Program-made: the position numbers and the translations under genes
The notes under the pieces: generated by a model
Databases searched by the model: none
The model's input: only the letters and a program-made list of their open reading frames with translations
Told to the model about the DNA's origin: nothing
From: Oscillospiraceae bacterium
GTDB taxonomy: Bacteria > Bacillota > Clostridia > Oscillospirales > Ruminococcaceae
Assembly: GCA_009778065.1 (NCBI GenBank)
Contig: WRKM01000015.1
Location: 1-64,000, forward strand
Reading direction: 5' to 3'
Length of the DNA: 64,000 nucleotides
Shown: positions 1 to 64,000 of the stretch, in pieces
Layout: every line of letters begins with the position of its first letter
Numbering within the stretch: the stretch's first letter is position 1

Positions 1-210
1 ACCGTTTTACCGTTTAAGCCGCGGTAAGCACAGAGTTGCACTCCTGCATTGCTCTTCTTATGCCGCATTTAAAGTATTGGTTATTTTTGGAAGATTATTA
101 CATTTACACTAAGTTTTTTTCAGAACCTTTTGTAATTTTACCTATAGTATTCTTCATCACGTTCATCACGCCGCAGGTCATTCACCGACATATCAGACAA
201 CACCCCTGAA

Positions 211-1644
211 TCAGCTATACAAACCGTGAGTCGGTTGATTGAGTTTTTTGAGTAACACTCGCTTCAGCTCATCATAATCGACTTTTGCGCCGTGCCTCTT
301 ATCCATGGGAAGTTTCTTAATGCAGATAACTTTCGATATCTGCTGAGATTCTAATGCACTTAAAACATCTTTTGGGTTTATATTACTTTTTTCGATTACA
401 ACGATTCGTTCATTATTTTGAGATATAACAGCGCCCCGAATCCCAAAGAGCGAATCTAAAATACACTCCGCGCAAAACGGTTCAAGTGTACCGTGTTCAT
501 CGTGAATTGCCTGACTTACACGCCCCAAAAGCCATAACCGCCCCTGCTCATCAATATGACCGGAATCGCCTGTTTTGTGCCAAATAACGCCGTTTTCATC
601 ATGGATTTTGTTCTCACTGTCGCCGATGCCGTTAAGATAACCTTTTAAGACTGTGTCGCCGCTGACCAAGATTTCATTATGAGTGCCGATTCTGCACTTT
701 ATTTGAGGCACTATATGACCGACAAGTAAACCCTTTCCGCTTGCAATTTTCTGTTTGTCTGTTTCACTGACATCTTTCCAGCGGATTCCCGAAATAGGCT
801 CTGCTTCGGTAGAGCCGTAAACTATGTGTAGGTCTACATCTTTTCGTATTTTACGGAGCATACCGGGATAAACAGGACCGCCGCCGAGATAGGCATTTTT
901 AAGACTCGGTAGTTCGCTGTGTTTGAGTAGATTTTCCATTAACGCAGGTGAGCAGATTGCACGAGTTATTCCTACGCTGTCTGCTTTTGCGGCAAGTTTT
1001 TTCGTGCCTATTTTAGATTTATAGCTTTTATAAGGTAAAAGCGTAGTCATATTAGCCGCCATGTTAGCGAGGGTGAAAACAGGTAAAGTTCCTAAATCAA
1101 TATGGTTCTCGTTAAAATCAATATGTTCGCAAAGTACATAATATTGATTGATTAGAAAGGCATGGGTTCTGACTGCAATCTTAGGCACTCCCGTCGTCCC
1201 GCTTGTAAAAGTTAGAATCGCAGGGTGTTCCGGTTTAACTTTTTCTATTATCGGTGTTTTAGTATTTTGACTGCTTTTCGATATATTTAGTGTTTTAATT
1301 TTACGCATCTCAGAGTAAGTATTCCGAATAAATCCCGTGATTTTATCGCAGACTATTACATCGGGTCGAAGCCGTTCAATACTGTCGCTCACGAATTTTG
1401 AACCGCGTGAATAGTCAATAAAAATCGCGGATGCGCCAACGCTCCACGCGCCAATCATAGCCGCATATAACTCAATTGAAAGCGGCACAAAAACGAGAAC
1501 ATTACTACCCGATTTAATGCCCTCGTGTCGTAACCTATTGCCAAACCGCAAGCCGCGATTTAGCAGCTCGGTATATGTGACAATTTTATCTCCTTGAATT
1601 AATGCGACTTTATCACTCGGTTTCAGCAGTTCAAGAATATTCAT
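211..1644 (-). CDS. AMP-dependent acyl/aryl-CoA ligase-like enzyme (OleC-like ANL family)
   Basis: This is an ANL-superfamily adenylating enzyme that activates a carboxylate with ATP. The P-loop FTSGTTGVPK is at residues 146-155, YGSTEAEP at 276-283, the hinge motif KTGDSG at 357-362, and the C-terminal RHGAKVDY at 450-457 carries the expected catalytic lysine (K454). That RH-x-AK-V form resembles the OleC/long-chain ligase branch more than classical acetyl-CoA synthetases. At 477 aa it is slightly short for the family. It is the last gene of a six-gene operon and overlaps the GNAT gene by 14 bp. It is read as activating an acyl or lipid carboxylate for the operon's product; the substrate cannot be told from sequence. 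Confidence 0.85.
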   Translation of the reverse strand: MNILELLKPSDKVALIQGDKIVTYTELLNRGLRFGNRLRHEGIKSGSNVLVFVPLSIELYAAMIGAWSVGASAIFIDYSRGSKFVSDSIERLRPDVIVCDKITGFIRNTYSEMRKIKTLNISKSSQNTKTPIIEKVKPEHPAILTFTSGTTGVPKIAVRTHAFLINQYYVLCEHIDFNENHIDLGTLPVFTLANMAANMTTLLPYKSYKSKIGTKKLAAKADSVGITRAICSPALMENLLKHSELPSLKNAYLGGGPVYPGMLRKIRKDVDLHIVYGSTEAEPISGIRWKDVSETDKQKIASGKGLLVGHIVPQIKCRIGTHNEILVSGDTVLKGYLNGIGDSENKIHDENGVIWHKTGDSGHIDEQGRLWLLGRVSQAIHDEHGTLEPFCAECILDSLFGIRGAVISQNNERIVVIEKSNINPKDVLSALESQQISKVICIKKLPMDKRHGAKVDYDELKRVLLKKLNQPTHGLYS

Positions 1645-2389
1645 ACAGCGTATACTCCCTTATTTTAACCGCACCATATCGCGCAACCATATCTTCTGAC
1701 ACATTACCCTCGGATATTAACGCTCCTATTGCAGTTTTGAAGCCTTTGTTTTGTGCATTTACTATGACTTTATTCATCAGTGTTTTTCCTATTCCGAATT
1801 TACGGTATTCGGGTAAAACCGCGATAGTTTTGAGTATAAACAAATCGCCGAATCCAAGCGAAAACATAAATCCGCAGGGCGTATTGTTCTTATAGGCAAT
1901 TATTACTAAATCGCCGTCAACCATAGGTAACACGGGGTTGTAAAGCTTACAAAAATCTTCATAGTTTATATGCTCATATAAAAAATTATTAACAAAGCCC
2001 GTAACCGATATATCGTAAATCGTCTTTAAATCGGAGGGTTCAAATGTTTTATAAATTATGTCATTATTACAGGGAATCTCTTCAATATCTCCAAGAGGGA
2101 AGGCGACAGAGCAATATTTTTCGAGAGGTTTAAACCCTATGTCTGTATAAACCTCATTATACCAAAGAGGATTATGAGGTTCAAGCGGAAATGCCGGACT
2201 TCCGTCAGTTCGGCTCATAAGCCGATACTGATGCCATGTGTCGCCATTTATCGGGGCTATAATTCGATTATGCCCCGCGTTTTTTAACTGCCTGACATAT
2301 TCAAGCAGTTGCTTTCTCCCCGATTCCTTGTCTTTCATTTCAAAGCAACCGATGTAACCCTTATCAGAATAAACCATTATACTCTCCAA
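1631..2389 (-). CDS. GNAT-family N-acetyltransferase
   Basis: A 252-aa protein whose C-terminal half is a GNAT fold. The acyl-CoA binding loop is at about residues 191-203 (VLPEYRKFGIGKTLM region), preceded by beta strands containing GFMFSLGFGDLF. The N-terminal 100 residues form a second, degenerate GNAT-like half (CFEMKDKE, then the GFKPLEKYCS strand), so the protein may be a tandem-GNAT with one active site. It overlaps both neighbours (26 bp upstream, 14 bp downstream), which implies translational coupling. M5 at 2377 is an alternative start. A likely role is N-acylation of an amino group on the operon's lipid intermediate, an inference from the BtaA-like neighbour, which would generate such an amine. 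Confidence 0.75.
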   Translation of the reverse strand: MESIMVYSDKGYIGCFEMKDKESGRKQLLEYVRQLKNAGHNRIIAPINGDTWHQYRLMSRTDGSPAFPLEPHNPLWYNEVYTDIGFKPLEKYCSVAFPLGDIEEIPCNNDIIYKTFEPSDLKTIYDISVTGFVNNFLYEHINYEDFCKLYNPVLPMVDGDLVIIAYKNNTPCGFMFSLGFGDLFILKTIAVLPEYRKFGIGKTLMNKVIVNAQNKGFKTAIGALISEGNVSEDMVARYGAVKIREYTLYEYS

Positions 2390-3710
2390 TCAATAATAAT
2401 ATTATAGTGAAAACCAACACCAAACCGCCGACCAAAATTTTATTTGCATTAAATGTCGCATCGCCTACTTTTTTATAGTCGTATTTTCTGTTTAAAGATA
2501 CGGCAAAGGGCATCGGAATTGCTGTAAATGCCAAATAAAGAACATATATATACCAACGGGAAAGCGGGACGACCGAAATCATCAAAGACGGTAACGCTAT
2601 GAATCCTATGGCTTTAACCAACCCCCATACAATTGAAGAAGCTGTACTGCGGTTTCTGAAATTAAGAAAACGACTGTAGGTATTTATGCCGAGTAGAATT
2701 GCAAACGACAGCGAATACGATATGTACAGCATATTCCTGTATTCGGGGAAAAACCCTGTCAACACAAGACAAATTATTCCGACTATGCTGTTACTTTCTA
2801 TGACCTTGTAGGTTTGAATCATACTTTTTTCTTCGGCGTTCATCATAGGGAAAATACCGAATGTCAAAAACAATAACAGCGGCGGTATAACCCATGAAAT
2901 GCCCCCAAGCATTAAAACTATATACCCCACAAGCAGACTGTAAGCCATTGAAAGTCTTGATATGTTTGTTATTTTTCGTACCATGTAAACGACAGCCAAA
3001 AAGAAAAGCATGATACTCAGATTGGCGAATATTAAGGAAAGTGTCTGCTCGACATTATAACATAAAACACTGTATGTTAAAAGAGGGAGCAATAAATTAT
3101 CATTACCATGCCTTGTGACCGCTTCAATCATTGCGGCAAGTATTCCGATTAAACCGCTGATTACCAATACTTCTGCGCGTCCTACCTCTGTCATGAGCTG
3201 AAGCGGTATTAAAGTGCAAGCAAACGCCACAATGAAAAACATTACACTGCCTTCGCCGCTTTTTTTAGCCTCTTCTTCGTGCTGTGCCATGTTATACCTG
3301 CCATAGCCAACGCCGATTAATGCCGCTACACTATCCGCAAAAGTTAAAACTGCGACAGGAATTAAATATTCATATGTTTCATTATGTAACAAGAATAACA
3401 TCACAATTGAAATAACAAAGTATACATCTCCGAGCGATTTACGCCCCACACTGAGTAGCGCGGTTCCCACACCATTTCGCAAAAACACGTTTCTACGCAT
3501 AAATAATAACAAAGATACAGCAATAATTCCCAAAAATACAACAGTCTGTTTATGTTGAAATATATAAGGGAAGCAAAGAGCGGTACATCCCATCACTATG
3601 TGGATGGTTTTTCGTGAACCTTCGGGTCCTAATCGTCGGGCGCATAGTTTAGCCACGACCATGACTGCCCCTAAAACAATTAAAACACTCACTGCCGCTA
3701 AAATATCCAT
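2364..3710 (-). CDS. Phytol/dolichol kinase-like CTP-dependent membrane kinase with extra C-terminal membrane domain
   Basis: A 448-aa polytopic membrane protein. The N-terminal half has the signatures of the CTP-dependent polyprenol kinase group (phytol kinase, dolichol kinase, CdsA-related): RKTIHI at 33-38, SVGRKSLGD at 87-95 and LTFADSVAALIG at 122-133. Residues from about 225 on are a second block of roughly six transmembrane segments with NTYSRFLNFRNR near its centre, not normally part of single-domain phytol kinases. It is encoded 4 bp after the BtaA-like gene. The expected reaction is phosphorylation of a prenyl alcohol or related lipid alcohol in the membrane. Whether the second half is a second kinase (as in the plant VTE5/VTE6 pair) is speculation. 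Confidence 0.7.
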   Translation of the reverse strand: MDILAAVSVLIVLGAVMVVAKLCARRLGPEGSRKTIHIVMGCTALCFPYIFQHKQTVVFLGIIAVSLLLFMRRNVFLRNGVGTALLSVGRKSLGDVYFVISIVMLFLLHNETYEYLIPVAVLTFADSVAALIGVGYGRYNMAQHEEEAKKSGEGSVMFFIVAFACTLIPLQLMTEVGRAEVLVISGLIGILAAMIEAVTRHGNDNLLLPLLTYSVLCYNVEQTLSLIFANLSIMLFFLAVVYMVRKITNISRLSMAYSLLVGYIVLMLGGISWVIPPLLLFLTFGIFPMMNAEEKSMIQTYKVIESNSIVGIICLVLTGFFPEYRNMLYISYSLSFAILLGINTYSRFLNFRNRSTASSIVWGLVKAIGFIALPSLMISVVPLSRWYIYVLYLAFTAIPMPFAVSLNRKYDYKKVGDATFNANKILVGGLVLVFTIILLLIGEYNGLF

Positions 3711-3714
3711 ATCG

Positions 3715-4815
3715 TTATTTCACCTCATCAAGTTCAAACGCCGAGTAGAAAAAAGCTTTATCTTTCAGAAGCAACTCTCTGTTTTTGTCGTCATCGGTAG
3801 TGATACGCGGATTATTTGATTTACGTAAAGCGAGCATATTCCAATAAGCAAACCGTGTTCCTTTTTCTGATTTTGACAGCATATGAGTAAATAATTGTTC
3901 CATACTTTCCTGTGACATATACTCGAAAATATCACTTAGATTATAGCAATTAACAATGCCGTTATAGTTTTCCAAAAAACCCTCAATTGATTGTTTCTTG
4001 AATTCGATTTTTTCAAGATTGTTTCTGATTTTTTCGTAATTTTCCTCGCGCAGGGAATAAGGAAATACCGTGGTGTATTCGCCATTTAGAATATAAATCA
4101 TATACGGATTTTGGGCGGGTTCAAGCACAGAAAGAGCGTGTTTTGAACGGGAAAGAATCTTGTCGGCTACGCTACCCTCAACATATTTGAAGAACTCCTT
4201 GTCCCGCCCGAGTCTACCCATAACAAAGCGCGAAAAAAACACCCGAAACATCATTTTCCAACGGAAATTGTCCCACACTTTATCATAGAAAATTTTACGT
4301 TCTTCATAGCTTTTAGGTTCGAGCAGATTTGCAACCCTTTTTCTTGTATGAACGAGCGGTAACGCTTTTTTGCGGAATAATCCGAAGTATTTTTCAAACT
4401 TTCCCTGTGCCATAAAGCCTTTTTTAATAAGTTCTATGTTGTGGCTTTGTTCCCAGTATTCCCGAATTTCAGGTGACAAATTAAGCTTGTTGAAAACCGA
4501 TATTCTGTCTGCTGCTCCGCTTATTACGCCACCGAATAACAGATGTTCTTTATGTGAAAGTTCGCGATACATTGCCTTTCGTAGTTCACAGCAAGCAATT
4601 TGCGCGAAGCTTAAATCAACCGCATATACTTTTTTCGGATTTTGCGCGAGCAAAGCAAAAGCATTATCTCCTGCTGATGCTATTGAGAGAACAACGTCAT
4701 GCGGTTTAACATCAAGTGCTTCGATTAATAAATCGGCGTCTTCCCACACCTGAGAATAGCGGATTAAATCGAATTTAGCACGATTTTCAATTTCGCTTTT
4801 AATTTCACTTCTCAA
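3715..4815 (-). CDS. BtaA-like (DUF3419) SAM-dependent 3-amino-3-carboxypropyltransferase
   Basis: The 366-aa protein matches the DUF3419/BtaA group. The N-terminal signature RYSQVWEDADLL is at residues 19-30, the SAM-binding loop SIASAGDN at 44-51, the acidic ribose-binding position YAVDLS at 64-69, and the late motif LSDIFEYMSQE is near 293-303. BtaA moves the aminocarboxypropyl group of S-adenosylmethionine onto diacylglycerol to make diacylglyceryl-homoserine in betaine-lipid synthesis. No BtaB methyltransferase is present in this operon, so the product may remain a primary amine or be N-acylated by the nearby GNAT. It overlaps the upstream dikinase gene by 11 bp. The family assignment is confident; the acceptor lipid is unknown. 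Confidence 0.8.
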   Translation of the reverse strand: MRSEIKSEIENRAKFDLIRYSQVWEDADLLIEALDVKPHDVVLSIASAGDNAFALLAQNPKKVYAVDLSFAQIACCELRKAMYRELSHKEHLLFGGVISGAADRISVFNKLNLSPEIREYWEQSHNIELIKKGFMAQGKFEKYFGLFRKKALPLVHTRKRVANLLEPKSYEERKIFYDKVWDNFRWKMMFRVFFSRFVMGRLGRDKEFFKYVEGSVADKILSRSKHALSVLEPAQNPYMIYILNGEYTTVFPYSLREENYEKIRNNLEKIEFKKQSIEGFLENYNGIVNCYNLSDIFEYMSQESMEQLFTHMLSKSEKGTRFAYWNMLALRKSNNPRITTDDDKNRELLLKDKAFFYSAFELDEVK

Positions 4816-7111
4816 GTATAATCACCGTCCCTTTTTCACCATCCAATTCAAGTAAATCCCCTGTTTTTACATTAGCGAACAAGCCCTTAACCGAAACAAC
4901 GGCGGGGATTCCCATCTCGCGTACAACGATGGCGGCATGGGATAAAAGACTGCCGTATTCGACTAAAACGCCGCTTGCAACAGGGAACAGCATAATCCAA
5001 CCCGGGTCTGTACGCTGTGCGACTAAGATTTCACCGGGCAGAATCGTTGCGCCTTTAGGTTCGGAAATGACCCTTGCCCGACCTCGTACTATTCCGGGAC
5101 AACACCCCAATCCTTTTAGGTTGTCTCCTGTAACAACTGCTTCCGCCGTCTTGACGTGCCGTTTTGACAAATGCACACAGTCGTAGGTGTCAAATCTGTC
5201 GGGGGCATCTCCGCAGTAGTTTGAAAACTCTGCCTTTCTGACACTAATTAAGCCTTTTAAATCGGTAGTAGTTGAAGTCCCTTCGATAAAGCCGAATATT
5301 TCTTCAAGTTCTAAGTAGAATATATCATTTTGTTCTTCAATAACGCCGAAACTTGCGAATCTCATGCCGATTTCTTTCGCTAATTTGCGTACCTGCCCGA
5401 ACAATCTTGTGCGTTCAAAACGTAGGTTTTCTCTGTTCCTGATTGTTTTGCGGGTATTTTTCAACAGATAGCGGAACAACAGCCCCTTCGGAATAACAAC
5501 TGTCGTTTTCTTATGTTTAACAACATCGCCTTTACTTAACTTAATCGCAAAGCTGTCAACGGCGTTGTATAAAGTATCAGGATTGTCGTTTAATGTCTCA
5601 CTTTCAAGTTTTAACTCATCAATACACCTGTCGCCGAATTTATCTAAGTATTCTGCGATTTTTTCGGAAATATTTTCACCGCGGTTTTTCATTTCCGCCA
5701 TTTCGCGAACACGCTTTGCAGGCTCCGCGCTTATAATGTCGCCTGTGTCTGAGAGCAGGGCATTGAATTTATTCTCATCCTCACTACCGAACTTCTTACG
5801 CAGCATACCGTAGAATATCATTGAATAAAAATCATTAATTACGGGAGCATCCCAGTGTTTTAAAAGCTTACTTTCAATACTTCGATAATAACAAGCGAGT
5901 TCACCTAAAGTCATTTCGGACAAGTCTGTTTTAGTAATAGTTTCATCCAATAGATTAAAGAATCGCTTCACATTAGTGTCGTTTTTTCTGTAATGCCATA
6001 ATAACTTGACCGCAGTACCGATAAGCGTTCCGCTTGAAGGAGCGGGTAAAAGTTTACGGACTTCATCGGGTAAACCATCTTTGACGCCCATCATTTGTTC
6101 CATAAATTTAGCGTTAGACTTATACCCGGGTAAGATTGCAACTAACTTATACCAGGACAGCATATTATAATAAACCTGCCCGTCATGCAATCCGAGCATA
6201 TGCGAAAAGATGTAGTCATTCTCGCTTATTTTAGCCTCGCTTACGTTTAACGCCCTTGCCATTTCACGGTAAACATGTTCATAAGCAAGCCGAATCAGAC
6301 TGAAAGTCAGCGGCGTAGTCACCCCGTTGTAACTTTCGGCAATGTTAGAATTATCCCATATGTTTATAAAGCTGTTAATATCCGTAAACTTTCGTAAAGA
6401 CGTTATCGGTCGTGATTGAAGCAAATACAACACGCCGTTTTCATACGCCCATTCAATGTCCTGCACCCGCTTAAAAAATCGGCTTGTTTTCTTGCATAAC
6501 AGGGCGATTTCCCTGCATTGTTCGTCCGTGAGAACCCCAAGACCCTCTACAGTATTGCCGCAAACAGTATATGTATCTGCATCGACAGAGCCGTCTACTA
6601 ATTTATCACCTAATCCGCTGACCGCGCTTATGATACATTCTTTTGTATTACCTGTTACGGGGTTTGCTCCGAAAGCCACTCCCGCACAGTCCGCATTAAC
6701 CATTCGCTGAACTAATACGGCAGGTGCAGAAATACCGTCAATTCCGCGTTCTTGTTTATATAATTTAACACGCTCGGAATTAACCGATTCTTGTACTTTT
6801 AAGATATTTTCATAGACTTTTTCTTTCGTAATGTTCAAATAACTTTCAAATAATCCCGCAAAAGAATTGTCCGCGCCGTCCTCGTCTGTCGCCGAAGAAC
6901 GCACAGCAAACAACGTGTCATCGGAGAAACCGGAAAGAGCAGTTTCAACCTCAGACACGCATGTACCGTCAGTCCCTATTGCGAACCAATCGGGGATATT
7001 CTCTGTTATATCCGACAGCTTCGCCAGCGCCCCCGCTTTACCGCCTATTTTACTTATGTCGTAGTTGTGCTTAGTATAAATCATAGCTAATAAGTACCTA
7101 TCCAATCTCAC
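4805..7111 (-). CDS. RPH-like ATP-dependent dikinase (PEP-synthase/PPDK N-terminal and phosphohistidine domains)
   Basis: A 768-aa protein with a PPDK/PEP-synthase type ATP-grasp domain (GGKAG at 23-27, AVRSSATDED at 69-78, QDIEWAYENG and LLQSRPI near 230) and a C-terminal swivelling phosphohistidine domain (GSLLSHAAIV with the phosphorylatable H725). The C-terminal PEP-binding barrel of PEP synthase is absent, so the layout is that of rifampicin phosphotransferase: ATP to AMP plus Pi, with transfer of the beta-phosphate to a substrate held by the roughly 400-residue middle region. The start is uncertain: a GTG at 7111 overlaps the prenyltransferase stop by 4 bp, while an ATG at 7084 has AGG upstream. 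In this operon it probably phosphorylates a lipid intermediate rather than an antibiotic (inference). Confidence 0.8.
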   Translation of the reverse strand: MRLDRYLLAMIYTKHNYDISKIGGKAGALAKLSDITENIPDWFAIGTDGTCVSEVETALSGFSDDTLFAVRSSATDEDGADNSFAGLFESYLNITKEKVYENILKVQESVNSERVKLYKQERGIDGISAPAVLVQRMVNADCAGVAFGANPVTGNTKECIISAVSGLGDKLVDGSVDADTYTVCGNTVEGLGVLTDEQCREIALLCKKTSRFFKRVQDIEWAYENGVLYLLQSRPITSLRKFTDINSFINIWDNSNIAESYNGVTTPLTFSLIRLAYEHVYREMARALNVSEAKISENDYIFSHMLGLHDGQVYYNMLSWYKLVAILPGYKSNAKFMEQMMGVKDGLPDEVRKLLPAPSSGTLIGTAVKLLWHYRKNDTNVKRFFNLLDETITKTDLSEMTLGELACYYRSIESKLLKHWDAPVINDFYSMIFYGMLRKKFGSEDENKFNALLSDTGDIISAEPAKRVREMAEMKNRGENISEKIAEYLDKFGDRCIDELKLESETLNDNPDTLYNAVDSFAIKLSKGDVVKHKKTTVVIPKGLLFRYLLKNTRKTIRNRENLRFERTRLFGQVRKLAKEIGMRFASFGVIEEQNDIFYLELEEIFGFIEGTSTTTDLKGLISVRKAEFSNYCGDAPDRFDTYDCVHLSKRHVKTAEAVVTGDNLKGLGCCPGIVRGRARVISEPKGATILPGEILVAQRTDPGWIMLFPVASGVLVEYGSLLSHAAIVVREMGIPAVVSVKGLFANVKTGDLLELDGEKGTVIILEK

Positions 7112-8013
7112 TTAAAAAAAGGCAAAACGCCGAGCATCGTGTGCATAAGAATCATCCATATACCCGGCAGGATTTTAAATGCTTTTGCGTTTTTCGGGGT
7201 GGGTTTTTTAGCGAATTTTACAGCAGAAGAGAGTGCAATAATATAATGCAATAAAAGTACAACCATTATTTCAAAACCGACATTTACTTGAAACCCCGCA
7301 ACAACCGTACTTGTACCTGAAATAGTCATGCAAATCATCCAAACGACCATTGCTTTTTTAGCACCCCAAATATGTGTGTAGGTGTCAACGCCGTATTCTT
7401 CATTTTCGGGAGCGCGGAGCTTACGCCCGACTTCTACCACCGTTCCGTCACAAAAACTTGAAATCATATACAGTACAATCCCAAACGAGAATACGCCGCC
7501 GCTCGGTAACCATTCCACGGCAGTCGCGTAAAGGTCGATGAACGGCATAATAAGCATATGACTGATTAAATAAATCGTCGGGTGAGCTTTCAACCACTTA
7601 GGAATACCGAATTCCAACGACATAAAAGCCAGCCAAACAAAACCGAGTAACAAAAGCCATAACAACCGCAAATCAACCCAAATGCTTAACGCGACCATCA
7701 ACAATACTAACACCGCTCCGAAAATACGAAGCTCTTTCAGCGTGATTAGTCCGCGCTGAACAGGACGGTAAGGGCGAAACTGCATATCCTCTTCAAAATC
7801 CTTATGCTCGTCCGCAATACGCAACAGCATAAACCAAAACAACGTAACAACTATTGCCGTAATCATTTGCGGTATACTGATGTCAGAGAGGGCTGCATCG
7901 GCATTACGCAGGTGCAGTGAGTAACTGAGCGAGCTGAATCCGAAAGTCGCCATAAGCGGTATGTAACCGGCAAGGGGAAATCTCTCCTTTTGATAAACCC
8001 ACCATTTATTCAT
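7108..8013 (-). CDS. UbiA-family membrane prenyltransferase
   Basis: A 301-aa membrane protein with about eight hydrophobic segments and a UbiA-type metal/diphosphate motif RIADEHKDFEED at residues 65-76, followed by RPYRPVQRGLI at 80-90. A second acidic region, DGTVVEVGRKLR to EEYGVDTY, spans about 189-212. UbiA enzymes transfer a prenyl group from a prenyl diphosphate onto an acceptor within the membrane. This is the first gene of the operon. AAGGACAG precedes the ATG and a clear promoter lies 30-60 bp upstream. Together with the polyprenol-kinase-like protein downstream it suggests local recycling or production of a phosphorylated prenyl donor. Donor and acceptor are not determinable. Confidence 0.82.
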   Translation of the reverse strand: MNKWWVYQKERFPLAGYIPLMATFGFSSLSYSLHLRNADAALSDISIPQMITAIVVTLFWFMLLRIADEHKDFEEDMQFRPYRPVQRGLITLKELRIFGAVLVLLMVALSIWVDLRLLWLLLLGFVWLAFMSLEFGIPKWLKAHPTIYLISHMLIMPFIDLYATAVEWLPSGGVFSFGIVLYMISSFCDGTVVEVGRKLRAPENEEYGVDTYTHIWGAKKAMVVWMICMTISGTSTVVAGFQVNVGFEIMVVLLLHYIIALSSAVKFAKKPTPKNAKAFKILPGIWMILMHTMLGVLPFFK

Positions 8014-8043
8014 AAAACTGTCCTTCTTTTTTATTCTTTTACA

Positions 8044-8072
8044 ATTATATCACGTTTTTTTTCAAAATGCAA
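8044..8072 (-). promoter_or_regulatory. Sigma-A promoter of the lipid-like operon
   Basis: Read on the minus strand there is TTGCAT, a 17-bp spacer, then TATAAT, ending about 30 bp before the prenyltransferase start codon. It is the only good promoter seen for the six overlapping genes below it. Confidence 0.7.
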
Positions 8073-8089
8073 CGGTTTTATTTTTTTAT

Positions 8090-8301
8090 TCAATGTAAAG
8101 GCGTGTAGCCTGTTTTCTCAATAAGTTCTTGACCTTGTTCAGATAGAATCCAATCGATTAGCAGCTTGGTATTTCCCTTCGGCTGCCCGTTTGTGACAGC
8201 ATAAATACAAGTATCAAGACAGGCGAAATGCAAAGACCCAAAGCTATAAAAGGTAGTGTGAGCTTGGGTTTGGGTACTATTAGATTTGGTTGATTTTCCA
8301 T
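8090..8301 (-). pseudogene. Remnant of a phosphate-type ABC substrate-binding protein gene (internally deleted and frameshifted)
   Basis: A good ribosome site (AGGAG, 7 bp from the ATG at 8301) opens a frame beginning MENQPNLIVPKPKLTLPFIA and running into a hydrophobic segment, with a stop at 8158. In another frame, from about 8215 to the stop at 8090, the minus strand encodes the typical tail of PstS-like proteins: YAVTNGQPKG, then LLIDWILSEQGQELIEKTGY. Both ends of one gene therefore seem to survive, fused out of frame after loss of the roughly 250-residue middle. The 47-aa upstream frame could still be translated but is unlikely to act. Confidence 0.65.
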
Positions 8302-8348
8302 GATGAATCTCCTAACTATTTACTAAAACAAACGCAATGATAAAAGCA

Positions 8349-8387
8349 AAACCGCCGAAATGCGATAGAAAGGCGGTTTATTTTTTT
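8349..8387 (+). terminator. Hairpin terminator
   Basis: AAACCGCC (8349-8356) pairs with GGCGGTTT (8372-8379) across a 15-base loop and is followed by ATTTTTTTC on the plus strand. Read on the minus strand it also ends in GGCGGTTTTGCTTTT, so it can serve the small gene at 8468-8674. Confidence 0.6.
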
Positions 8388-8467
8388 CTAAAACAATCCA
8401 ACTGCTAATGCACTGCCCCTAAATCCTACCTCGGCGCAAAACATACCGTTTTTATGTCATGCTCAAT

Positions 8468-8674
8468 TTAATCAGCTAAACCAAGCTCATTAACAACATC
8501 ATTCATGGTTACATCTTTTAAAATATTGTGACGTTCTTTTGTGTAATCGCCGCTTCCTGTGTCAAACTGCATCATAAATTTTACCGCGCCGACTGCTCCC
8601 AAGCTTTCAACCAAAGCATTAAAACCTGCCGCTTGAATACCTTTAATATCATTTATGTGTATAGTGTTAATCAT
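8468..8674 (-). CDS. Small conserved protein of unknown function (68 aa)
   Basis: A 68-aa protein with a strong ribosome site (GGAGG, 9 bp before the ATG). The centre reads VGAVKFMMQFDTGSGDYTKER (residues 27-47), a pattern that looks conserved in small uncharacterised proteins, followed by an acidic alpha-helical tail (LKDVTMNDVVNELGLAD). There is no signal peptide or membrane segment. Its size and the toxin-antitoxin debris nearby make an antitoxin-type role possible, but nothing proves it. The start codon overlaps the end of a 53-codon open leader frame as ATGA, and a sigma-A promoter lies 150 bp upstream. Confidence 0.75.
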   Translation of the reverse strand: MINTIHINDIKGIQAAGFNALVESLGAVGAVKFMMQFDTGSGDYTKERHNILKDVTMNDVVNELGLAD

Positions 8675-8832
8675 TTTCTATTACCTCCGTGAGCCAAATT
8701 ATAGGGTTGCATACGTCCATGTATATCCTCAAATTCGTCCGCCGCCCTCTCTGATATTATTATACTCTTCTCCGTTATCCTCTCTACACCCGCAAATTCC
8801 CATACAGACCAATTCCCTCTAATAGTAGTGTA
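8671..8832 (-). other. Transcribed leader with an open frame lacking a usable start
   Basis: Between the promoter at 8827-8855 and the 68-aa gene, the minus strand keeps a frame open for 53 codons (WEFAGVERITEKS ... EDIHGRMQPYNLAHGGNRK) that ends exactly in an ATGA overlap with the next start. It has no ATG, GTG or TTG until the internal methionine, which would give a 13-codon leader peptide. A second frame starting at an ATG gives 24 codons. It may be the decayed end of a partner gene or a coupling leader. Confidence 0.25.
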
Positions 8833-8855
8833 TCATAATAAATATGCTTTGTCAA
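8827..8855 (-). promoter_or_regulatory. Sigma-A promoter upstream of the 68-aa gene
   Basis: On the minus strand TTGACA, 17-bp spacer, TACACT. Transcription would start near 8820 and give a leader of about 145 nt before the 68-aa gene. Confidence 0.7.
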
Positions 8856-9080
8856 ATGTATTTGAAATTTATTTTATTATGATATATGACATTTCACAAA
8901 AACAGCCAAAAAAGAAATAAATAATATAGCTATTTCGACGGCAACGCCGAAAAAAGCGGCGCGGAATACTGCCGCATTGCCAATGGCGGCGAATCAATAA
9001 CGGGATAACCTCTGACGATAGCACAGAGCGGCATTTAGCCGCTCTGTTGATTTGTGCCGTGGTTGCTTAATCAAGGACTT
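8856..9080. other. Intergenic region with one perfect hairpin
   Basis: CAGAGCGGC (9024-9032) pairs perfectly with GCCGCTCTG (9038-9046) over an ATTTA loop, 35 bp past the lipoprotein stop codon, with no T-tract on either strand. It may act as a transcript end or stabiliser. No gene is seen in the rest. Confidence 0.5.
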
Positions 9081-9764
9081 CTACGGTTTGGAGTAATAAT
9101 ACCCTCTTTCGAGCAAATCAACAACGCCTGTCGGCGGACCGTAATCAACGACCGGACCTTCTTTTGTAGGGAACATATTGTTCAGCCTATAGAAATGTTC
9201 TAACTCAATAAACCCTCCATCATCATCTGTCATTCCCTCTCCTTCATCATATATTTTCAAGAAATCATAATAAATCACATTACCTACAACCTCTATTCCA
9301 ATTATTGAATCATAATAGCTTAGGTCCGGCGTACTCTCCCTGATTATTTTTCCCACAAATTGCACGGCTCTTCCTTGCTCGTCATAGGACACTAAACGCA
9401 TAAAGTTGAAATAGCCATGACGTCCATCACTAAGAACATAATCATCCGTTACCGGATTAAAGAACTCGGCATCGCCGAGATTTTCCGGGAAACCCTCCGG
9501 CATGGGGATGGTACCGTAGGTCGTGCCGGGGTCATTGCCATTGCCGGGGTCGGGGTCGCCTGTGCCGGGGTCGGGGTCATTATCGCCGTTGCCCTGCGTT
9601 TGGTTCGGTGACGGCGTGGATGTATCGGGCGCGGACGGTGTTTCCGATGGCGGCGGTGTGTTGGTGCTGCCGCCCGAAGTGTTGTTGCCGCTATCAGAGC
9701 AAGAGGCTAATGCGAATACCATTATCAGCGCAATGGCGAGCGCGAATATTTTTGTTGTTTTCAT
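9081..9764 (-). CDS. Putative lipoprotein with a proline/glycine/aspartate-rich linker
   Basis: A 227-aa protein with a type II signal peptide (MKTTKIFALAIALIMVFA then lipobox LASC, Cys22), so it is predicted to be lipid-anchored outside the membrane. Residues 25-85 are a low-complexity linker of T, P, S and then DPDPGTG/DPGNGN repeats. The remaining roughly 140 residues are a globular domain rich in aromatic residues (YFNFMRLVSYDEQ, EVVGNVIYYDFL) that I do not recognise. GGGGAG lies 10 bp before the start. It begins 20 bp after the stop of the 58-aa gene and could share its transcript. The function is unknown. Confidence 0.8.
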   Translation of the reverse strand: MKTTKIFALAIALIMVFALASCSDSGNNTSGGSTNTPPPSETPSAPDTSTPSPNQTQGNGDNDPDPGTGDPDPGNGNDPGTTYGTIPMPEGFPENLGDAEFFNPVTDDYVLSDGRHGYFNFMRLVSYDEQGRAVQFVGKIIRESTPDLSYYDSIIGIEVVGNVIYYDFLKIYDEGEGMTDDDGGFIELEHFYRLNNMFPTKEGPVVDYGPPTGVVDLLERGYYYSKP

Positions 9765-9784
9765 GGTCTGTGTACTCCCCTTTA

Positions 9785-9961
9785 TTATTTCTGTGTTTGT
9801 GTTGCGCTTTCGATAATTTTGAAACCGTGTTTTTTTGCGGCGGCTTCTGCGATTTTGTTTGTTCGCTCCGCACGTTGCGCGGGGGTCAACCCTTTTGTTT
9901 CTTCGTATATTTGAAGTCGGATATGATTGACCTCTTGCTCGATTTTACTAATCGTCATCAT
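9785..9961 (-). CDS. Small helical protein, probable partner of a PIN-type toxin (58 aa)
   Basis: A 58-aa open frame beginning ATG-ATG, with GGAGG 9 bp upstream. The sequence (KIEQEVNHIRLQIYEET, then LTPAQRAERTNKIAEAAAKK) is charged and helical and resembles the small proteins found beside PIN-domain genes. Its start lies inside the last codons of the PIN-domain remnant (14-bp overlap), as in a two-gene toxin-antitoxin operon. I infer that it is the surviving member of such a pair; no biochemical role can be assigned. Confidence 0.6.
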   Translation of the reverse strand: MMTISKIEQEVNHIRLQIYEETKGLTPAQRAERTNKIAEAAAKKHGFKIIESATQTQK

Positions 9962-10100
9962 TTTCTACAACCTCCATCGGATTAAAAATTTCGACGGCGC
10001 GGTAGCCGTTCAATGCGTTTATATTTCCTGTTCCGATTTTCGTCTTGCGCTTGACGATGTGTTGAAAGTTCATGCTGATTATCATGTCTAAGTAGCTATT
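9948..10100 (-). pseudogene. C-terminal remnant of a PIN-domain ribonuclease-type toxin
   Basis: The minus strand encodes about 46 residues with the look of a PIN-domain end: SMNFQHIVKRK, then GNINALNGYRAVEIFNPMEV. The usual N-terminal two thirds, with the first catalytic acidic residues, are absent. The frame runs back into the left edge of the 91-bp repeat array at about 10100, where recognisable protein sequence ends. It could still be translated from ATG 10085 or 10073, but it lacks the active site. Confidence 0.55.
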
Positions 10101-10301
10101 GCCCGCGGTGGTTCACCGCTGGAGTATGCTGTACTAAATACGAACCACCGACCCGACAACAATCACTACCTTATAGAGTAGCTGAAATATTGCCCGCGGT
10201 GGCTTACCGCCGGAGTATACTGTACTAAATACGAACCACCGACCCGACAACAATCACTACCTTATAGAGTAGCAGAAATATTGCCCGCGGTGGCTCACTG
10301 C
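10101..10301 (-). repeat. 91-bp tandem repeats trailing tRNA-Ala (structured, tRNA-3'-end derived)
   Basis: Two full units (10101-10191 and 10192-10282) differ at about five positions. A third starts at 10283 and runs into the tRNA 3' end. Read from the tRNA outward (minus strand), each unit has a 6-bp stem with an AGC or AAC triloop, then GGGCAATATT opening a longer imperfect hairpin with CTAC/GTAG inside, then a T-arm-like GGTGGTTCG and a decayed acceptor end (TATACTCC against TATGCTCC in the tRNA). The stem loops vary in sequence yet keep pairing. There is no CRISPR-like spacer structure. See the similar element after tRNA-Leu. Confidence 0.8.
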
Positions 10302-10374
10302 TGGAGCATAGGGGACTCGAACCCCTGACCCCCACACTGCCAGTGTGGTGCGCTCCCAACTGCGCTAATGCCCC
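10302..10374 (-). tRNA. tRNA-Ala (anticodon GGC)
   Basis: A 73-nt cloverleaf on the minus strand. The acceptor stem GGGGCAT/ATGCTCC contains the G3:U70 pair that identifies alanine tRNA. The anticodon stem CCACA/TGTGG holds loop CTGGCAG with anticodon GGC, and the T-arm loop is TTCGAGT. The discriminator base is A, and the CCA end is not encoded (A is followed by GCA). Confidence 0.95.
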
Positions 10375-10383
10375 GATGACACA

Positions 10384-10412
10384 ATTATAACAGATAATTA
10401 CTACCGTGTCAA
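10384..10412 (-). promoter_or_regulatory. Consensus promoter of tRNA-Ala
   Basis: On the minus strand TTGACA, exactly 17 bp, TATAAT, ending about 10 bp before the mature tRNA 5' end. It is a perfect sigma-A consensus. Confidence 0.9.
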
Positions 10413-10441
10413 CCCCGGTTCTATGTAACTCGGTATAATGC

Positions 10442-10472
10442 GCCGCACCCCGATTTAAAATCAGGGTGCGGC
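10442..10472. other. Stable hairpin without T-tract
   Basis: GCCGCACCC (10442-10450) pairs with GGGTGCGGC (10464-10472), extended inward by GATT/AATC around one mismatch. There is no run of T on either side, so it is not a classical terminator. Confidence 0.5.
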
Positions 10473-10964
10473 ACGCTTTCCAATCCCATATCAAAACTTA
10501 CGATGTTTTTAACTGTTTATGCTTTTTCACAAAAAGTATTAGCGAATTTTACCAAAATTTTCAAAATTCGTCAAAAATCTAACACCCTCGGACGATATAA
10601 ATAATATAATTGCGGTTTTTGTAAATTTGTACTGATTTTTAATGAATTTTTCATGAGTTTTATGTATATATCTTGTAAATTTCTTAAATATTTAAAAATC
10701 ACGCTTACAAATTAATGATTTCGCGCTTTAAATCCCTGAAAAATTCTTTAAGTCTTAAATTTAGCTTAAGAAAACTGCATAAACCTTGATATAATCGAAG
10801 TTTACACGATTATTCGCAGAATATAATTTAAAATTTTATGACATACTATAATTACCTGTCATAGTCTATTATACATCATAGTAGTCAGAATGTCAATACC
10901 TTGATAATCATTTTTTGGAAAAACTTTAGTTCGGTATATTTTTTTAAAAAGACGGCATAGGCTC
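10473..10964. other. AT-rich intergenic region without a recognisable gene
   Basis: About 490 bp with no convincing coding frame or RNA gene. TATGACA and TGTCATA near 10837-10864 form a short inverted repeat that might be a regulator site, but I cannot support a function. Confidence 0.4.
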
Positions 10965-10993
10965 TTGTACATAACCATAATACGGTCTATAAT
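10965..10993 (+). promoter_or_regulatory. Promoter of the XRE regulator gene
   Basis: TTGTAC, 17-bp spacer, TATAAT, ending 64 bp before the GTG start of the XRE gene. Confidence 0.55.
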
Positions 10994-11057
10994 AATTAAA
11001 GGCAATGGATATGTAAAATATATAAATCTATAAGCGCAAAGGAGGTGTACTATAGTT

Positions 11058-11402
11058 GTGGAAAAGCAATTGATACAAAGAAATTTTGGCGATAAGGTAA
11101 AAAGGTATCGCACCGTAAATGGTAAGAGTCAAGAGGAATTGGCGTTGGAGTCGGAAATAAGCACCGCTTATCTTGGGCAAATTGAGCGCGGTATGAGATG
11201 TCCTACGATAGACACTTTACTGAAAATCAGCAGAGTATTAAAAATTTCACCTTCGCGGTTGCTTGATTGTGAAGAAGATGCTGAAAATTCGGAAGCTCAG
11301 ATAATAATCACTAACTCAATGACCCATGTTCGCTGTGAAGACAAAAAGAAGCTCGCTATCATTTTTGAGCAGATTGTCAGGGTATATAACGGGGAGTATT
11401 AA
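11058..11402 (+). CDS. XRE-family transcriptional regulator
   Basis: A 114-aa protein with a cro/C1-type helix-turn-helix at about residues 10-66: GKSQEELALESEISTAYLGQ, then ERGMRCPTIDTLLKISRVL. The last 45 residues form a short helical region without a known effector domain (DKKKLAIIFEQIVRVY). It starts at GTG 11058 behind GGAGGTG (11041-11047). The gene stands alone upstream of spoIIID with no phage genes nearby, so it is likely a chromosomal regulator. The target is unknown. Confidence 0.85.
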   Translation: MEKQLIQRNFGDKVKRYRTVNGKSQEELALESEISTAYLGQIERGMRCPTIDTLLKISRVLKISPSRLLDCEEDAENSEAQIIITNSMTHVRCEDKKKLAIIFEQIVRVYNGEY

Positions 11403-11499
11403 CTATTCCGAACAAACCCCGTTACTACAATAATGTAATTAATTCTCCTTTCTCCGCATATAAATCTGGTAAACCGATTTACAGCGGAGGGGCGATAAC

Positions 11500-11790
11500 G
11501 TGAGACGTAATTTCAGAACAGCTCCCGACTTTGGGACTAAGCAGGAAAGATGTGTAAGTCTGGGAAAGTATATCATCGGTAACAACGCGACTGTCAGAGA
11601 AGCCGCAAGGGTTTTTGGAATAAGCAAAAGTACGGTGCATCAAGATATAACAACAAGGCTTGAAAAAACCAACCCGGCTCTACATAAGCAGGTGGGGGCA
11701 GTTTTGGAAAAAAACAAACAGGAGCGTCACATTCGCGGGGGTATGGCGACAAAACTCAAATACAGCGCGGAAAACGTCGGAAGAGTATAA
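11500..11790 (+). CDS. spoIIID: Sporulation transcriptional regulator SpoIIID
   Basis: A 96-aa protein matching SpoIIID over its length. The helix-turn-helix ATVREAARVFGISKSTVHQD is at residues 30-49, followed by RLEKTNPALHKQV and the signature NKQERHIRGGMATKLKY at about 72-88. SpoIIID is a mother-cell DNA-binding protein that tunes sigma-E dependent transcription during sporulation. Translation starts at GTG 11500 with GGAGGGG 8 bp upstream. It carries about 15 extra N-terminal residues compared with the usual roughly 85-95 aa protein. A strong hairpin terminator follows. Its presence shows that the organism has an endospore programme. Confidence 0.95.
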   Translation: MRRNFRTAPDFGTKQERCVSLGKYIIGNNATVREAARVFGISKSTVHQDITTRLEKTNPALHKQVGAVLEKNKQERHIRGGMATKLKYSAENVGRV

Positions 11791-11801
11791 AAAAAGGTCC
11801 G

Positions 11802-11845
11802 AGGGCTGACGGATTTACGTCAGCCCTAAAAAATAATTTTTTTTG
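11802..11845 (+). terminator. Terminator after spoIIID
   Basis: AGGGCTGACG (11802-11811) pairs perfectly with CGTCAGCCCT (11818-11827); an A-rich stretch and then a run of eight T follow at 11838-11845. Confidence 0.8.
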
Positions 11846-11877
11846 TGAATTTTTTGTATTAAAATGTAAAATTATAG

Positions 11878-11907
11878 TTGCTTTTTATGTAATTATATGT
11901 TATAATT
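11878..11907 (+). promoter_or_regulatory. Promoter of the oxygen-defence operon with overlapping palindrome
   Basis: TTGCTT, 17-bp spacer, TATAAT (11901-11906). AATTATA-TGT-TATAATT (11891-11907) is a 17-bp palindrome covering the -10 box. The AT-rich form is reminiscent of Fur/PerR-family boxes, which would suit the genes downstream, but the match to a known consensus is not exact. Confidence 0.55.
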
Positions 11908-11975
11908 TTGCATAGGTAGAGTATTCACTATAAAACTAAAGTGCGAAAAACACGAAAAAAACCGGAGGAGCTTAG

Positions 11976-13823
11976 ATGTATTGTATCAGAAAAATTACCG
12001 ATGATTTGACATGGGTGGGTGTAAATGACCGTCGTTTAGCGATGTTTGAGGGTGTTTATTCCGTTCCCGCCGGAGTTTCTTATAACTCTTATTTACTACA
12101 TGATGAAAAAATCGTACTTTTTGACACTGTTGACAAGGCTGTAAGGCAACGATTTCTTGAAAATGTCGAGGCGGCGTTGAACGGAAAAAAGCCGGATTAT
12201 CTCGTAGTACAGCATATGGAACCCGACCATTCTGCCGCTCTGTCGGATATAACGGGTAAATATCCGGAAATGAAAATTGTCTGTAATGCAAAGACGCTTG
12301 CATTTATAAAGCAATTTCACGATTTTGATTCGGATTCAAGAGTTATAATAGTCGGGGAAAACGACACGCTTGACACAGGGCGGCATAAGCTTAATTTTAT
12401 AATGGCGCCGATGGTTCATTGGCCTGAGGTTATGGTTACATACGATTCTGTCGATAAAATATTGTTCTCTGCTGATGCTTTCGGTTGTTTCGGGGCTTTA
12501 AACGGCGCGATTTTCGCAGACGAGGTAGACTTTGAAAAAGACTATATGGACGAAGCACGAAGGTATTATACAAACATAGTCGGCAAATACGGTCCTCAGG
12601 CGGAAGCGTTATTGGACAAGGCTTCAGGTGTAGACATTAAAATGCTCTGTCCTCTCCACGGCTTTGTGTGGCGGAGGAATCTGAGAGATTTTATAGACAA
12701 ATACAACCTTTGGAGCAGGTATGAGCCGGAGGAATACGGCGTTATGATTGCTTATGCCTCCGTTTACGGAAACACCGAAAACGCCGCGGAAATCCTCGCC
12801 TGCCGCCTCAGAGAAAAGGGTGTTAAAACTGTAATGTTTGACGTTTCTGTTACGCCCGCCTCAGAGATAGTATCGGCGGCTTTCAGGTGGAGTCATTTAG
12901 TTTTTGCGTCCACCACGTACAACGCCGGAATTTTTGTAACTATGGAAGCCTTAATAAACGACCTTGTGTCTCATAATATTCAAGGTCGCACCGTGGGTAT
13001 AATTGAGAATGGTTCGTGGGCGGCGACCAGCGGCGGACTAATCCGTAAAAAGTTAGAAAAATGCCGAAACATGAATATCCTTGATAACATGGTCAGCATA
13101 AAGTCCTCTTTAAAGACCCCGCAGATTTCAGAGCTTGACGCTCTTGCTGATGTAATTGTTACGTCTTTGCCTAATGCAAAAAGAGCCGAGCCGATTTCTT
13201 CAAATCTAAGTGAAACCGATAAAAACACATTATTTAAAATTTCATATGGTTTGTTTGTTTTAACCGCTAAGGACGGTAAAAAAGATAACGGCTGTATAAT
13301 AAACACCGCTTCTCAGGTAACAGATAATCCTTGCAGGATAAGCGTTATTATTAATAAAGTTAACCTGACACATGATATGATATTAAAAACAGGCGAGTTT
13401 AATATTTCCATTCTGACCGAGAGTTCAGATTTTGATGTGTTTAAACGCTTCGGCTTCGAGAGCGGAAGAGATACGGACAAGTTCGATAAATCCGAGACCG
13501 AAAGCCGCACTCAAAATGGCATACGATATATAACCGAATCAGTTAACAGTGTGATTAGCGCGAAAGTGATATCCACCACTGATTGCGGTACGCACACGAT
13601 TTTCATAGCCGATATTACGCAAGCTTTTATCTTATCGGACGAGCCGTCGCTAACTTATCAGTATTATTTTGACCATATCAAACCGAAGCCGAGCCTTTCA
13701 AAGGGACAGAAAAAAGGATATATTTGTAAAATCTGTGCTTATATCCACGAGGATGACATACTCCCCGACGATTTCATCTGCCCCCTTTGCAAGCACGGCG
13801 CGAGCGACTTTGAGCCGCTTTAA
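11976..13823 (+). CDS. Multidomain flavodiiron protein (FDP, flavodoxin, flavin reductase and rubredoxin domains)
   Basis: A 615-aa fusion. Residues 1-250 are the metallo-beta-lactamase-like diiron domain with all six expected ligands (H80, E82, D84, H148, D167, H228). Residues 256-395 are a flavodoxin domain ([10 protein letters not shown]). Residues about 415-560 are a flavin-reductase-like FMN domain ([15 protein letters not shown], then [10 protein letters not shown]). Residues 581-615 are a rubredoxin with C584, C587, C602 and C605. FDPs reduce O2 to water (or NO to N2O) in the cytoplasm of anaerobes. The attached domains can deliver electrons internally, so an external rubredoxin reductase may not be needed. 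GGAGGAG precedes the ATG. It leads an operon with rubredoxin, ferritin and superoxide reductase. Confidence 0.93.
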
Positions 13824-13878
13824 AAATCTGTCGTTTTTTGAAATAACCCATAAAAAACAAATGAAAGGAGAAAAAGCC

Positions 13879-14034
13879 ATGAAATATGTATGCGGTGTAT
13901 GCGGGTATATATACGACGAATCAGTCGGCTCCCCTGACAGCGGTATCGTAGCCGGCACGAAATGGGATGATGTTCCCGATGATTTCGTTTGCCCGCTTTG
14001 CGGTGTAGGCAAAGACATGTTTAACCCGGAATAA
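13879..14034 (+). CDS. Rubredoxin
   Basis: A 51-aa classical rubredoxin. CGVCGY (C5, C8) and CPLCGV (C38, C41) hold one Fe(SCys)4 centre, and the conserved [11 protein letters not shown] lies between them. It transfers single electrons to oxygen- and superoxide-reducing partners. The start is ATG 13879 with AAAGGAG 8 bp upstream; an upstream in-frame extension has no ribosome site and is not used. It sits between the FDP fusion and ferritin, and may also feed the desulfoferrodoxin. Confidence 0.95.
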
Positions 14035-14051
14035 AAACAAGGAGAGGCATA

Positions 14052-14570
14052 ATGCTAAGTAAAAAGTTAACCAAAGCGTTAAACGAGCAGGTAAACGCCG
14101 AGTATTATTCGGCATATCTGTATCTTTCCATGTCTGCCGCCATGAACAGCATCGGCTTAAAGGGCGTTTCAAGCTGGCTTTTTGTGCAGGCACAGGAAGA
14201 GTTGGCTCACGGCATTAACATCTATCGGTATATTTTAGAACGCTCCGGCGAGGCGGCTTTTGCGCCAATTGAACAGCCGTCCGCTTCTTTTTCCGATATT
14301 AATGCTGTTTTTAAAGAGGTTCTGTCCCACGAAAAAAAAGTCACAAAGAGCATAAATTCCATTGCCACCCTTGCCATGCAGGAACTTGACCACGCCTGTT
14401 ATCAGTTTATGATGTGGTATGTGGACGAACAGGTTGAAGAAGAAGCAAATGTGTCGGAAATCTTGGACAAGCTCCGCCTGATTGGCGATAACAAGGGGCT
14501 TTTACTGACTCTTGACAACGAGCTCGGCACAAGGGTTTTTGTAGACCCTTTCCCGCCGAAAACTAATTAA
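14052..14570 (+). CDS. ftn: Bacterial non-heme ferritin
   Basis: A 172-aa ferritin that assembles into an iron storage cage. The four-helix bundle carries ferroxidase-type residues E17 (NAEYYSAYLYL), E50 and H53 (QAQEELAHG), with a later acidic helix (EQVEEEANVSEIL). It oxidises and stores Fe(II), lowering Fenton chemistry. GGAGAGG precedes the ATG and the gene follows rubredoxin by 17 bp. The length is normal for FtnA-type proteins. Placement with O2- and superoxide-removing genes supports a shared oxidative-stress operon. Confidence 0.95.
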   Translation: MLSKKLTKALNEQVNAEYYSAYLYLSMSAAMNSIGLKGVSSWLFVQAQEELAHGINIYRYILERSGEAAFAPIEQPSASFSDINAVFKEVLSHEKKVTKSINSIATLAMQELDHACYQFMMWYVDEQVEEEANVSEILDKLRLIGDNKGLLLTLDNELGTRVFVDPFPPKTN

Positions 14571-14590
14571 AGTAAAGGAGTATCTTTCTT

Positions 14591-14974
14591 ATGTGCGGAA
14601 ATCAAAAGTTTTTTATCTGTAAACATTGCGGTAATCTTATAGGTCTTATTGACAACAAGGGCGTTCCTATGAGCTGTTGCGGCGAAAAGATGACGGAACT
14701 CGTCCCTAACACGGTAGAAGCAAGCACAGAAAAGCATCTGCCCGTTGCCGCTGTTTCGGGAAACAGTATTAATGTTAAAATAGGAAGTGTAGCGCATCCG
14801 ATGGAGGAAAAGCACTATATTCAATTTGTTTACATTGAGACAGAACGCGGCGGTCAGCGTAAATGCTTAAAAATCGGCGAAGAGCCTGATTTGACCTTCT
14901 GCTTTGCAGACGATAAGCCTGTCGCAGTTTATGCTTATTGTAATCTTCACGGTTTATGGAAAACCGCTTTGTAA
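14591..14974 (+). CDS. dfx: Desulfoferrodoxin (superoxide reductase)
   Basis: A 127-aa two-iron superoxide reductase. The N-terminal desulforedoxin centre has C10, C13, C29 and C30. The catalytic Fe(His)4Cys centre has EKHLPV (H49), H69, H75 and the C-terminal CNLHGLW (C117, H120). It reduces superoxide to hydrogen peroxide without releasing O2, using electrons from rubredoxin. It lies 20 bp after ferritin behind AAAGGAG and is the last gene of the operon, followed by a hairpin at 14989. Confidence 0.95.
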   Translation: MCGNQKFFICKHCGNLIGLIDNKGVPMSCCGEKMTELVPNTVEASTEKHLPVAAVSGNSINVKIGSVAHPMEEKHYIQFVYIETERGGQRKCLKIGEEPDLTFCFADDKPVAVYAYCNLHGLWKTAL

Positions 14975-14988
14975 ACGGAACTTTACAG

Positions 14989-15009
14989 CGCCCGATTTTA
15001 AATCGGGCG
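14989..15009. other. Hairpin after the superoxide reductase gene
   Basis: CGCCCGATT (14989-14997) and AATCGGGCG (15001-15009) form a perfect 9-bp stem with a 3-base loop, followed by TCTTGTCC rather than a T-tract. It may terminate or process the transcript. Confidence 0.5.
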
Positions 15010-15084
15010 TCTTGTCCGACAGCGTTCAATCCTTAAAAACGGTATACAATCTACTCAATATTTTACATTTAAAAGAGGGGACAA

Positions 15085-18000
15085 ATGATGAAAAAACGTA
15101 ATATAAAGTTATTATCGCTTATTACAACGGCTTTTGTAACGGCGCAGTTATTAATTTTTAACTCCGTTATCATCTCCGGCGCGAATACTGTACAGGAATT
15201 AGCCGACTACATTAATGCTCGTCCGGGTCTGACTGCAACTGTTTCAGGCTCGCAGGTAGTTGTAGATGGAACACAGACAGGCTCTTCCTCTTTATCGCTG
15301 AATATTGACGGGGGGGTTGACGTTATATGGAATGCAACCCTGGCAGGAGCCGTAACAACAAACAATTATCTGTTAACGCTTTCGGGAAGCGGTAAATTTG
15401 TTTTAAACGGCTCGCTGATTAATTCAGGCTCGGGTGGAACAGTTTATATAACGGATGGTATTAATTTTAATGTGAACGCAACAGGGCTTGCAGATAATCC
15501 CGGCGCAGGTTCTGCCATCACCATTGCGGCAGGTGTTCAAAACGCCCGAATAGACATACTCGGCGGAACGGTCAGGTCTGTTCCCAACGGGTACGCGATA
15601 AACGACGGCGCGGGAATGAGCGCGAGTAATAATAATACCGAGATTAATATTCACGACGGTTTAGTAGAAGCGGGTTCTGCCTGCGCTATTCGCTCGACAG
15701 GTATAGGTTCAGTCGTTTCAATAATGGGCGGAACAGTAGTAAATGCCGCGGCGAGTAATACAAATTCTACCATATATATGAATTACGCTCCCGCACCAAA
15801 TAATAACCTATATAATATTTGCGTATACGGCGGGACAGTAAAAACAACTAACCCCGGAAACCAAAGCTATGTCATCCAGACTTCGCAGAATGTATATGTA
15901 AACGGCGGTTCTGTTGAATCCTTAGCGGGACGGGCTATTAATCTCGTAGGTATGTATTCTGTCGCGCAAATTCAAGACGGCAAAGTCTCAACTGAAACGG
16001 GAACCGCGATAAGCACCGCTACCACCACCCTCGACGATATTGTAAACGCCCGTGTAATTATAAGCGGAGGAATAGTAGAGGCGACGGGAAAAGATGCAAA
16101 CTATTCGGGTACAGCCGTGCGTATCACGGGTACTAACAATACTGTTAATATTTCTGATTCGGCGGTCGTTACCGCTAAAAGCGGATTGGCTGTTGATGCC
16201 TCGGGACGTCCGCAAACTAATTCCGTCACAATAAGCGGCGGTTTCGTGCTTGCATGGGGAAATGCAATAAATAAAGTTGTGTCGCCTATAGGCAAGCTCG
16301 AACGCAAAGATGAAGGTGTTGTGGTTGCGTGGGACACATCAGACGGAAAAGGGATTTACCTCCGAACGTCCGAAACCGACCTCATAACAGACGCCGATGT
16401 AATAACTGCGTTTTGGGACAATGAACCGACATACGCCGAAAATGGCGGTATAAGATACGGTTCGGAATTTTTCAAGCTTGCACCCGATGTCAGCGTATTT
16501 CAAAGCCTATATACTCTGACAGTAATTAACAGTACAAAAGGGGACTATGTAGTAGAACCGTTTGCCGCCGGAACACCGCTAACCATTACGGCGAAGGACG
16601 AAGAAGAGCCGCAATACGCTGTCTTTCCCTATCCTCCTATTGATGGCAACAGGTTTGTCGGTTGGAGTGCGGTCGGCGTAACGCTTGCAGACCCTTCTTT
16701 AAAAACCGTTTCGTTCTCTATGCCTTCGGGTGATGTTACCATTATTGCAGAATTTAAACCGCGTTACAGGTTTGACATATACGGAGGGGTAATTGCAGAC
16801 GACCCATTAGTTCCGTCTTCTTTCGCTTATTATTCAGAAGGGGATATAATTAATATCAGTTGCACCAATCCATATCCGCCTTCACCTATATGGAATTTCG
16901 GCAGTCATCTATCTGCCATCGACAATGATAATAATTCAGAAACGACATTTACAATGCCCGCCGGAGTCGCATGGGCGGCGTCTATGTCGAGTACTCCAAG
17001 CATCATTGTCGAGGAAACGAAGAGCCTTACAGTAATTGACGGTATTATCACCACAACTGTCGGCGGTATAGCTGTAAATAGTAACACGCATGAATGTTAC
17101 AGCGGCACGGGTATGAGAATTTTAGCCGATGAGCCGCCTGCGGGATATGAGTTCAGCCACTGGGAAACTACGCCTGCGGGTATTGAAGGCGGAGCGTTAT
17201 TTGATGCTTTAAATCCGTCAACAATCTTTACTATGCCTACCCCGAATCAAGATGTAACTATTCAAGCTATTTTCGAGCATAAGACTTATGTTCTTGAAGT
17301 TGACTCATCGGGAAGCGGCGTCTACTCCGAATTCCCCAATCAGCAAAGCGGTGATAAAGTAGAAATTAACGCCGCTCCTCCCCCCGAAGGTATGCGGTTC
17401 AGCGGTTGGACAATAGACGGCGGAGGCGGTGAATTTGAAGACGTTTCGAGCATGACGACCGACTTCATTATGTCAGACAGCAATGCGGCAGTTTCTGCCC
17501 ATTACGAATGGGATTATTATATCCTTATAGTTGAAAACGGTGTTGACGGTTTAGGCGCGGGACGTTATCATTTTGGAGAAAGCATACCGATTATGGCAAA
17601 TGAACCACCCCTCGATATGACGTTTTTTAACTGGACAACAAACAGCGGCGGTTATTTCGGCAGACAAACAGATGCAGATACGGTATTTTCCATGCCGGCG
17701 GGTGATGTGACGGTTACGGCTAATTACTTAGACCCTATGTCCCCGGATTCAACCGACCCCTCATATCCTTACAATCCTTCTAACCCCTTCGGTACATATG
17801 ACCCGACCTCATCATCCCCTGTTAATACGCCTGAGTCGGGCGAATTTCCGATAGTTCCCGGCGGTGTTCCGGATTCTTCGGTAGCAATACCCGGCGAAGA
17901 GCAGTCACCTTCAATAACTCCGCGCGGTATTGATGAAAATTCCGGTGATGACGACGAACCCGACAGCATCCCGGAGGGAGAAGCGGATGGGAACAATGTA

Positions 18001-18090
18001 CGAACGGGTGTGATAATAGGTATAATTCCCTTATTATTGTCAGCAATAGTTTTTACGGCTTCGGGCGTAAGAAAATTAAACCGAAACTAA
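15085..18090 (+). CDS. Large cell-surface protein with repeat domains
   Basis: A 1001-aa exported protein. It has a signal peptide (MMKKRNIKLLSLITTAFVTA), then about 400 residues rich in G, N, T and S with repeated GGTV and ISGG turns (ILGGTVRS, IMGGTVVN, VNGGSVES, ISGGIVEA) that look like a right-handed beta-helix. At about 470-880 several copies follow of the 'bacterial repeat' type seen in surface proteins (GWSAVG..., HWETTPAG..., GWTIDGGGG..., with TFTMP-like closers). A P/S/D-rich linker leads to a C-terminal membrane anchor (TGVIIGIIPLLLSAIVF) and a short basic tail. No LPXTG motif is seen. The likely role is adhesion or surface display; the ligand is unknown. Confidence 0.85.
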   Translation: MMKKRNIKLLSLITTAFVTAQLLIFNSVIISGANTVQELADYINARPGLTATVSGSQVVVDGTQTGSSSLSLNIDGGVDVIWNATLAGAVTTNNYLLTLSGSGKFVLNGSLINSGSGGTVYITDGINFNVNATGLADNPGAGSAITIAAGVQNARIDILGGTVRSVPNGYAINDGAGMSASNNNTEINIHDGLVEAGSACAIRSTGIGSVVSIMGGTVVNAAASNTNSTIYMNYAPAPNNNLYNICVYGGTVKTTNPGNQSYVIQTSQNVYVNGGSVESLAGRAINLVGMYSVAQIQDGKVSTETGTAISTATTTLDDIVNARVIISGGIVEATGKDANYSGTAVRITGTNNTVNISDSAVVTAKSGLAVDASGRPQTNSVTISGGFVLAWGNAINKVVSPIGKLERKDEGVVVAWDTSDGKGIYLRTSETDLITDADVITAFWDNEPTYAENGGIRYGSEFFKLAPDVSVFQSLYTLTVINSTKGDYVVEPFAAGTPLTITAKDEEEPQYAVFPYPPIDGNRFVGWSAVGVTLADPSLKTVSFSMPSGDVTIIAEFKPRYRFDIYGGVIADDPLVPSSFAYYSEGDIINISCTNPYPPSPIWNFGSHLSAIDNDNNSETTFTMPAGVAWAASMSSTPSIIVEETKSLTVIDGIITTTVGGIAVNSNTHECYSGTGMRILADEPPAGYEFSHWETTPAGIEGGALFDALNPSTIFTMPTPNQDVTIQAIFEHKTYVLEVDSSGSGVYSEFPNQQSGDKVEINAAPPPEGMRFSGWTIDGGGGEFEDVSSMTTDFIMSDSNAAVSAHYEWDYYILIVENGVDGLGAGRYHFGESIPIMANEPPLDMTFFNWTTNSGGYFGRQTDADTVFSMPAGDVTVTANYLDPMSPDSTDPSYPYNPSNPFGTYDPTSSSPVNTPESGEFPIVPGGVPDSSVAIPGEEQSPSITPRGIDENSGDDDEPDSIPEGEADGNNVRTGVIIGIIPLLLSAIVFTASGVRKLNRN

Positions 18091-18114
18091 TCTTTTTTAA
18101 AGGGGACAGCGATT

Positions 18115-20100
18115 ATGAGGAGTATAGGTTTTAAACTAACCATTATAATGTTGAGCGTTATTCTGCTCGGCATATTGGCTACCACGGGAGTATCGATGCT
18201 CATATCAGGAAACGTCATAATGAGCGAGTCTTTGGAAAAAGTGTTAAAAGACACTGAAAATCAGACGGGCGGTATTGACAGTTGGCTGTCTTATCAAAAA
18301 TCAAGCATGGCCACCCTTGCCGCGACATTATCTCAAACCGATGATATGTCGCGTGAACAGATTGCGTTGATTTGCGAGGCTGTAATGGATGCGAACGAGC
18401 CGTTTTTTGACGTATTTTTAGGATACCCGGACGGAACAGCCACGACAGGGAGCGGATACGTATTTGATTATTCAACCTGGACATCATATGAGCGGGGTTG
18501 GTACAAGTTAGCTCTGACCGATATGTCAAAAGCGCATATAACCACGCCCTACATTGATGCACAGACAGGCGAGTTGTGTATTACTGCCGTTCACGCTGTA
18601 GTGAAAGACAGGGAGCTAATCGGCGTTATCGCCGCTGATATTTTCGTTTCAGACCTGCTCGAAATAATAATGAGCATTGATTTAGGCTCAAGCGGCTACG
18701 CGATGCTGTTAGATTCAAACGGGGATATTTTGGTTCACCCCGATTCGGATTACGCACCTGTAGGTGAAGACTACCGAAACATCGCTAAAGTAAAGGATAA
18801 TATCTACTCGGATTTATGGAATCAAATTTTACTTAAAGACGGTGCGGTTTCTTTTAAGGACTCAAACGACGTCGCAAAATATTATACCGCCTGTACATTA
18901 TCGGCGGTAGACTGGAAAATGGTCACAATACTTCCTAAGAGCGTTGTTACTAAGCCTATCACTAACCTCATTTTTCTCGTTATACCCATTACGCTTACTG
19001 TTTTAGCAGTATCTGCGCTTTTAGTAAGGATGTTTGTTAAGAATATTACAGGTCCTCTTATTCACTTGACCGCCTTTATGAAAAAAGCAAGCTCGACAGG
19101 CGATATATCGCTCACCGATGAGGACAAACAGATAGTGGGCAGGGCATCAAAAACTAAAGATGAGTTGGGGCAATGTATATCGGCGAGTGCGGATTTTGTA
19201 GCGCGGATTGCAGAGGTGAGCGATGTATTAAAGGTTACGGCGAACGGCGATTTAACCGCCAATATATCTCTCTTGTCCGAACGCGATGAAATGGGTAGCT
19301 CTTTGCAAACCATGCTTTCAAGTCTAAACAGCCTTTTCGGAAATATAAACGACTCTACGGAACAAGTTTCCACGGGTTCAAGACAGATAGCCGACAGCGC
19401 ACAGGCACTCGCCTCGGGTTCAACCGAACAAGCCGCATCAGTCGAGGAATTGACCGCCACTGTGTCCGATATATCTGAGAAAACAAAGCAAAACGCCGTT
19501 ATGGCGGGAAAAGCCTCCGAGCTTGCAAAAACTATAAAGCAAAAAGCCGAAAAAGGCAACAGCCAAATGAACGAAATGATGGCGGCTGTGAGTGAAATAA
19601 ATCAAGCAAGCCAGAGCATTAATAAAGTCATAAAGGTCATTGACGACATAGCGTTCCAAACAAACATACTCGCGCTTAACGCGGCGGTTGAAGCGGCGAG
19701 AGCCGGAGATGCGGGGAAAGGGTTCGCCGTTGTAGCGGAGGAGGTTCGTAACCTTGCGGGCAAAAGCGCGGAGGCGGCAAAAGACACGGGCAGTCTTATC
19801 GTTAATTCAATCGAAAAGGCGGAGGTCGGTACCCGTATAGCACAAGAAACAGCTGCAAGCCTCGCTGAAATCGTTGATGGAATTAATGAAAGTTCAAAGG
19901 TCGTTGCACAAATAGCATCGTCATCCGAGGAACAATCCGTTGCCGTTTCACAAATTAATAACGGTCTGAATCAAGTCACCTTAGTTATCCAACAAAACAG
20001 CGCGACGGCAGAAGAAAGCGCGGCGGCTTCCGAGCATATGAGCAGTCAGTCTAACCTGTTGGAAGAGTTGGTACGCCGCTTTAAACTGAAGGGTAAGTGA
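18115..20100 (+). CDS. Methyl-accepting chemotaxis protein with Cache sensor
   Basis: A 661-aa chemoreceptor. TM1 at about residues 8-30, an extracytoplasmic double-Cache-type sensor at 35-275 ([37 protein letters not shown]), TM2 at about 284-308, HAMP, then a long cytoplasmic coiled coil. Its hairpin tip ([20 protein letters not shown], near residue 510) contacts CheA and CheW. Two Q/E-rich methylation stretches flank the tip. Such receptors bind small ligands outside and control flagellar switching. GGGGACAG precedes the ATG. The stop overlaps the next gene's start, so receptor and regulator are coupled. Confidence 0.93.
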
Positions 20101-21038
20101 AAGATAAGCCTATGAATAAAGAGCTTTACACAATAAAAGAATTTGCGGATTTAACGGGCGTAGAGGTGTCGAAATTACGTTTTTATGACAAAATCGGGCT
20201 TTTTTCTCCGTCAATCCGCAATCCGGAAAACAACTATCGCTACTATTCCCCCACACAGGTCATGACACTTAATTTCATTACTGTGTTGAGCGACCTTAAC
20301 CTACCGTTGAAAACGATAGCCGGATTGAGAGAAGAGCGAAGCCCCGTAGAGATTTTAAAACTACTCGCTAAACAGGAAAAGCAACTCTCCATTGAGATGC
20401 TCGCATTGCAAAAGAGACATGCAATAATAAGTGCGAGGCGTGAGCTTATAAATTACGGCGTAACAGTAGCAAACGGATTTAAAACCGTCAGGGGCAAAAG
20501 GGTGAGCGATGAAGACGCACCCGAAAACGCGGTAAAAGGCGGAGAGGATACAATTTCGGTTTTACAAAGAGAGGATAAAGAATACATCCTGTGGCCTCGT
20601 AATGAGTATAGCGAGAATGATACCTTTTTACAGCCGCTCTTATCATTTGTAAACCGTGCCAAGGATATTAATATAGACCTCGACTTTCCTGTCGGCGGAT
20701 ACTGGGGAAGTATGGAAAACTTTATGAGCGAGCCATCGCGACCCGAACACTTCTTTTCCATTGACCCGCATGGTACAAATGTGAGAAAAGAGGGTAATTA
20801 TTTAATAGGATTCACACGGGGATATTACGGGCAAATGGGCGACTTGCCGGAAAGAATGAGTGCGTATGTTAAAGAAAAAGATTTAACAGTGTCCGGTCCC
20901 GTGTGGGTGATGTACATGTTTGACGAGATATGCACAAAAAAGCCGGAACAATTTTTGGCGCAGGCTTGTGTAGCCGTTTCAAAATTCAAGCGCAGTGCAG
21001 GAACTGCTTCGGACAAAAAAAGACTGTCTCACTATTAA
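20097..21038 (+). CDS. MerR-family transcriptional regulator with C-terminal effector-like domain
   Basis: A 313-aa regulator. The MerR winged helix is at residues 10-80 ([20 protein letters not shown], then NNYRYYSP), followed by a dimerisation helix to about 125. The last 150 residues resemble a GyrI-like/multidrug-binding effector domain ([30 protein letters not shown]), so it is probably ligand-responsive. It starts at GTG 20097, overlapping the chemoreceptor stop by 4 bp, or at ATG 20112. Coupling a MerR regulator to a chemoreceptor is unusual. A terminator overlaps its stop codon. Confidence 0.85.
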
Positions 21039-21054
21039 CGAGACAGCTTTTTTT
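21024..21054 (+). terminator. Terminator overlapping the MerR gene stop
   Basis: CTGTCTC (21024-21030) pairs with GAGACAG (21040-21046) and is followed by CTTTTTTT. The stem begins inside the last codons of the MerR gene. Confidence 0.85.
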
Positions 21055-21063
21055 GTGACCGAG

Positions 21064-21258
21064 TCAATCTAATTGCACACTTTCAATCAAACAGTCAATA
21101 CATAGCTGAGAATTTGAATACTGCATACAACGCTCGTATACCGATTTTGTAATTTTTGAAGTACTCTCGACTAAATTGTCTATGTATTTTTGGGAAGTAG
21201 GGTTATGCGATATTCGTTCGCGAATCAACCTTCGTGCGTTTTCAACAGTCCATACCAT
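21064..21258 (-). CDS. Small hypothetical protein (64 aa)
   Basis: A 64-aa soluble, helical protein (MVWTVENARRLIRERIS ... KITKSVYERCMQYSNSQLC) containing three cysteines in the C-terminal third. I do not recognise it. The ribosome site AAGGAGGCG upstream is strong, which supports real translation. It follows the surface-protein gene by 22 bp on the same strand and is probably co-transcribed. Confidence 0.6.
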   Translation of the reverse strand: MVWTVENARRLIRERISHNPTSQKYIDNLVESTSKITKSVYERCMQYSNSQLCIDCLIESVQLD

Positions 21259-21280
21259 TTCTCTCGCCTCCTTAGCTTTA

Positions 21281-22240
21281 TCACTCTTCCTCGTCTTTCT
21301 CAGCTTTTTTAAAAAACAGCAAAAGTCCTAATAAAGATGCACTCACCGCCATTATGATAAGCCAGGTTATAGATTCCGCACTGTTTATGTAGTCGGTCTT
21401 CGGAGAGGTGTCCGCTTCTTCAAACGGCATCACATCTGTGGGCGGAGCCGCGTCTTCGGGCAAAGCCGCGTCTTCATGTAAAGAAGCATCTTCAAGCAGA
21501 GTCGCTTCTTCAAGCAGAGTCGTTTCTTCAAGCAAAGCCTCATCCTCAAGCGGAATTGCATTATATGGTGCGTCTATTGTGTCGGGCGGTGTTGTTATAA
21601 TCGTTGGCGGTGCTGTTGTTGTCGGCGGAAGAGTTATCGCCGGCGGTGTTGTTATTGCCGGGGGGGTTATTATCCCCGGCGGACGGGGTGTTTCCGGAGG
21701 GGTTGTCACTTCCGGAGGGGTTGTCACTTCCAGAGGGGTTGTTACTTCCGGAGGGGTTGTCACTTCCGGAGGGGTTGTCACTTCCGGTGGGGTTGTCACT
21801 TCCGGTGGGGTTGTCACTTCCGGTGGGTCGGTTGGGTTATCCCGCATGAAATTGGTAATAACGAATCCGTGTTCAGTACTCCCGCTCGTTATATTGACGA
21901 ATCCGTGAGGTGTTTCTACCTGCTCAACAGACCACTTGTAATTCGGGTCCATTTCTTTCCAGACATAGTACCACCCTCCGGTAGCATCCACAGATACTGC
22001 TCCGCCATATGGTGAGCCGTCTCTGTATAGTTGTACCTCAATACTGTCGGGATGCTTGTCCGCCGGTATACACTCGACATATACCAGTAGCTCAATATTA
22101 TCGGGAATGGGTTCTACTTGGATAAAACGATTTTGCGGTCCTTGTTCGGTATATGCCGCACTCGGCGTCATCAAAGCAACAAACATTAACCATATTATTA
22201 TACCGCTCACCCGTAAAACCTTTCTTTTAGTGCCTGTCAT
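21281..22240 (-). CDS. Cna B-type surface protein with PEVTTP repeats
   Basis: A 319-aa exported protein: a signal/anchor segment (VSGIIIWLMFVALMTPSAA), then a Cna_B-like domain at about residues 50-130 (SIEVQLYRDGSPYGGAVSV, then GWYYVWKEMDPNYKWSVEQ), then a stalk of six-residue PEVTTP repeats (about 137-200), then an acidic E/D/L/A-rich region (LLEEATLLEDAS), a C-terminal transmembrane helix (ITWLIIMAVSASLLGLLLFF) and a charged tail. The layout is that of an MSCRAMM-like surface stalk, but the LPXTG sorting motif is missing, so anchoring would be by the helix. GGAGGTGA precedes the start. Confidence 0.85.
   Translation of the reverse strand: MTGTKRKVLRVSGIIIWLMFVALMTPSAAYTEQGPQNRFIQVEPIPDNIELLVYVECIPADKHPDSIEVQLYRDGSPYGGAVSVDATGGWYYVWKEMDPNYKWSVEQVETPHGFVNITSGSTEHGFVITNFMRDNPTDPPEVTTPPEVTTPPEVTTPPEVTTPPEVTTPLEVTTPPEVTTPPETPRPPGIITPPAITTPPAITLPPTTTAPPTIITTPPDTIDAPYNAIPLEDEALLEETTLLEEATLLEDASLHEDAALPEDAAPPTDVMPFEEADTSPKTDYINSAESITWLIIMAVSASLLGLLLFFKKAEKDEEE
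21694..21832 (-). repeat. 18-bp tandem repeats encoding PEVTTP
   Basis: Seven units of an 18-bp motif (CCGGAGGGGTTGTCACTT and close variants) plus a partial one. Because the period is a multiple of three, copy-number change would keep the reading frame and alter the stalk length of the surface protein. Confidence 0.9.
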
Positions 22241-22262
22241 TTTAAATCACCTCCACAATTAA

Positions 22263-22550
22263 ATTTCGTCAAAGCTGTCGTTACATCTGCTTCCGATAAT
22301 TATAGTTTAAAGTATAAACAATCTCTAAAGTCAATAGGTTTATAAAAAAAAGTTTTTCTTTTTTTAGGTTTAAACCGTTTTTTTTCAAAATCCTTTTAAA
22401 ACAAGGGTTTATAACCAAAAAGCATATCTGCCTTATCGATTACGCCTTATTTTTACATCCCGCCTAATAAAGCATCATCGGTCGATTTTCTATGAACTAT
22501 GTATAACCTTTTTACTTTTTTTCGCTTTTTTACGACTCATCGAAAAAAAA
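22263..22550. other. Intergenic region without a recognised gene
   Basis: About 290 bp, AT-rich with homopolymeric A and T runs, between the divergent surface-protein gene and the tRNA-Leu promoter. I see no coding frame or RNA here. Confidence 0.4.
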
Positions 22551-22552
22551 GC

Positions 22553-22581
22553 TTGACAACCCATGAAAAATCTGTTATAAT
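22553..22581 (+). promoter_or_regulatory. Consensus promoter of tRNA-Leu
   Basis: TTGACA, 17-bp spacer, TATAAT, ending 39 bp before the mature tRNA. Confidence 0.9.
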
Positions 22582-22620
22582 TTTTAGAGTCGAGAAAATT
22601 TCAGAGATTTTCAATGATAT

Positions 22621-22704
22621 GCGGATGTGGTGGAATAGGCAGACACGTTAGCTTGAGGGGCTAATGTTCGCAAGGACGTGCAGGTTCAAGTCCTGTCATC
22701 CGCA
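22621..22704 (+). tRNA. tRNA-Leu (anticodon GAG)
   Basis: An 84-nt class II tRNA. The acceptor stem is GCGGATG/CATCCGC. The anticodon stem TTAGC/GCTAA holds loop TTGAGGG (anticodon GAG). There is a long variable arm (TGTTCGCAAGGACG), T-loop TTCAAGT and discriminator A. CCA is not encoded. Confidence 0.95.
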
Positions 22705-22802
22705 GTGCCGAGCCGGCACCGGCAATATTGCATCTACCCTCACGGTAATGCGAATATTGCAGTTTTCGGTTCAAGTTTTGCGTCATCAGGCGCAGAGTTA
22801 GT
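22705..22802 (+). ncRNA. Structured trailer of tRNA-Leu, same plan as the tRNA-Ala repeats
   Basis: It starts directly at the tRNA end. GTGCCG-AGC-CGGCAC (22705-22719) is a 6-bp stem with an AGC triloop. A long hairpin follows: GCAATATT (22722-22729) pairs with AATATTGC (22753-22760), with GCAT/ATGC and TACC/GGTA inside. Next comes TTCGGTTCAAGTTTTGC and GTCATCAGGCGCAG, a decayed copy of the tRNA-Leu T-arm and acceptor end (GGTTCAAGTCCTGTCATCCGCAG in the real tRNA, split by small insertions). The function is unknown. Confidence 0.55.
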
Positions 22803-22808
22803 ATATAA

Positions 22809-22845
22809 CCCGAACCCCCGATGATTTTCACATCGGGGGTTCGGG
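22809..22845. other. Perfect 15-bp inverted repeat
   Basis: CCCGAACCCCCGATG and CATCGGGGGTTCGGG are separated by a 7-base loop. There is no T-tract, so it is either a strong pause/processing structure or the end of the tRNA-Leu transcript. Confidence 0.6.
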
Positions 22846-22934
22846 CGTGAGAAGTATCAACAATGTATATACTTTGTAAATACATTGTGAGAATTTACTA
22901 AAATAAGAAAATCGAATAAAAAATAAAAAAAGAC

Positions 22935-22982
22935 TTGACAAAAGGCGAACGATATGGTATATTGTATATGAACAAAAGTTCA
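22935..22982 (+). promoter_or_regulatory. Promoter with LexA-type SOS box upstream of the XRE/ImmA pair
   Basis: TTGACA (22935-22940), 17-bp spacer, TATATT (22958-22963). GAAC-AAAA-GTTC (22970-22981), extended to a 14-bp palindrome by T and A on either side, lies at the expected transcription start. It matches the Gram-positive LexA (DinR) half-site pattern GAACnnnnGTTC. An alternative is the operator of the XRE protein itself. Confidence 0.65.
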
Positions 22983-23005
22983 CAAAGCTCGAAAGGAGGA
23001 AAGGT

Positions 23006-23428
23006 ATGGAATTCGGCGGGAGATTAAAAGACCTCAGATTAAGACAAAATATGACACAATCGGAGTTTGGGGAAACGCTCGGAGTGACGAGCCGAGCTAT
23101 TATTTATTATGAAACAGGTCAGCGTATACCAAAAGACATGAACTTTTATAAAAAGGTATCGGAGAGGTTTGGTGTTCCGCTTGAATCGTTGATAGACGAA
23201 CGCGAGGAGTTTGTAGCGAACGCTTATGCCGAAGGCGGGATACGGGAAAAACGAAAAGCCGAAGCACTTGTAGCTGAGGCGGGCGCGCTTTTCGCGGGAG
23301 GTGTACTCACCGAGGAAGACAAAGACGCAGTATTTCACGCCTTGCAGGAGGCGTATTGGTTTGCAAAAAGCGAGAACAGAAAATACGCCAAGCGTAAAAG
23401 AGGTGGAAATTCACCTGAAAAGATATGA
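23006..23428 (+). CDS. XRE-family repressor paired with an ImmA-type protease
   Basis: A 140-aa protein with an N-terminal cro/C1 helix-turn-helix (residues 5-60: LRLRQNMTQSEFGETLGVTS, then YYETGQRIPKDMNFYKKVSE) and a helical C-terminal region without a known fold name. AGGAGG lies upstream of ATG 23006. Its stop overlaps the next gene by 4 bp. The pairing recalls ImmR/ImmA of ICEBs1 and similar elements, where the protease cleaves the repressor on DNA damage. No integrase or conjugation genes are visible in the window, so it may be a domesticated switch. Confidence 0.85.
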   Translation: MEFGGRLKDLRLRQNMTQSEFGETLGVTSRAIIYYETGQRIPKDMNFYKKVSERFGVPLESLIDEREEFVANAYAEGGIREKRKAEALVAEAGALFAGGVLTEEDKDAVFHALQEAYWFAKSENRKYAKRKRGGNSPEKI

Positions 23429-23940
23429 CAATAACATCCGAATATATTCATAAAGCCGCTAAAAGTCTATTAGACCGCTGTAAAACACGTGAGCCTTTTA
23501 AAATTGCGCGTGAATTAGGCATAAATGTATGGTGGCGTAATGATTTTGTCAAGCTCAAGGGTATGTATAAGGTAATTGAACGCAACCGCTTCATTTTCGT
23601 TAACTCTAAACTTGACGAGTATGAACGGCGGTTGATTATCGCGCATGAGTTGGGTCATGACGCACTTCATCGCGAGATTGCCAAAAACGGTGCTATGCAA
23701 GAGTTAGCGTTCTATGATATGAAGAGCCGCCCCGAATACGAAGCTAATGTATTCGCAGCGGATATTTTGCTTGACGATGACGAGGTTATCGAACTCGCGG
23801 AAGGCGGTTATGATGAGCGTCAAATAGCGTCTTGGCTCTGCGTGGATATTAATCTGCTTATGATTAAAATGAATGAGATGAATAAACGCGGATATAAGTT
23901 TAATATATCACATACGCCGAGAGGAAATTTTTTATCATAA
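23425..23940 (+). CDS. ImmA/IrrE-family metallopeptidase
   Basis: A 171-aa protein with the zinc-protease motif AHELGHDALH (H74, E75, H78) and a downstream acidic helix EYEANVFAADILL supplying the probable third ligand (E106). The family cleaves XRE-type repressors (ImmA on ImmR, IrrE on DdrO) in the cytoplasm after DNA damage or other stress. It is translationally coupled to the XRE gene just upstream, its probable substrate. The length is typical of the compact form. The C-terminal 60 residues are helical with no extra domain. Confidence 0.9.
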   Translation: MTITSEYIHKAAKSLLDRCKTREPFKIARELGINVWWRNDFVKLKGMYKVIERNRFIFVNSKLDEYERRLIIAHELGHDALHREIAKNGAMQELAFYDMKSRPEYEANVFAADILLDDDEVIELAEGGYDERQIASWLCVDINLLMIKMNEMNKRGYKFNISHTPRGNFLS

Positions 23941-24000
23941 ATGCCTTCGATTTTTCATATAATCATGTAATTCGGGATTTATGAAAGGTCGGGACAAGAT

Positions 24001-25254
24001 ATGGCAAAGCTTCAAGATAAGGGTAAGAGAATAATTCTTAAAGTAACGGCGGCTCTGGCTGCGATTTCTATATCACCGCCTTTATCCGCTTTAGTAAGCG
24101 ATAAAGCCGTATTAATAGAAGAACTCTGGGAGGAGGAGTTATCTACACACGAAGCACGGGGGCAAAAGGCGGTCGTTTCTCTTGCTATGAGCGGTACAAC
24201 ATCGCTTTTGTACAAACCGTCGCCGGACGGCGGATTTGTAATTACGCAATCATTACCATTCGCGAACCTAAATACGGAATATAACGATTTTGATGATTAT
24301 AACGACTATGAGAGTAGTTATGATTATAATCTGCCCGGCTTTTTAGATTATCCCGAACACTATGACTTTTCAGATTTTGCGAATGAACCCGTAGCGCAGG
24401 TTCTGTCTCAAAATATAACCGAAATTCGCGAAGAACCGCTTGGTTTTACGGTAGAGGATGGCAGAATTGTAAAATTGAATTATCCGCCTAACGGGGGGGC
24501 GAAGTTTTTGAACTTAGATTTGGCGGGGCAGATAAGAAACGAAACAAGCCTTGACAATGATTTTGTCATTAATGAGAGCAGAAAGTTACCCGAAATCAAG
24601 CTTGAGTTAAATGGAGAGCCTGAAGTTCTTATAATGCACACGCATACTACTGAGGCTTTTCAACCCTGCGGATATGATTATTTTGAAACCAGTTACTACG
24701 GGCGAAGCTTAGATTCCGAAAAAAATATAGTCGCCGTGGGAGCAGAGATGGCTAAGAGTTTTGCCGAGGCGGGTATAACCGTGATACACGATGGAACGGT
24801 TCATGACTATCCCGTTTTTAACAACGCATACGCAAGGAGCGCGCAAACCGTCAGGCAGATTTTAGCCGCCTATCCCTCGATAAAAATAGTGCTTGACGTA
24901 CACAGGGATGCTATAGATGCGGGTGACGGTTCCCGCGTTGCTCCTGTGACGCAATTTGGCGGACAGGATGCGGCGCAGGTTATGATTATTTCTGCGGCAG
25001 ACGATGGTACATATGATATACCGTATTATTTACAGAATTTTCACTTAGCCTCTCTTTTCCAACAGCATATGGAGTATGACTATCCGGGAATAACGCGTCC
25101 TGTTTTATTTCAATATTGCCAGTATAATCAGCATCTGACGCCGGGTTCTCTCCTTGTCGAGGTCGGTGCATACGGAAATACGCTTGAAGAAGCGATGTAT
25201 GCGGGTCGGCTAATCGGAAAGAGCATGGCAGACGCACTTTTAAGTCTTACATAA
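24001..25254 (+). CDS. spoIIP: Stage II sporulation protein P (cell-wall amidase/endopeptidase)
   Basis: A 417-aa protein with an N-terminal membrane anchor (residues 10-31) and a SpoIIP catalytic domain from about 205. The zinc-site motifs are MHTHTTEAF (H213, E218 region), LDVHRDA (H301) and the catalytic-type glutamate in LLVEVGAYGNTLEEA (E387). SpoIIP works with SpoIID and SpoIIM to thin septal peptidoglycan and drive engulfment. Residues 94-126 form an unusual D/Y/N-rich linker between anchor and enzyme. The gene is monocistronic in appearance. The family call is firm. Confidence 0.95.
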   Translation: MAKLQDKGKRIILKVTAALAAISISPPLSALVSDKAVLIEELWEEELSTHEARGQKAVVSLAMSGTTSLLYKPSPDGGFVITQSLPFANLNTEYNDFDDYNDYESSYDYNLPGFLDYPEHYDFSDFANEPVAQVLSQNITEIREEPLGFTVEDGRIVKLNYPPNGGAKFLNLDLAGQIRNETSLDNDFVINESRKLPEIKLELNGEPEVLIMHTHTTEAFQPCGYDYFETSYYGRSLDSEKNIVAVGAEMAKSFAEAGITVIHDGTVHDYPVFNNAYARSAQTVRQILAAYPSIKIVLDVHRDAIDAGDGSRVAPVTQFGGQDAAQVMIISAADDGTYDIPYYLQNFHLASLFQQHMEYDYPGITRPVLFQYCQYNQHLTPGSLLVEVGAYGNTLEEAMYAGRLIGKSMADALLSLT

Positions 25255-25353
25255 TAATTAATAAAAAATCGCGAAAAAATATAAACTCCTTGCAACCTTT
25301 TAATCTTTTACGTAGTGTTAAGATTAAATAAACAAATTTTGCGGGAGGTTATT

Positions 25354-27624
25354 ATGAAAAAGCGATTTTTTACATTTATAACGGTATTTGCGTTAGTATT
25401 GTCTTTAGCGGCGTGCGGAGAGCCTGTAGCTGATATAGACGACGATTTCTCTGACCCTGTTTCGTCAGACGAAAATGAAGACGACTATAATAATACCGAA
25501 AACATCGTTGATGAGAAGAATAACAATGAAAATACCGGAGATAACGCAGATACCCCCGCTTCTCCGACATCGGAGACGGAACCGCTCTCAACATCTGAAC
25601 CTGTCTCAACATCTGCGCCGACTTCAACATCTGCGCCGACTCCAACATCTGCACCGACTCCAACATCTGCACCGGTTTCAACATCTAAGCCGACCTCGAG
25701 CGCGATTCCTGCCGAGAATGTTTCGGCGGCGAGCTACGACCATATTTACGAGATGATAAAGGCTATGCAAGCCGAAAATCAGAACATCAGAGATTACGGT
25801 AATCTCGCTTCTGACGGTTTTTCAATGCCGCTGGAAGAATCGGGCGGGGAGGCTGACATTGCTTTTGCGCCTGCCGCATCACCGGCGCCCGAATCAGCGG
25901 CAGGAATGATGGCGGAAGATAACGCACAGTCAAACTTCTCCGATACAAATAATCAGGTTGAGGGAGTACAGGAGAGCGATATAGTAAAAACAGACGGAAA
26001 AAATATTTATATCATTTCGAGTTATCATAATTCCGCAGTTAACATAGTACGCGCAAATAACGGCGAAATGGAACTCATAAACACCCTCGATATGAAGGAC
26101 GCCTATCCGCAAGAGCTTCTGTTGTACGGCAATAAGCTTATTGTAATATGGAGCAAAAGCTCGTATACTCCATATAATAAACCGATAACGACGACAGAAG
26201 GCGACCGGGCGGATACCTTCGTAGAAGCAGAAGCACCGGAGATGTCGTCAGCCGCACCGCCAATCCATCCTTGGGGCGGGTGGAATGAAAGCGAAACAAT
26301 AGTGGAGGTTTATTCGACAAGCGGAAGTTTTAAAACCCCCGAATCGACATATTCCCAAAAGGGGTGGTACTCATCTTCTCGCATGGTTAATAATAATATT
26401 TATTTAATAACCACGTATTCACCGTATTTTTATAATATTATTGATTTTGCTCGCGACGACTTGGATTGCTACATTCCATCGGTTGAGATGAACGGAGTAA
26501 AAAGCTTTATTGCACCCGATTGTATTGTACTGCCTGAAAGAATAGATAATGTTCAATATACGGTTATATCGGGACTTGATGTAAACAATCATGACCTTTT
26601 AGTTTCCGCGGCGGCAAATCTCGGATACTCAAATATAATATACTCTTCACAGGATAATATATATGTTACAAGCCACGTATATGAGAGAACACCCTTAGTT
26701 AATATGTTTTGGGATTCTCAGAGAGAATATACACAAATAAACAAGTTTTCAATAAATCGCGGTCATGTTAATTTTACCGCCTCGGGCAAAGTCAGGGGAA
26801 ATATACAGAACCAGTTTTGGATAGACGAATATAAAGGCGTGTTGCGCGTAGTAACCCAGGTTTGGGAGTGGGGCAGAAATTGGGATAGTTTATATATGGC
26901 GGGTTCGCTCTACGCACTCGATGAAAACCTTAATCAGCTTTCGGTCTTTCATGGAATAGGAGAGGGAGAAAACGTACAATCGGTACGCTTTGAGGGCGAC
27001 ATTGCATATATAGTCACATTCCTGACTACAGACCCGTTATATTCATTTGATATGAGCGACCCGAGAAACCCCGTTATGTTAGACGAGCTTAAAATTCCGG
27101 GATTCTCCCGCTATATGCACAGATGGAGCGATGGATTACTCCTCGGTATCGGCGTTGACGCGGATGAGAATGACGGCATACGGACAGGACTAAAAGTATC
27201 TATGTTCGACACATCAGATAATGAATCCCTTTTTGAGAGGCATGTCTTCGCAATTGATACGCCAAAGGTGGGCGGAACCGGGTGGTCATGGGCGTGGATA
27301 TCCAGCCCCGCCGAACACGACCACAGGTCAATTTTAGTATCTCCCGAGAGAAATATTATAGCTTTTCCGTACTCCTATTCAATCAGCACAAACAACAAAT
27401 ACGAGTATGTCAGTAAGTACGTTATGTTCTCTTACGACAAACACGCCGGGTTCTCATTGATAGGCGAGATTTCAATGAAAGAACCCGACGGAGGAACTCA
27501 TAGTTGGGGCGATTCGTTTATGCGCGGACTGTATATAGACGATTATATCTATGCCATAGCCAACAGTGTTATCATTTCTGCGCGGATTGAAGACGCGAAG
27601 GTAGTAAGAGAATTATACTTTTAA
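25354..27624 (+). CDS. Beta-propeller lipoprotein (secreted, PF09826-like)
   Basis: A 756-aa lipoprotein. The signal peptide ends in lipobox LAAC, followed by an acidic D/E/N-rich stretch and a stalk of six-residue TSAPTP-type repeats (encoded by 18-bp repeats near 25600-25690). From about residue 190 comes the beta-propeller family signature NNQVEGVQESDIVKTDG, followed by blades with YIISSYHNSAV, NNIYLITTYSPY and GIGEGENVQSVRFEGDIAY. GGGAGG precedes ATG 25354; an upstream in-frame methionine lacks a ribosome site. The family is extracytoplasmic, sometimes proposed to be calcium-binding or protease-like; the true function is unknown. Confidence 0.88.
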   Translation: MKKRFFTFITVFALVLSLAACGEPVADIDDDFSDPVSSDENEDDYNNTENIVDEKNNNENTGDNADTPASPTSETEPLSTSEPVSTSAPTSTSAPTPTSAPTPTSAPVSTSKPTSSAIPAENVSAASYDHIYEMIKAMQAENQNIRDYGNLASDGFSMPLEESGGEADIAFAPAASPAPESAAGMMAEDNAQSNFSDTNNQVEGVQESDIVKTDGKNIYIISSYHNSAVNIVRANNGEMELINTLDMKDAYPQELLLYGNKLIVIWSKSSYTPYNKPITTTEGDRADTFVEAEAPEMSSAAPPIHPWGGWNESETIVEVYSTSGSFKTPESTYSQKGWYSSSRMVNNNIYLITTYSPYFYNIIDFARDDLDCYIPSVEMNGVKSFIAPDCIVLPERIDNVQYTVISGLDVNNHDLLVSAAANLGYSNIIYSSQDNIYVTSHVYERTPLVNMFWDSQREYTQINKFSINRGHVNFTASGKVRGNIQNQFWIDEYKGVLRVVTQVWEWGRNWDSLYMAGSLYALDENLNQLSVFHGIGEGENVQSVRFEGDIAYIVTFLTTDPLYSFDMSDPRNPVMLDELKIPGFSRYMHRWSDGLLLGIGVDADENDGIRTGLKVSMFDTSDNESLFERHVFAIDTPKVGGTGWSWAWISSPAEHDHRSILVSPERNIIAFPYSYSISTNNKYEYVSKYVMFSYDKHAGFSLIGEISMKEPDGGTHSWGDSFMRGLYIDDYIYAIANSVIISARIEDAKVVRELYF

Positions 27625-27630
27625 TCTATA

Positions 27631-28632
27631 TTAAACCCTATCATACGCGCTTATAACCTTATCACACCATTCATCAAATGCCATATCGGGAGTCTGCATT
27701 GATTCATTCGCAAGATAATAATCGACAGATTCCCGAACACCCTCATCAAAGCGCGTTGTTGCCGTAAAATCGGGGACAAGGCGCTTTATCTTGCTATTAT
27801 CGAATACGACGGAATGTGATTTATCGCCGAGAAGACTACCCGTAAGCTCATAATTATATCTAATCAGGAAATCGCTCGAAATGTGCCGTAAAACAGGCTC
27901 TTTACCTACCTGCATAGCGAGACAATAATATATTTGGTTCCATGTCAGTGCTTCATCACTTGTGATATGTACAGACTCGCCGAGTGCGTGGACATTACCC
28001 AATAGACCATAAAAAGCTTTTGCAAAATCCCGGCTGTGCGTTAAGGTCCAAAGAGACGTTCCGTCGCCGTGTACTATTACCGGTCTGCCGTCAATTATTC
28101 TCTTTAAAACCTGCCATGAGCCTTTATCTCCGTGTACGGCGAGCGGTATGCTGTGCTTATCGTATGTGTGGCTCGGACGTACAATCGTTATGGGAAAACC
28201 GTTATTTCTGTAAGCGTTTATAAAAACCTCTTCACAGGCGATTTTATTACGCGAATACTCCCAATAAGGGTTACAAAGCGGCGTACTTTCGGTTATGAGG
28301 TAGTCGGATAACGGTTTTTGATATGCAGAAGCGGAGCTTATGAAAATATATTGCTTTGTTAAATCGGAAAATAACCGTAAATCGCGCTGTGCCTGCTCAG
28401 GGGTAAAAACTATGAAATTCGCCACAACATCAAAATTATGAGCCGCGAGCTTTTGTCTTACATCGCTCTCATCGGAAATATCCGCCGTAATATACTTTAT
28501 ACCGTCAAGCCCCTCTAACCTCGCGCTGTTGTTTCCTCTGTTAAGTAAATATAACTCCGCACCGCGTTTCAGCGCAAGTTTTGAAATCTCCGTGCTTATT
28601 GTCCCCGTACCGCCGATAAATAAAATTTTCAT
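27631..28632 (-). CDS. NAD-dependent epimerase/dehydratase family protein (extended SDR)
   Basis: A 333-aa extended short-chain dehydrogenase. The nucleotide-binding GGTGTIS is at 7-13, the active-site YSRNK (Y126, K130) follows the SSAS segment at 99-102, and the C-terminal substrate part has HSRDFAKAFYGLL and TTRFDEGVRESVDYYL. Related enzymes act on nucleotide sugars or, in plants and bacteria, on mRNA-binding CSP41-like roles. GGAGG lies 9 bp before the ATG. It converges with the beta-propeller gene, with 6 bp between stops. The substrate is not predictable. Confidence 0.85.
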   Translation of the reverse strand: MKILFIGGTGTISTEISKLALKRGAELYLLNRGNNSARLEGLDGIKYITADISDESDVRQKLAAHNFDVVANFIVFTPEQAQRDLRLFSDLTKQYIFISSASAYQKPLSDYLITESTPLCNPYWEYSRNKIACEEVFINAYRNNGFPITIVRPSHTYDKHSIPLAVHGDKGSWQVLKRIIDGRPVIVHGDGTSLWTLTHSRDFAKAFYGLLGNVHALGESVHITSDEALTWNQIYYCLAMQVGKEPVLRHISSDFLIRYNYELTGSLLGDKSHSVVFDNSKIKRLVPDFTATTRFDEGVRESVDYYLANESMQTPDMAFDEWCDKVISAYDRV

Positions 28633-28724
28633 TCTGCCTGTCCTCCTTTTTGTGATTACAAAAACAAAAAATACAAAAGTATCGTTATCCTGTAATTTAT
28701 AATGTAATTATACCAAATATAGTG

Positions 28725-28753
28725 TTGACTTGTCAATATTTTTGTGATATACT
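28725..28753 (+). promoter_or_regulatory. Promoter of the 42-aa gene and thioesterase
   Basis: TTGACT, 17-bp spacer, TATACT, ending 35 bp before the 42-aa open frame. Confidence 0.7.
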
Positions 28754-28788
28754 TATTATTACCGAAGAAAAAAGAGGAGAAATGGCAA

Positions 28789-28917
28789 ATGAGGGTATTA
28801 TCGCAGTCTGAAATTGATAACATACTGGCGGAGCTTTTAGCTAATCCGTCGGTCTTGCCTACTCAGCCGACGCAGGCTTGCAAATCTGAGGAGAAACCAC
28901 AGGAAGAAAACAAATGA
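28789..28917 (+). CDS. 42-aa micro-protein resembling the FliM N-terminal CheY-binding peptide
   Basis: ATG 28789 is preceded by GAGGAG with a 9-bp gap and a good promoter. The peptide begins MRVLSQSEIDNILAELL, close to the LSQ-x-EID-x-LL start shared by FliM/FliY flagellar switch proteins, where it binds phosphorylated CheY. The rest is a polar P/Q/E/K-rich tail (TQPTQACKSEEKPQEENK) with no FliM core. It may be a detached regulatory peptide or a fragment left by loss of the rest of a gene. It was found by direct reading because it is shorter than usual gene-calling cut-offs. Confidence 0.55.
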   Translation: MRVLSQSEIDNILAELLANPSVLPTQPTQACKSEEKPQEENK

Positions 28918-28923
28918 TTTTCA

Positions 28924-28943
28924 GCCCGCCGTTTAAGGCGGGC
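28924..28943. other. Hairpin between the 42-aa gene and the thioesterase
   Basis: GCCCGCC (28924-28930) pairs with GGCGGGC (28937-28943) over a 6-base loop with no T-tract. It could be an attenuator or an mRNA stability element. Confidence 0.5.
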
Positions 28944-29001
28944 GCAACATTAGGGGAACGCAAAACCCCATATGTTCATATCGGGGCATAAGGAGAACGA
29001 A

Positions 29002-29421
29002 ATGACACCGAAACCTTTAGTACGCAAAGCAAATTTCTACGAAACCGACCAAATGGGCATAATCCACCATTCAAATTATATTCGTTGGTTTGAAGAAGCG
29101 AGGGTGGACTTTATGGAGCAGATAGGCTACGGATTTGAAAAAGCTGTGCAAATGGGAATAGATAATGCACTGACGGGGCTTTCCTGCGAGTATAAGTCTA
29201 TGGTTCGCTTTGGAGATGTTGTGGAGATTCAGGCAGTAATAACAGAGCTTAAAAATGCGCGAATGAGCGTAAGCTACGAGGTACGTGACTTGAAAACGGG
29301 TGTATTATGTGCAACAGGGAAGACGTCGCACTGTTTTATAGACTCAAAGAAAATGCGTCCCGTATCGCTTAAAAAAGCAATCCCCGAACTTTACGCGCTG
29401 TTTGAGAGTACAATACTATAA
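29002..29421 (+). CDS. Hotdog-fold acyl-CoA thioesterase (YbgC/4HBT family)
   Basis: A 139-aa single-hotdog enzyme that hydrolyses acyl-CoA thioesters in the cytoplasm. The family signature YETDQMGIIHHSNYIRWFEE at residues 13-32 contains the catalytic aspartate D16 and the conserved HHSNY. The long central helix and strands (CEYKSMVRFGDVVEIQ, then SYEVRDLKTGVLCATG) complete the fold. The start is ATG 29002 with AAGGAG 6 bp upstream; an upstream in-frame ATG lacks a ribosome site. The acyl substrate is unknown. Confidence 0.9.
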   Translation: MTPKPLVRKANFYETDQMGIIHHSNYIRWFEEARVDFMEQIGYGFEKAVQMGIDNALTGLSCEYKSMVRFGDVVEIQAVITELKNARMSVSYEVRDLKTGVLCATGKTSHCFIDSKKMRPVSLKKAIPELYALFESTIL

Positions 29422-29455
29422 TGATTTCAATTTGGTTACAATTACTTTTTGTGCA

Positions 29456-29484
29456 TTGACTTTATGTAAATTGTATGTTATAAT
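29456..29484 (+). promoter_or_regulatory. Promoter of the GH8 gene
   Basis: TTGACT, 17-bp spacer, TATAAT, ending 27 bp before the GH8 start codon. Confidence 0.75.
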
Positions 29485-29511
29485 GTCACTTACAGGAGCA
29501 GGAGGATAAAA

Positions 29512-30651
29512 ATGAACGGAGCTTTCAGCACAAATAAATACAGCAATCTTTTTAAAGAAGCGGGTAAAACCGACGACGAAATAAAAACCCGATTAAATGA
29601 AATTTTCGAGGAAATATTCTTCGGTGATGAAAAAATTTATTTTACAGATGGTGATATGGGATATGTCATGGATACGGGAAATAATGACGTCCGTACCGAG
29701 GGAATGTCTTATGCGATGATGATTTTTGTTCAGCTTGACAGAAAGGAAGACTTTGACCGAATCTGGAAATGGACTAAAACCTATATGTACATAAATACCG
29801 ATTGGAACAGAGGATATTTCTATTGGTCGATGCTCCCCGACGGCGGAAAAAACAGTGATGGTCCCGCTCCCGACGGTGAAGAATTTTTTGCGATGGCTTT
29901 GCTGTTAGCGAGTGCAAGATGGGGCGACGGCGAAGGTATATTTAATTATTCACACCATGCCCGTGAGCTTTTGCGCGAGTGTATTCATAAAGGCGAGGAC
30001 GGCAAGGGCGATAAACCTATGTGGAACCCTGAGAATAAGCTGATAAAATTTATCACCGACCTCGAAATGACTGACCCGTCCTATCATTTACCGCATTTTT
30101 ACGAGATTTTTGCGTTAAAATCTTATGAAGAAGACAGGCTTTTTTGGAAAGCGGCGGCTGCGGCGAGCCGTGAGTTTCTGAAAACAGCATGTCATCCCGT
30201 CACGGGGCTTGCTCCCGAATATTCATACTATGACGGTACTCCCTACGCCGAGCGTAACATGCCCGAACATCCCGGACACGATACCTTTTACAGTGATTCT
30301 TACCGTGTGGCGGCGAACATAGGGCTCGACTATGAATGGTTTGCGGCGGACGAATGGAACTGTGATTGTGCCGACAGGATTCAAAAATTCTTCTGCGAAA
30401 CGGTCGCAGAGAATCCCGAAATGGTTTATAAAACCGATGGAACTGTTTTAGACGTACCCTCCCTACACCCCGTAGGACTACTTGCAACAAACGCGCAAGC
30501 ATCTCTTGCGGCTAAGGGAAAATGGCGTCTTGAGCTTGTTCAACGGCTCTGGAATACACCGCCCAGAAAAGGCGAAAGAAGGTATTATGATAATTTTTTA
30601 TATCTGTTTGCCTTCTTAGCACTGAGCGGGAATTATAAAATCTATATTTAA
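29512..30651 (+). CDS. Glycoside hydrolase family 8, probable reducing-end exo-oligoxylanase
   Basis: A 379-aa cytoplasmic enzyme (no signal peptide) of the GH8 (alpha/alpha)6 barrel. The general acid is in DVRTEGMSYAM (E63) and the probable base in FYSDSYRV (D262); PDGEEFFAMAL (121-131) lines the cleft. Spacing and motifs resemble the reducing-end xylose-releasing exo-oligoxylanase of Bacillus halodurans (acid E70, base D263), which trims imported xylo-oligosaccharides. Length fits that enzyme rather than secreted endoglucanases. A lipoprotein with a carbohydrate-binding look follows 12 bp downstream, suggesting a small glycan-use unit. Substrate specificity is inferred. Confidence 0.88.
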   Translation: MNGAFSTNKYSNLFKEAGKTDDEIKTRLNEIFEEIFFGDEKIYFTDGDMGYVMDTGNNDVRTEGMSYAMMIFVQLDRKEDFDRIWKWTKTYMYINTDWNRGYFYWSMLPDGGKNSDGPAPDGEEFFAMALLLASARWGDGEGIFNYSHHARELLRECIHKGEDGKGDKPMWNPENKLIKFITDLEMTDPSYHLPHFYEIFALKSYEEDRLFWKAAAAASREFLKTACHPVTGLAPEYSYYDGTPYAERNMPEHPGHDTFYSDSYRVAANIGLDYEWFAADEWNCDCADRIQKFFCETVAENPEMVYKTDGTVLDVPSLHPVGLLATNAQASLAAKGKWRLELVQRLWNTPPRKGERRYYDNFLYLFAFLALSGNYKIYI

Positions 30652-30663
30652 TCAGGAGGAATC

Positions 30664-31635
30664 ATGAAAATGGCGAAAAAACTTTTATGCGTAATTCTGG
30701 CAATGTGTATGATTTTCGCGCTTACTGCGTGTGAATCAAATGAGGGCGGTAGTCCCGCTACTACACCTCAGCCCGTAGACCTCTCCTCAGGCAATGACGG
30801 CGAAACAGACCCTACTGACGGCGGCGAAACACCCGCAGACGGCGGCGAAACACCCACAGACGGCGGAACTGCCCCTACTGATGGCGATGCCCTCGGTATC
30901 GAAGTGGCTCCTGCGACTCAATCTGACCGTGAGTGGCCTGACTTGAGAGAGTATTTCCCCTTTGACTACGACCAGAGCAAGGTTATATACGCTACAAGCT
31001 TTGAAGACGAGTCAGAAATATGCACATGCGAAGACCCCGTTAACGATTCATGCGACGCTTTATGGCAGAGACGTTGGGATGCTCAAAGGGAAGTGAACTT
31101 TGAAGGCGCGCAGGTACCCGTAATAGACGCATACGGCGTTCAATTACATGAACTTGTTCCCGGCGGAATAGTAGGAAGTACAAGTCTGTTAAGCGGTAAC
31201 AGGGCTTTAGGTTGGACGGGTGCAATAGCAAATATTTATGACTTAATCGACCCGGGAACCATCCAGTACGAAGCTTTTGCATGGGTAAAAATGCCGGACG
31301 ATGCTTCTCCCGGCAGAGTTGTTATGTCGCATGAAACAAGGGGAGCAGATGGACCGAACTACGGATATTGGGACGATTTCGACGGACCGGAAGGTATTTA
31401 CTCAAAATACTTCCTCCCCATAGGCACTCCGGACATGGCGAGAAACCCCGACCACGCAACATTCTATGAGTATCCCGAAGGATACACTAATGATGGTTGG
31501 GTATTGCTCCACGGAACATTCCCGCTTATATCCGTACTTTATGATGAAATTTTCTTCTATTTTGAAGTTATCGGCGGAAACGCACTTCAACAGGACGTTT
31601 ATATTGACTGCTTAGTCATTATAAAAGCGGATTAA
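30664..31635 (+). CDS. Lipoprotein with a carbohydrate-binding-module-like domain
   Basis: A 323-aa lipoprotein: signal peptide with lipobox LTAC, then a linker of GGETP-ADGGETPTDG type repeats (residues 35-75), then a beta-rich domain of about 225 residues. In that domain GTIQYEAFAWVKMPDD, GWVLLHGTFPL and QQDVYIDCLVI follow the order of strands seen in CBM4/9/22-type jelly rolls. GGAGG lies just before the ATG, and the gene follows GH8 by 12 bp. It is proposed as a surface glycan-binding partner of the GH8 enzyme. The CBM call is by pattern only. Confidence 0.7.
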   Translation: MKMAKKLLCVILAMCMIFALTACESNEGGSPATTPQPVDLSSGNDGETDPTDGGETPADGGETPTDGGTAPTDGDALGIEVAPATQSDREWPDLREYFPFDYDQSKVIYATSFEDESEICTCEDPVNDSCDALWQRRWDAQREVNFEGAQVPVIDAYGVQLHELVPGGIVGSTSLLSGNRALGWTGAIANIYDLIDPGTIQYEAFAWVKMPDDASPGRVVMSHETRGADGPNYGYWDDFDGPEGIYSKYFLPIGTPDMARNPDHATFYEYPEGYTNDGWVLLHGTFPLISVLYDEIFFYFEVIGGNALQQDVYIDCLVIIKAD

Positions 31636-31658
31636 TACATAAGAATAATAAAAAAAGA

Positions 31659-31734
31659 AAATAGCCGCCCACCGTCCAAAGTAGCGGCTATTTCTTAGCT
31701 ACAATTAAGGGCGACCGCATCACGGTTCGCCCTT
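31659..31734. terminator. Two hairpins between convergent genes
   Basis: AAATAGCCGC (31659-31668) pairs with GCGGCTATTT (31684-31693). A second stem, AAGGGCGA (31707-31714) with TCGCCCTT (31727-31734), is followed by GTTATTTTTATT. They separate the lipoprotein gene from the converging feoB gene. Confidence 0.7.
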
Positions 31735-31799
31735 GTTATTTTTATTATAATTAAAACAGCTAACTTGTCAATACTTTTTGTGAAATATTAAAACTTAGT

Positions 31800-33572
31800 T
31801 CATAAAAATATAACCAACAAGCGAGCAGTCTGATTTATTAAACCACCTATTAATATAGCTGTAAAAACCGTTGACACAGCGATGGATACAGCGACTTTAA
31901 GCCCCAACTCCTTGACGAGTATACCGAAAACCGAAAGACAAGGTATATACATAAGCGATACCGCACCGCCTATAAAAGCTTGTAGGGGAGATAAATCAAG
32001 AGCCAACAACGGTGCGACGGACATTTCACGGCGTACAAACCCCAAAATCAACCCGACTACCGCCTCAGAAGGCATACCGAGCCATTTGCTCATAAGAGGT
32101 TCGGTATAAAACGCAATGACTTCCAGTGTCCCTGTTTCTTTAAGGAGTGCGGCTATGACTATGGCTATCAGCATGGGAATTTCAGCTTCAGCTAAAAAAT
32201 GCTTCATGCGAATGAGTAGTTTCCGTCCATAGGCTTTAGGTTCGGGAATTAAAAGATTCGGTATTTCTAAAATCAGGGGTTCGGTCTTTCCCTTAACTAA
32301 TTTTCCCGCTATTAAAGCCGAGGAGATAAAAAGGAAAAGCCCAAGCAGGATAAGCGCGGGAATCATCCACCACGAATACGCCGACAACAAGGCGATTAAC
32401 GCTCCTGTCTGCGAAATGCAGGGTACGGCAAAGCAGACCGCCGCACTTATTATAATCCGTTCTTTCCGAGAGGTCGCGGCGCGAGTGCCGATAATAGCGG
32501 GTACTGCACAGCCGAAACCCATTAGCGCATAGATTAAACTGCCGCCCTGTACACCGAGCTTTCGCATAACATTATCGAATAAAACGCTGACACGCGGAAG
32601 ATAACCCGAATCCTCAAGAAACGAAAACGCTATATAAAAGAACAAGACATAGGGGAAAATCAGAGCTAAAATCCACTCAAAACTAATTACAAAAATACCA
32701 TATTCGCCTACTAAGATATTAAGCAAAACGCCTTCGGGAATAAAGGAAGTAAACAGCATCCGAAAAAAAGGCACAATAAAACGCTCGACTAAAGGCAAAA
32801 GTACAAATTCTTCGAGCGATTTTCCGCCGCCCACGACCGTACCGATAAGCAGAGCGATTACAAAAAAAGCAATCGGTATTCCCGGAAACGGCTTAACCAT
32901 ATTATCGCCGAGCCTATCGAGCAGGGTAAGAGGGGAGGCGTTCTTTTTTATTACGCGGCGTGCGATTTCACGCGAGTTGTTCCATGCTCCGTTCTGACCG
33001 CATTTGTTTTTTGACGGGCAGGAGTTGCAACCGCCGCTCGGTGCGTGGGCGGTTTTATCCTCGCCGAGTACAAATTCAAGCCGTTTTTTTAACTCGTCAA
33101 TACCGCGGTTTTTAACAGCGACTGTCGGGATTACGGGTGCGTCCAACTCCCGCTCCAACAGTGCGGCGTTTAAAGTAATTCCGCGTCGTAAAGCTACATC
33201 AAGCAGATTAAGGGTGTAGACCGTGGGAATATTAAACTGCTGAAGTTCAAGCGCAAGGCATAGGTTCCGTTCGAGGTTAGCCGCGTCTAATACGCAAATA
33301 ATAGCATCTGCTCCGTTTTTAATAAATTCAAGAGCTATTTTTTCCGCCTCCGATGATGCGGCGAGTGAATATGTACCGGGAACGTCAATAAGTGTGAATG
33401 TTCTGCCGCCGACCTCTAACTGCCCTTCCATAAAATTTACGGTAGTACCTGCGTAGTTTGAACTAACTGCGCGAATTCCTGTAAGTTCGCTGAAAAAAAC
33501 GCTTTTCCCTACATTGGGATTACCCATGAGCAGGATTCTTCCCCGATTTTCATTAATAAGGCTTCGGTTCAT
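31800..33572 (-). CDS. feoB: Ferrous iron transport protein B
   Basis: A 590-aa Fe(II) transporter. The N-terminal G domain has GNPNVGKS (17-24), DVPGTYSL (63-70) and a G4-type NLLD (122-125), followed by a GDI region. A cysteine cluster CNSC-x5-C (C182, C185, C191) sits in the linker and might sense or pass iron. About eight transmembrane helices follow, with the Gate-type segments GFGCAVPAIIGTRA and CFAVPCISQTGALI. It is shorter than the roughly 770-aa E. coli protein but normal for compact Firmicutes versions. It overlaps feoA by 4 bp. Confidence 0.95.
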   Translation of the reverse strand: MNRSLINENRGRILLMGNPNVGKSVFFSELTGIRAVSSNYAGTTVNFMEGQLEVGGRTFTLIDVPGTYSLAASSEAEKIALEFIKNGADAIICVLDAANLERNLCLALELQQFNIPTVYTLNLLDVALRRGITLNAALLERELDAPVIPTVAVKNRGIDELKKRLEFVLGEDKTAHAPSGGCNSCPSKNKCGQNGAWNNSREIARRVIKKNASPLTLLDRLGDNMVKPFPGIPIAFFVIALLIGTVVGGGKSLEEFVLLPLVERFIVPFFRMLFTSFIPEGVLLNILVGEYGIFVISFEWILALIFPYVLFFYIAFSFLEDSGYLPRVSVLFDNVMRKLGVQGGSLIYALMGFGCAVPAIIGTRAATSRKERIIISAAVCFAVPCISQTGALIALLSAYSWWMIPALILLGLFLFISSALIAGKLVKGKTEPLILEIPNLLIPEPKAYGRKLLIRMKHFLAEAEIPMLIAIVIAALLKETGTLEVIAFYTEPLMSKWLGMPSEAVVGLILGFVRREMSVAPLLALDLSPLQAFIGGAVSLMYIPCLSVFGILVKELGLKVAVSIAVSTVFTAILIGGLINQTARLLVIFL

Positions 33573-33802
33573 GAAGCGACCTCGCGAACCTCGATTTGCT
33601 TTGCGACATCTTTATCTACAGCGAGTGAATATGCGTCCTCAACCCGCAAAAGAACAGGTCCGCCCCACGGGTGGCGGCTCTGAACGCTCACTGTCGTACC
33701 CTCGCGTATACCGAGGTTTTCGAGCAGGCTTATCTTTGGGGTGGAGATTATAGAGAATTTCCGCTTTCTGTCCGCGTTGTATAAGTATAGTTTATTATTC
33801 AT
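33569..33802 (-). CDS. feoA: Ferrous iron transport protein A
   Basis: A 77-aa SH3-like protein that assists FeoB. LLENLGIREGTTVSVQSRHPWGG and the closing strand LLRVEDAYSLAVDKDVAKQI are typical. It is transcribed from a promoter carrying paired operator palindromes and is translationally coupled to feoB (4-bp overlap). AGAAGGA precedes the ATG. It is likely repressed by the DtxR/MntR-type protein encoded divergently. Confidence 0.93.
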   Translation of the reverse strand: MNNKLYLYNADRKRKFSIISTPKISLLENLGIREGTTVSVQSRHPWGGPVLLRVEDAYSLAVDKDVAKQIEVREVAS

Positions 33803-33822
33803 TTATCCTTCTCCCGTTCTGT

Positions 33823-33874
33823 GTTAGATGAGACTAACCATATATAGGTTAGCATAAACTAACTGATTTGTCAA
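33823..33874 (-). promoter_or_regulatory. feoAB promoter with two GTTAG-N6-CTAAC operators
   Basis: On the minus strand TTGACA (33869-33874), 17-bp spacer, TAACCT (33846-33851). Two perfect palindromes of form GTTAG-N6-CTAAC occupy 33823-33838 and 33848-33863, 25 bp apart, one between the -35 and -10 boxes and one at the transcription start. They resemble DtxR/IdeR-type iron boxes and are the obvious target of the adjacent regulator. Confidence 0.7.
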
Positions 33875-33902
33875 TAGGTTTATAAAATATTTTTTAATTT
33901 TA

Positions 33903-33931
33903 TTGAACAGTGGAAGGATTTATGTTATACT
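33903..33931 (+). promoter_or_regulatory. Promoter of the DtxR/MntR-family gene
   Basis: TTGAAC, 17-bp spacer, TATACT. It lies outside the two palindromes, so the regulator gene may be less tightly controlled than feoAB. Confidence 0.6.
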
Positions 33932-33976
33932 TATTAAGGGTAAAGAATCCGAAAAGGGGAGGGGCTTGTCGTAAAA

Positions 33977-34378
33977 ATGAAAATAAACGAATCTGCGGAA
34001 ACATATTTAGAAACCATTCTTATGCTCGGCAAGGAAAAAGGTGCAGTACGCTCGATAGATATAGCCAACGAGCTTGACTATACTAAACCGAGCGTAAGCG
34101 TAGCTATGAAAAATCTGCGGGCGGGCGGACATATTACCGTAGACGACAGCGGGTTCATTACCCTGACCGACAGCGGAAGGAAAATCGCCGAAACCATGTA
34201 TGAGCGGCACACTCTCATTTCAGACTGGCTTATTTTCTTAGGCGTCGATAAAAAAGCCGCAGTAAACGACGCCTGTAAAATGGAACACTCGATGAGCGCG
34301 GAAAGTTTTTCGGCAATAAAAAAGCACATCGAAGCATGGAAACAAAACGTCTACAGCAAAAAACAAGGAGCGGAATAA
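33977..34378 (+). CDS. DtxR/MntR-family metal-dependent transcriptional regulator
   Basis: A 133-aa protein with an N-terminal winged helix (ESAETYLETILMLGKEKGAV, then RSIDIANELDYTKPSVSVAM) and a metal-binding dimerisation domain with ERHTLISDWLIFLGV and CKMEHSMS, where E, C and H positions fit DtxR-type metal ligands. There is no C-terminal SH3 domain, so it is of the short MntR-like form. Members bind DNA when loaded with Fe(II) or Mn(II). Its divergent position to feoAB and the paired palindromes argue for iron control of Feo. GGGGAGGGG lies upstream of the ATG. Confidence 0.9.
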   Translation: MKINESAETYLETILMLGKEKGAVRSIDIANELDYTKPSVSVAMKNLRAGGHITVDDSGFITLTDSGRKIAETMYERHTLISDWLIFLGVDKKAAVNDACKMEHSMSAESFSAIKKHIEAWKQNVYSKKQGAE

Positions 34379-34381
34379 AAA

Positions 34382-35593
34382 ATGGAAATCATTATAATAT
34401 GTCTTTTGTCGGCGGCGGTTATATTACTTACTGTTTTTAATTTAATAATACTTACGGGGAGAAAAAAGGATTTAAAGAGCGAAAACACGGCGGAGAGGAT
34501 ATCCGCCGTATTAAAGCAAAACGCCGACGAACAGCGCGTCAGCGTAACGAAACAACTTAACGAGAACACAACGGAGCAGTTTAAACGCTTTGACATGATT
34601 CAGGAGAGTGTAAACAGAACACTCCGCGAGAACCGCGAGGAAATGAATAAACAACTGCGCGAGAGCCTCGAAAAAATAGTTTTAACACTTGAAAGCAAGA
34701 TGAAATCGCTTCAAGAGAGTAACGAAAAGAGATTAGAGCAGATACAGGGAACGGTAGACGAGAAATTGCAAAAGACCCTTGAAGAGCGGCTCGCAAAGTC
34801 CTTTGAATTAGTCGGTAAGCAGTTAGACAGCGTTCAACAGGGTCTCGGCGAAATGAAAACATTAGCCGCCGATGCAAGAAGTTTGAAAAACGCATTAATA
34901 AATGTAAAGGAACGCGGTACTTACGGCGAGGTAAGACTCGAAAGACTGCTCGCTGATATTCTTGCGCCGAGCCAGTATGAAACTAACGTAGAAATCGCCG
35001 CAGGGCGGCGTGTAGAATTTGCTGTCAAGTTACCCGGAAACGGAGACGAGCCTCTTCTGCTTCCGATTGACTCTAAGTTTCCTATTGAGGACTATAACCG
35101 CTTGCTTGACAGTGAGGATAAGCAGACGATGCTTGAAGCGCGTAAATCGCTTGCACAAAAAATACGGGTATTCGCGAAGGATATTTATGATAAGTATATA
35201 GTACCGCCTAAAACCACAGATTTCGCGCTGATGTTTTTGCCTACTGAGGGTCTGTATGCGGAGGTGGTGCAAAACGCCGCTTTGTTTGAAGAACTCCGCG
35301 ATAAATATAAGGTGACGGTGGTAGGAGCTACCACCCTGTCGGCGTTTTTAGCTTCGCTTCAAATGGGCTTCAAGACGCTTGCTATTGAACAGCGTTCTCA
35401 GGAGGTATGGGACACTCTGCGGGCGGTTAAGTCCGAATTTGTGAAATTCGGCGACATGCTCGACAAAGCGCATAAACAAATTCAAAGCGTTGATAAAACT
35501 ATGGAAGAAATAGTAGGCAGACGTACAAAGGCTATACAAAGAACGCTTCGCAGTGTCGAGGGATATGAAGAAGAGGAAATTAAAGCCTTATAA
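34382..35593 (+). CDS. rmuC: DNA recombination protein RmuC
   Basis: A 403-aa protein: an N-terminal membrane helix (residues 2-24), a long coiled coil (about 45-165, rich in E, K, Q and R heptads), then the RmuC domain with GTYGEVRLERLLADIL, LPIDSKFPIEDYNRLL and FALMFLPTEGLYAEVV. RmuC proteins limit rearrangements at inverted repeats and are predicted nuclease-fold proteins. It starts 3 bp after the metal regulator gene and is probably co-transcribed with it. Its last 14 bp overlap the convergent ABC-F gene. Confidence 0.93.
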   Translation: MEIIIICLLSAAVILLTVFNLIILTGRKKDLKSENTAERISAVLKQNADEQRVSVTKQLNENTTEQFKRFDMIQESVNRTLRENREEMNKQLRESLEKIVLTLESKMKSLQESNEKRLEQIQGTVDEKLQKTLEERLAKSFELVGKQLDSVQQGLGEMKTLAADARSLKNALINVKERGTYGEVRLERLLADILAPSQYETNVEIAAGRRVEFAVKLPGNGDEPLLLPIDSKFPIEDYNRLLDSEDKQTMLEARKSLAQKIRVFAKDIYDKYIVPPKTTDFALMFLPTEGLYAEVVQNAALFEELRDKYKVTVVGATTLSAFLASLQMGFKTLAIEQRSQEVWDTLRAVKSEFVKFGDMLDKAHKQIQSVDKTMEEIVGRRTKAIQRTLRSVEGYEEEEIKAL

Positions 35594-37064
35594 AATCGCT
35601 CGCAATTTTTTCGGAAAAGACACTGTCATGCTCAACGAAAATCATTGTAGGAGCGTAGGCAGAAAGAAGTTCTTCAATTTGTATACGAGAAAGCACATCA
35701 ATAAAATTAAGCGGCTCGTCCCAGATATACAAATGCGCTTTTTCGCATAAGCTTTTAGCAATCAAAACCTTCTTTTTCTGACCCGCCGAAAAGTCTGATA
35801 CGTCTTTTTCAAATTGGTTCCGAGAAAAATCGAGCTTACGTAGAATAGCCTTAAAAAGGCTCTCATCAATTTCGTGTTCTTTTGTAAAATCGGATAAATT
35901 ACCTGCGAGAAAAGAGGTTTCCTGCCCGACATAAGAGATAATTAAGCCGCTCGCCGTTTGAAGCTGTCCCGTATATGATATTTCGTGACCGCAAATAAGC
36001 TTTAAAATGCTTGATTTACCGCACCCGTTTTTACCGGACAGTGAGAGCCTTTGCCCTTGCTCTACAGTGAAATTCACACCCGCGCAGACGACTCTCCCGT
36101 TGTATGAGACAGACAGGTTTTCCAGTGTTACTAAGCGATTAGAATGATGCTTCAGCGGCGTGATTTTGAGGGCGTCTGCACTTTCGATATTTTTCAAAAG
36201 TGCGGTCTTTTCCTCTGCCGCTGATTGCCGCCGTGTTTCAATCGCCTTACTCCGCTTCATCATTTTAGCCGACTTATGCCCGATATAACCCCTATCGGGA
36301 CGCAGCCCGGAATTTCGCGTACCATATTTAGTTTTTTCAAGCTTGTCAGACCAGCCCGCTGTACGTTTTGCGGCTTCTTCGAGCTTTTTTATATCTTTTT
36401 GCAATCGTTCGTTCTCGGCGATTTCGTGATTATCACGCCGCTGTTTATTTACGAGCCAGGAAGAAAAATTACCTTTTTGAACCTCGATACCCGCTCTGTT
36501 TATCGACAAAACGTGATTAATACAATTATCGAGGATAAATCTGTCGTGCGATACGAGTATAAACCCTTTTTTAGATTTTAAATACTCACAAATCACAGCC
36601 CTGCCGTCAGCGTCAAGGTGGTTTGTCGGCTCGTCAATGAGCAGAAAATTATTGTCCTTTAAAAATAAAGCCGCGAGCAAAACCTTAGTCTGCTCGCCGT
36701 TTGACAGGGTTTCAAAAGAGCGTTCAAGAACATCATCGCATACATCGAGCAGAGAAAGTTCGCGGCTAATCTGCCACCCCTGAGCTTCGGGGGCGATGCC
36801 CTCAATTATCTCAAGCGTATATTGTGATTTATCGGCGAGCTCGAACGGAAAATAATCAAAGCTGACCGATTTTGTAATTGTTCCGGAATAATCATAACCG
36901 CCGCGGGAAAGAAGCAGACGCAAAAGAGTAGTTTTTCCTCTGCCGTTTCTGCCGATTAAACCGAGTCTCCAGTCGGAGTCTATTTGAAAAGAAACATCGT
37001 CAAATACATTGTCATAACTGCCGTCATAGGCGAAGGTGAGGTTTGAGATATTTATTACGGACAT
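35580..37064 (-). CDS. Lsa-family ABC-F ribosomal protection protein
   Basis: A 494-aa protein with two ABC ATPase domains and no membrane segment. Walker A motifs are GRNGRGKTT (about 38-46) and GKNGCGKSS (about 340-348). Signature loops are LSNGEQTK and FSAGQKKK. Walker B motifs are LLIDEPTNHLD and YIWDEPLNFID. A charged linker (residues about 200-275) is the arm that reaches the ribosomal P site. The N-terminal NLTFAYDGSYDNVFDDVSF and DEPLNFID are hallmarks of Lsa/Vga-type proteins, which displace lincosamide, pleuromutilin and streptogramin A drugs. An intrinsic or non-resistance role is also possible. There is no visible leader peptide attenuator. Confidence 0.88.
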   Translation of the reverse strand: MSVINISNLTFAYDGSYDNVFDDVSFQIDSDWRLGLIGRNGRGKTTLLRLLLSRGGYDYSGTITKSVSFDYFPFELADKSQYTLEIIEGIAPEAQGWQISRELSLLDVCDDVLERSFETLSNGEQTKVLLAALFLKDNNFLLIDEPTNHLDADGRAVICEYLKSKKGFILVSHDRFILDNCINHVLSINRAGIEVQKGNFSSWLVNKQRRDNHEIAENERLQKDIKKLEEAAKRTAGWSDKLEKTKYGTRNSGLRPDRGYIGHKSAKMMKRSKAIETRRQSAAEEKTALLKNIESADALKITPLKHHSNRLVTLENLSVSYNGRVVCAGVNFTVEQGQRLSLSGKNGCGKSSILKLICGHEISYTGQLQTASGLIISYVGQETSFLAGNLSDFTKEHEIDESLFKAILRKLDFSRNQFEKDVSDFSAGQKKKVLIAKSLCEKAHLYIWDEPLNFIDVLSRIQIEELLSAYAPTMIFVEHDSVFSEKIASDFIRL

Positions 37065-37099
37065 GATATGTGGATACTGCCTTCCTTAAATTAAAACAA

Positions 37100-37963
37100 T
37101 TAAAACGTCTTTTTACGTACAATGTGAGCAGCTACTTTTTTCTGTAATACATCTACCCTAAAAGGCTTGACTATAAAATCGCAGATACCGAGCTGCATAG
37201 CGGCAGAAAAAGTCTCAGTCGTACCCGAAGCGGTCAGAAAGATTATGGGCGTATCTCTATGCTCATCACGGGCTCTGATAATAGGCACTAAGTCAAAGCC
37301 GCTCATTTCGGGCATTTTATAGTCGAGAATGAATAACTCAGGTACAATATTATCTAAAAACATTTCCACCATAGTAGGTTTCGCCAAGGAATATACTTTA
37401 TACTTATCGAGCATGGAAGATATATTTTTGAGCATAAACGAAGCGTCGTCAACTACTAAAATCTGTAGTTTGCGGCGTTCTTCGTTTTTGTCTAACTGGT
37501 ATAAAACATTTGAAAGTTTATTACCGAGCATATCGACATAAAGAGGTTCATATGCTCCGCCGCCGCCAATTAACGACTTCGGTACATTTCTGACCTTCGT
37601 GACCTTTTCTGAAAAAAAGCTCAAGGCAGAAGTTACATCTTGCGGCGGAGTCTTTTCGTTTAAAACATCTTCGAGTGCAGACGAAAGGGTATACGCGCCG
37701 ACTTCATCGAGAGAGGCTTTTAAAGCGGACAGACATTCACGTTCCTCAACGGAGAAATTAACCGTGTTAGTATCCATATCAGAGATGGAGTCGGTTTTTG
37801 TCAGGATATTGAGCGAGTCCGGAATTAAATTGAGCATCTCGGAGAGTCTGCGTAAATACTCATTCGCCGTCAATGTAACATTTTCGGCGGCGACCCCTCT
37901 GATGTCTAAATCCCCCATTCTTAAGAGGGTGGGTAAGTAAAAATTATTGCCTTCCTTTTTCAT
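37100..37963 (-). CDS. Response regulator with a degenerate HPt-like N-terminal domain
   Basis: A 287-aa protein. The C-terminal 120 residues are a receiver domain: acidic pair D172/D173, phosphorylation site D214 in FILDYKMPEMSGFD, conserved T and the lysine in FIVKPF. The N-terminal 165 residues contain LSALKASLDEVGAYTLSSAL (78-97), which lines up with the helix pair of HPt domains (pattern HS-x-KG-x4-IGA-x2-LS), but the phospho-accepting histidine is replaced by S79. It follows the hybrid kinase gene by 33 bp and is its probable partner. There is no DNA-binding domain. Confidence 0.8.
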   Translation of the reverse strand: MKKEGNNFYLPTLLRMGDLDIRGVAAENVTLTANEYLRRLSEMLNLIPDSLNILTKTDSISDMDTNTVNFSVEERECLSALKASLDEVGAYTLSSALEDVLNEKTPPQDVTSALSFFSEKVTKVRNVPKSLIGGGGAYEPLYVDMLGNKLSNVLYQLDKNEERRKLQILVVDDASFMLKNISSMLDKYKVYSLAKPTMVEMFLDNIVPELFILDYKMPEMSGFDLVPIIRARDEHRDTPIIFLTASGTTETFSAAMQLGICDFIVKPFRVDVLQKKVAAHIVRKKTF

Positions 37964-37996
37964 TTTGAGTGTACTCCTTTGTAATTTATTTTGATA

Positions 37997-40900
37997 TTAA
38001 CCTCTTAAAAGGGATTCCATAATTTGCTCCGCGCCATCGTAGTCCATCATCATGACCGCCTCGCTTATCTGAGTCAAGCTGTCTTTGAGACCGTCTGTAG
38101 GCATAACAGCTTCTAAATTTTCAAGTTCGTCGTCAATGACCTCAAGATTCATTTCGCTGAACGCGGTCTTCATCCTTCCGAAGATTCCTGTCAGTTTCGC
38201 TAAAACCTCACTTGATAGTTCAAAGCGTTCGCGTTCGACGCCGCTAACGGCAAAAGCGGCTTCAAGCTCCTCGCGCAGAACATCTAAACCTTCGATAAAA
38301 GGCTCTAAATTATCCCTGCAATATTCGATGTCGCCTCTTTCGGACGCTTCTTCGAGACGAAGTGCTTGTTCGGAAAGCTTTTGAACGCCTATATTCTGTA
38401 ACGCGCCTTTCATACTGTGAGCCGCGACCTCAAGACTGTCGAGTTCACCTTTTTCGAGGAAGAGTCTCATTTTTTTGATACCCTTTTCAATCTCGGTAAC
38501 CATGAGCGAAAGAGAAGTCTTGTAGTTACTCCGCTGACCCGCAACCATGTCTAAACCGACCTCAGAGGACAGACCGTCGATTGTATTAATTCTGTCCCAG
38601 AAGGCGTTATCATCGTCAGATTCTTCGGCTTCTTCTTCAGCGGAATCGGTCGTCTGCTTTTCGAGAGGCAACCACTCTTTAAGAACCCTGAAAAACTTAG
38701 CCTTTTCTATGGGTTTAATCATAACGTCGTTCATTCCGGCTTGTAAAAATACATCTCTCATACCGACTATGGCGTTTGCGGTTAGTGCGATAATCGGGTC
38801 TCTTATGCCCATTTCGCGAATAATTTTAGTAGCCTCCACTCCATCCATACCCGGCATCATGTGGTCCATGAACACAAGGTCATACTGGTCTTTCGCTAAA
38901 ATATCTATAGCCTGTCTGCCTGAAATGGCAGTGTCGGGTGTTATACGGCAGAGCCGCAAAAAGCCTCGCGCCACATTGAGATTTATGGTATTGTCGTCTA
39001 CTACCAACACCTTAGCCGTAGGCGCGTAAATGGGCTTTCCGTTATCGCCCCCGTTTCCGTTTGCTAAACATGCGTTGGGGTTCGTCCCTATCACCTTCGG
39101 AATATTAATATAAAAAGTACTGCCCTTACCGTAAACGCTATCTAACGAAATGTTTCCGTCCATAATTTCAACTAATCTTCGAGTAATAGAAAGACCTAAG
39201 CCCGTCCCCGTCTTAAAGCGGTTTTTTTGCATATCAGCTTGAACAAAAGCGTTAAACAGAGTTTCTTGTTCCTCCGTTTTTATACCGATTCCTGTATCGG
39301 CTATAGTAAACTTTATGTTACCGCCGGTGACTTCGATAGTGAATGTTACATGACCATAGTCGGTAAACTTTATGGCATTGCTTAAAATATTTATAAGCAC
39401 CTGCCGCAAACGCATATCGTCCCCGTATAAACAGGCGGGCATTTCGCCGAGCGTTTCAAATTTATAACCGATGTCTTTATTACTCGCGAGCAACCTTGAG
39501 ATTGAGTTGACGTTATCAATCATTTCCATGAAATTATAGTGGACGGGGGCAAGTTCCATTTTCCCTGATTGAATTTTAGTTATATCTAAAATATCGTTTA
39601 TCAGGTTTAAGAGTGCGGTAGCCGATACGTTTATACTGTTCGCATAGGAGCGTTGAATATCGCCTAAATCTTCAAGAAGCAGAAGCTCAGACATTCCCAA
39701 AACAGCGTTCATGGGGGTTCGGATTTCATGAGACATATTAGCCAAAAACATGGTCTGAAGCTCGGATGCGGTTTGTGCCGCTTCCTTTTGCATCCTGAGC
39801 ATACGCTCTTTTTCCGCACTCTCAAGTATTCTGTTCATAGCTTCGTTACGGTTTATCGCACCTATAATCATTAAAGTACCGGAACGCAGTATGCTGATTT
39901 CTTCGTCCGTGAAGGTTCGTGTTTTTATGTAGTCGTCAATACAACAAATACCCCAAAATCTGTTTTCGATAAAGAGCGGTATGACTAATACAGACAGTAC
40001 TCCGAAATCATTTAGAAACTCTTGGTCTTTTTCCGAAAGCTCAGAAACAGGACCCTGTACATATTCGCCGCGATAAAACTTACCCGCCCAATCATCGGTA
40101 TCGTTATAAGAGAAGCTACGGGCAACAGAGGCGGCTGTTTCAATATTGGTTCTATCACTTGACCAATGGTACATGGAAAAAGCATGAAGCTCATCACCCA
40201 CTGCTTCGTTACGCCAGATTTCGACGCTGTCTGCGCTGACACAGAGTCCGATTATTTTCAGCCCCGCAACAATAGAAGGTTTAATATCATTAAAATCATG
40301 CGCGGAAAGTAAAACGCTCGCCATATCGTTTAATGAACGCAGAAGGTCGCCGCGGAGTTCTATCTCATTCATCATATGATTATACTCGCTAAGGTCGCGG
40401 GTATATCCGACTACGGCGTCGTCATTTCCGTATTTAACTTTTACGAGAGTAATCTCTGCCGGAAAGGTAGTGTCATTATTGGGCATTTTATGCAGCCATT
40501 CAAAAACACGGTAACCGTCTTCAAATGCTCCTTTTACGAAAGCCATAGCTTTTTCGCCGGAGGGGCGTCCGTCCGGTTGAAACGGCGGAGAGCATGATGA
40601 GATAAACCTGTCTAAGTATTCCTGCTTGTCTTTAAAACCATACAGCCGTACCGCCGCCTCGTTACAGTCGATTGTATTATAGTTCTTATCCCATATCTGG
40701 CAACACAGCGGCGACGAATCCAACATCAGCTTTATGCGTTCTTCCGTTTTACGGCTTTTATCTACTTCCTCCTTGTGCGTCAGTGCATAGACAATCATCA
40801 TAGCCGCAGAGTGCAGAACGTCTGCCTCACTTTCAGAAAAAACACGCTCTTTGCTTCGGTCTTCGTATAGCACCGCTCCCCACAAAACGCCGTCAAAAAT

Positions 40901-42130
40901 TATAGGAGCCAAGAAGATAGATACCCAGCCGAGTGATTGTAAAATCTCAGCTTCGGGTAACTCCGAGACAGGTCCGTTTATAAAACCGCCATCAAGGAAA
41001 ATCTCTTCCCAACGCGGGATAATTCTGCGTATATTATCGAAGGGCTCAGCTGAATCATCGGGATTAGCGAACCATCGAAAAATCTGAGAGGTAAAAAAAC
41101 CGTCCGGTAAAGTACAGCTTTTCCAAACGGAAATTCTGTCTAAATTAAGAGCCTTACCGATAAAGCCCGCGCTCTCATTCATCGTATCAATGAAATTTTC
41201 TTCATTGATGGAAAGGAGTGCGATAGCCGAGTGATTGAGTTCGCTGACTAATTTCTCGTGTCCTAAGCGTTTTGTTATTTCTGTTCTGATGCGTTTTTCC
41301 AAATCTATAATCGAATGTTCTAAAAGCGAGAGTTCGTCCTTGCTTTTCAGCTCCGGTACAGCGTGTTTAACCTCATCAACGGAAAAATCACCTGTTTTTT
41401 TAACTAACAGGCTTATTGGAGAAATAACATATTTTCGTGATACGTAGAGGTTAACAAAAACCGTTATAGCGAAAATGAAAACCGCGATAGCAATGAAAAG
41501 GATGTATATATACTCCTGTGTGCGGAGAACATCGCTCATTAATAAATCTACAGCCGCATACCCGGCTACGCTACCGTCCTCGCGGTAAATAGGCTCATAC
41601 GCCGTAAGGAGTAGTCCCCATATAGAATCGGCGATAATCGGCTTTACATGTTCTCCGCGTTTAATGCTCTCTACATGCTCTCTATCATAATTATCGCCGT
41701 AAATATCTGTCCAGCTCATTTCCTCGCCAAGACCTACCGGAACATCATAGTCTGAGTCAAAAACAAATACATGACCATCTTCAGATACTTGGGTTACGCT
41801 TACGTAGGTGAAATTATGCTCATCGTTCATAACTCTGAGATGTGCTAAAGTATGCTCATACAATTCGTCCTTCTCAAGAGTTAAAAGGTAATTGTCAATC
41901 ATCTCCCCGGTCACAAGAGAAGCCGTAATCCGAGCAACGGCAGAGGCACGGTTAAGATATTCACCCTCGAGCCGCTTGTTATTAAAATAGTTTAAAACAA
42001 CCAAAACCGTAACACTGAGTAAAAGCGATGAGAGCAGGGTAGAAGCCATAAGCCGAAACTTTATTGACCTGACCGGTTTTATGGGGTCGGCTTCAAATGA
42101 TTGATTCGATGAACCGTTTGTTTTTCTCAT
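37997..42130 (-). CDS. Hybrid sensor histidine kinase (sensor, GAF, PAS, GAF, HisKA, HATPase, REC, HPt)
   Basis: A 1377-aa membrane kinase. TM1 is at about residues 26-50, an extracytoplasmic sensor domain runs to TM2 at about 211-234, then HAMP. The cytoplasm holds a GAF domain, a PAS domain (NTIDCNEAAVRLYGFKD), a second GAF, HisKA with SHEIRTPMNAVLG (His near 800), an HATPase (GTGLGLSITRRLV), a receiver with VFMDHMMPG (Asp near 1087) and an HPt with AHSMKGALQNIG (His near 1238). The phosphorelay is therefore complete in one chain. The start is ATG 42130 with AAGGAGAGG upstream; a longer upstream frame has no ribosome site. The signal is unknown. Confidence 0.9.
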   Translation of the reverse strand: MRKTNGSSNQSFEADPIKPVRSIKFRLMASTLLSSLLLSVTVLVVLNYFNNKRLEGEYLNRASAVARITASLVTGEMIDNYLLTLEKDELYEHTLAHLRVMNDEHNFTYVSVTQVSEDGHVFVFDSDYDVPVGLGEEMSWTDIYGDNYDREHVESIKRGEHVKPIIADSIWGLLLTAYEPIYREDGSVAGYAAVDLLMSDVLRTQEYIYILFIAIAVFIFAITVFVNLYVSRKYVISPISLLVKKTGDFSVDEVKHAVPELKSKDELSLLEHSIIDLEKRIRTEITKRLGHEKLVSELNHSAIALLSINEENFIDTMNESAGFIGKALNLDRISVWKSCTLPDGFFTSQIFRWFANPDDSAEPFDNIRRIIPRWEEIFLDGGFINGPVSELPEAEILQSLGWVSIFLAPIIFDGVLWGAVLYEDRSKERVFSESEADVLHSAAMMIVYALTHKEEVDKSRKTEERIKLMLDSSPLCCQIWDKNYNTIDCNEAAVRLYGFKDKQEYLDRFISSCSPPFQPDGRPSGEKAMAFVKGAFEDGYRVFEWLHKMPNNDTTFPAEITLVKVKYGNDDAVVGYTRDLSEYNHMMNEIELRGDLLRSLNDMASVLLSAHDFNDIKPSIVAGLKIIGLCVSADSVEIWRNEAVGDELHAFSMYHWSSDRTNIETAASVARSFSYNDTDDWAGKFYRGEYVQGPVSELSEKDQEFLNDFGVLSVLVIPLFIENRFWGICCIDDYIKTRTFTDEEISILRSGTLMIIGAINRNEAMNRILESAEKERMLRMQKEAAQTASELQTMFLANMSHEIRTPMNAVLGMSELLLLEDLGDIQRSYANSINVSATALLNLINDILDITKIQSGKMELAPVHYNFMEMIDNVNSISRLLASNKDIGYKFETLGEMPACLYGDDMRLRQVLINILSNAIKFTDYGHVTFTIEVTGGNIKFTIADTGIGIKTEEQETLFNAFVQADMQKNRFKTGTGLGLSITRRLVEIMDGNISLDSVYGKGSTFYINIPKVIGTNPNACLANGNGGDNGKPIYAPTAKVLVVDDNTINLNVARGFLRLCRITPDTAISGRQAIDILAKDQYDLVFMDHMMPGMDGVEATKIIREMGIRDPIIALTANAIVGMRDVFLQAGMNDVMIKPIEKAKFFRVLKEWLPLEKQTTDSAEEEAEESDDDNAFWDRINTIDGLSSEVGLDMVAGQRSNYKTSLSLMVTEIEKGIKKMRLFLEKGELDSLEVAAHSMKGALQNIGVQKLSEQALRLEEASERGDIEYCRDNLEPFIEGLDVLREELEAAFAVSGVERERFELSSEVLAKLTGIFGRMKTAFSEMNLEVIDDELENLEAVMPTDGLKDSLTQISEAVMMMDYDGAEQIMESLLRG

Positions 42131-42353
42131 TTTCCTCTCCTTACGGCAGAATAATGTAAAAAAGACGACAGAAATGGACAACACACACCTTCCATCCTGT
42201 TCGCCTTCTTTGTTTTCATTAAAGTGTCTTAAAGATATGATGTACCATCTTTTGAATGATAGCACAAATTAAAGCAAATGTCAAATAGTTATAGTTTCTA
42301 AGTTTGAAAAACTTAAAAGCTTTAATTTCCTTTTAAAACACTTAATTATTCTG

Positions 42354-43016
42354 TTATTTTCTTTGCAGAGTCCCATCTTTCATACCGAAAACAATATCCG
42401 CAATTTCCGCAACCTCAAGGTCATGAGTGACGACAATAACACAGTAGCCCTCATCGTGTGCGAGTCTGCTTAAAATTCCCATTATGTTGTCGGTGTTAGC
42501 TACATCGAGGTTTCCTGTAGGCTCATCAGCGAGCAATAGTTTTGCCCCCGTTGCCAAAGCTCGCGCGATTGCCACCCTCTGTTGTTCTCCGCCGGACAGC
42601 TTAGACGGAAACCGCTTCATCTGCTCTTTGGTTATTCCCACGCTTTCGAGTAGTTTTGCGGCTCGCGGTTTTGCATCTTTGGGTAAAACCCCGCATAATT
42701 CCATGGGATAGCAGACATTTTCCATAACCGTTAAGAGCGGGAAGAGGTGAAACGCCTGAAAGATTATAGAAATACTTTCACGGCGATAACGGTCGAGGTC
42801 GAGTGCGGCAAGGTTGTCGCCGCTGAAATTTACTTCGCCGTCTGTAGGTAGGTCAAGCCCCGCGAGCATCGAGAGTAACGTAGATTTCCCCGAACCGCTC
42901 GGACCCACGATAGCGTAGAGCTTACCCGCCTCGAATGTGCAATCCACCCCCGAAACGGCGGGTTTTGCCGCATTTTTGTAGTTGTAGGTTACGTTTTTTA
43001 GAGTTAAAGCTGACAT
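42354..43016 (-). CDS. ABC transporter ATP-binding protein (LolD/MacB type)
   Basis: A 220-aa ATPase with Walker A GPSGSGKST (37-45), Q-loop in SIIFQAFHLFP, signature LSGGEQQRVAIARAL, Walker B LLLADEPTGNLD and the H-loop VVTHD. This is the FtsE/LolD/MacB subgroup, which pairs with FtsX-type permeases in mechanotransmission or export. It is the only ATPase near the four giant permease genes upstream and is presumed to serve them all. AAGGAG lies 8 bp before the ATG. An AAA-ATPase gene separates it from the permeases. Confidence 0.93.
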   Translation of the reverse strand: MSALTLKNVTYNYKNAAKPAVSGVDCTFEAGKLYAIVGPSGSGKSTLLSMLAGLDLPTDGEVNFSGDNLAALDLDRYRRESISIIFQAFHLFPLLTVMENVCYPMELCGVLPKDAKPRAAKLLESVGITKEQMKRFPSKLSGGEQQRVAIARALATGAKLLLADEPTGNLDVANTDNIMGILSRLAHDEGYCVIVVTHDLEVAEIADIVFGMKDGTLQRK

Positions 43017-43085
43017 AGTGATTTCTCCTTGTATTTTATTTTATTTTTGTTCATATTGCGTCATTTTTATGAAAACCGTATTATT

Positions 43086-44486
43086 CTATGCAAAGAACAA
43101 AGCATCCATCCCTCTCAATATAACATTATTTTCTTTTTTAGCTCTTCTGATTAGCCCATCGGTGAAGCCCGATTTTGAAAACAATATATACTGCGGATTT
43201 TTAAACTGCCCGAATAACTCCGATTTGCAAACAAGCCCGTCAAGTGTGTTTTCATCGACTTTAGTATTCTTCCACTTACACTCGCCGAAAATAGCATTGT
43301 CGTCCGAAAAAGCGATAAAATCTATTTCTTCTTCTCGGCGTTCCTTTGGATTATTACCCCACCAACGTCCGATTTTCTTAAATGAGACAGGTAAGATTTT
43401 TTTGCCTAACGCTCGCCACATATACTGAACGCAACACGCTTCAAAGGCTCGCCCCGTATGGTCTGACAACGATTTTTCAAACACCTCATCGCAGACATCA
43501 CCTCCATACCCCATGGAAATGCGGCTCAAATCAGGTTGAACAAACCTGTACCAAAAAACAAACATCCAATCGTCAAGAATATATATCGACTTTTTAGAGT
43601 TTACTTCGGTGACGGGATATTCCTTGCGTACAAGCCCCAGCCCCGTAAGCGTGTTTAACATGGCAGAGCATTGACTGGTCTCTATCCCGACTTTTGTGGC
43701 TATTTCGTTAAGTTTACTTCGACCCTCCGCGATAGCCGCAATTATGGCGGTATAAGTTTCGGGACTTCTGAGTTCCTGTTTGAGCAGATTTGAAGGCTCT
43801 TCAAATAAACGTCCTGCTGTGTCGAAAAACAGATTTTGTATATTTGTCCTAAGAGAAAGGCTGTTATCAATACGGGAAAGATATTCGGGAACGCCGCTTG
43901 TCGCCCCGTATAAAATAATTTTTTCCTCATTGCTGAAACCGTTTAACATTTCCGCACTTTCCAAATAATCGAAAGGCTGTATTTTATACTGAGCGGTTCT
44001 GCGTCCGTATAGAGGACTTTTATAGCCTAAAACCTGCTTTTCCATAAAAGACATACTCGAACCGCATAGAATCAAGAACAGCTTACTGTCGGCTTGCTCT
44101 CTATCGATGATTGCCTGTAAAACAGATGAAACCGCTTGAACGCTTCCGCACAGATACGGATATTCATCTATAGCGAAAATAATCCTCTCTTTTTTTGCTC
44201 GACTGAATACATATTCAATCGCTTCCCGAAAAGAACCAAAAGGATTTTGCGGAGCCTCCGGCGCAAGAACAGATAAAATCTGTGATGAAAGTATTTCAAG
44301 ATTCTCTTTCGCACTCGACTGAACGGCTACAAAATAAATAGCCTTTTTTCCGTGGCAAAACTCTTTAATCAGCGTGGTTTTGCCCACCCGCCGCCGACCA
44401 TATATAACCGGAAATTGAAAACCTTTATTTTTATAACTCTTGCTCAGGCTCTCAAGTTCGCTTTTACGACCTAAAAACATTTCCAA
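43086..44486 (-). CDS. AAA ATPase of the archaeal-type/DUF234 family
   Basis: A 466-aa protein. The N-terminal P-loop domain has Walker A GRRRVGKTT (30-38), Walker B IIFAIDEYPYL (about 101-111) and sensor-type LILCGSSMSFME. A winged-helix follows (GRSKLNEIATKVGIETSQC), then the C-terminal DUF234 part with EEEIDFIAF and FGECKWKN, an arrangement like the D...ExK motif of PD-(D/E)XK nucleases. These proteins are common in archaea and Clostridia and remain uncharacterised. It sits between the permease array and its ATPase with its own promoter and operator repeats, so it may be an insertion. Confidence 0.88.
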   Translation of the reverse strand: MEMFLGRKSELESLSKSYKNKGFQFPVIYGRRRVGKTTLIKEFCHGKKAIYFVAVQSSAKENLEILSSQILSVLAPEAPQNPFGSFREAIEYVFSRAKKERIIFAIDEYPYLCGSVQAVSSVLQAIIDREQADSKLFLILCGSSMSFMEKQVLGYKSPLYGRRTAQYKIQPFDYLESAEMLNGFSNEEKIILYGATSGVPEYLSRIDNSLSLRTNIQNLFFDTAGRLFEEPSNLLKQELRSPETYTAIIAAIAEGRSKLNEIATKVGIETSQCSAMLNTLTGLGLVRKEYPVTEVNSKKSIYILDDWMFVFWYRFVQPDLSRISMGYGGDVCDEVFEKSLSDHTGRAFEACCVQYMWRALGKKILPVSFKKIGRWWGNNPKERREEEIDFIAFSDDNAIFGECKWKNTKVDENTLDGLVCKSELFGQFKNPQYILFSKSGFTDGLIRRAKKENNVILRGMDALFFA

Positions 44487-44500
44487 TACCCTCCATAAAT

Positions 44501-44574
44501 ACTAATTCGACAATTACTAATTGAACAATTACTAATTGTACGATTAGTATATCATATGTATTTGAAAATGTCAA
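44501..44574 (-). promoter_or_regulatory. Promoter of the AAA ATPase gene with three 15-bp direct repeats
   Basis: On the minus strand TTGACA (44569-44574), 17-bp spacer, TATACT (44546-44551). Immediately downstream in the leader lie three contiguous 15-bp units, 44501-44515, 44516-44530 and 44531-44545, of form ACTAATT-NN-AC(A/G)ATT (plus-strand reading). They end 14 bp before the start codon and could bind an autoregulator. Confidence 0.7.
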
Positions 44575-44613
44575 TCAATTTTTAAATTTTCCGAATTATT
44601 TAAAACAAAGAGC

Positions 44614-47600
44614 TTATTCCTTCACCTGTAATAATTCTAAAATCTTACGCTTAGTCACCGACACCGATGCTACCAGCCCCGCACAAACACAGCCGAGCAG
44701 ATATAACACCGCACACAGGGCGAGCGTCTCTGCGCTTTGCGTGAATAGGCTGTAATTATATACCAAAAGTCCTCCCGCCGCAAGTATAATTCCGATGATA
44801 CAAAGTGCGACCTGCTCGAACGTAAGCATACAGCGTACCCGCTTTTTTGTAGTACCGAGAACCCGTAAAATCGCGGCTTCTTTTGAGGATTGCAGGATTA
44901 ACAGGCTCGGCGCGGTTACGCCAATAAGTACTGCCGCCGTTACTGCTACGGGGAAGAGGAGGGTGAGCAGGTCTCGCACCCGCCCGATGTTATCGAGTTC
45001 GGTCGTATCAACTTTAAAAGAAGCCGCCGAGGAATACTGCGTACTGCTAAACCGCAATTCTTCAAGATAGTCATTAAGCTCGCGGATTTTTTCATTGTCA
45101 GCGATGATGAACTCGCTGTGTGTTACAGGGAAAGGCTCAAGGTTTATTTTTTCGGCGGTTTTTCCGAGCGGCGCGAAAATTCCTGTGTTTATACGTCCTG
45201 TTTCGGATTCAATTATACCTGCGACTGTGTAAGTAACGCTTTCGCGCATTATAATTTCTATAAGCTCTTCAATACCGAAATCATAACGACCCTGCTCAAA
45301 GTCGTTAAAATATCTTTCGACCCGTTGAAAGCCCATTATTTTAATGCTGTCTCCGGCACCTAAACCGAGTATTTCGGCTGTATCGCTTCCGAGCAGACAA
45401 ATAGCGGCGTCTTCATTCAAAAGCGATAAATCGGAAAAACCGTCGGCGTAGTTTACAGAAAATTCAGCATGTGGGAAACTGCGTTCCAAATCGTTGGTGA
45501 AGGTTAAACTGCTCTGGTTTTCGCTCGCGTTGAGGGACGCGCTGAAATTAGAGCGATAGTATAAATCCTCCGTCAGCTCCGCTTCCGATAATTCTACGAC
45601 AGCACTTGAGGAGAAGTTAGACACCGTATATTTGACGTCTACCTCCTTGAAAAGCTCTTGATAGGACAATCTCGTAAGTGTTAGAAAACCAATTGCGCCC
45701 GTCAGTACGGCGGCTAATGCCAGCGAGAGCGCGGTTTTCCATTTAACCCGCCTCATGTGCCTGAATATGTAGCTTGAAACGTGACGTAAAGCGGAATACC
45801 GACGAGCCGTCGGCGGCAGTATAGCTTTCGACAGAGGTGAAAAATATGCAGATGTCGAAACAGCGGCTTTTTCGGTTTTGTGTACGGCGATGTTCGCGAC
45901 CTTAACCACGTCGCCCTGCAACAATTCCAAAACAGGCGTTTTCCCCATTTTACGCAGGAACAGCGCGGTTATAAGCATGATAAACGCTATTTCACAAACA
46001 AGGCACAAAACCAACGCGGCGACAGGCAAAGAGGTATTCACGAAGCCGATTTCCGATAACGCTTCAAGATTTTCCTCAACAGTAAGCGAAGCATAGTAAA
46101 TCCCGAAAACACCGCCCACAGGAATTGCCAAAAGCGCGAGCAGACCCAAAGGAAGCGAAAGCGCCCTGCCCGCCTTTCTTTTCGGCGTGCCTAACGCCCG
46201 CATAATTGCGTAGGCTTTTTTGTTGCGTCCTATGTACAGATACGCCGACAGCAAAAGCGCGCCGCAAGCCGCCAAAACAAAGAAAACAGCGTTTAAGAGC
46301 GAAGCGGTTCGACTCGTGGTTATGTTGCCCTTTACCTTATCCCAGCCGCGGTCTGAAAAGCGCAGGGTTATTCCCATTTCCTCCGCCAACGGCTCGGCTT
46401 GTTCCAAAAAAGCGTCTATATCCAACGCGTTTTCAATGAAAACGCTGAACTCCCCGGGCTTTATTGCATGGTCGGCGGGTACTTCGACAGGCAATAACGA
46501 CAAAGGTACGAAAACCGTGCAAGGGTGGTAGCCCCAGTACATGGCTGCATCGCGCTGGTAGGCGGCATCAACGTCCTCATACGCGCCGACTATTTCAAGT
46601 TCGACAGTTTCAACGACATTCCATTGCCGCTCGGGCAGGTATGTAATCGCGCCGTCCCCTGAGTGTTGCTCAAAAAATCTGTCTCCAAGCCCGATTGTCA
46701 GCTTGTCGCCGACGCTAAGGTTGTTTCTGTCAAGAAAAAGCTTGCTCACAACACATACCTCGGCGTTTGTATTATGGTCTTCAAGGTTCAGCAGTCTACC
46801 TTCGGAAATTTCCATGGTCTTCTCATTAAAGCGAGGAATAGCACGCATATCTGAAGTGTAAACAATATCAAAAGTATTCATGTCCTTGTTGATAATATCG
46901 ATTATTTCCCGCAGGTACGCGAATTCTTCTGTTTCTAAGTAGTTTTCGGGTAACTCATCTAAAGCGAACAAGGAAGCCCCGAATACGGAATTATTCGCGT
47001 TACCGAGCCAGTTCCAACTCGGATAATCGATGGCGTATCTTCCGAAAAAAATGTATCTTTCTCCCTCTTTTAAAATATCCCGATTATCAACGTCAACTCC
47101 GGCGGCTTCCGCCCCCGGGTTATTCCAACCCAAGGAAACACCTCCTACTATGTCAGTGTCAAGCAATACAGCGGAACCGTTGCTTGAAATGGGATAGTCT
47201 CCTGCAATAAGCACACAACTTTCAAAAGTCATGTGATGCACATCAGGAGCATTATGTTCCGGTTTAGTTTCATTTCCTACGTATGTGCCTTCCATTATAT
47301 ATATTCCGGTGTAGTCATATCCGTATATTTCACGTCCATCTTCAAATTCGTATTTATTGTTAAAATCAGAAAATTCGTAAATGTTGTAAAAACGCCTGTA
47401 ACCCTCTATTACACCGCCCGTCATATATCGTGTGTCAGTCATCGTAACTCCCGGCAGGGAGGAAAAGGCTTCAATCAGTTCGCGTTCAAGTTCCGGCGGC
47501 GGTTTAACGCCCCAGAGGTATTCAATCGTATCGCGTAATAACAGATAGTTCAACTTGACTTCCGCATAGGCGGTAAATGGCGTTCCGTTATCTAATGCCG

Positions 47601-47778
47601 CGACGCCGTTGTAGTAATCTAAAGTGCGGTTCATCTCCCTGCTTGTGACCGCATAATCCGTTACCCTCGAAAACAAAGTGAAACTCGCCGCCGCAATCAG
47701 CAAAAACGTAACAGCAGTTTTAACAGGGGTACGAAGCAGGGTTTTAAACCATATTTTTGTTTGCGGTTTTTTAAACAT
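44614..47778 (-). CDS. Giant FtsX/MacB-type ABC permease, copy 1 (type A)
   Basis: A 1054-aa permease. TM1 follows the amphipathic start MFKKPQTKIWFKTLLRTPVK. A large extracytoplasmic domain (about 45-480) precedes three TMs of the first FtsX domain (LNAVFFVLAACGALLLSAYL, LGLLALLAIPVGGVFGIYY, LVCEIAFIMLITALFL). Then comes the internal HVSSYIFRHMRRVKWKTALS start of the second half, a second extracytoplasmic domain and a final three-TM FtsX domain. It ends in LLQVKE like its paralogs. The start is ATG 47778 with GAGGTGA upstream. It is the most diverged of the four at the C-terminus. Export or peptide-sensing roles are typical of the family; the substrate is unknown. Confidence 0.88.
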   Translation of the reverse strand: MFKKPQTKIWFKTLLRTPVKTAVTFLLIAAASFTLFSRVTDYAVTSREMNRTLDYYNGVAALDNGTPFTAYAEVKLNYLLLRDTIEYLWGVKPPPELERELIEAFSSLPGVTMTDTRYMTGGVIEGYRRFYNIYEFSDFNNKYEFEDGREIYGYDYTGIYIMEGTYVGNETKPEHNAPDVHHMTFESCVLIAGDYPISSNGSAVLLDTDIVGGVSLGWNNPGAEAAGVDVDNRDILKEGERYIFFGRYAIDYPSWNWLGNANNSVFGASLFALDELPENYLETEEFAYLREIIDIINKDMNTFDIVYTSDMRAIPRFNEKTMEISEGRLLNLEDHNTNAEVCVVSKLFLDRNNLSVGDKLTIGLGDRFFEQHSGDGAITYLPERQWNVVETVELEIVGAYEDVDAAYQRDAAMYWGYHPCTVFVPLSLLPVEVPADHAIKPGEFSVFIENALDIDAFLEQAEPLAEEMGITLRFSDRGWDKVKGNITTSRTASLLNAVFFVLAACGALLLSAYLYIGRNKKAYAIMRALGTPKRKAGRALSLPLGLLALLAIPVGGVFGIYYASLTVEENLEALSEIGFVNTSLPVAALVLCLVCEIAFIMLITALFLRKMGKTPVLELLQGDVVKVANIAVHKTEKAAVSTSAYFSPLSKAILPPTARRYSALRHVSSYIFRHMRRVKWKTALSLALAAVLTGAIGFLTLTRLSYQELFKEVDVKYTVSNFSSSAVVELSEAELTEDLYYRSNFSASLNASENQSSLTFTNDLERSFPHAEFSVNYADGFSDLSLLNEDAAICLLGSDTAEILGLGAGDSIKIMGFQRVERYFNDFEQGRYDFGIEELIEIIMRESVTYTVAGIIESETGRINTGIFAPLGKTAEKINLEPFPVTHSEFIIADNEKIRELNDYLEELRFSSTQYSSAASFKVDTTELDNIGRVRDLLTLLFPVAVTAAVLIGVTAPSLLILQSSKEAAILRVLGTTKKRVRCMLTFEQVALCIIGIILAAGGLLVYNYSLFTQSAETLALCAVLYLLGCVCAGLVASVSVTKRKILELLQVKE

Positions 47779-47799
47779 AAAAATCACCTCTTGTTTATA

Positions 47800-47845
47800 T
47801 CAATTGTACATTGTCAATTGTCAATTGTCAATTGTCAATTGTCCG
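47800..47845. repeat. (ATTGTCA)n heptamer repeat between permease copies 1 and 2
   Basis: CAATTGTACATTGTCAATTG followed by further ATTGTCA units, up to the stop codon of copy 2. Each CAATTG is itself palindromic. The same block separates the other permease genes. Confidence 0.85.
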
Positions 47846-50800
47846 TCATTCTTTCACTTGTAATAACTCAAGTACTTTACGCTTCGTCACCGACACCGAT
47901 GCCGCCAGTCCCGCGCAAACACAGCCGAGCAGATACAAAACCCCGCATAAAGCAAGCGTCTCCGCGCTTTGCGTGAACAGGCTGTAATTATAGACCAAAA
48001 GCCCGCCCGCCGCAAGTATAATTCCGATGATACAGAGTGCGACCTGTTCTATTGTAAGCATACAGCGAACTCGTTTTTTGGTAGTACCGAGAACACGCAG
48101 GATTGCGGCTTCTTTCGAGGATTGCAAAATCAGCAGGGCAGGGGCGGTAAGTCCTATAAGCACCGCCGCTGTAACGGCAATCGGGAACAGCAGGGTGAGC
48201 AGGTCGCGAACACGTTTTATATTTTCGAGTTCGGTGGTGTCTGTAATGTAAAAGGCTTCCCGATTTTCACCCTTCAACTCCTCAAGATATACGGTGAATT
48301 CCGGTAATCTTTCATTGTCGGAAAGTATAATTTGACTGTATTTTATGATGTAGAAATCATCGTTGTAAAAGCTGTGTAGTGCAACAGCGGATTCCCCCGA
48401 CGGGGTGAAAACAGAATTACCAACAGAGTAATTTTCTGTTTTAATTATCCCTGCAATCTTGTATGGTATGCTCTCCGCTAATATTAGCTCCTGAACGTAC
48501 TGCGTCAGACTTTCCTCAAATTCTTCCTCGGCGGCTTCCTCCATATCCCAACTTCTTCTCATCATATTACGAAATTCTTCATTTCCGAAGTAAAGTTGAT
48601 TAAGCGCGTAAAGCAAATCGCCTTTCATTAGGGTGATTTCATCACCCGCTTTTAATTCATAAACTTCGGCTAATCCGCTTCCTACCACGCATAAAGCGTT
48701 GTTTTCTTGAAATATCTCACTTGAAAACCCGTCCGCGTATTCTACTACATAATCTCCCTGTAAGTAGCGTTCAATATCATTTGTGACTGTGTGAGAATAT
48801 CCGATTTCACTGAGGTTTACAGAAACTTCAAAATCGCTGTAAAAGTATAAATCCTGTACAAGCTCTGATTTATTTAATTCTTCAATCGCATTTGAATCAA
48901 AGCCTGTAGCTGAACTTATTACATCAACAGTTTTAAATAGTTCCCGATATAAAGAATGTGTCAAGGCGAGTACACCGAGTCCCCCCGTCAGTACGAATAC
49001 CAAAGCTAACGAAATCGCCGTTTTCCATTTAACTCGCCGCATATGACGGAATATATAACTCGAAACGTGCGAAAATGCCGAATATTTTTGCGAATATTTT
49101 GGCGTTGAAGCTTGTTTAACAGAGTGCGTGGAAGTCATGTCCGAAGAATTCTCAAAAGAACTCGCAAAAAACCGCTCATTTGTTATTTTATTAGTTTCTG
49201 CAAAATTTCGGACCTCCGCAATGCGAATTATGTCGCCCTGTAATAATGAGAGCGGCGATTTTTTACTAAGTCGTTTCAAGAAAAACGCAGTTAAAACCGC
49301 GATAAATGCCAATTCACATATAAGACAAAGAATAATAATACCAACAGGCAATGTAGTGTTCATAATATATTCATAATTTATAATTTGCGTGGTGTATATT
49401 AGCCCGATTGTTCCGCCTACAGGAATAGCAAAAGCCGCTAATAATCCGAGCGGAATAGAAAGTGCGTTACCCGCTTTTTTATGCGGAGTTCCGAGTGAAC
49501 GCATTATTGCATAGGTTAGTTTACCACGCCCTATGAAAAGATATGCCGCTAATACAAGCGCAAGCAAAGCTCCGAAAATATACAGCAAGGCAGTAATTAA
49601 AGAAGTCCGTATACTTGTTGAAAGATGTTTTTGAACATTGGCGTAACCGCCGTCGGAGATACGTAGGTTCAGTCCCATTTCCTCTGCCAAAGGTGTTGCA
49701 AGTTCAAGAAAAGCGGATATATCGTGCGGGTTTTCAATTAACAGACTAAACTCTCCGGGCTTTACTTCATAATCGGCAGGCGGTGTTACGGGTAACAGCG
49801 ACAAAGGTACAAAAATCGTATTCGGAGAATAACCCCAAAAATGTGTCGCATTACGTTCATAATCAGGGTCGGTATCGTAATATACACCGACTATTTCAAG
49901 CTCTGCGATTTCCGCTACATTCCATTTCCGTTCGGGAATGTAGGTGATTGCACCCATTTGTGCGTTCTGCTCGAAAAGCCTGTCACCGAGTTCAATTGTC
50001 AATTTGTCACCGATGTTTAAATCATAAGCATCGAAGAAATATTGACTGACTACGCATGAATTTTCGTCCTCCGGCACAATCATACGTCCGTCGGTAATAA
50101 TCATAGCGCCCTCGTTAAAGCGCGGGATTGATTCCATGTTTCGGGTATAAACAATATCAAAGGTATGTAAATCCTGATTAGTTATTTCAGCTATTTCAAG
50201 AGCGCGGGTATACTCTTCTGTTTCAAGATAATTCTCTCCTAACTCAAAAATTGAGGGAACATAATCAAATGTATCCATATCACCCGGACGCATTGGGCTT
50301 TTTCCTTCAACCATAAATCTTTTAAAGTCATAATCGCCGAAACGTTCAAGAATACTTTCTGCGGTATCTTCAAGCGGGACAAGCTCTATTTTCTCCGCCA
50401 TTTCTTCAATTTCTTCTAAAGTCATCTCTCTTGTTGTTCCGTCAGGTAATGTTTTACCTGATGATATTGTTCCGCTTTTGAAGTCTTCCACCATGGACAT
50501 TCGGAGTTCTTCGGCTATAGATTCGTAGCTGTCTTTGTCAAAAGTATTAGGTATATATGTTCCGATAATAAGATACCTGTTTCCTGAGGTTAAGCCGTAG
50601 GCATAGTCGCTTTTGTAAGGACTTTTGAAGAACATATAAATACTATTCGCCTCTGCGGTAAAGCTGTTAGCTGCGGTCCCCCCTTCATCATAATCGAATA
50701 GCATTAAAAGATAATACAAGCCTCTGTCTGTCACATAAGAATCAGAAAAGTTATCAAATAGCAGAGAAATTGTTTCCCCGTCCTCAAACTGAGCCTCTCC

Positions 50801-51343
50801 GGCAAGATTTTTAATATCAGTAAAATTCAACATCCGTTGTGATATAAAAACAGAAGACCTATCGCGGTAATCAGCATAAGTCGCCTCGATTACAAATCTC
50901 GAAGTATAATCATATCCCCAGTCGTGAGAATCTGAGATACGAGGACTGAGCCGCTTGTAATCGCGGATTATGCCGCCCGTCATGTACCGTATATCCGAGG
51001 TTGCAGTTTCTGACAGCTCCCCGAATTTTTCAAGCTGTTCTTTAGTCAGCGGATTCGGGGTAGCATAGTCCCAAAAATATTTTTCAGTCGGAAGCCAAGG
51101 ATTGACCATATTTACAGTAGCGGGCATATTGCTATACTGATAATTCGCAGTGTCGGGTACGCCGTTATCTAAAGCAACAACGCCATTATAATAGTTTTCG
51201 GTTTGCTTCATCTCCCTGCTTGTGACCGCATAATCTGTCACCCTCGAAAACAGTGCAAACGAAGCCGCCGCAATCAGCAAAAACGTAACAGCAGTTTTAA
51301 CAGGGGTACGGAGAAGGGTTTTAAGTGATAATGAAAAACGCAT
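47846..51343 (-). CDS. Giant FtsX/MacB-type ABC permease, copy 2 (type B)
   Basis: A 1165-aa permease starting MRFSLSLKTLLRTPVKTAVT. The plan is the same as copy 1 (TM, large outside domain, FtsX three-TM block, repeat of that plan), but the first outside domain is about 100 residues longer. It matches copy 4 closely (shared MPATVNM, YMTGGII, RLSPRIS, HDWGYDYT). Its last 115 residues are essentially identical to copies 3 and 4. The start is ATG 51343 with GAGGTGA upstream. It probably forms a transporter half with a neighbouring type A protein and the shared ATPase (inference from alternation). Confidence 0.88.
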   Translation of the reverse strand: MRFSLSLKTLLRTPVKTAVTFLLIAAASFALFSRVTDYAVTSREMKQTENYYNGVVALDNGVPDTANYQYSNMPATVNMVNPWLPTEKYFWDYATPNPLTKEQLEKFGELSETATSDIRYMTGGIIRDYKRLSPRISDSHDWGYDYTSRFVIEATYADYRDRSSVFISQRMLNFTDIKNLAGEAQFEDGETISLLFDNFSDSYVTDRGLYYLLMLFDYDEGGTAANSFTAEANSIYMFFKSPYKSDYAYGLTSGNRYLIIGTYIPNTFDKDSYESIAEELRMSMVEDFKSGTISSGKTLPDGTTREMTLEEIEEMAEKIELVPLEDTAESILERFGDYDFKRFMVEGKSPMRPGDMDTFDYVPSIFELGENYLETEEYTRALEIAEITNQDLHTFDIVYTRNMESIPRFNEGAMIITDGRMIVPEDENSCVVSQYFFDAYDLNIGDKLTIELGDRLFEQNAQMGAITYIPERKWNVAEIAELEIVGVYYDTDPDYERNATHFWGYSPNTIFVPLSLLPVTPPADYEVKPGEFSLLIENPHDISAFLELATPLAEEMGLNLRISDGGYANVQKHLSTSIRTSLITALLYIFGALLALVLAAYLFIGRGKLTYAIMRSLGTPHKKAGNALSIPLGLLAAFAIPVGGTIGLIYTTQIINYEYIMNTTLPVGIIILCLICELAFIAVLTAFFLKRLSKKSPLSLLQGDIIRIAEVRNFAETNKITNERFFASSFENSSDMTSTHSVKQASTPKYSQKYSAFSHVSSYIFRHMRRVKWKTAISLALVFVLTGGLGVLALTHSLYRELFKTVDVISSATGFDSNAIEELNKSELVQDLYFYSDFEVSVNLSEIGYSHTVTNDIERYLQGDYVVEYADGFSSEIFQENNALCVVGSGLAEVYELKAGDEITLMKGDLLYALNQLYFGNEEFRNMMRRSWDMEEAAEEEFEESLTQYVQELILAESIPYKIAGIIKTENYSVGNSVFTPSGESAVALHSFYNDDFYIIKYSQIILSDNERLPEFTVYLEELKGENREAFYITDTTELENIKRVRDLLTLLFPIAVTAAVLIGLTAPALLILQSSKEAAILRVLGTTKKRVRCMLTIEQVALCIIGIILAAGGLLVYNYSLFTQSAETLALCGVLYLLGCVCAGLAASVSVTKRKVLELLQVKE

Positions 51344-51364
51344 AAAAATCACCTCTTGTTTATA

Positions 51365-51403
51365 TCAATTGTACATTGTCAATTGTCAATTGTCAATTGT
51401 CCG
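51365..51403. repeat. (ATTGTCA)n heptamer repeat between permease copies 2 and 3
   Basis: The same CAATTGTACATTGTCAATTG start followed by ATTGTCA units, ending at the stop codon of copy 3. It is one heptamer shorter than the block at 47800. Confidence 0.85.
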
Positions 51404-54400
51404 TCATTCTTTCACTTGTAATAACTCAAGTACTTTACGCTTAGTCACCGACACCGATGCCGCCAGCCCCGCGCAAACACAGCCGAGCAGATACAAAACC
51501 CCGCATAAAGCAAGCGTCTCCGCGCTTTGTGTGAATAGGCTGTAATTATAGACCAAAAGTCCTCCCGCCGCAAGTATAATTCCGATGATACAAAGCGCGA
51601 CCTGCTCTATTGTCAGCATACAGCGTACCCGCTTTTTTGTAGTACCGAGAACCCGCAAAATCGCGGCTTCTTTCGAGGATTGCAAAATCAGCAGGGCAGG
51701 GGCGGTAAGTCCTATAAGCACCGCCGCTGTAACGGCAATCGGGAATAGCAGGGTGAGCAAGTCGCGAACACGTTTTATGTTTTCGAGTTCGGTGGTGTCG
51801 GTGGTGTATTCTGCTGAAATTGAATAGTTTCTGCTGTCATTTCTCAACTCATCGAGAAATACTAAAAGTTCCGGGGCTTTTTCGTTGTCGGCAAGCGTAA
51901 ATTCGCTGTAATTAATCAAAAAATGTTCGCCCATATTTGCACTCAAAACCGCACCGCTCATAGGTGCATATATTCTTTCGCCAATATCGCGAAGGTCGTC
52001 AAATTCTGATTTAATTACCCCCGCAACTTTATAATAAACAGCTTCAATTCCCACGGTATAATTTGAACCCCAAAGTGTTATAATGTCACCCGGTTTCGCA
52101 CCAAAATCTACCCCGATAACGCAAAGCTCACTTTCATTTGCCAAAAAGCTGTCTACCTTGAAAAAATCAGTATTTTCATACCCTTCTGCAAACTCAATTA
52201 TATAATTTCCGCCCAATGCTTCAAGAGTTTTTTCAAAGTCGTTAGTAAGTGTAAGCGGGTATGCAAATTCGGTATCGTCGCCCCAAAAAACTACATAATC
52301 ACTACTGTAATAAAGGTCATCATTTAAAAGCTCGGAAGTAAACAATTCCTCAACTGCCGCAGTAGAAAAATTCGTGGTCGTTGAAACAACAGCGACTTCA
52401 GCGGAAAGGTCAGTGTAAAACAGCTTCGTAATCGCAAGAAATCCGATAGCTCCCATTAAAACAAACGCTAAAAGTAATGAAGTAATAGTTTTAGGAAAAA
52501 CGCGCAGCATATGCTTTGATGTGTAACGTGTCATGTGGCGAAATGCCGAATAGCGGTGAGTTATCGGTGATGGTGATGTAGGTGAAACAGTGCTTTGTAC
52601 AGGTGAGTGTGATTTTGTCGGAAGTGCGACCGAAACAGCGTTTACGGTGCGTTGTGCGGGTTCTTGTAAGCCCGACGGTTTAAAAGTAGCCACGCGAATT
52701 ACCTCTCCCTGCAACAAAATCAGCGGCGGAATTTTCGACATTTTCCTTAATGCAATTACAGTGAAAAGTGTAATTAACCCAATCATGCCGAGCAAACAAA
52801 GCATTATTACTACAAAAGGTATAGTCGTGTTCATGTTATAAATACCGAGTTTTACTGATAAATTTTCAATGCTTTGAGAAATTTTCAACCAAGTGTACAA
52901 AAGCCCTGTAACTCCGCCGACAAAAACGCCGAAAACTGACAGCAAAGCAAATGGCATGGCGATTGTTCGGGCGGTAGCTTTGCGCGGCATACCCAAGGCA
53001 CGCATTATTGCGTAGGTTTTTTTGTTGCCGCCTATGTACAGCTGTACCGCCAAAAGCGAAGCCAAAACCGCGCCTAAAGTGAAGAACAAAGCGGTTAATA
53101 ATGATGTCATTTCACTTGTGGCTATACTACCTTGTACACGAGACCAACCAAGGTCGGAAAAACGCCACTTTGCAGTAACTGCCGCACTCCCCGAATAGTG
53201 AATCTCTTCATCTTTTTCCCAATCCCAATGCGGCAAAGTGTAATCCCACGAAAGCTCTGAAACCCAGTCAGTAACGGGTGGTGCGGCTTCAAAAAACGCT
53301 GTTATTCCATCGGCGTTTTCTATTAACACGCTGAACTCGCCTGCCCAAACCTCATGGTCGGCGGGGATTTCAACAGGCAGAAACGACATCGGCACAAAAA
53401 TCGTCGCAGGGTGATAAGTCCAGTAGAGTGATGATGCGCGTTGGTGAGGAGATTCGGTGTCGGTGTAGACCCCGACAATTTCAAACTCTATTGTTTCGAG
53501 TGTGTTCCATGAGCGTTCGGGAATGTGAGTAATTGCACCCATTCCTGCGTGTTGCATGAATAACTTGTCGCCGAGTTCAATTTCAAGTTTGTCACCTAAA
53601 CTAAGATTATTTTTCTCAAAAAAGTAAGAGCTTACAACACAGACGGGAACTTTGTTTTCGGCATCTCCCGGGACAAGAAACCGCCCTTCTTGCAGTACCA
53701 TTCCCTGCTCGTTCACGCGGGGAATTGCCCGCATATCTGTGGCATAAACAACATCAAAAGTGTGCAAATCCTTTTCCATTATGTCTGCTAAGTTGTTCAG
53801 ACGTTGTAAGTTTTCGGGGTCATTTTGAAGCTCGGCTGTCTCAGCAAAGTTAAAATAATGCAACGTATCCATGTCACCAAGGCGCGTGAATGTAGGTTCA
53901 AGTTCACTGTACAACCCGACAAAAGTGTAACTTTTCCCGACTTCCAAACCCTCCAAAAACTCCTCATCATAAGGGCTGTTGTGAAAGTATACAACATCGG
54001 GGTCATTCGGTGCGGACAAACTGCTTGTTCCCCTTTCGCCTACTCTAAACAGAACATTGAATACATCACCGGAGAATCCCGAAATGCCGTCAGGTGCGGT
54101 GTCACTTTTTGCTAATTGAGCCGAAACTTCACTAAGCGGATAATTCCCGCCAAGGACTTCGCTGTCCTCGAAATAGAGGTTGCAAGTCAGCCCTTGCAGG
54201 TCAATTTCAGCCAAAGTGCCTTGAATAATGTATCGCGCAAGATAGTTGAAGCCGAAGTTTATATCTCCGTAACGGTAAAACCGCTCGTAGTCATGGATTA
54301 CGCCCCCTGTCATGTACCGCGTTTCGGCTAACGCAACCCCCGGAAGATTTGAAATAACCTCAATCTGCTTAGCTTCAAGCGGTGTCGGCGGTCGGTCGGT

Positions 54401-54667
54401 GTTATACCAGCCCTTGTTTGCATCGGTGCCGGGCATTTTGCTTTGGTGATACATTGTGAAGCTGTCAGGCACGTTGTTGTTCAGTGCAACTACGCCGTGA
54501 TAAAAATTAACCACGTTGTTCATCTCCCTGCTTGTGACCGCATAATCCGTCACCCTCGAAAACAGCGCGAAACTCGCCGCCGCAATCAGCAAAAACGTAA
54601 CAGCAGTTTTAACAGGGGTACGGAGAAGGGTTTTAAACCATATTTTTGTTCGCGGTTTTTTAAACAT
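51404..54667 (-). CDS. Giant FtsX/MacB-type ABC permease, copy 3 (type A)
   Basis: A 1087-aa permease starting MFKKPRTKIWFKTLLRTPVK, the type A start shared with copy 1. The outer domain resembles copy 1 (YMTGGVI, ERFY), with an insertion of roughly 30 residues before the first FtsX block (WDYTLPHWDWEKDEEIHYSG). Its internal junction is HMTRYTSKHMLRVFPKTITS, diverged from the others, yet the C-terminal 115 residues are identical to type B copies 2 and 4, which indicates gene conversion. The start is ATG 54667 behind GAGGTGA; an upstream in-frame methionine lies in the structured leader and is not used. Confidence 0.88.
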   Translation of the reverse strand: MFKKPRTKIWFKTLLRTPVKTAVTFLLIAAASFALFSRVTDYAVTSREMNNVVNFYHGVVALNNNVPDSFTMYHQSKMPGTDANKGWYNTDRPPTPLEAKQIEVISNLPGVALAETRYMTGGVIHDYERFYRYGDINFGFNYLARYIIQGTLAEIDLQGLTCNLYFEDSEVLGGNYPLSEVSAQLAKSDTAPDGISGFSGDVFNVLFRVGERGTSSLSAPNDPDVVYFHNSPYDEEFLEGLEVGKSYTFVGLYSELEPTFTRLGDMDTLHYFNFAETAELQNDPENLQRLNNLADIMEKDLHTFDVVYATDMRAIPRVNEQGMVLQEGRFLVPGDAENKVPVCVVSSYFFEKNNLSLGDKLEIELGDKLFMQHAGMGAITHIPERSWNTLETIEFEIVGVYTDTESPHQRASSLYWTYHPATIFVPMSFLPVEIPADHEVWAGEFSVLIENADGITAFFEAAPPVTDWVSELSWDYTLPHWDWEKDEEIHYSGSAAVTAKWRFSDLGWSRVQGSIATSEMTSLLTALFFTLGAVLASLLAVQLYIGGNKKTYAIMRALGMPRKATARTIAMPFALLSVFGVFVGGVTGLLYTWLKISQSIENLSVKLGIYNMNTTIPFVVIMLCLLGMIGLITLFTVIALRKMSKIPPLILLQGEVIRVATFKPSGLQEPAQRTVNAVSVALPTKSHSPVQSTVSPTSPSPITHRYSAFRHMTRYTSKHMLRVFPKTITSLLLAFVLMGAIGFLAITKLFYTDLSAEVAVVSTTTNFSTAAVEELFTSELLNDDLYYSSDYVVFWGDDTEFAYPLTLTNDFEKTLEALGGNYIIEFAEGYENTDFFKVDSFLANESELCVIGVDFGAKPGDIITLWGSNYTVGIEAVYYKVAGVIKSEFDDLRDIGERIYAPMSGAVLSANMGEHFLINYSEFTLADNEKAPELLVFLDELRNDSRNYSISAEYTTDTTELENIKRVRDLLTLLFPIAVTAAVLIGLTAPALLILQSSKEAAILRVLGTTKKRVRCMLTIEQVALCIIGIILAAGGLLVYNYSLFTQSAETLALCGVLYLLGCVCAGLAASVSVTKRKVLELLQVKE

Positions 54668-54690
54668 AAAAATCACCTCTTTTAGCAGTT

Positions 54691-54803
54691 CCGCTTGACA
54701 TTGAAATAAATTCAATGTCAGCGGTCGTCGCCGATGGCGGCGGACAGCGATTCTCGCTGTCATAGCAATTGTACATTGTCAATTGTACATTGTCAATTGT
54801 CCG
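54691..54803. repeat. Structured spacer plus heptamer repeat between permease copies 3 and 4
   Basis: CCGC-T-TGACATTGAA (54691-54705) pairs with TTCAATGTCA-GCGG (54711-54724) with one bulged T. A CGCC/GGCG stem and GACAGCGA/TCGCTGTC (near 54743-54761) follow. Then comes a shortened ATTGTCA block (54766-54803). This spacer is about twice as long as those between the other copies, as if a small palindromic element had inserted. Confidence 0.65.
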
Positions 54804-57800
54804 TCATTCTTTCACTTGTAATAACTCAAGTACTTTACGCTTAGTCACCGACACCGATGCCGCCAGCCCCGCGCAAACACAGCCGAGCAGATACAAAACC
54901 CCGCACAGGGCAAGCGTCTCCGCGCTTTGTGTGAACAGGCTGTAATTATAAACCAACAACCCACCCGCCGCAAGTATAATTCCGATGATACAAAGCGCGA
55001 CCTGTTCTATTGTAAGCATACAGCGAACTCGTTTTTTGGTAGTACCGAGAACACGCAGGATTGCGGCTTCTTTCGAGGATTGTAAAATCAGCAGGGCAGG
55101 GGCGGTAAGTCCGATTAACACCGCCGCTGTAACGGCAATCGGGAACAGCAGGGTGAGCAGGTCGCGAACACGTTTTATATTTTCGAGTTCGGTGGTGTCG
55201 ATTATGTAAGTGACTTCTCTGTTTTCGCCTTTCAACTCTCCGAGATATGCGTAAAGTTCGTCTGCTTTTTCGTTATCGGCAAGTATGAAGTGACTGTATT
55301 TTACCTTGAAAAAGTCCTCGTTATAAAGACTGTAGATTTTTACGACAGATTCGCCGCCGGGGGAGAAAACAGACCCGCTTATTGCATAGTTTTCCGAGTT
55401 TTCCGAATCTTCCGAGTTTTCTAAGCTTTTTGAACTTATTACCCCAGCGACCTTATAAGGTATGCTCTCTTTTGCTATAACCTCGCGAACCTCTTGTTCC
55501 AATCTTGCTTCAAACTCGTCTTCCGGCGCATCTTCCATATCCCACGTTTGTCTCATGAGTTCCTTGTAAGTCTCATTTCCGAAATACAAATCGCTGAGAG
55601 CGTATAGTAAATCCCCCGGTATGAGGGTTATTTCATCGCCCGCTTTTAACTCAAAACGAGAAGCAATCTCGCTTCCGATTACGCACAGCGCGTCTTCTCC
55701 CAAAAACAGCTCGTCCGAGAAACCGTTTGCATATTCGACCTCGTACCCGCCTTTCAGATAGCGGTCAATATCGTTTGTTATTATATGCGGGTTACTTGAT
55801 TCGCTTAGATTTATTGAAACGTCATAATCGCTGTAAAAATAAAGCTCTTTCGTAAGCTCCGACTGTGATAATTCGGTAATCGAGCTTGAATCAAAACCCG
55901 TTACTGTACCCTGTACATCGACAGTACGGAAAAAATCCCGATAGAGGGTACGCGTTATGACAAGCACGCCGAGCGCACCCGTCAGTGTAAGTGCCAATAA
56001 CAGTGAAATCGCTGTTTTTACCTTAACCCTCCGCATATGTCTTAATATGTAATGGCTTACATGGTCAAACGCCGAATACCGTCTTTGCCTATTCGAGAGA
56101 GGCGGTAGAGTATTTTTGTCGGCAGAAGCCGGGTTTACTGCGCGGTTAATAGGGAGTGCGGGTTTTTGCGCAGGTAATAGCTCCGCAGTTTTCGCGACGT
56201 CTGAAATACGGATTATGTCGCCCTGCAACAACGAGAGGGGAGATTTTTTTCCGAGTTTGTACAGGGAGAACGCAGTTAGCATCGCAATTAACGCAAATTC
56301 AAGGACAAAGCACAATATTATTATACCGACGGGTAACGTAGTATTCGCTATTATTTCTTTATCCACGGCTTTCGCGGTATAGACAAGCCCTGCCGCGCCG
56401 CCAACAGGCACAGCCAAAACCGACAAAACGGCAAGCAGGAAAGAAAGCGCGTTTCCCGCTTTACTGCGCGGTGTCCCGAGTGCACGCATGATTGCGTATG
56501 TCTGTTTATTGCGTCCTATGAAGAGTTCGCTCGCGAGTATAAGAGCTAATATAGCCCCGAGAATATACATAACAGCCATTAACAGCGAGGTTTTGGCACT
56601 CATGCTTAAATGCTCATGGATTTTTAAATAACCGCCGTCCGAGAAACGCAGGGTCAGCCCCATTTCCTCCGCTAACGGCTCTGCTTTTTCGAGAAAAGCC
56701 GCTATGTTGGTTGCGTTTTCTATGTACAGGCTTAACTCGCCCGGTTTAATTTCGTGGTCTGCGGACGGCGTTACGGGAAGAAGAGACAGCGGCACAAAAA
56801 TCGTATTCGGCGAGTAGCCCATGAAGTGGTCGGCATTACGCTCATAATCGGGGTCTATATCAAGATAAGTCCCTACTATTTCAAGCTCTGCGGTTTCTAC
56901 GGTATTCCATCGCCGTTCAGGAATATAGGTGATTGCACCCATTTGTGCGTTCTGCTCGAAAAGCCTGTCTCCGAGTTCGATTGTGAGGGTATCACCGAGT
57001 TTCAAATCATAGGCATCGAGAAAATACTGACTTACCACGCAGGAATTTTCGTCTTCAGGCACAATCATACGCCCATCGGTAATTACCATCGCACCTTCGT
57101 TAAAGCGGGGTATAGACTTCATGTTTTGCGTATAAACAATATCAAAAGTATGTAGGTCTTGATTGGTTATAGCGGCTATTTCAAGAGCGCGGGCGTATTC
57201 TTCGCTTTCGAGATAGTTTTCATCGAGTATAAAAATAGAAGGAACATAATCAATAGTATCCATGTCACCGAGCCGCATAGGACGAAGTCCCTGAAGCATA
57301 TTATAAAAGCTGTAATCGCCAAGTTTTTCTATATATCTCTCAGCACTCTCTTCGGGAGGCAGGAGTACAAGCTCCTCAATAAAATTATTAAGTTCGTCCG
57401 TGTCGGGTATCCCAACGCTTTCAGAGAGGACTTTCCGAAAGTCCTCATCGTCCAAAATCGAAGCCCTGACTCCCTCTGCTAATGACTCATAACTTGCCTC
57501 GTCAAACGTATTAGGCATATACATTCCTATAATAATATATCTGTCGCCTTTGTTTAAACTTTTTGCAAATTCGCTCCCATATGGATTTCCCTCAAGTAAA
57601 AATATACTGTTTGCTTCACTTGTATGCGAATTGGTACTGAGAACGCTCTCGCCATCGTCATAGCTAAAAGTTATAGGAACACTGTATGCACCGCTGTCGG
57701 TAGAATATATATTCTCATAATCCGCACTTGTAATTATCGTGGCATCTTCCCCATCCTGTATCTCGGAAGTGCCTGCAAGATATTTTATATCGGTAAATTT

Positions 57801-58316
57801 TAATAACGGTCTCGCCGCGTAACTACTGTACTCGTCATTATAGTCGGAGTAGGTCGCTTCTATTACAAATCTTGCGGTATAGTCATATCCCCAGTCATGA
57901 GTTTCGGAAATGCGCGGACTTAATCGCCTGTAATCGCTGATTATGCCGCCCGTCATGTAGCGGACGTCCTCCAATACGAACTCCGACAATGACGAAAACG
58001 CCTCAATCTGCTCATAAGTCAGCGGGTTCGGCGAACTATAGTCATTCAAAAATTTATAAGCCGGGGAAAAAGGGTTTTTCATATTGACGGTGGCAGGCAT
58101 ATTCGAGTTTTTATAATGTATGGTATCAAGTACTCCGTTATCAAGAGCCGCAACACCGCTGTAATGGCGTTCGGTTTGTTTCAGCTCTCTGCTCGTAATC
58201 GCGTAATCCGTCATGCGGGAAAACAGCGCGAACGAAGCCGCCGCGATTAATAAAAATGTAACGATAGTTTTAACAGGGGTACGGAGAAGGGTTTTAAGTA
58301 ATAATGAAAAACGCAT
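54804..58316 (-). CDS. Giant FtsX/MacB-type ABC permease, copy 4 (type B), first gene of the array
   Basis: A 1170-aa permease starting MRFSLLLKTLLRTPVKTIVT. It is the first transcribed of the four and lies directly behind a consensus promoter shared back-to-back with the PadR gene. The outer domain and internal junction (HVSHYILRHMRRVKVKTAIS) match copy 2. A short acidic/serine insertion with near-repeats (ENSEDSENSENY) is unique to this copy. The C-terminal FtsX block is identical to copies 2 and 3. GAGGTAA precedes ATG 58316. It is presumed to be controlled by the adjacent PadR protein. Confidence 0.88.
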   Translation of the reverse strand: MRFSLLLKTLLRTPVKTIVTFLLIAAASFALFSRMTDYAITSRELKQTERHYSGVAALDNGVLDTIHYKNSNMPATVNMKNPFSPAYKFLNDYSSPNPLTYEQIEAFSSLSEFVLEDVRYMTGGIISDYRRLSPRISETHDWGYDYTARFVIEATYSDYNDEYSSYAARPLLKFTDIKYLAGTSEIQDGEDATIITSADYENIYSTDSGAYSVPITFSYDDGESVLSTNSHTSEANSIFLLEGNPYGSEFAKSLNKGDRYIIIGMYMPNTFDEASYESLAEGVRASILDDEDFRKVLSESVGIPDTDELNNFIEELVLLPPEESAERYIEKLGDYSFYNMLQGLRPMRLGDMDTIDYVPSIFILDENYLESEEYARALEIAAITNQDLHTFDIVYTQNMKSIPRFNEGAMVITDGRMIVPEDENSCVVSQYFLDAYDLKLGDTLTIELGDRLFEQNAQMGAITYIPERRWNTVETAELEIVGTYLDIDPDYERNADHFMGYSPNTIFVPLSLLPVTPSADHEIKPGELSLYIENATNIAAFLEKAEPLAEEMGLTLRFSDGGYLKIHEHLSMSAKTSLLMAVMYILGAILALILASELFIGRNKQTYAIMRALGTPRSKAGNALSFLLAVLSVLAVPVGGAAGLVYTAKAVDKEIIANTTLPVGIIILCFVLEFALIAMLTAFSLYKLGKKSPLSLLQGDIIRISDVAKTAELLPAQKPALPINRAVNPASADKNTLPPLSNRQRRYSAFDHVSHYILRHMRRVKVKTAISLLLALTLTGALGVLVITRTLYRDFFRTVDVQGTVTGFDSSSITELSQSELTKELYFYSDYDVSINLSESSNPHIITNDIDRYLKGGYEVEYANGFSDELFLGEDALCVIGSEIASRFELKAGDEITLIPGDLLYALSDLYFGNETYKELMRQTWDMEDAPEDEFEARLEQEVREVIAKESIPYKVAGVISSKSLENSEDSENSENYAISGSVFSPGGESVVKIYSLYNEDFFKVKYSHFILADNEKADELYAYLGELKGENREVTYIIDTTELENIKRVRDLLTLLFPIAVTAAVLIGLTAPALLILQSSKEAAILRVLGTTKKRVRCMLTIEQVALCIIGIILAAGGLLVYNYSLFTQSAETLALCGVLYLLGCVCAGLAASVSVTKRKVLELLQVKE

Positions 58317-58347
58317 AAAAATTACCTCTTTTGTATTTCTTGCCAAA

Positions 58348-58416
58348 ATTATAACATAAAAATTTATATTTGTCAACAACAAATATTATTGACAAATAAA
58401 TATTTTTACTTATAAT
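58348..58416. promoter_or_regulatory. Divergent promoters with a 10-bp inverted repeat between permease array and padR-type gene
   Basis: Minus strand: TTGACA (58371-58376), 17 bp, TATAAT (58348-58353) for the permeases. Plus strand: TTGACA (58389-58394), 16 bp, TATAAT (58411-58416) for the PadR gene. TATTTGTCAA (58367-58376) and TTGACAAATA (58389-58398) are perfect inverted repeats 12 bp apart that contain both -35 boxes. A dimeric repressor here would control both directions. Confidence 0.8.
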
Positions 58417-58464
58417 AGATATTGTAGGGATATTTATGTATGGTGTTTGAGAAAGGGCATAACG

Positions 58465-58845
58465 ATGGCTGACAAAAATAGAGAAAAACGAGATACATCG
58501 GGCTTTAAGAGTCTGTTGAAAAGAGCGTCAACAGAGATGTTAATTCTGCTGACGCTTCGTTCGGGGTCTATGTATACATATGAGATGATGAATACGCTTG
58601 AGCGGTTGAGCGGGGGGTATCTTGCTTTTAATACCCTTTATATCGCTATTTACCGACTGAGGGAGCTTCGTTTCATAAAAGAAACTGAGAGAGTACTTTC
58701 GGACGATAATAGGGTTAGGGTCTATTTCTCCATAACCGAGAGCGGAAAAGAATACCTTGAGAATCTAATAGAAGAGTATAAGCGGTTTTCAGAGGTCATG
58801 GATATAATTATGAACGCGGATAGCCGCGAGATGAGAGGGGCGTAG
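58465..58845 (+). CDS. PadR-family transcriptional regulator
   Basis: A 126-aa PadR-type winged-helix protein: ASTEMLILLTLRSGSMYTYE and the NTLYIAIYRLRELRFIKETE wing region, followed by YFSITESGKEYLENLIEEY and a C-terminal dimerisation helix. PadR proteins repress transporter genes and are released by drugs or phenolics. The start is ATG 58465 with AAAGGG upstream; a TTG six codons earlier is less likely. Its divergent placement and the shared inverted repeat mark the permease array as its target. Confidence 0.88.
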   Translation: MADKNREKRDTSGFKSLLKRASTEMLILLTLRSGSMYTYEMMNTLERLSGGYLAFNTLYIAIYRLRELRFIKETERVLSDDNRVRVYFSITESGKEYLENLIEEYKRFSEVMDIIMNADSREMRGA

Positions 58846-58873
58846 GGCGTAAATAAATAATTCACGGTTCTCG

Positions 58874-59491
58874 TCAGTATCTGTAAATTCGCTTTTTATG
58901 ATAATATCTGAACACAAACGGCAGTGAGGTCGCCGCTATTGCGAGCATAACAGCTAAAATAATGAGGGGCAGTATCAGGGGGTCGGCGGGGGGTGTGCTT
59001 GAGAAATCCACATCGTCGCCGCCTCCAACATCGGCATAATCCTCGCGTTCGGTATTGGTTACGCTCTCTGTCGGCTGTTCCGTAGGCGCATCGGTACGCG
59101 GAACGTAAGGGGTATCGGTAGGCGAGGTGATAGCCTCCTGCGGCGTTGTTTCTTCGGGTTCAGGCTCGGTTTCGGTCTCCGGTTCGGTTTCTGTAAGCGG
59201 CGGTTCGGTTTCTGTAGGCGGCGAGGTAATTACTATATCGGGTTCAGGCTCTGTTCCCTGTATGGGTTCGGTTTCCGTTCCGGGTTCGGTTTGCTCTACA
59301 GGCTCGGTTTGCGGCTCGGGTTGAGTTTCTTCAACGGGCGGCTCTGTGTAATTCCATAATTCGTTATTCCACCAGTCCTCCCGCTCCCACCAGGGAATGT
59401 CGTTATTAAAATCGTTATCAAGAGCAAATACACCGCCGCACAAACCCGTGAGCAATGAAAAGAAAATTATAACCGTTATGAGTTTTTTCAT
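58874..59491 (-). CDS. Membrane-anchored surface protein with a T/E/P-rich stalk
   Basis: A 205-aa protein: signal peptide (MKKLITVIIFFSLLTGLCGG), a short W-rich segment (IPWWEREDWWNNELWN), a stalk of TETEP and TEP-type repeats (about 50-150), a Gly/Asp patch, one C-terminal transmembrane helix (LILPLIILAVMLAIAATSLP) and a basic tail. It has the layout of the other surface proteins in the window but no folded domain. The start is ATG 59491. An upstream in-frame extension would lie inside proS and is not used. It begins 3 bp after the proS stop and is likely read through from proS. Confidence 0.75.
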   Translation of the reverse strand: MKKLITVIIFFSLLTGLCGGVFALDNDFNNDIPWWEREDWWNNELWNYTEPPVEETQPEPQTEPVEQTEPGTETEPIQGTEPEPDIVITSPPTETEPPLTETEPETETEPEPEETTPQEAITSPTDTPYVPRTDAPTEQPTESVTNTEREDYADVGGGDDVDFSSTPPADPLILPLIILAVMLAIAATSLPFVFRYYHKKRIYRY

Positions 59492-59493
59492 TT

Positions 59494-60942
59494 TTAATAC
59501 GCCTTTCCCCATATTACTAAACAACTCGCGGGCTTTCCGCAACATACACATACATCGGAAATATGCCCTTCCGCTTCTTCGTTTAGCGGTATACATCTTG
59601 AACCCGCGCCTGTTTTTTCCTTTACTTCGTCCTCACAGGCTTCTTCACCGCACCACATCGCTTTTATAAAGCCATCGCCATTTTCCGAAAGCTTAGTATT
59701 CATTTCGTCTATGTTTTGGCAAATATAAGTTCTTGCGTTCATGTTTGCGAGGGCTTTTTCGTATATTCCTTTGGCAAGCTCGCGGAGCAGTTTTGCTACT
59801 TCTCCTTCAAGATTATCAAGAGTGACGAAAGTTTTTTCCCGCGTGTCGCGGCGGACTATTACGCATTGGTTTTGCTCTATGTCTTTAGGTCCTATTTCAA
59901 GCCTAAGAGGCACGCCTTTCATCTCGTATTCTGAAAATTTCCAACCTGCCGAATTGTCGCTGTCATCTAATTTCACGCGCAGTCCTGCGGATTTTATACG
60001 TTCTTCAAGCTCACGTGCTTTTTCGAGTACGCCTTCTTTATGCTGTGCAACAGGGATTATGACAACCTGAATCGGCGCAACGGAAGGCGGCAGAACCAAG
60101 CCGGAGTCGTCCCCATGAGACATTATTATACCGCCAATCAGCCGCGTGCTGACTCCCCACGAGGATTGATGAACATACTCAAGTTTGTTGTCCTTGCTTG
60201 AATAAGTTATATCGAAGGCGCGAGCAAAGCCGTCTCCGAAATAGTGGGTAGTCCCCGCTTGAAGTGCTTTACCGTCGTGCATCAGTGCCTCGATACAATA
60301 TGTCGACACTGCGCCTGCAAATTTGTCGCTTTCGGTTTTAATGCCCTTAATTACAGGCATATTCAAGCTTTCCGCACAGAAATCGGCATAAATATCTAAC
60401 ATACGCTCGGTTTCAAAAACGGCATCTTCCTTTGTGGCGTGAGCGGTATGACCTTCCTGCCACAAAAACTCGCGTGAACGCAGGAAAGGGCGGGTGGTTT
60501 TCTCCCAGCGTACCACAGAACACCATTGGTTATACAGTTTAGGCAAATCGCGGTAAGACGAGATGATTTGCTTATAATGCTCACAAAACAAGACCTCCGA
60601 GGTCGGACGCACACAAAGCCGCTCGCTTAATAATTCGCTCCCCCCGTGCGTCACCCACGCCACTTCAGGCGCAAAGCCTTCGATATGGTCTTTCTCCTTG
60701 TTTAACAAGCTCTCCGGTATAAACATCGGCATATAAACATTTTCATGCCCCGTGTCCTTAAAGCGTTTATCGAGGATTCTCTGTATATTCTCCCATATGG
60801 CGTAGCCGTAGGGTCGAATCACCATACAGCCCTTTACCCCTGAATACCCGATTAAATCAGCCTTTAAGACTATATCTGTGTACCATTTTGCAAAATCTTC
60901 ATCCCGCGAGGTTATTTCTTTCACAAGTTTTTTGTCTGACAT
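59494..60942 (-). CDS. proS: Prolyl-tRNA synthetase (archaeal/eukaryal-type, ProS type 3)
   Basis: A 482-aa class II aminoacyl-tRNA synthetase that charges tRNA-Pro. Motif 2 is in [18 protein letters not shown] and motif 3 in [26 protein letters not shown] and the proline-binding region precede them. The anticodon-binding domain ([20 protein letters not shown]) is followed by a C-terminal zinc-type domain with cysteines ([19 protein letters not shown]). It lacks the editing insertion of bacterial ProRS, and many Clostridia have this form. The leader is only about 45 nt, too short for a T-box. Confidence 0.95.
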
Positions 60943-60992
60943 TTTGCCGTTTCCTTTCGCTTTTCTTATTTTTATTATTTTTCTTAAATTTC

Positions 60993-61034
60993 ATTATAAC
61001 ATGAATTGACACTGAATGTCAATTATGATATAAT
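60993..61034. promoter_or_regulatory. Interleaved divergent promoters of proS and the YcxB-like gene
   Basis: Plus strand: TTGACA (61006-61011), 17 bp, TATAAT (61029-61034). Minus strand: TTGACA (61017-61022), 18 bp, TATAAT (60993-60998). The two -35 boxes form one palindrome TTGACA-N5-TGTCAA and each lies in the other promoter's spacer, so both cannot be bound at once. Confidence 0.8.
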
Positions 61035-61078
61035 AATTTGTAGGCATTTGTTATTACATGAAAAAGTGGGGGCTTTTT

Positions 61079-61948
61079 ATGGCTTTTGAGTCGCTTCAGG
61101 GGATTAAGGCTTATTCGCATGGCTCTGAACAAACCTTCGTCGTTGGTGATTTTTTCGCTGTTTATTCTAAAAACGAGGAAATTCCGACCATTTATAACTG
61201 GGCGGAGGTAAAATCTATCATAGAAAACCGGACAGACTTCATTATCAATGTGGGGGGAGCTTCTTATGACATTCCGAAATCCTGCATCCCCGACGAACGT
61301 AAGCTGCTAAATCTGCGCGGCGTGCTTGAAGGTGCGGTGTCTACAAATCCGTCTATCGAATATCATCACCAAAAGCGTATTCTGCCGCCGAAATATTTAT
61401 ACATGAACGGCGATGTGAGCGGTGCGCCGTATATAGTGAGCGGCGTGTATAAAGAACGCGAGATAAATTTCAGTAATGTTATTTTGATTAATACCCGTAT
61501 AGGTAAGTTTTTAAAAATTTTTGCTGTTTTGGTTATTATTACGGCATTTTTACTCTTACACTTCTACTACGGCAATACGGACGAAAACTGGTTTTATTTT
61601 CTGCCTGTTTCTATTTTTGCAGGCGGAATCGCAACTATGATTATCTATTTAATCTGTGCGGTTATAGCAAACTTTCATTATTCATCCCTTGATAAAATTG
61701 ACCCCGCACTCTCAAAGGAGATAACCTTTACCATTTCGGAGGAGGGCTTCTCAGCGGTGGAAAGCCATTTGTATACGGGCGGTGAGTTCATACCCTGGAA
61801 TGAGGCAAATTACTTTATAGAGACCAACTCCGTCTTCATCGTTTATAAGAACAACAAAGCCGTTTTCTGGCTCCCGAAAAGGCTTTTTAAGAAAGAAGCG
61901 CAAAAAGAAATTTCAAAATTCATACACGAAAGACTTGTCCAGAAATAA
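61079..61948 (+). CDS. YcxB-like membrane protein
   Basis: A 289-aa protein with two adjacent membrane helices (FLKIFAVLVIITAFLLLHFY and FLPVSIFAGGIATMIIYLI, about residues 147-200). A PH-like C-terminal YcxB-type domain follows: TISEEGFSAVESHLYTGGEF, IPWNEANYFIET, AVFWLPKRLF. The N-terminal 140 residues are cytoplasmic and unrecognised. ATG 61079 is preferred because GTGGGGG lies just upstream; ATG 61058 has none. It is transcribed divergently from proS with interleaved promoters. The function is unknown. Confidence 0.75.
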   Translation: MAFESLQGIKAYSHGSEQTFVVGDFFAVYSKNEEIPTIYNWAEVKSIIENRTDFIINVGGASYDIPKSCIPDERKLLNLRGVLEGAVSTNPSIEYHHQKRILPPKYLYMNGDVSGAPYIVSGVYKEREINFSNVILINTRIGKFLKIFAVLVIITAFLLLHFYYGNTDENWFYFLPVSIFAGGIATMIIYLICAVIANFHYSSLDKIDPALSKEITFTISEEGFSAVESHLYTGGEFIPWNEANYFIETNSVFIVYKNNKAVFWLPKRLFKKEAQKEISKFIHERLVQK

Positions 61949-61987
61949 TCTACCCGCCGGACAGTATTCACCAAGGAGTACAGTAAT

Positions 61988-63454
61988 ATGAATCCTATTA
62001 TAAACGCATATCAGCTAATAGTCGGAAGCCGTGAATTTATGTTAGTCGATATTTCCCGTTCAACGGGGACTATAGGGACTGTCAATGTTTCCGAATTTGC
62101 ACAATACCCGCGCGGAGTCACCCCGATTACAGAACTCCTTTATGCCGGCGAAGAGGCAATCATAAATATGACAAGACCCGCGAGAGGTGATGAATATACG
62201 GATAAGCTCGTTCACCAAATCAGCACAATTACTATTTGCGGCGATAACGTAAAAACAATTCTGTCTGCAACGAGCGATAATTACTTCACCTATTCACACA
62301 GCATGGCAAAATCCCTAAACCCCGTCTTTGAGCTACTCAGTGACGGAGTTTATGTCTGTCATGAAGCGAAAATGATTCCCGGAAACGGGGCGGGGAACTT
62401 TTTTTGGAACGGATACACACAAAGACACATAGTCTCCGGAACGGCAAACTACAGCCGTAATATGGGAAAAGAGAGTAACTATACCCCTTGTTTTTTACTG
62501 CCGACGATGAATCCGTCCGAATTTTCCGAAGCCAAGGTAAAGACGCAGCGTGATAAACTCAGTGCGGGTAAGAGAATCGGGGGAGTGGCTCTGCATATGT
62601 CGGGTATGTTCTCAGCACTCTTAGACGGACATCATAGCGCAGTCGCCTGCCTTTTAAGCGACTTTGAGTTTAGATGTCTTTTGATAGAACCGATTCGGGA
62701 TATGTTGTACGAGACTCCCGAACAGGCGATGCAATACGGCAGAGAGCCGCGAATTATTGCCTTATCTTGCCCTTACGTTAAAATTCCTATGGAATTGATT
62801 CCGCCGCCTATGCTTGAGAGCTTTTTGCTCCGTAGAAACAATATAAAACCTAAGCATTATCAACAATTAAAGAAAAATGCAAATAAAATTCTGCGTACAG
62901 TGGGTAGAAAATCGCTTCCGCGAGAAGTGTTACTAAAAGCCGAGCATTTACCGAACCACGCCGCTATTGAGTCTGCTCATGCCGTGACCGAGCTTACAGA
63001 CGAACAATTAAACGCGCTTCTTGCCGGAGAAACAAAATACGAGGATAAAATTATCATATCGAGTAATTATTATAACAGTGTTATTACCGCTTGTAATTAT
63101 CTGCAATTTGAGGATTTTGAAAGGTTTTTGAGGTTTACTTTTACCATAATTGAAAATCCCGACCTAAAAGCCACCCACAAGTATATAATAGAAAGGCTGT
63201 GTACTATAAACAATAAAAAAATCTACGACTTTTTTACCGCTTTATCAGAAGAGGAAAAACTTGTTCATGCAGACCATATTTCGCAGATTGAGGCTTATAT
63301 TAAGGGTTATGAGAAGAATATAAACGACGTCTTAATTGATAAGGAAAACAAATCTAAAAGCTTAAACAGGGCTATGGGTTTCCTCGGCGGAGATTTAGAC
63401 CAGGCGGGAATAGCGCAAATGGAGGCTATCGTAAAAGCGTCAAGGAGAGGTTAA
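61988..63454 (+). CDS. Hypothetical protein, no recognised family (488 aa)
   Basis: A 488-aa soluble protein without signal peptide or membrane helices. The first 200 residues are strand-rich (AYQLIVGSREFMLVDIS, GAGNFFWNGYTQRHI), the middle is mixed (HMSGMFSALLDGHHSAVACLL, ALSCPYVKIPMELIPPP), and the last 150 residues are helical (NKKIYDFFTALSEEEKLVHA). AAGGAG precedes the ATG. It follows the YcxB-like gene by 39 bp on the same strand and ends at a bidirectional terminator. The HHS motif and conserved-looking D/E residues do not match a fold I know. Confidence 0.75.
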   Translation: MNPIINAYQLIVGSREFMLVDISRSTGTIGTVNVSEFAQYPRGVTPITELLYAGEEAIINMTRPARGDEYTDKLVHQISTITICGDNVKTILSATSDNYFTYSHSMAKSLNPVFELLSDGVYVCHEAKMIPGNGAGNFFWNGYTQRHIVSGTANYSRNMGKESNYTPCFLLPTMNPSEFSEAKVKTQRDKLSAGKRIGGVALHMSGMFSALLDGHHSAVACLLSDFEFRCLLIEPIRDMLYETPEQAMQYGREPRIIALSCPYVKIPMELIPPPMLESFLLRRNNIKPKHYQQLKKNANKILRTVGRKSLPREVLLKAEHLPNHAAIESAHAVTELTDEQLNALLAGETKYEDKIIISSNYYNSVITACNYLQFEDFERFLRFTFTIIENPDLKATHKYIIERLCTINNKKIYDFFTALSEEEKLVHADHISQIEAYIKGYEKNINDVLIDKENKSKSLNRAMGFLGGDLDQAGIAQMEAIVKASRRG

Positions 63455-63470
63455 TATAAAATAAATATAA

Positions 63471-63499
63471 AAAGGAATGGTTTGTGCGACCATTCCTTT
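63471..63499. terminator. Bidirectional terminator between convergent genes
   Basis: AAAGGAATGGT (63471-63481) pairs perfectly with ACCATTCCTTT (63489-63499). A and T runs lie on the two sides, so it works for both the 488-aa gene and ackA. Confidence 0.85.
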
Positions 63500-63513
63500 T
63501 GATTTATAGGTTT

Positions 63514-64000
63514 TTATAATCCGAACAGTTCTCTTGTACTTCTCGCAATAAGAAGCTCTTCATTCGTCGGCACGACCCAGACTTCAGCTTTACTTCCCTC
63601 AGCGGATATGCGTTTTAATTCTCCGCGAGACGCGCTGTTTACAGTTTTATCGAGCTTTATTCCTAAATACTCCATATTTTCGCACACGCCCTCACGCACA
63701 TCGGCGGCGTTTTCCCCTATTCCACCCGTGAAAATAACATAATCGAGTCCGTTCATCACTGCGGCGTAAGCACCTATGTATTTTATTATACCGTAACGCA
63801 GAATATCGCTCGCAAGTTCGGCTTTCTTGTCGCCGTCATTCATAGCGGCGGTTAAATCGCGGTTATCGCTGAATCCGCCGATTCCGAGCAGTCCGGATTC
63901 TTTATTGAGTACATTTTCCATTTCCGACGGGGACAGATTCAACTTTTTCATCATATAAGTAACAGCCGATGGGTCAATAGCACCGGAGCGGGTACCCATA
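63514..64000 (-). CDS. ackA: Acetate kinase, C-terminal part (runs off the window)
   Basis: The visible 161 residues are the end of acetate kinase: GTRSGAIDPSAVTYMM at the beginning of the visible part, the nucleotide-binding FTGGIGENAADVRE, and the closing VVPTNEELLIARSTREL. The enzyme makes ATP and acetate from acetyl phosphate in fermentation. The 5' part (about 240 residues) lies beyond base 64000, so the start and upstream neighbour (often pta) cannot be seen. It ends at the shared terminator at 63471-63499. Confidence 0.95.
   Translation of the reverse strand, partial: MGTRSGAIDPSAVTYMMKKLNLSPSEMENVLNKESGLLGIGGFSDNRDLTAAMNDGDKKAELASDILRYGIIKYIGAYAAVMNGLDYVIFTGGIGENAADVREGVCENMEYLGIKLDKTVNSASRGELKRISAEGSKAEVWVVPTNEELLIARSTRELFGL

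Follow-up and report, generated by a model that had tools for sequence, protein, structure and literature searches.

A six-gene operon with a BtaA-like enzyme that is conserved across bacterial phyla and may direct synthesis of an isoprenoid lipid

Several described enzyme systems each resemble one part of the locus reported here. In the BtaA-BtaB pair located on a Rhizobium leguminosarum plasmid (L086), a DUF3419 protein is followed directly on its 3' side by a SAM methyltransferase. The SAM-binding half of this DUF3419 protein is common to the corresponding enzyme of our locus, but the latter has no methyltransferase at this position and five other enzymes instead. Rifampin phosphotransferase (RPH), PigC and RedH combine a PPDK_N domain with a phospho-histidine domain and have no PEP-binding domain, as does the dikinase described below, although our protein falls far short of the equivalog cut-offs for all three and is found in a lipid-type gene neighbourhood. 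Archaeal digeranylgeranylglyceryl phosphate (DGGGP) synthase and other UbiA prenyltransferases share their fold family and first Asp-rich motif with the UbiA protein of the cluster, whereas the cluster protein is encoded in a bacterial operon and has basic residues in place of the second DxxD motif. The tocopherol route employs the kinases VTE5 and VTE6 together with VTE2, and a prenol-kinase-like protein likewise accompanies a UbiA protein in the cluster, the CTP_transf_1 and DUF92 matches behind this likeness being weak and confined to relatives; however, no aromatic acceptor genes recur in the cluster, and the BtaA-like enzyme, dikinase, GNAT and AMP ligase are additional. Finally, HMG-CoA reductase (HMGR) is the enzyme blocked by statins in people. 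The class I enzyme shares its fold family and catalytic residues with an HMGR found in relatives of the locus, not in the window itself, yet the cluster copy has Glu in place of Ser684, has lost Lys735 and has no mevalonate pathway around it.

The window analysed here is a 64-kb stretch that forms the start of a 73-kb contig from a host genome of 2.55 Mb. Six close-packed, co-directional open reading frames on the minus strand fill positions 211-8013. In operon order, these encode a UbiA-family membrane prenyltransferase (7108-8013, 301 aa), an RPH/PigC-like dikinase with ATP-grasp and phospho-histidine domains (4805-7111, 768 aa), a putative DUF3419/BtaA-like aminocarboxypropyl transferase (3715-4815, 366 aa), a polytopic protein with a phytol/dolichol kinase-like N-terminal half (2364-3710, 448 aa), a GNAT acyltransferase (1631-2389, 252 aa) and an AMP-forming acyl ligase (211-1644, 477 aa), which is the final gene ahead of the contig end. 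A preliminary description of this DNA had reported six minus-strand genes, most of them overlapping, and this arrangement was recovered: four of the five junctions as called are overlaps (4, 11, 26 and 14 nt) and one, between the BtaA-like and kinase-like genes, is a 4-nt gap. The dikinase has an alternative in-frame ATG start downstream that would abolish the first of these overlaps, with the UbiA gene. The accompanying statement that the genes are read from one promoter gained nothing from a promoter scan, which found 24 promoter-like sites compared with 24.7 +/- 4.9 in shuffled sequence, and thus no excess. As the contig begins at window position 1, an extra gene downstream of the AMP ligase is possible; in two related loci (L006 and L007) the run of co-directional genes ends with the AMP ligase.

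In order to find relatives, contigs were scanned with a three-sequence alignment of the BtaA subfamily (A1), the best 80 of at least 361 relatives were retained, and the six families were sought around them by profile search of all stop-to-stop frames of at least 50 codons. All six families were present at 60 of these 80 loci, a proportion that describes this BtaA subfamily and not DUF3419 at large because the loci were chosen by their BtaA-likeness; five families were present at 7 loci and fewer at 13, several of which sit on short contigs. Among the same best 80 of at least 361 relatives, the genes are co-directional in 60 of the 60 complete loci, which rules out chance co-location, and span no more than 10 kb in 51. 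The 80 loci come from 17 phyla and the complete ones from 11, namely Bacillota (16), Verrucomicrobiota (10), Pseudomonadota (9), Bacteroidota (7), Acidobacteriota (5), Planctomycetota (4), Desulfobacterota (3), Deinococcota (2), Chloroflexota (2), Eremiobacterota (1) and Latescibacterota (1). Phyla were assigned from the names in the sequence records, with Rhodothermales placed in Bacteroidota, and many carriers are metagenome-assembled genomes. The proposal that these genes form one operon whose families are kept together in relatives had been put forward with a neighbourhood search as its means of refutation; that search was run here, and the conserved linkage bears the proposal out. Gene order varies: UbiA-dikinase-BtaA-kinase-GNAT-ligase, with or without a leading HMGR gene, accounts for 33 of the 60 complete loci within this set, a Clostridia-type order of BtaA-kinase-GNAT-ligase-UbiA-dikinase for 13, a GNAT-ligase-first order for 11 and other orders for 3. 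Some incomplete loci are not short of flanking sequence. L016 and L019, on long contigs, have the BtaA-like gene with UbiA and dikinase genes nearby, and the kinase, GNAT and ligase genes are missing. In L093 and L094 the BtaA-like gene is accompanied only by an HMGR-kinase fusion, to which L093 adds an AMP ligase. A dedicated exporter was considered as a core part and rejected, with MMPL-type proteins seen in 3 loci only.

The distribution of the cluster is patchy. A BtaA-like gene was found in 1 of 197 genomes of the host's order, that one being the host itself, and in 3 of 398 genomes of its phylum, host included; it was absent from the 5 genomes of the same genus and the 8 of the same family. 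Gene trees were built from 63 sets, and in all six the window groups with L004, L005, L006 and L007 in one clade with support of 0.993-1.0. According to record names, L004 and L005 are Bacteroidales and L006 and L007 are Firmicutes. Since all six trees join the window with loci from both groups, the genes are inherited together and the operon moves as a whole. In the cultured carrier Roseinatronobacter sp. S2 (L084) the six genes are located on a plasmid, with the end of an HMGR gene upstream. A flanking marker chosen to look for the same surrounding chromosome in congeners, a repeat-bearing surface-type protein that proved a poor choice, was matched in 4 of 21 genomes, the host's own included.

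For residue conservation, length outliers were dropped, leaving 61 of 65 UbiA, 70 of 71 dikinase, 73 of 74 BtaA-like, 57 of 64 kinase-like, 60 of 63 GNAT and 59 of 63 AMP ligase sequences; the reference alignments used 47 of 50 (A2), 49 of 52 plus L002 (A3), 27 of 29 (A4) and 34 of 39 (A5) of the listed sequences. The UbiA protein matches PF01040 at 46.3 bits (cut-off 34.2), and its nearest neighbours in the PDB are DGGGP synthase and chlorophyll synthase, the closest being the Methanocaldococcus jannaschii DGGGP synthase 6m31 (E 4.1e-7). Across 34 aligned sequences the first Asp-rich motif (D68-E-x-K-D72-xxx-D76) is invariant and the second (DxxD) is absent, with E194-xx-R197-K198-x-R200 in its place. 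With basic residues in place of the second motif, the enzyme may use a donor other than a prenyl diphosphate. In the dikinase, Pfam finds only PPDK_N (PF01326) and PEP-utilizers (PF00391), the PEP-binding domain being absent. His725 and the surrounding SHxAIVxRE are kept in at least 93% of 70 sequences, and the closest solved chains are 5fbs and 5hv1. Scores with the NCBIfam equivalog models are 249.9 bits for RPH (cut-off 999), 248.1 bits for PigC (cut-off 1300) and 254.2 bits for RedH (cut-off 1350).

The BtaA-like protein matches PF11899 (DUF3419) at 210.4 bits, well above the cut-off of 28.2, and shows 21.6-23.4% identity to rhizobial copies by tblastn. Residues E8, F15, Y20, Q22, W24, E25, D26, I45, S47, G49, N51 and D67 of the SAM-binding half are common to two rhizobial BtaA proteins, which overall share 33 of the 90 positions conserved within the cluster. 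The putative acceptor side is unlike that of rhizobial BtaA and includes a differing stretch at N292-M300 (NLSDIFEYM). Because conservation does not extend beyond the SAM region of BtaA, transfer of the aminocarboxypropyl group is a prediction from family. Models of the BtaA-like and kinase-like proteins had no Foldseek match reaching E 0.001. Judged by Pfam across the six open reading frames, the operon has no methyltransferase and hence no BtaB beside the BtaA-like gene, and the DUF3419 genes L085 and L086 lie in other gene neighbourhoods.

Of the family assignments made in the preliminary description, those of the UbiA, dikinase, DUF3419, GNAT and AMP ligase proteins agree with Pfam, whereas the 448-aa polytopic protein itself has no Pfam or NCBIfam match. 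Among 47 of its relatives, CTP_transf_1 is matched weakly in 3 (best E 6.3e-4) and DUF92 in 10 (best E 0.0036), and DUF2339 is found in 5 (best E 1.4e-5), where it scores better than the kinase families. Invariant residues in the 47 sequences (R33, K34, H37, D126, K150, E153, G154, E196, D204, N205 and P209) all fall in the N-terminal half. These conserved motifs and the weak matches in relatives suggest a kinase-like protein, at less than a confident assignment. The GNAT matches PF13508 at 34.8 bits (cut-off 27) and adjoins the AMP ligase in 59 of the 60 complete loci among the best 80 of at least 361 relatives, the kinase-like gene lying between them in the one exception. The ligase matches PF00501 at 138.9 bits, and its TSGTTGxPK region, D360, R375 and K454 are kept in at least 93% of 59 sequences. 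Calling this enzyme OleC-like was too loose: the scores with the two OleC models, 130.7 and 110.1 bits, fall far below the cut-offs of 900 and 850, and the best NCBIfam model is PRK09274, of the fatty acid CoA ligase family, at 252.8 bits, itself under its cut-off of 478.

A class I HMGR (PF00368, 374.9 bits) is part of the operon in 38 of the 60 complete loci from the best 80 of at least 361 relatives, and in 36 of these 38 it lies directly before UbiA. Genome searches for HMGR and mevalonate genes, from which the genome of L068 (the cultured carrier Desulfobulbus rhabdoformis DSM 8777) was left out, covered 31 genomes with HMGR-bearing loci. In all 31 the cluster copy is the sole HMGR. Mevalonate diphosphate decarboxylase was above cut-off in none of them (three weak matches, 19-21 bits) and HMG-CoA synthase was found in one (39.3 bits), while the MEP enzyme DXR is present in 30. 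Given that mevalonate genes are nearly absent and DXR is widespread, the cluster HMGR most probably plays no part in providing precursors for isoprenoids, and to annotate a lone HMGR in carriers of the MEP route as mevalonate metabolism would mislead. The catalytic set E122, K253, D327 and H418 is invariant in 27 aligned sequences, and Arg590 and Lys692 are retained. In the ordinary enzyme, Ser684 and Lys735 contact the HMG moiety and Lys735 forms a salt bridge with its carboxylate (PMC9500038; PMC3875450). When the 47 HMGR matches were aligned to solved class I enzymes, Glu occupied the Ser684 position in 44 of 44 readable sequences (L002, L003 and L084 being unreadable) and Lys735 was absent in 42 of 42 (L032 and L050 being unreadable as well). 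The HMGR-kinase fusions of two distant genomes, L093 and L094, have Asp at the Ser684 position; in a class II HMGR from the genome of L081 (L092), the loop at this position aligns poorly. An acidic residue at the former carboxylate site points to a substrate whose acyl group carries a positive charge or none, probably a CoA thioester other than HMG-CoA. No HMGR was found in the host genome or in 17 of the 18 other searched genomes whose locus has none, so that the core product can be made without it.

We give about an even chance to the reading that the operon encodes a complete pathway of its own, passed on horizontally, that would combine an isoprenoid-chain lipid with the 3-amino-3-carboxypropyl group of SAM. 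Substrates, reaction order, product and each individual step are here predicted from the enzyme families. Phosphate would be placed on a lipid alcohol and on an acceptor by the phytol/dolichol-kinase-like protein and the dikinase, the UbiA protein would couple a prenyl chain to that acceptor, and the BtaA-like enzyme would attach the aminocarboxypropyl group. The AMP ligase would activate a carboxylic acid and the GNAT would acylate an amine. Where present (38 of the 60 complete loci within the best 80 of at least 361, the host being without it), the HMGR paralogue would reduce a CoA thioester. It is the lineage of the UbiA protein, the kinase-like protein and HMGR that points to an isoprenoid, and the isoprenoid genes of the host listed below also speak for this reading. 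The scarcity of MMPL-type exporters, the loci in which the BtaA-like gene has few of its usual partners (L016, L019, L093 and L094) and the weak kinase assignment count against it. The chemistry proposed in the preliminary description, in which phosphorylated chains are joined to an acceptor, decorated from SAM and N-acylated, survives in part: the SAM half of BtaA is conserved, but the second UbiA motif is lost, the remainder of BtaA is unlike, and most complete loci hold an HMGR that had not been foreseen. A more specific version is rather unlikely, namely that the product is a new bacterial lipid class, spread over many phyla and uniting isoprenoid and aminocarboxypropyl groups, its carboxylate activated by the AMP ligase and, in the majority of carriers, reduced by HMGR to an amino alcohol, with the acidic HMGR residue binding the alpha-ammonium.

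The cassette could instead make a specialised metabolite, such as a signal, an antibiotic or a prenylated small molecule, and not a bulk lipid, the dikinase activating a carbonyl for condensation as in PigC and RedH. The match of those models to the dikinase (248 and 254 bits, under cut-off) fits this idea, as do the patchy occurrence (1 in 197 in the order), the plasmid in Roseinatronobacter and the moves between phyla, all of which resemble accessory metabolite genes. Against it, the six core families occur together in 11 phyla among the best 80 of at least 361 relatives, few loci have further tailoring genes in common, and the two membrane enzymes suggest a product in the lipid phase; we consider it rather unlikely. 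That the chain is fatty and not isoprenoid, the paralogues of UbiA, kinase and HMGR having been recruited to act on fatty alcohols or on hydroxy acids, seems distinctly unlikely, since the closest known UbiA relatives use prenyl donors and no gene specific to fatty acids recurs across loci. Nevertheless, the ligase is closest to a fatty acid CoA ligase model and more weakly to OleC, the HMG carboxylate site is gone from HMGR, and the second UbiA motif is lost.

A variant of betaine-lipid synthesis, in which the BtaA-like enzyme makes diacylglycerol-homoserine and the GNAT N-acylates it in place of N-methylation by BtaB, could draw on membership of DUF3419, on the common SAM half, and on the presence of both GNAT and acyl-activating ligase in all 60 complete loci of the best 80 of at least 361. 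We regard it as very unlikely, as only 33 of 90 cluster-conserved positions are common to the two rhizobial BtaA proteins and the UbiA, dikinase and HMGR would be left unexplained. Permuted gene order between groups and the lack of three genes in a few loci might suggest neighbours without any common pathway, but this is refuted in the main by the shared direction of all 60 complete loci (best 80 of at least 361) and by the concordant trees, and we allow it next to no probability.

The claim of an undescribed pathway with BtaA and without BtaB stands: no description of the cluster was found in the open-access papers searched. Gene neighbourhoods described in PMC12419801 differ from this cluster, and the papers among those searched in which DUF3419 occurs concern, by title, algae, plant lipids and a smut fungus. 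As a system the cluster agrees neither with BtaA-BtaB, nor with the OleC or the RPH, PigC and RedH equivalog models, nor with mevalonate metabolism. A whole pathway spread over 11 phyla, among the best 80 of at least 361 relatives, would extend bacterial chemistry by a class of lipid or metabolite, and the cluster HMGR provides an example, open to experiment, of such a reductase working apart from mevalonate metabolism. Regarding isoprenoid supply, the host genome has DXR, IspH, UppS and a polyprenyl synthase. DXR was not matched in 10 of 11 Firmicutes carriers (G621 and G623-G632), and in G625, G627 and G629, where uptake of prenols may still apply, both DXR and IspH are missing. Salvage of prenols by the DXR-less Firmicutes carriers was considered and dropped as a general explanation, because most of them keep IspH (7 of 10) and UppS or another prenyl synthase (9 of 10).

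In two of the loci with DUF3419 genes in other genomes, L093 (7973-10822, minus strand) and L094 (6174-9023, plus strand), HMGR is joined to an ecdysteroid-kinase/APH-like domain in a single 950-residue frame. The Ser684 position is occupied by Asp in the HMGR part of both fusion frames, and in both loci a BtaA-like gene immediately adjoins the fusion, with an AMP ligase also close to the pair in L093.

A verrucomicrobial variant of the cassette lacks both HMGR and the kinase-like gene (L014:4634-9917). The interval from its dikinase to its BtaA-like gene is occupied by a class III aminotransferase protein, itself weakly matched as KR-type, together with an additional dikinase and a SnoaL-like protein. 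Judged by ORF sizes, locus L070 resembles this variant. In L035 (18377-20972), the permuted Clostridia-type cassette is adjoined by a further AMP ligase, which contains a carrier-protein domain, and by an Asp/Glu racemase-like gene; ligases similar to this further one were found in L024 and L028. Neither DXR nor IspH, enzymes of isoprenoid supply, was matched in the small Firmicutes genomes G625, G627 and G629 (loci L023, L028 and L035), assemblies that are possibly incomplete. A plasmid of Deefgea piscis carries a different DUF3419 gene (L085:5911-6993), which is flanked by an iron-containing redox enzyme gene and speD.

Within the window, a tRNA gene (10302-10374, minus strand) precedes the start of the operon by approximately 2.3 kb. 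Acquired islands often have a tRNA gene as neighbor. InlB B-repeats of divergent sequence and a Cna_B domain occur in the proteins encoded at 15085-18090 (plus strand) and 21281-22240 (minus strand), the former with patchy occurrence among relatives. Four very long minus-strand ORFs of 1057, 1168, 1119 and 1192 aa follow in succession at 44614-58382.
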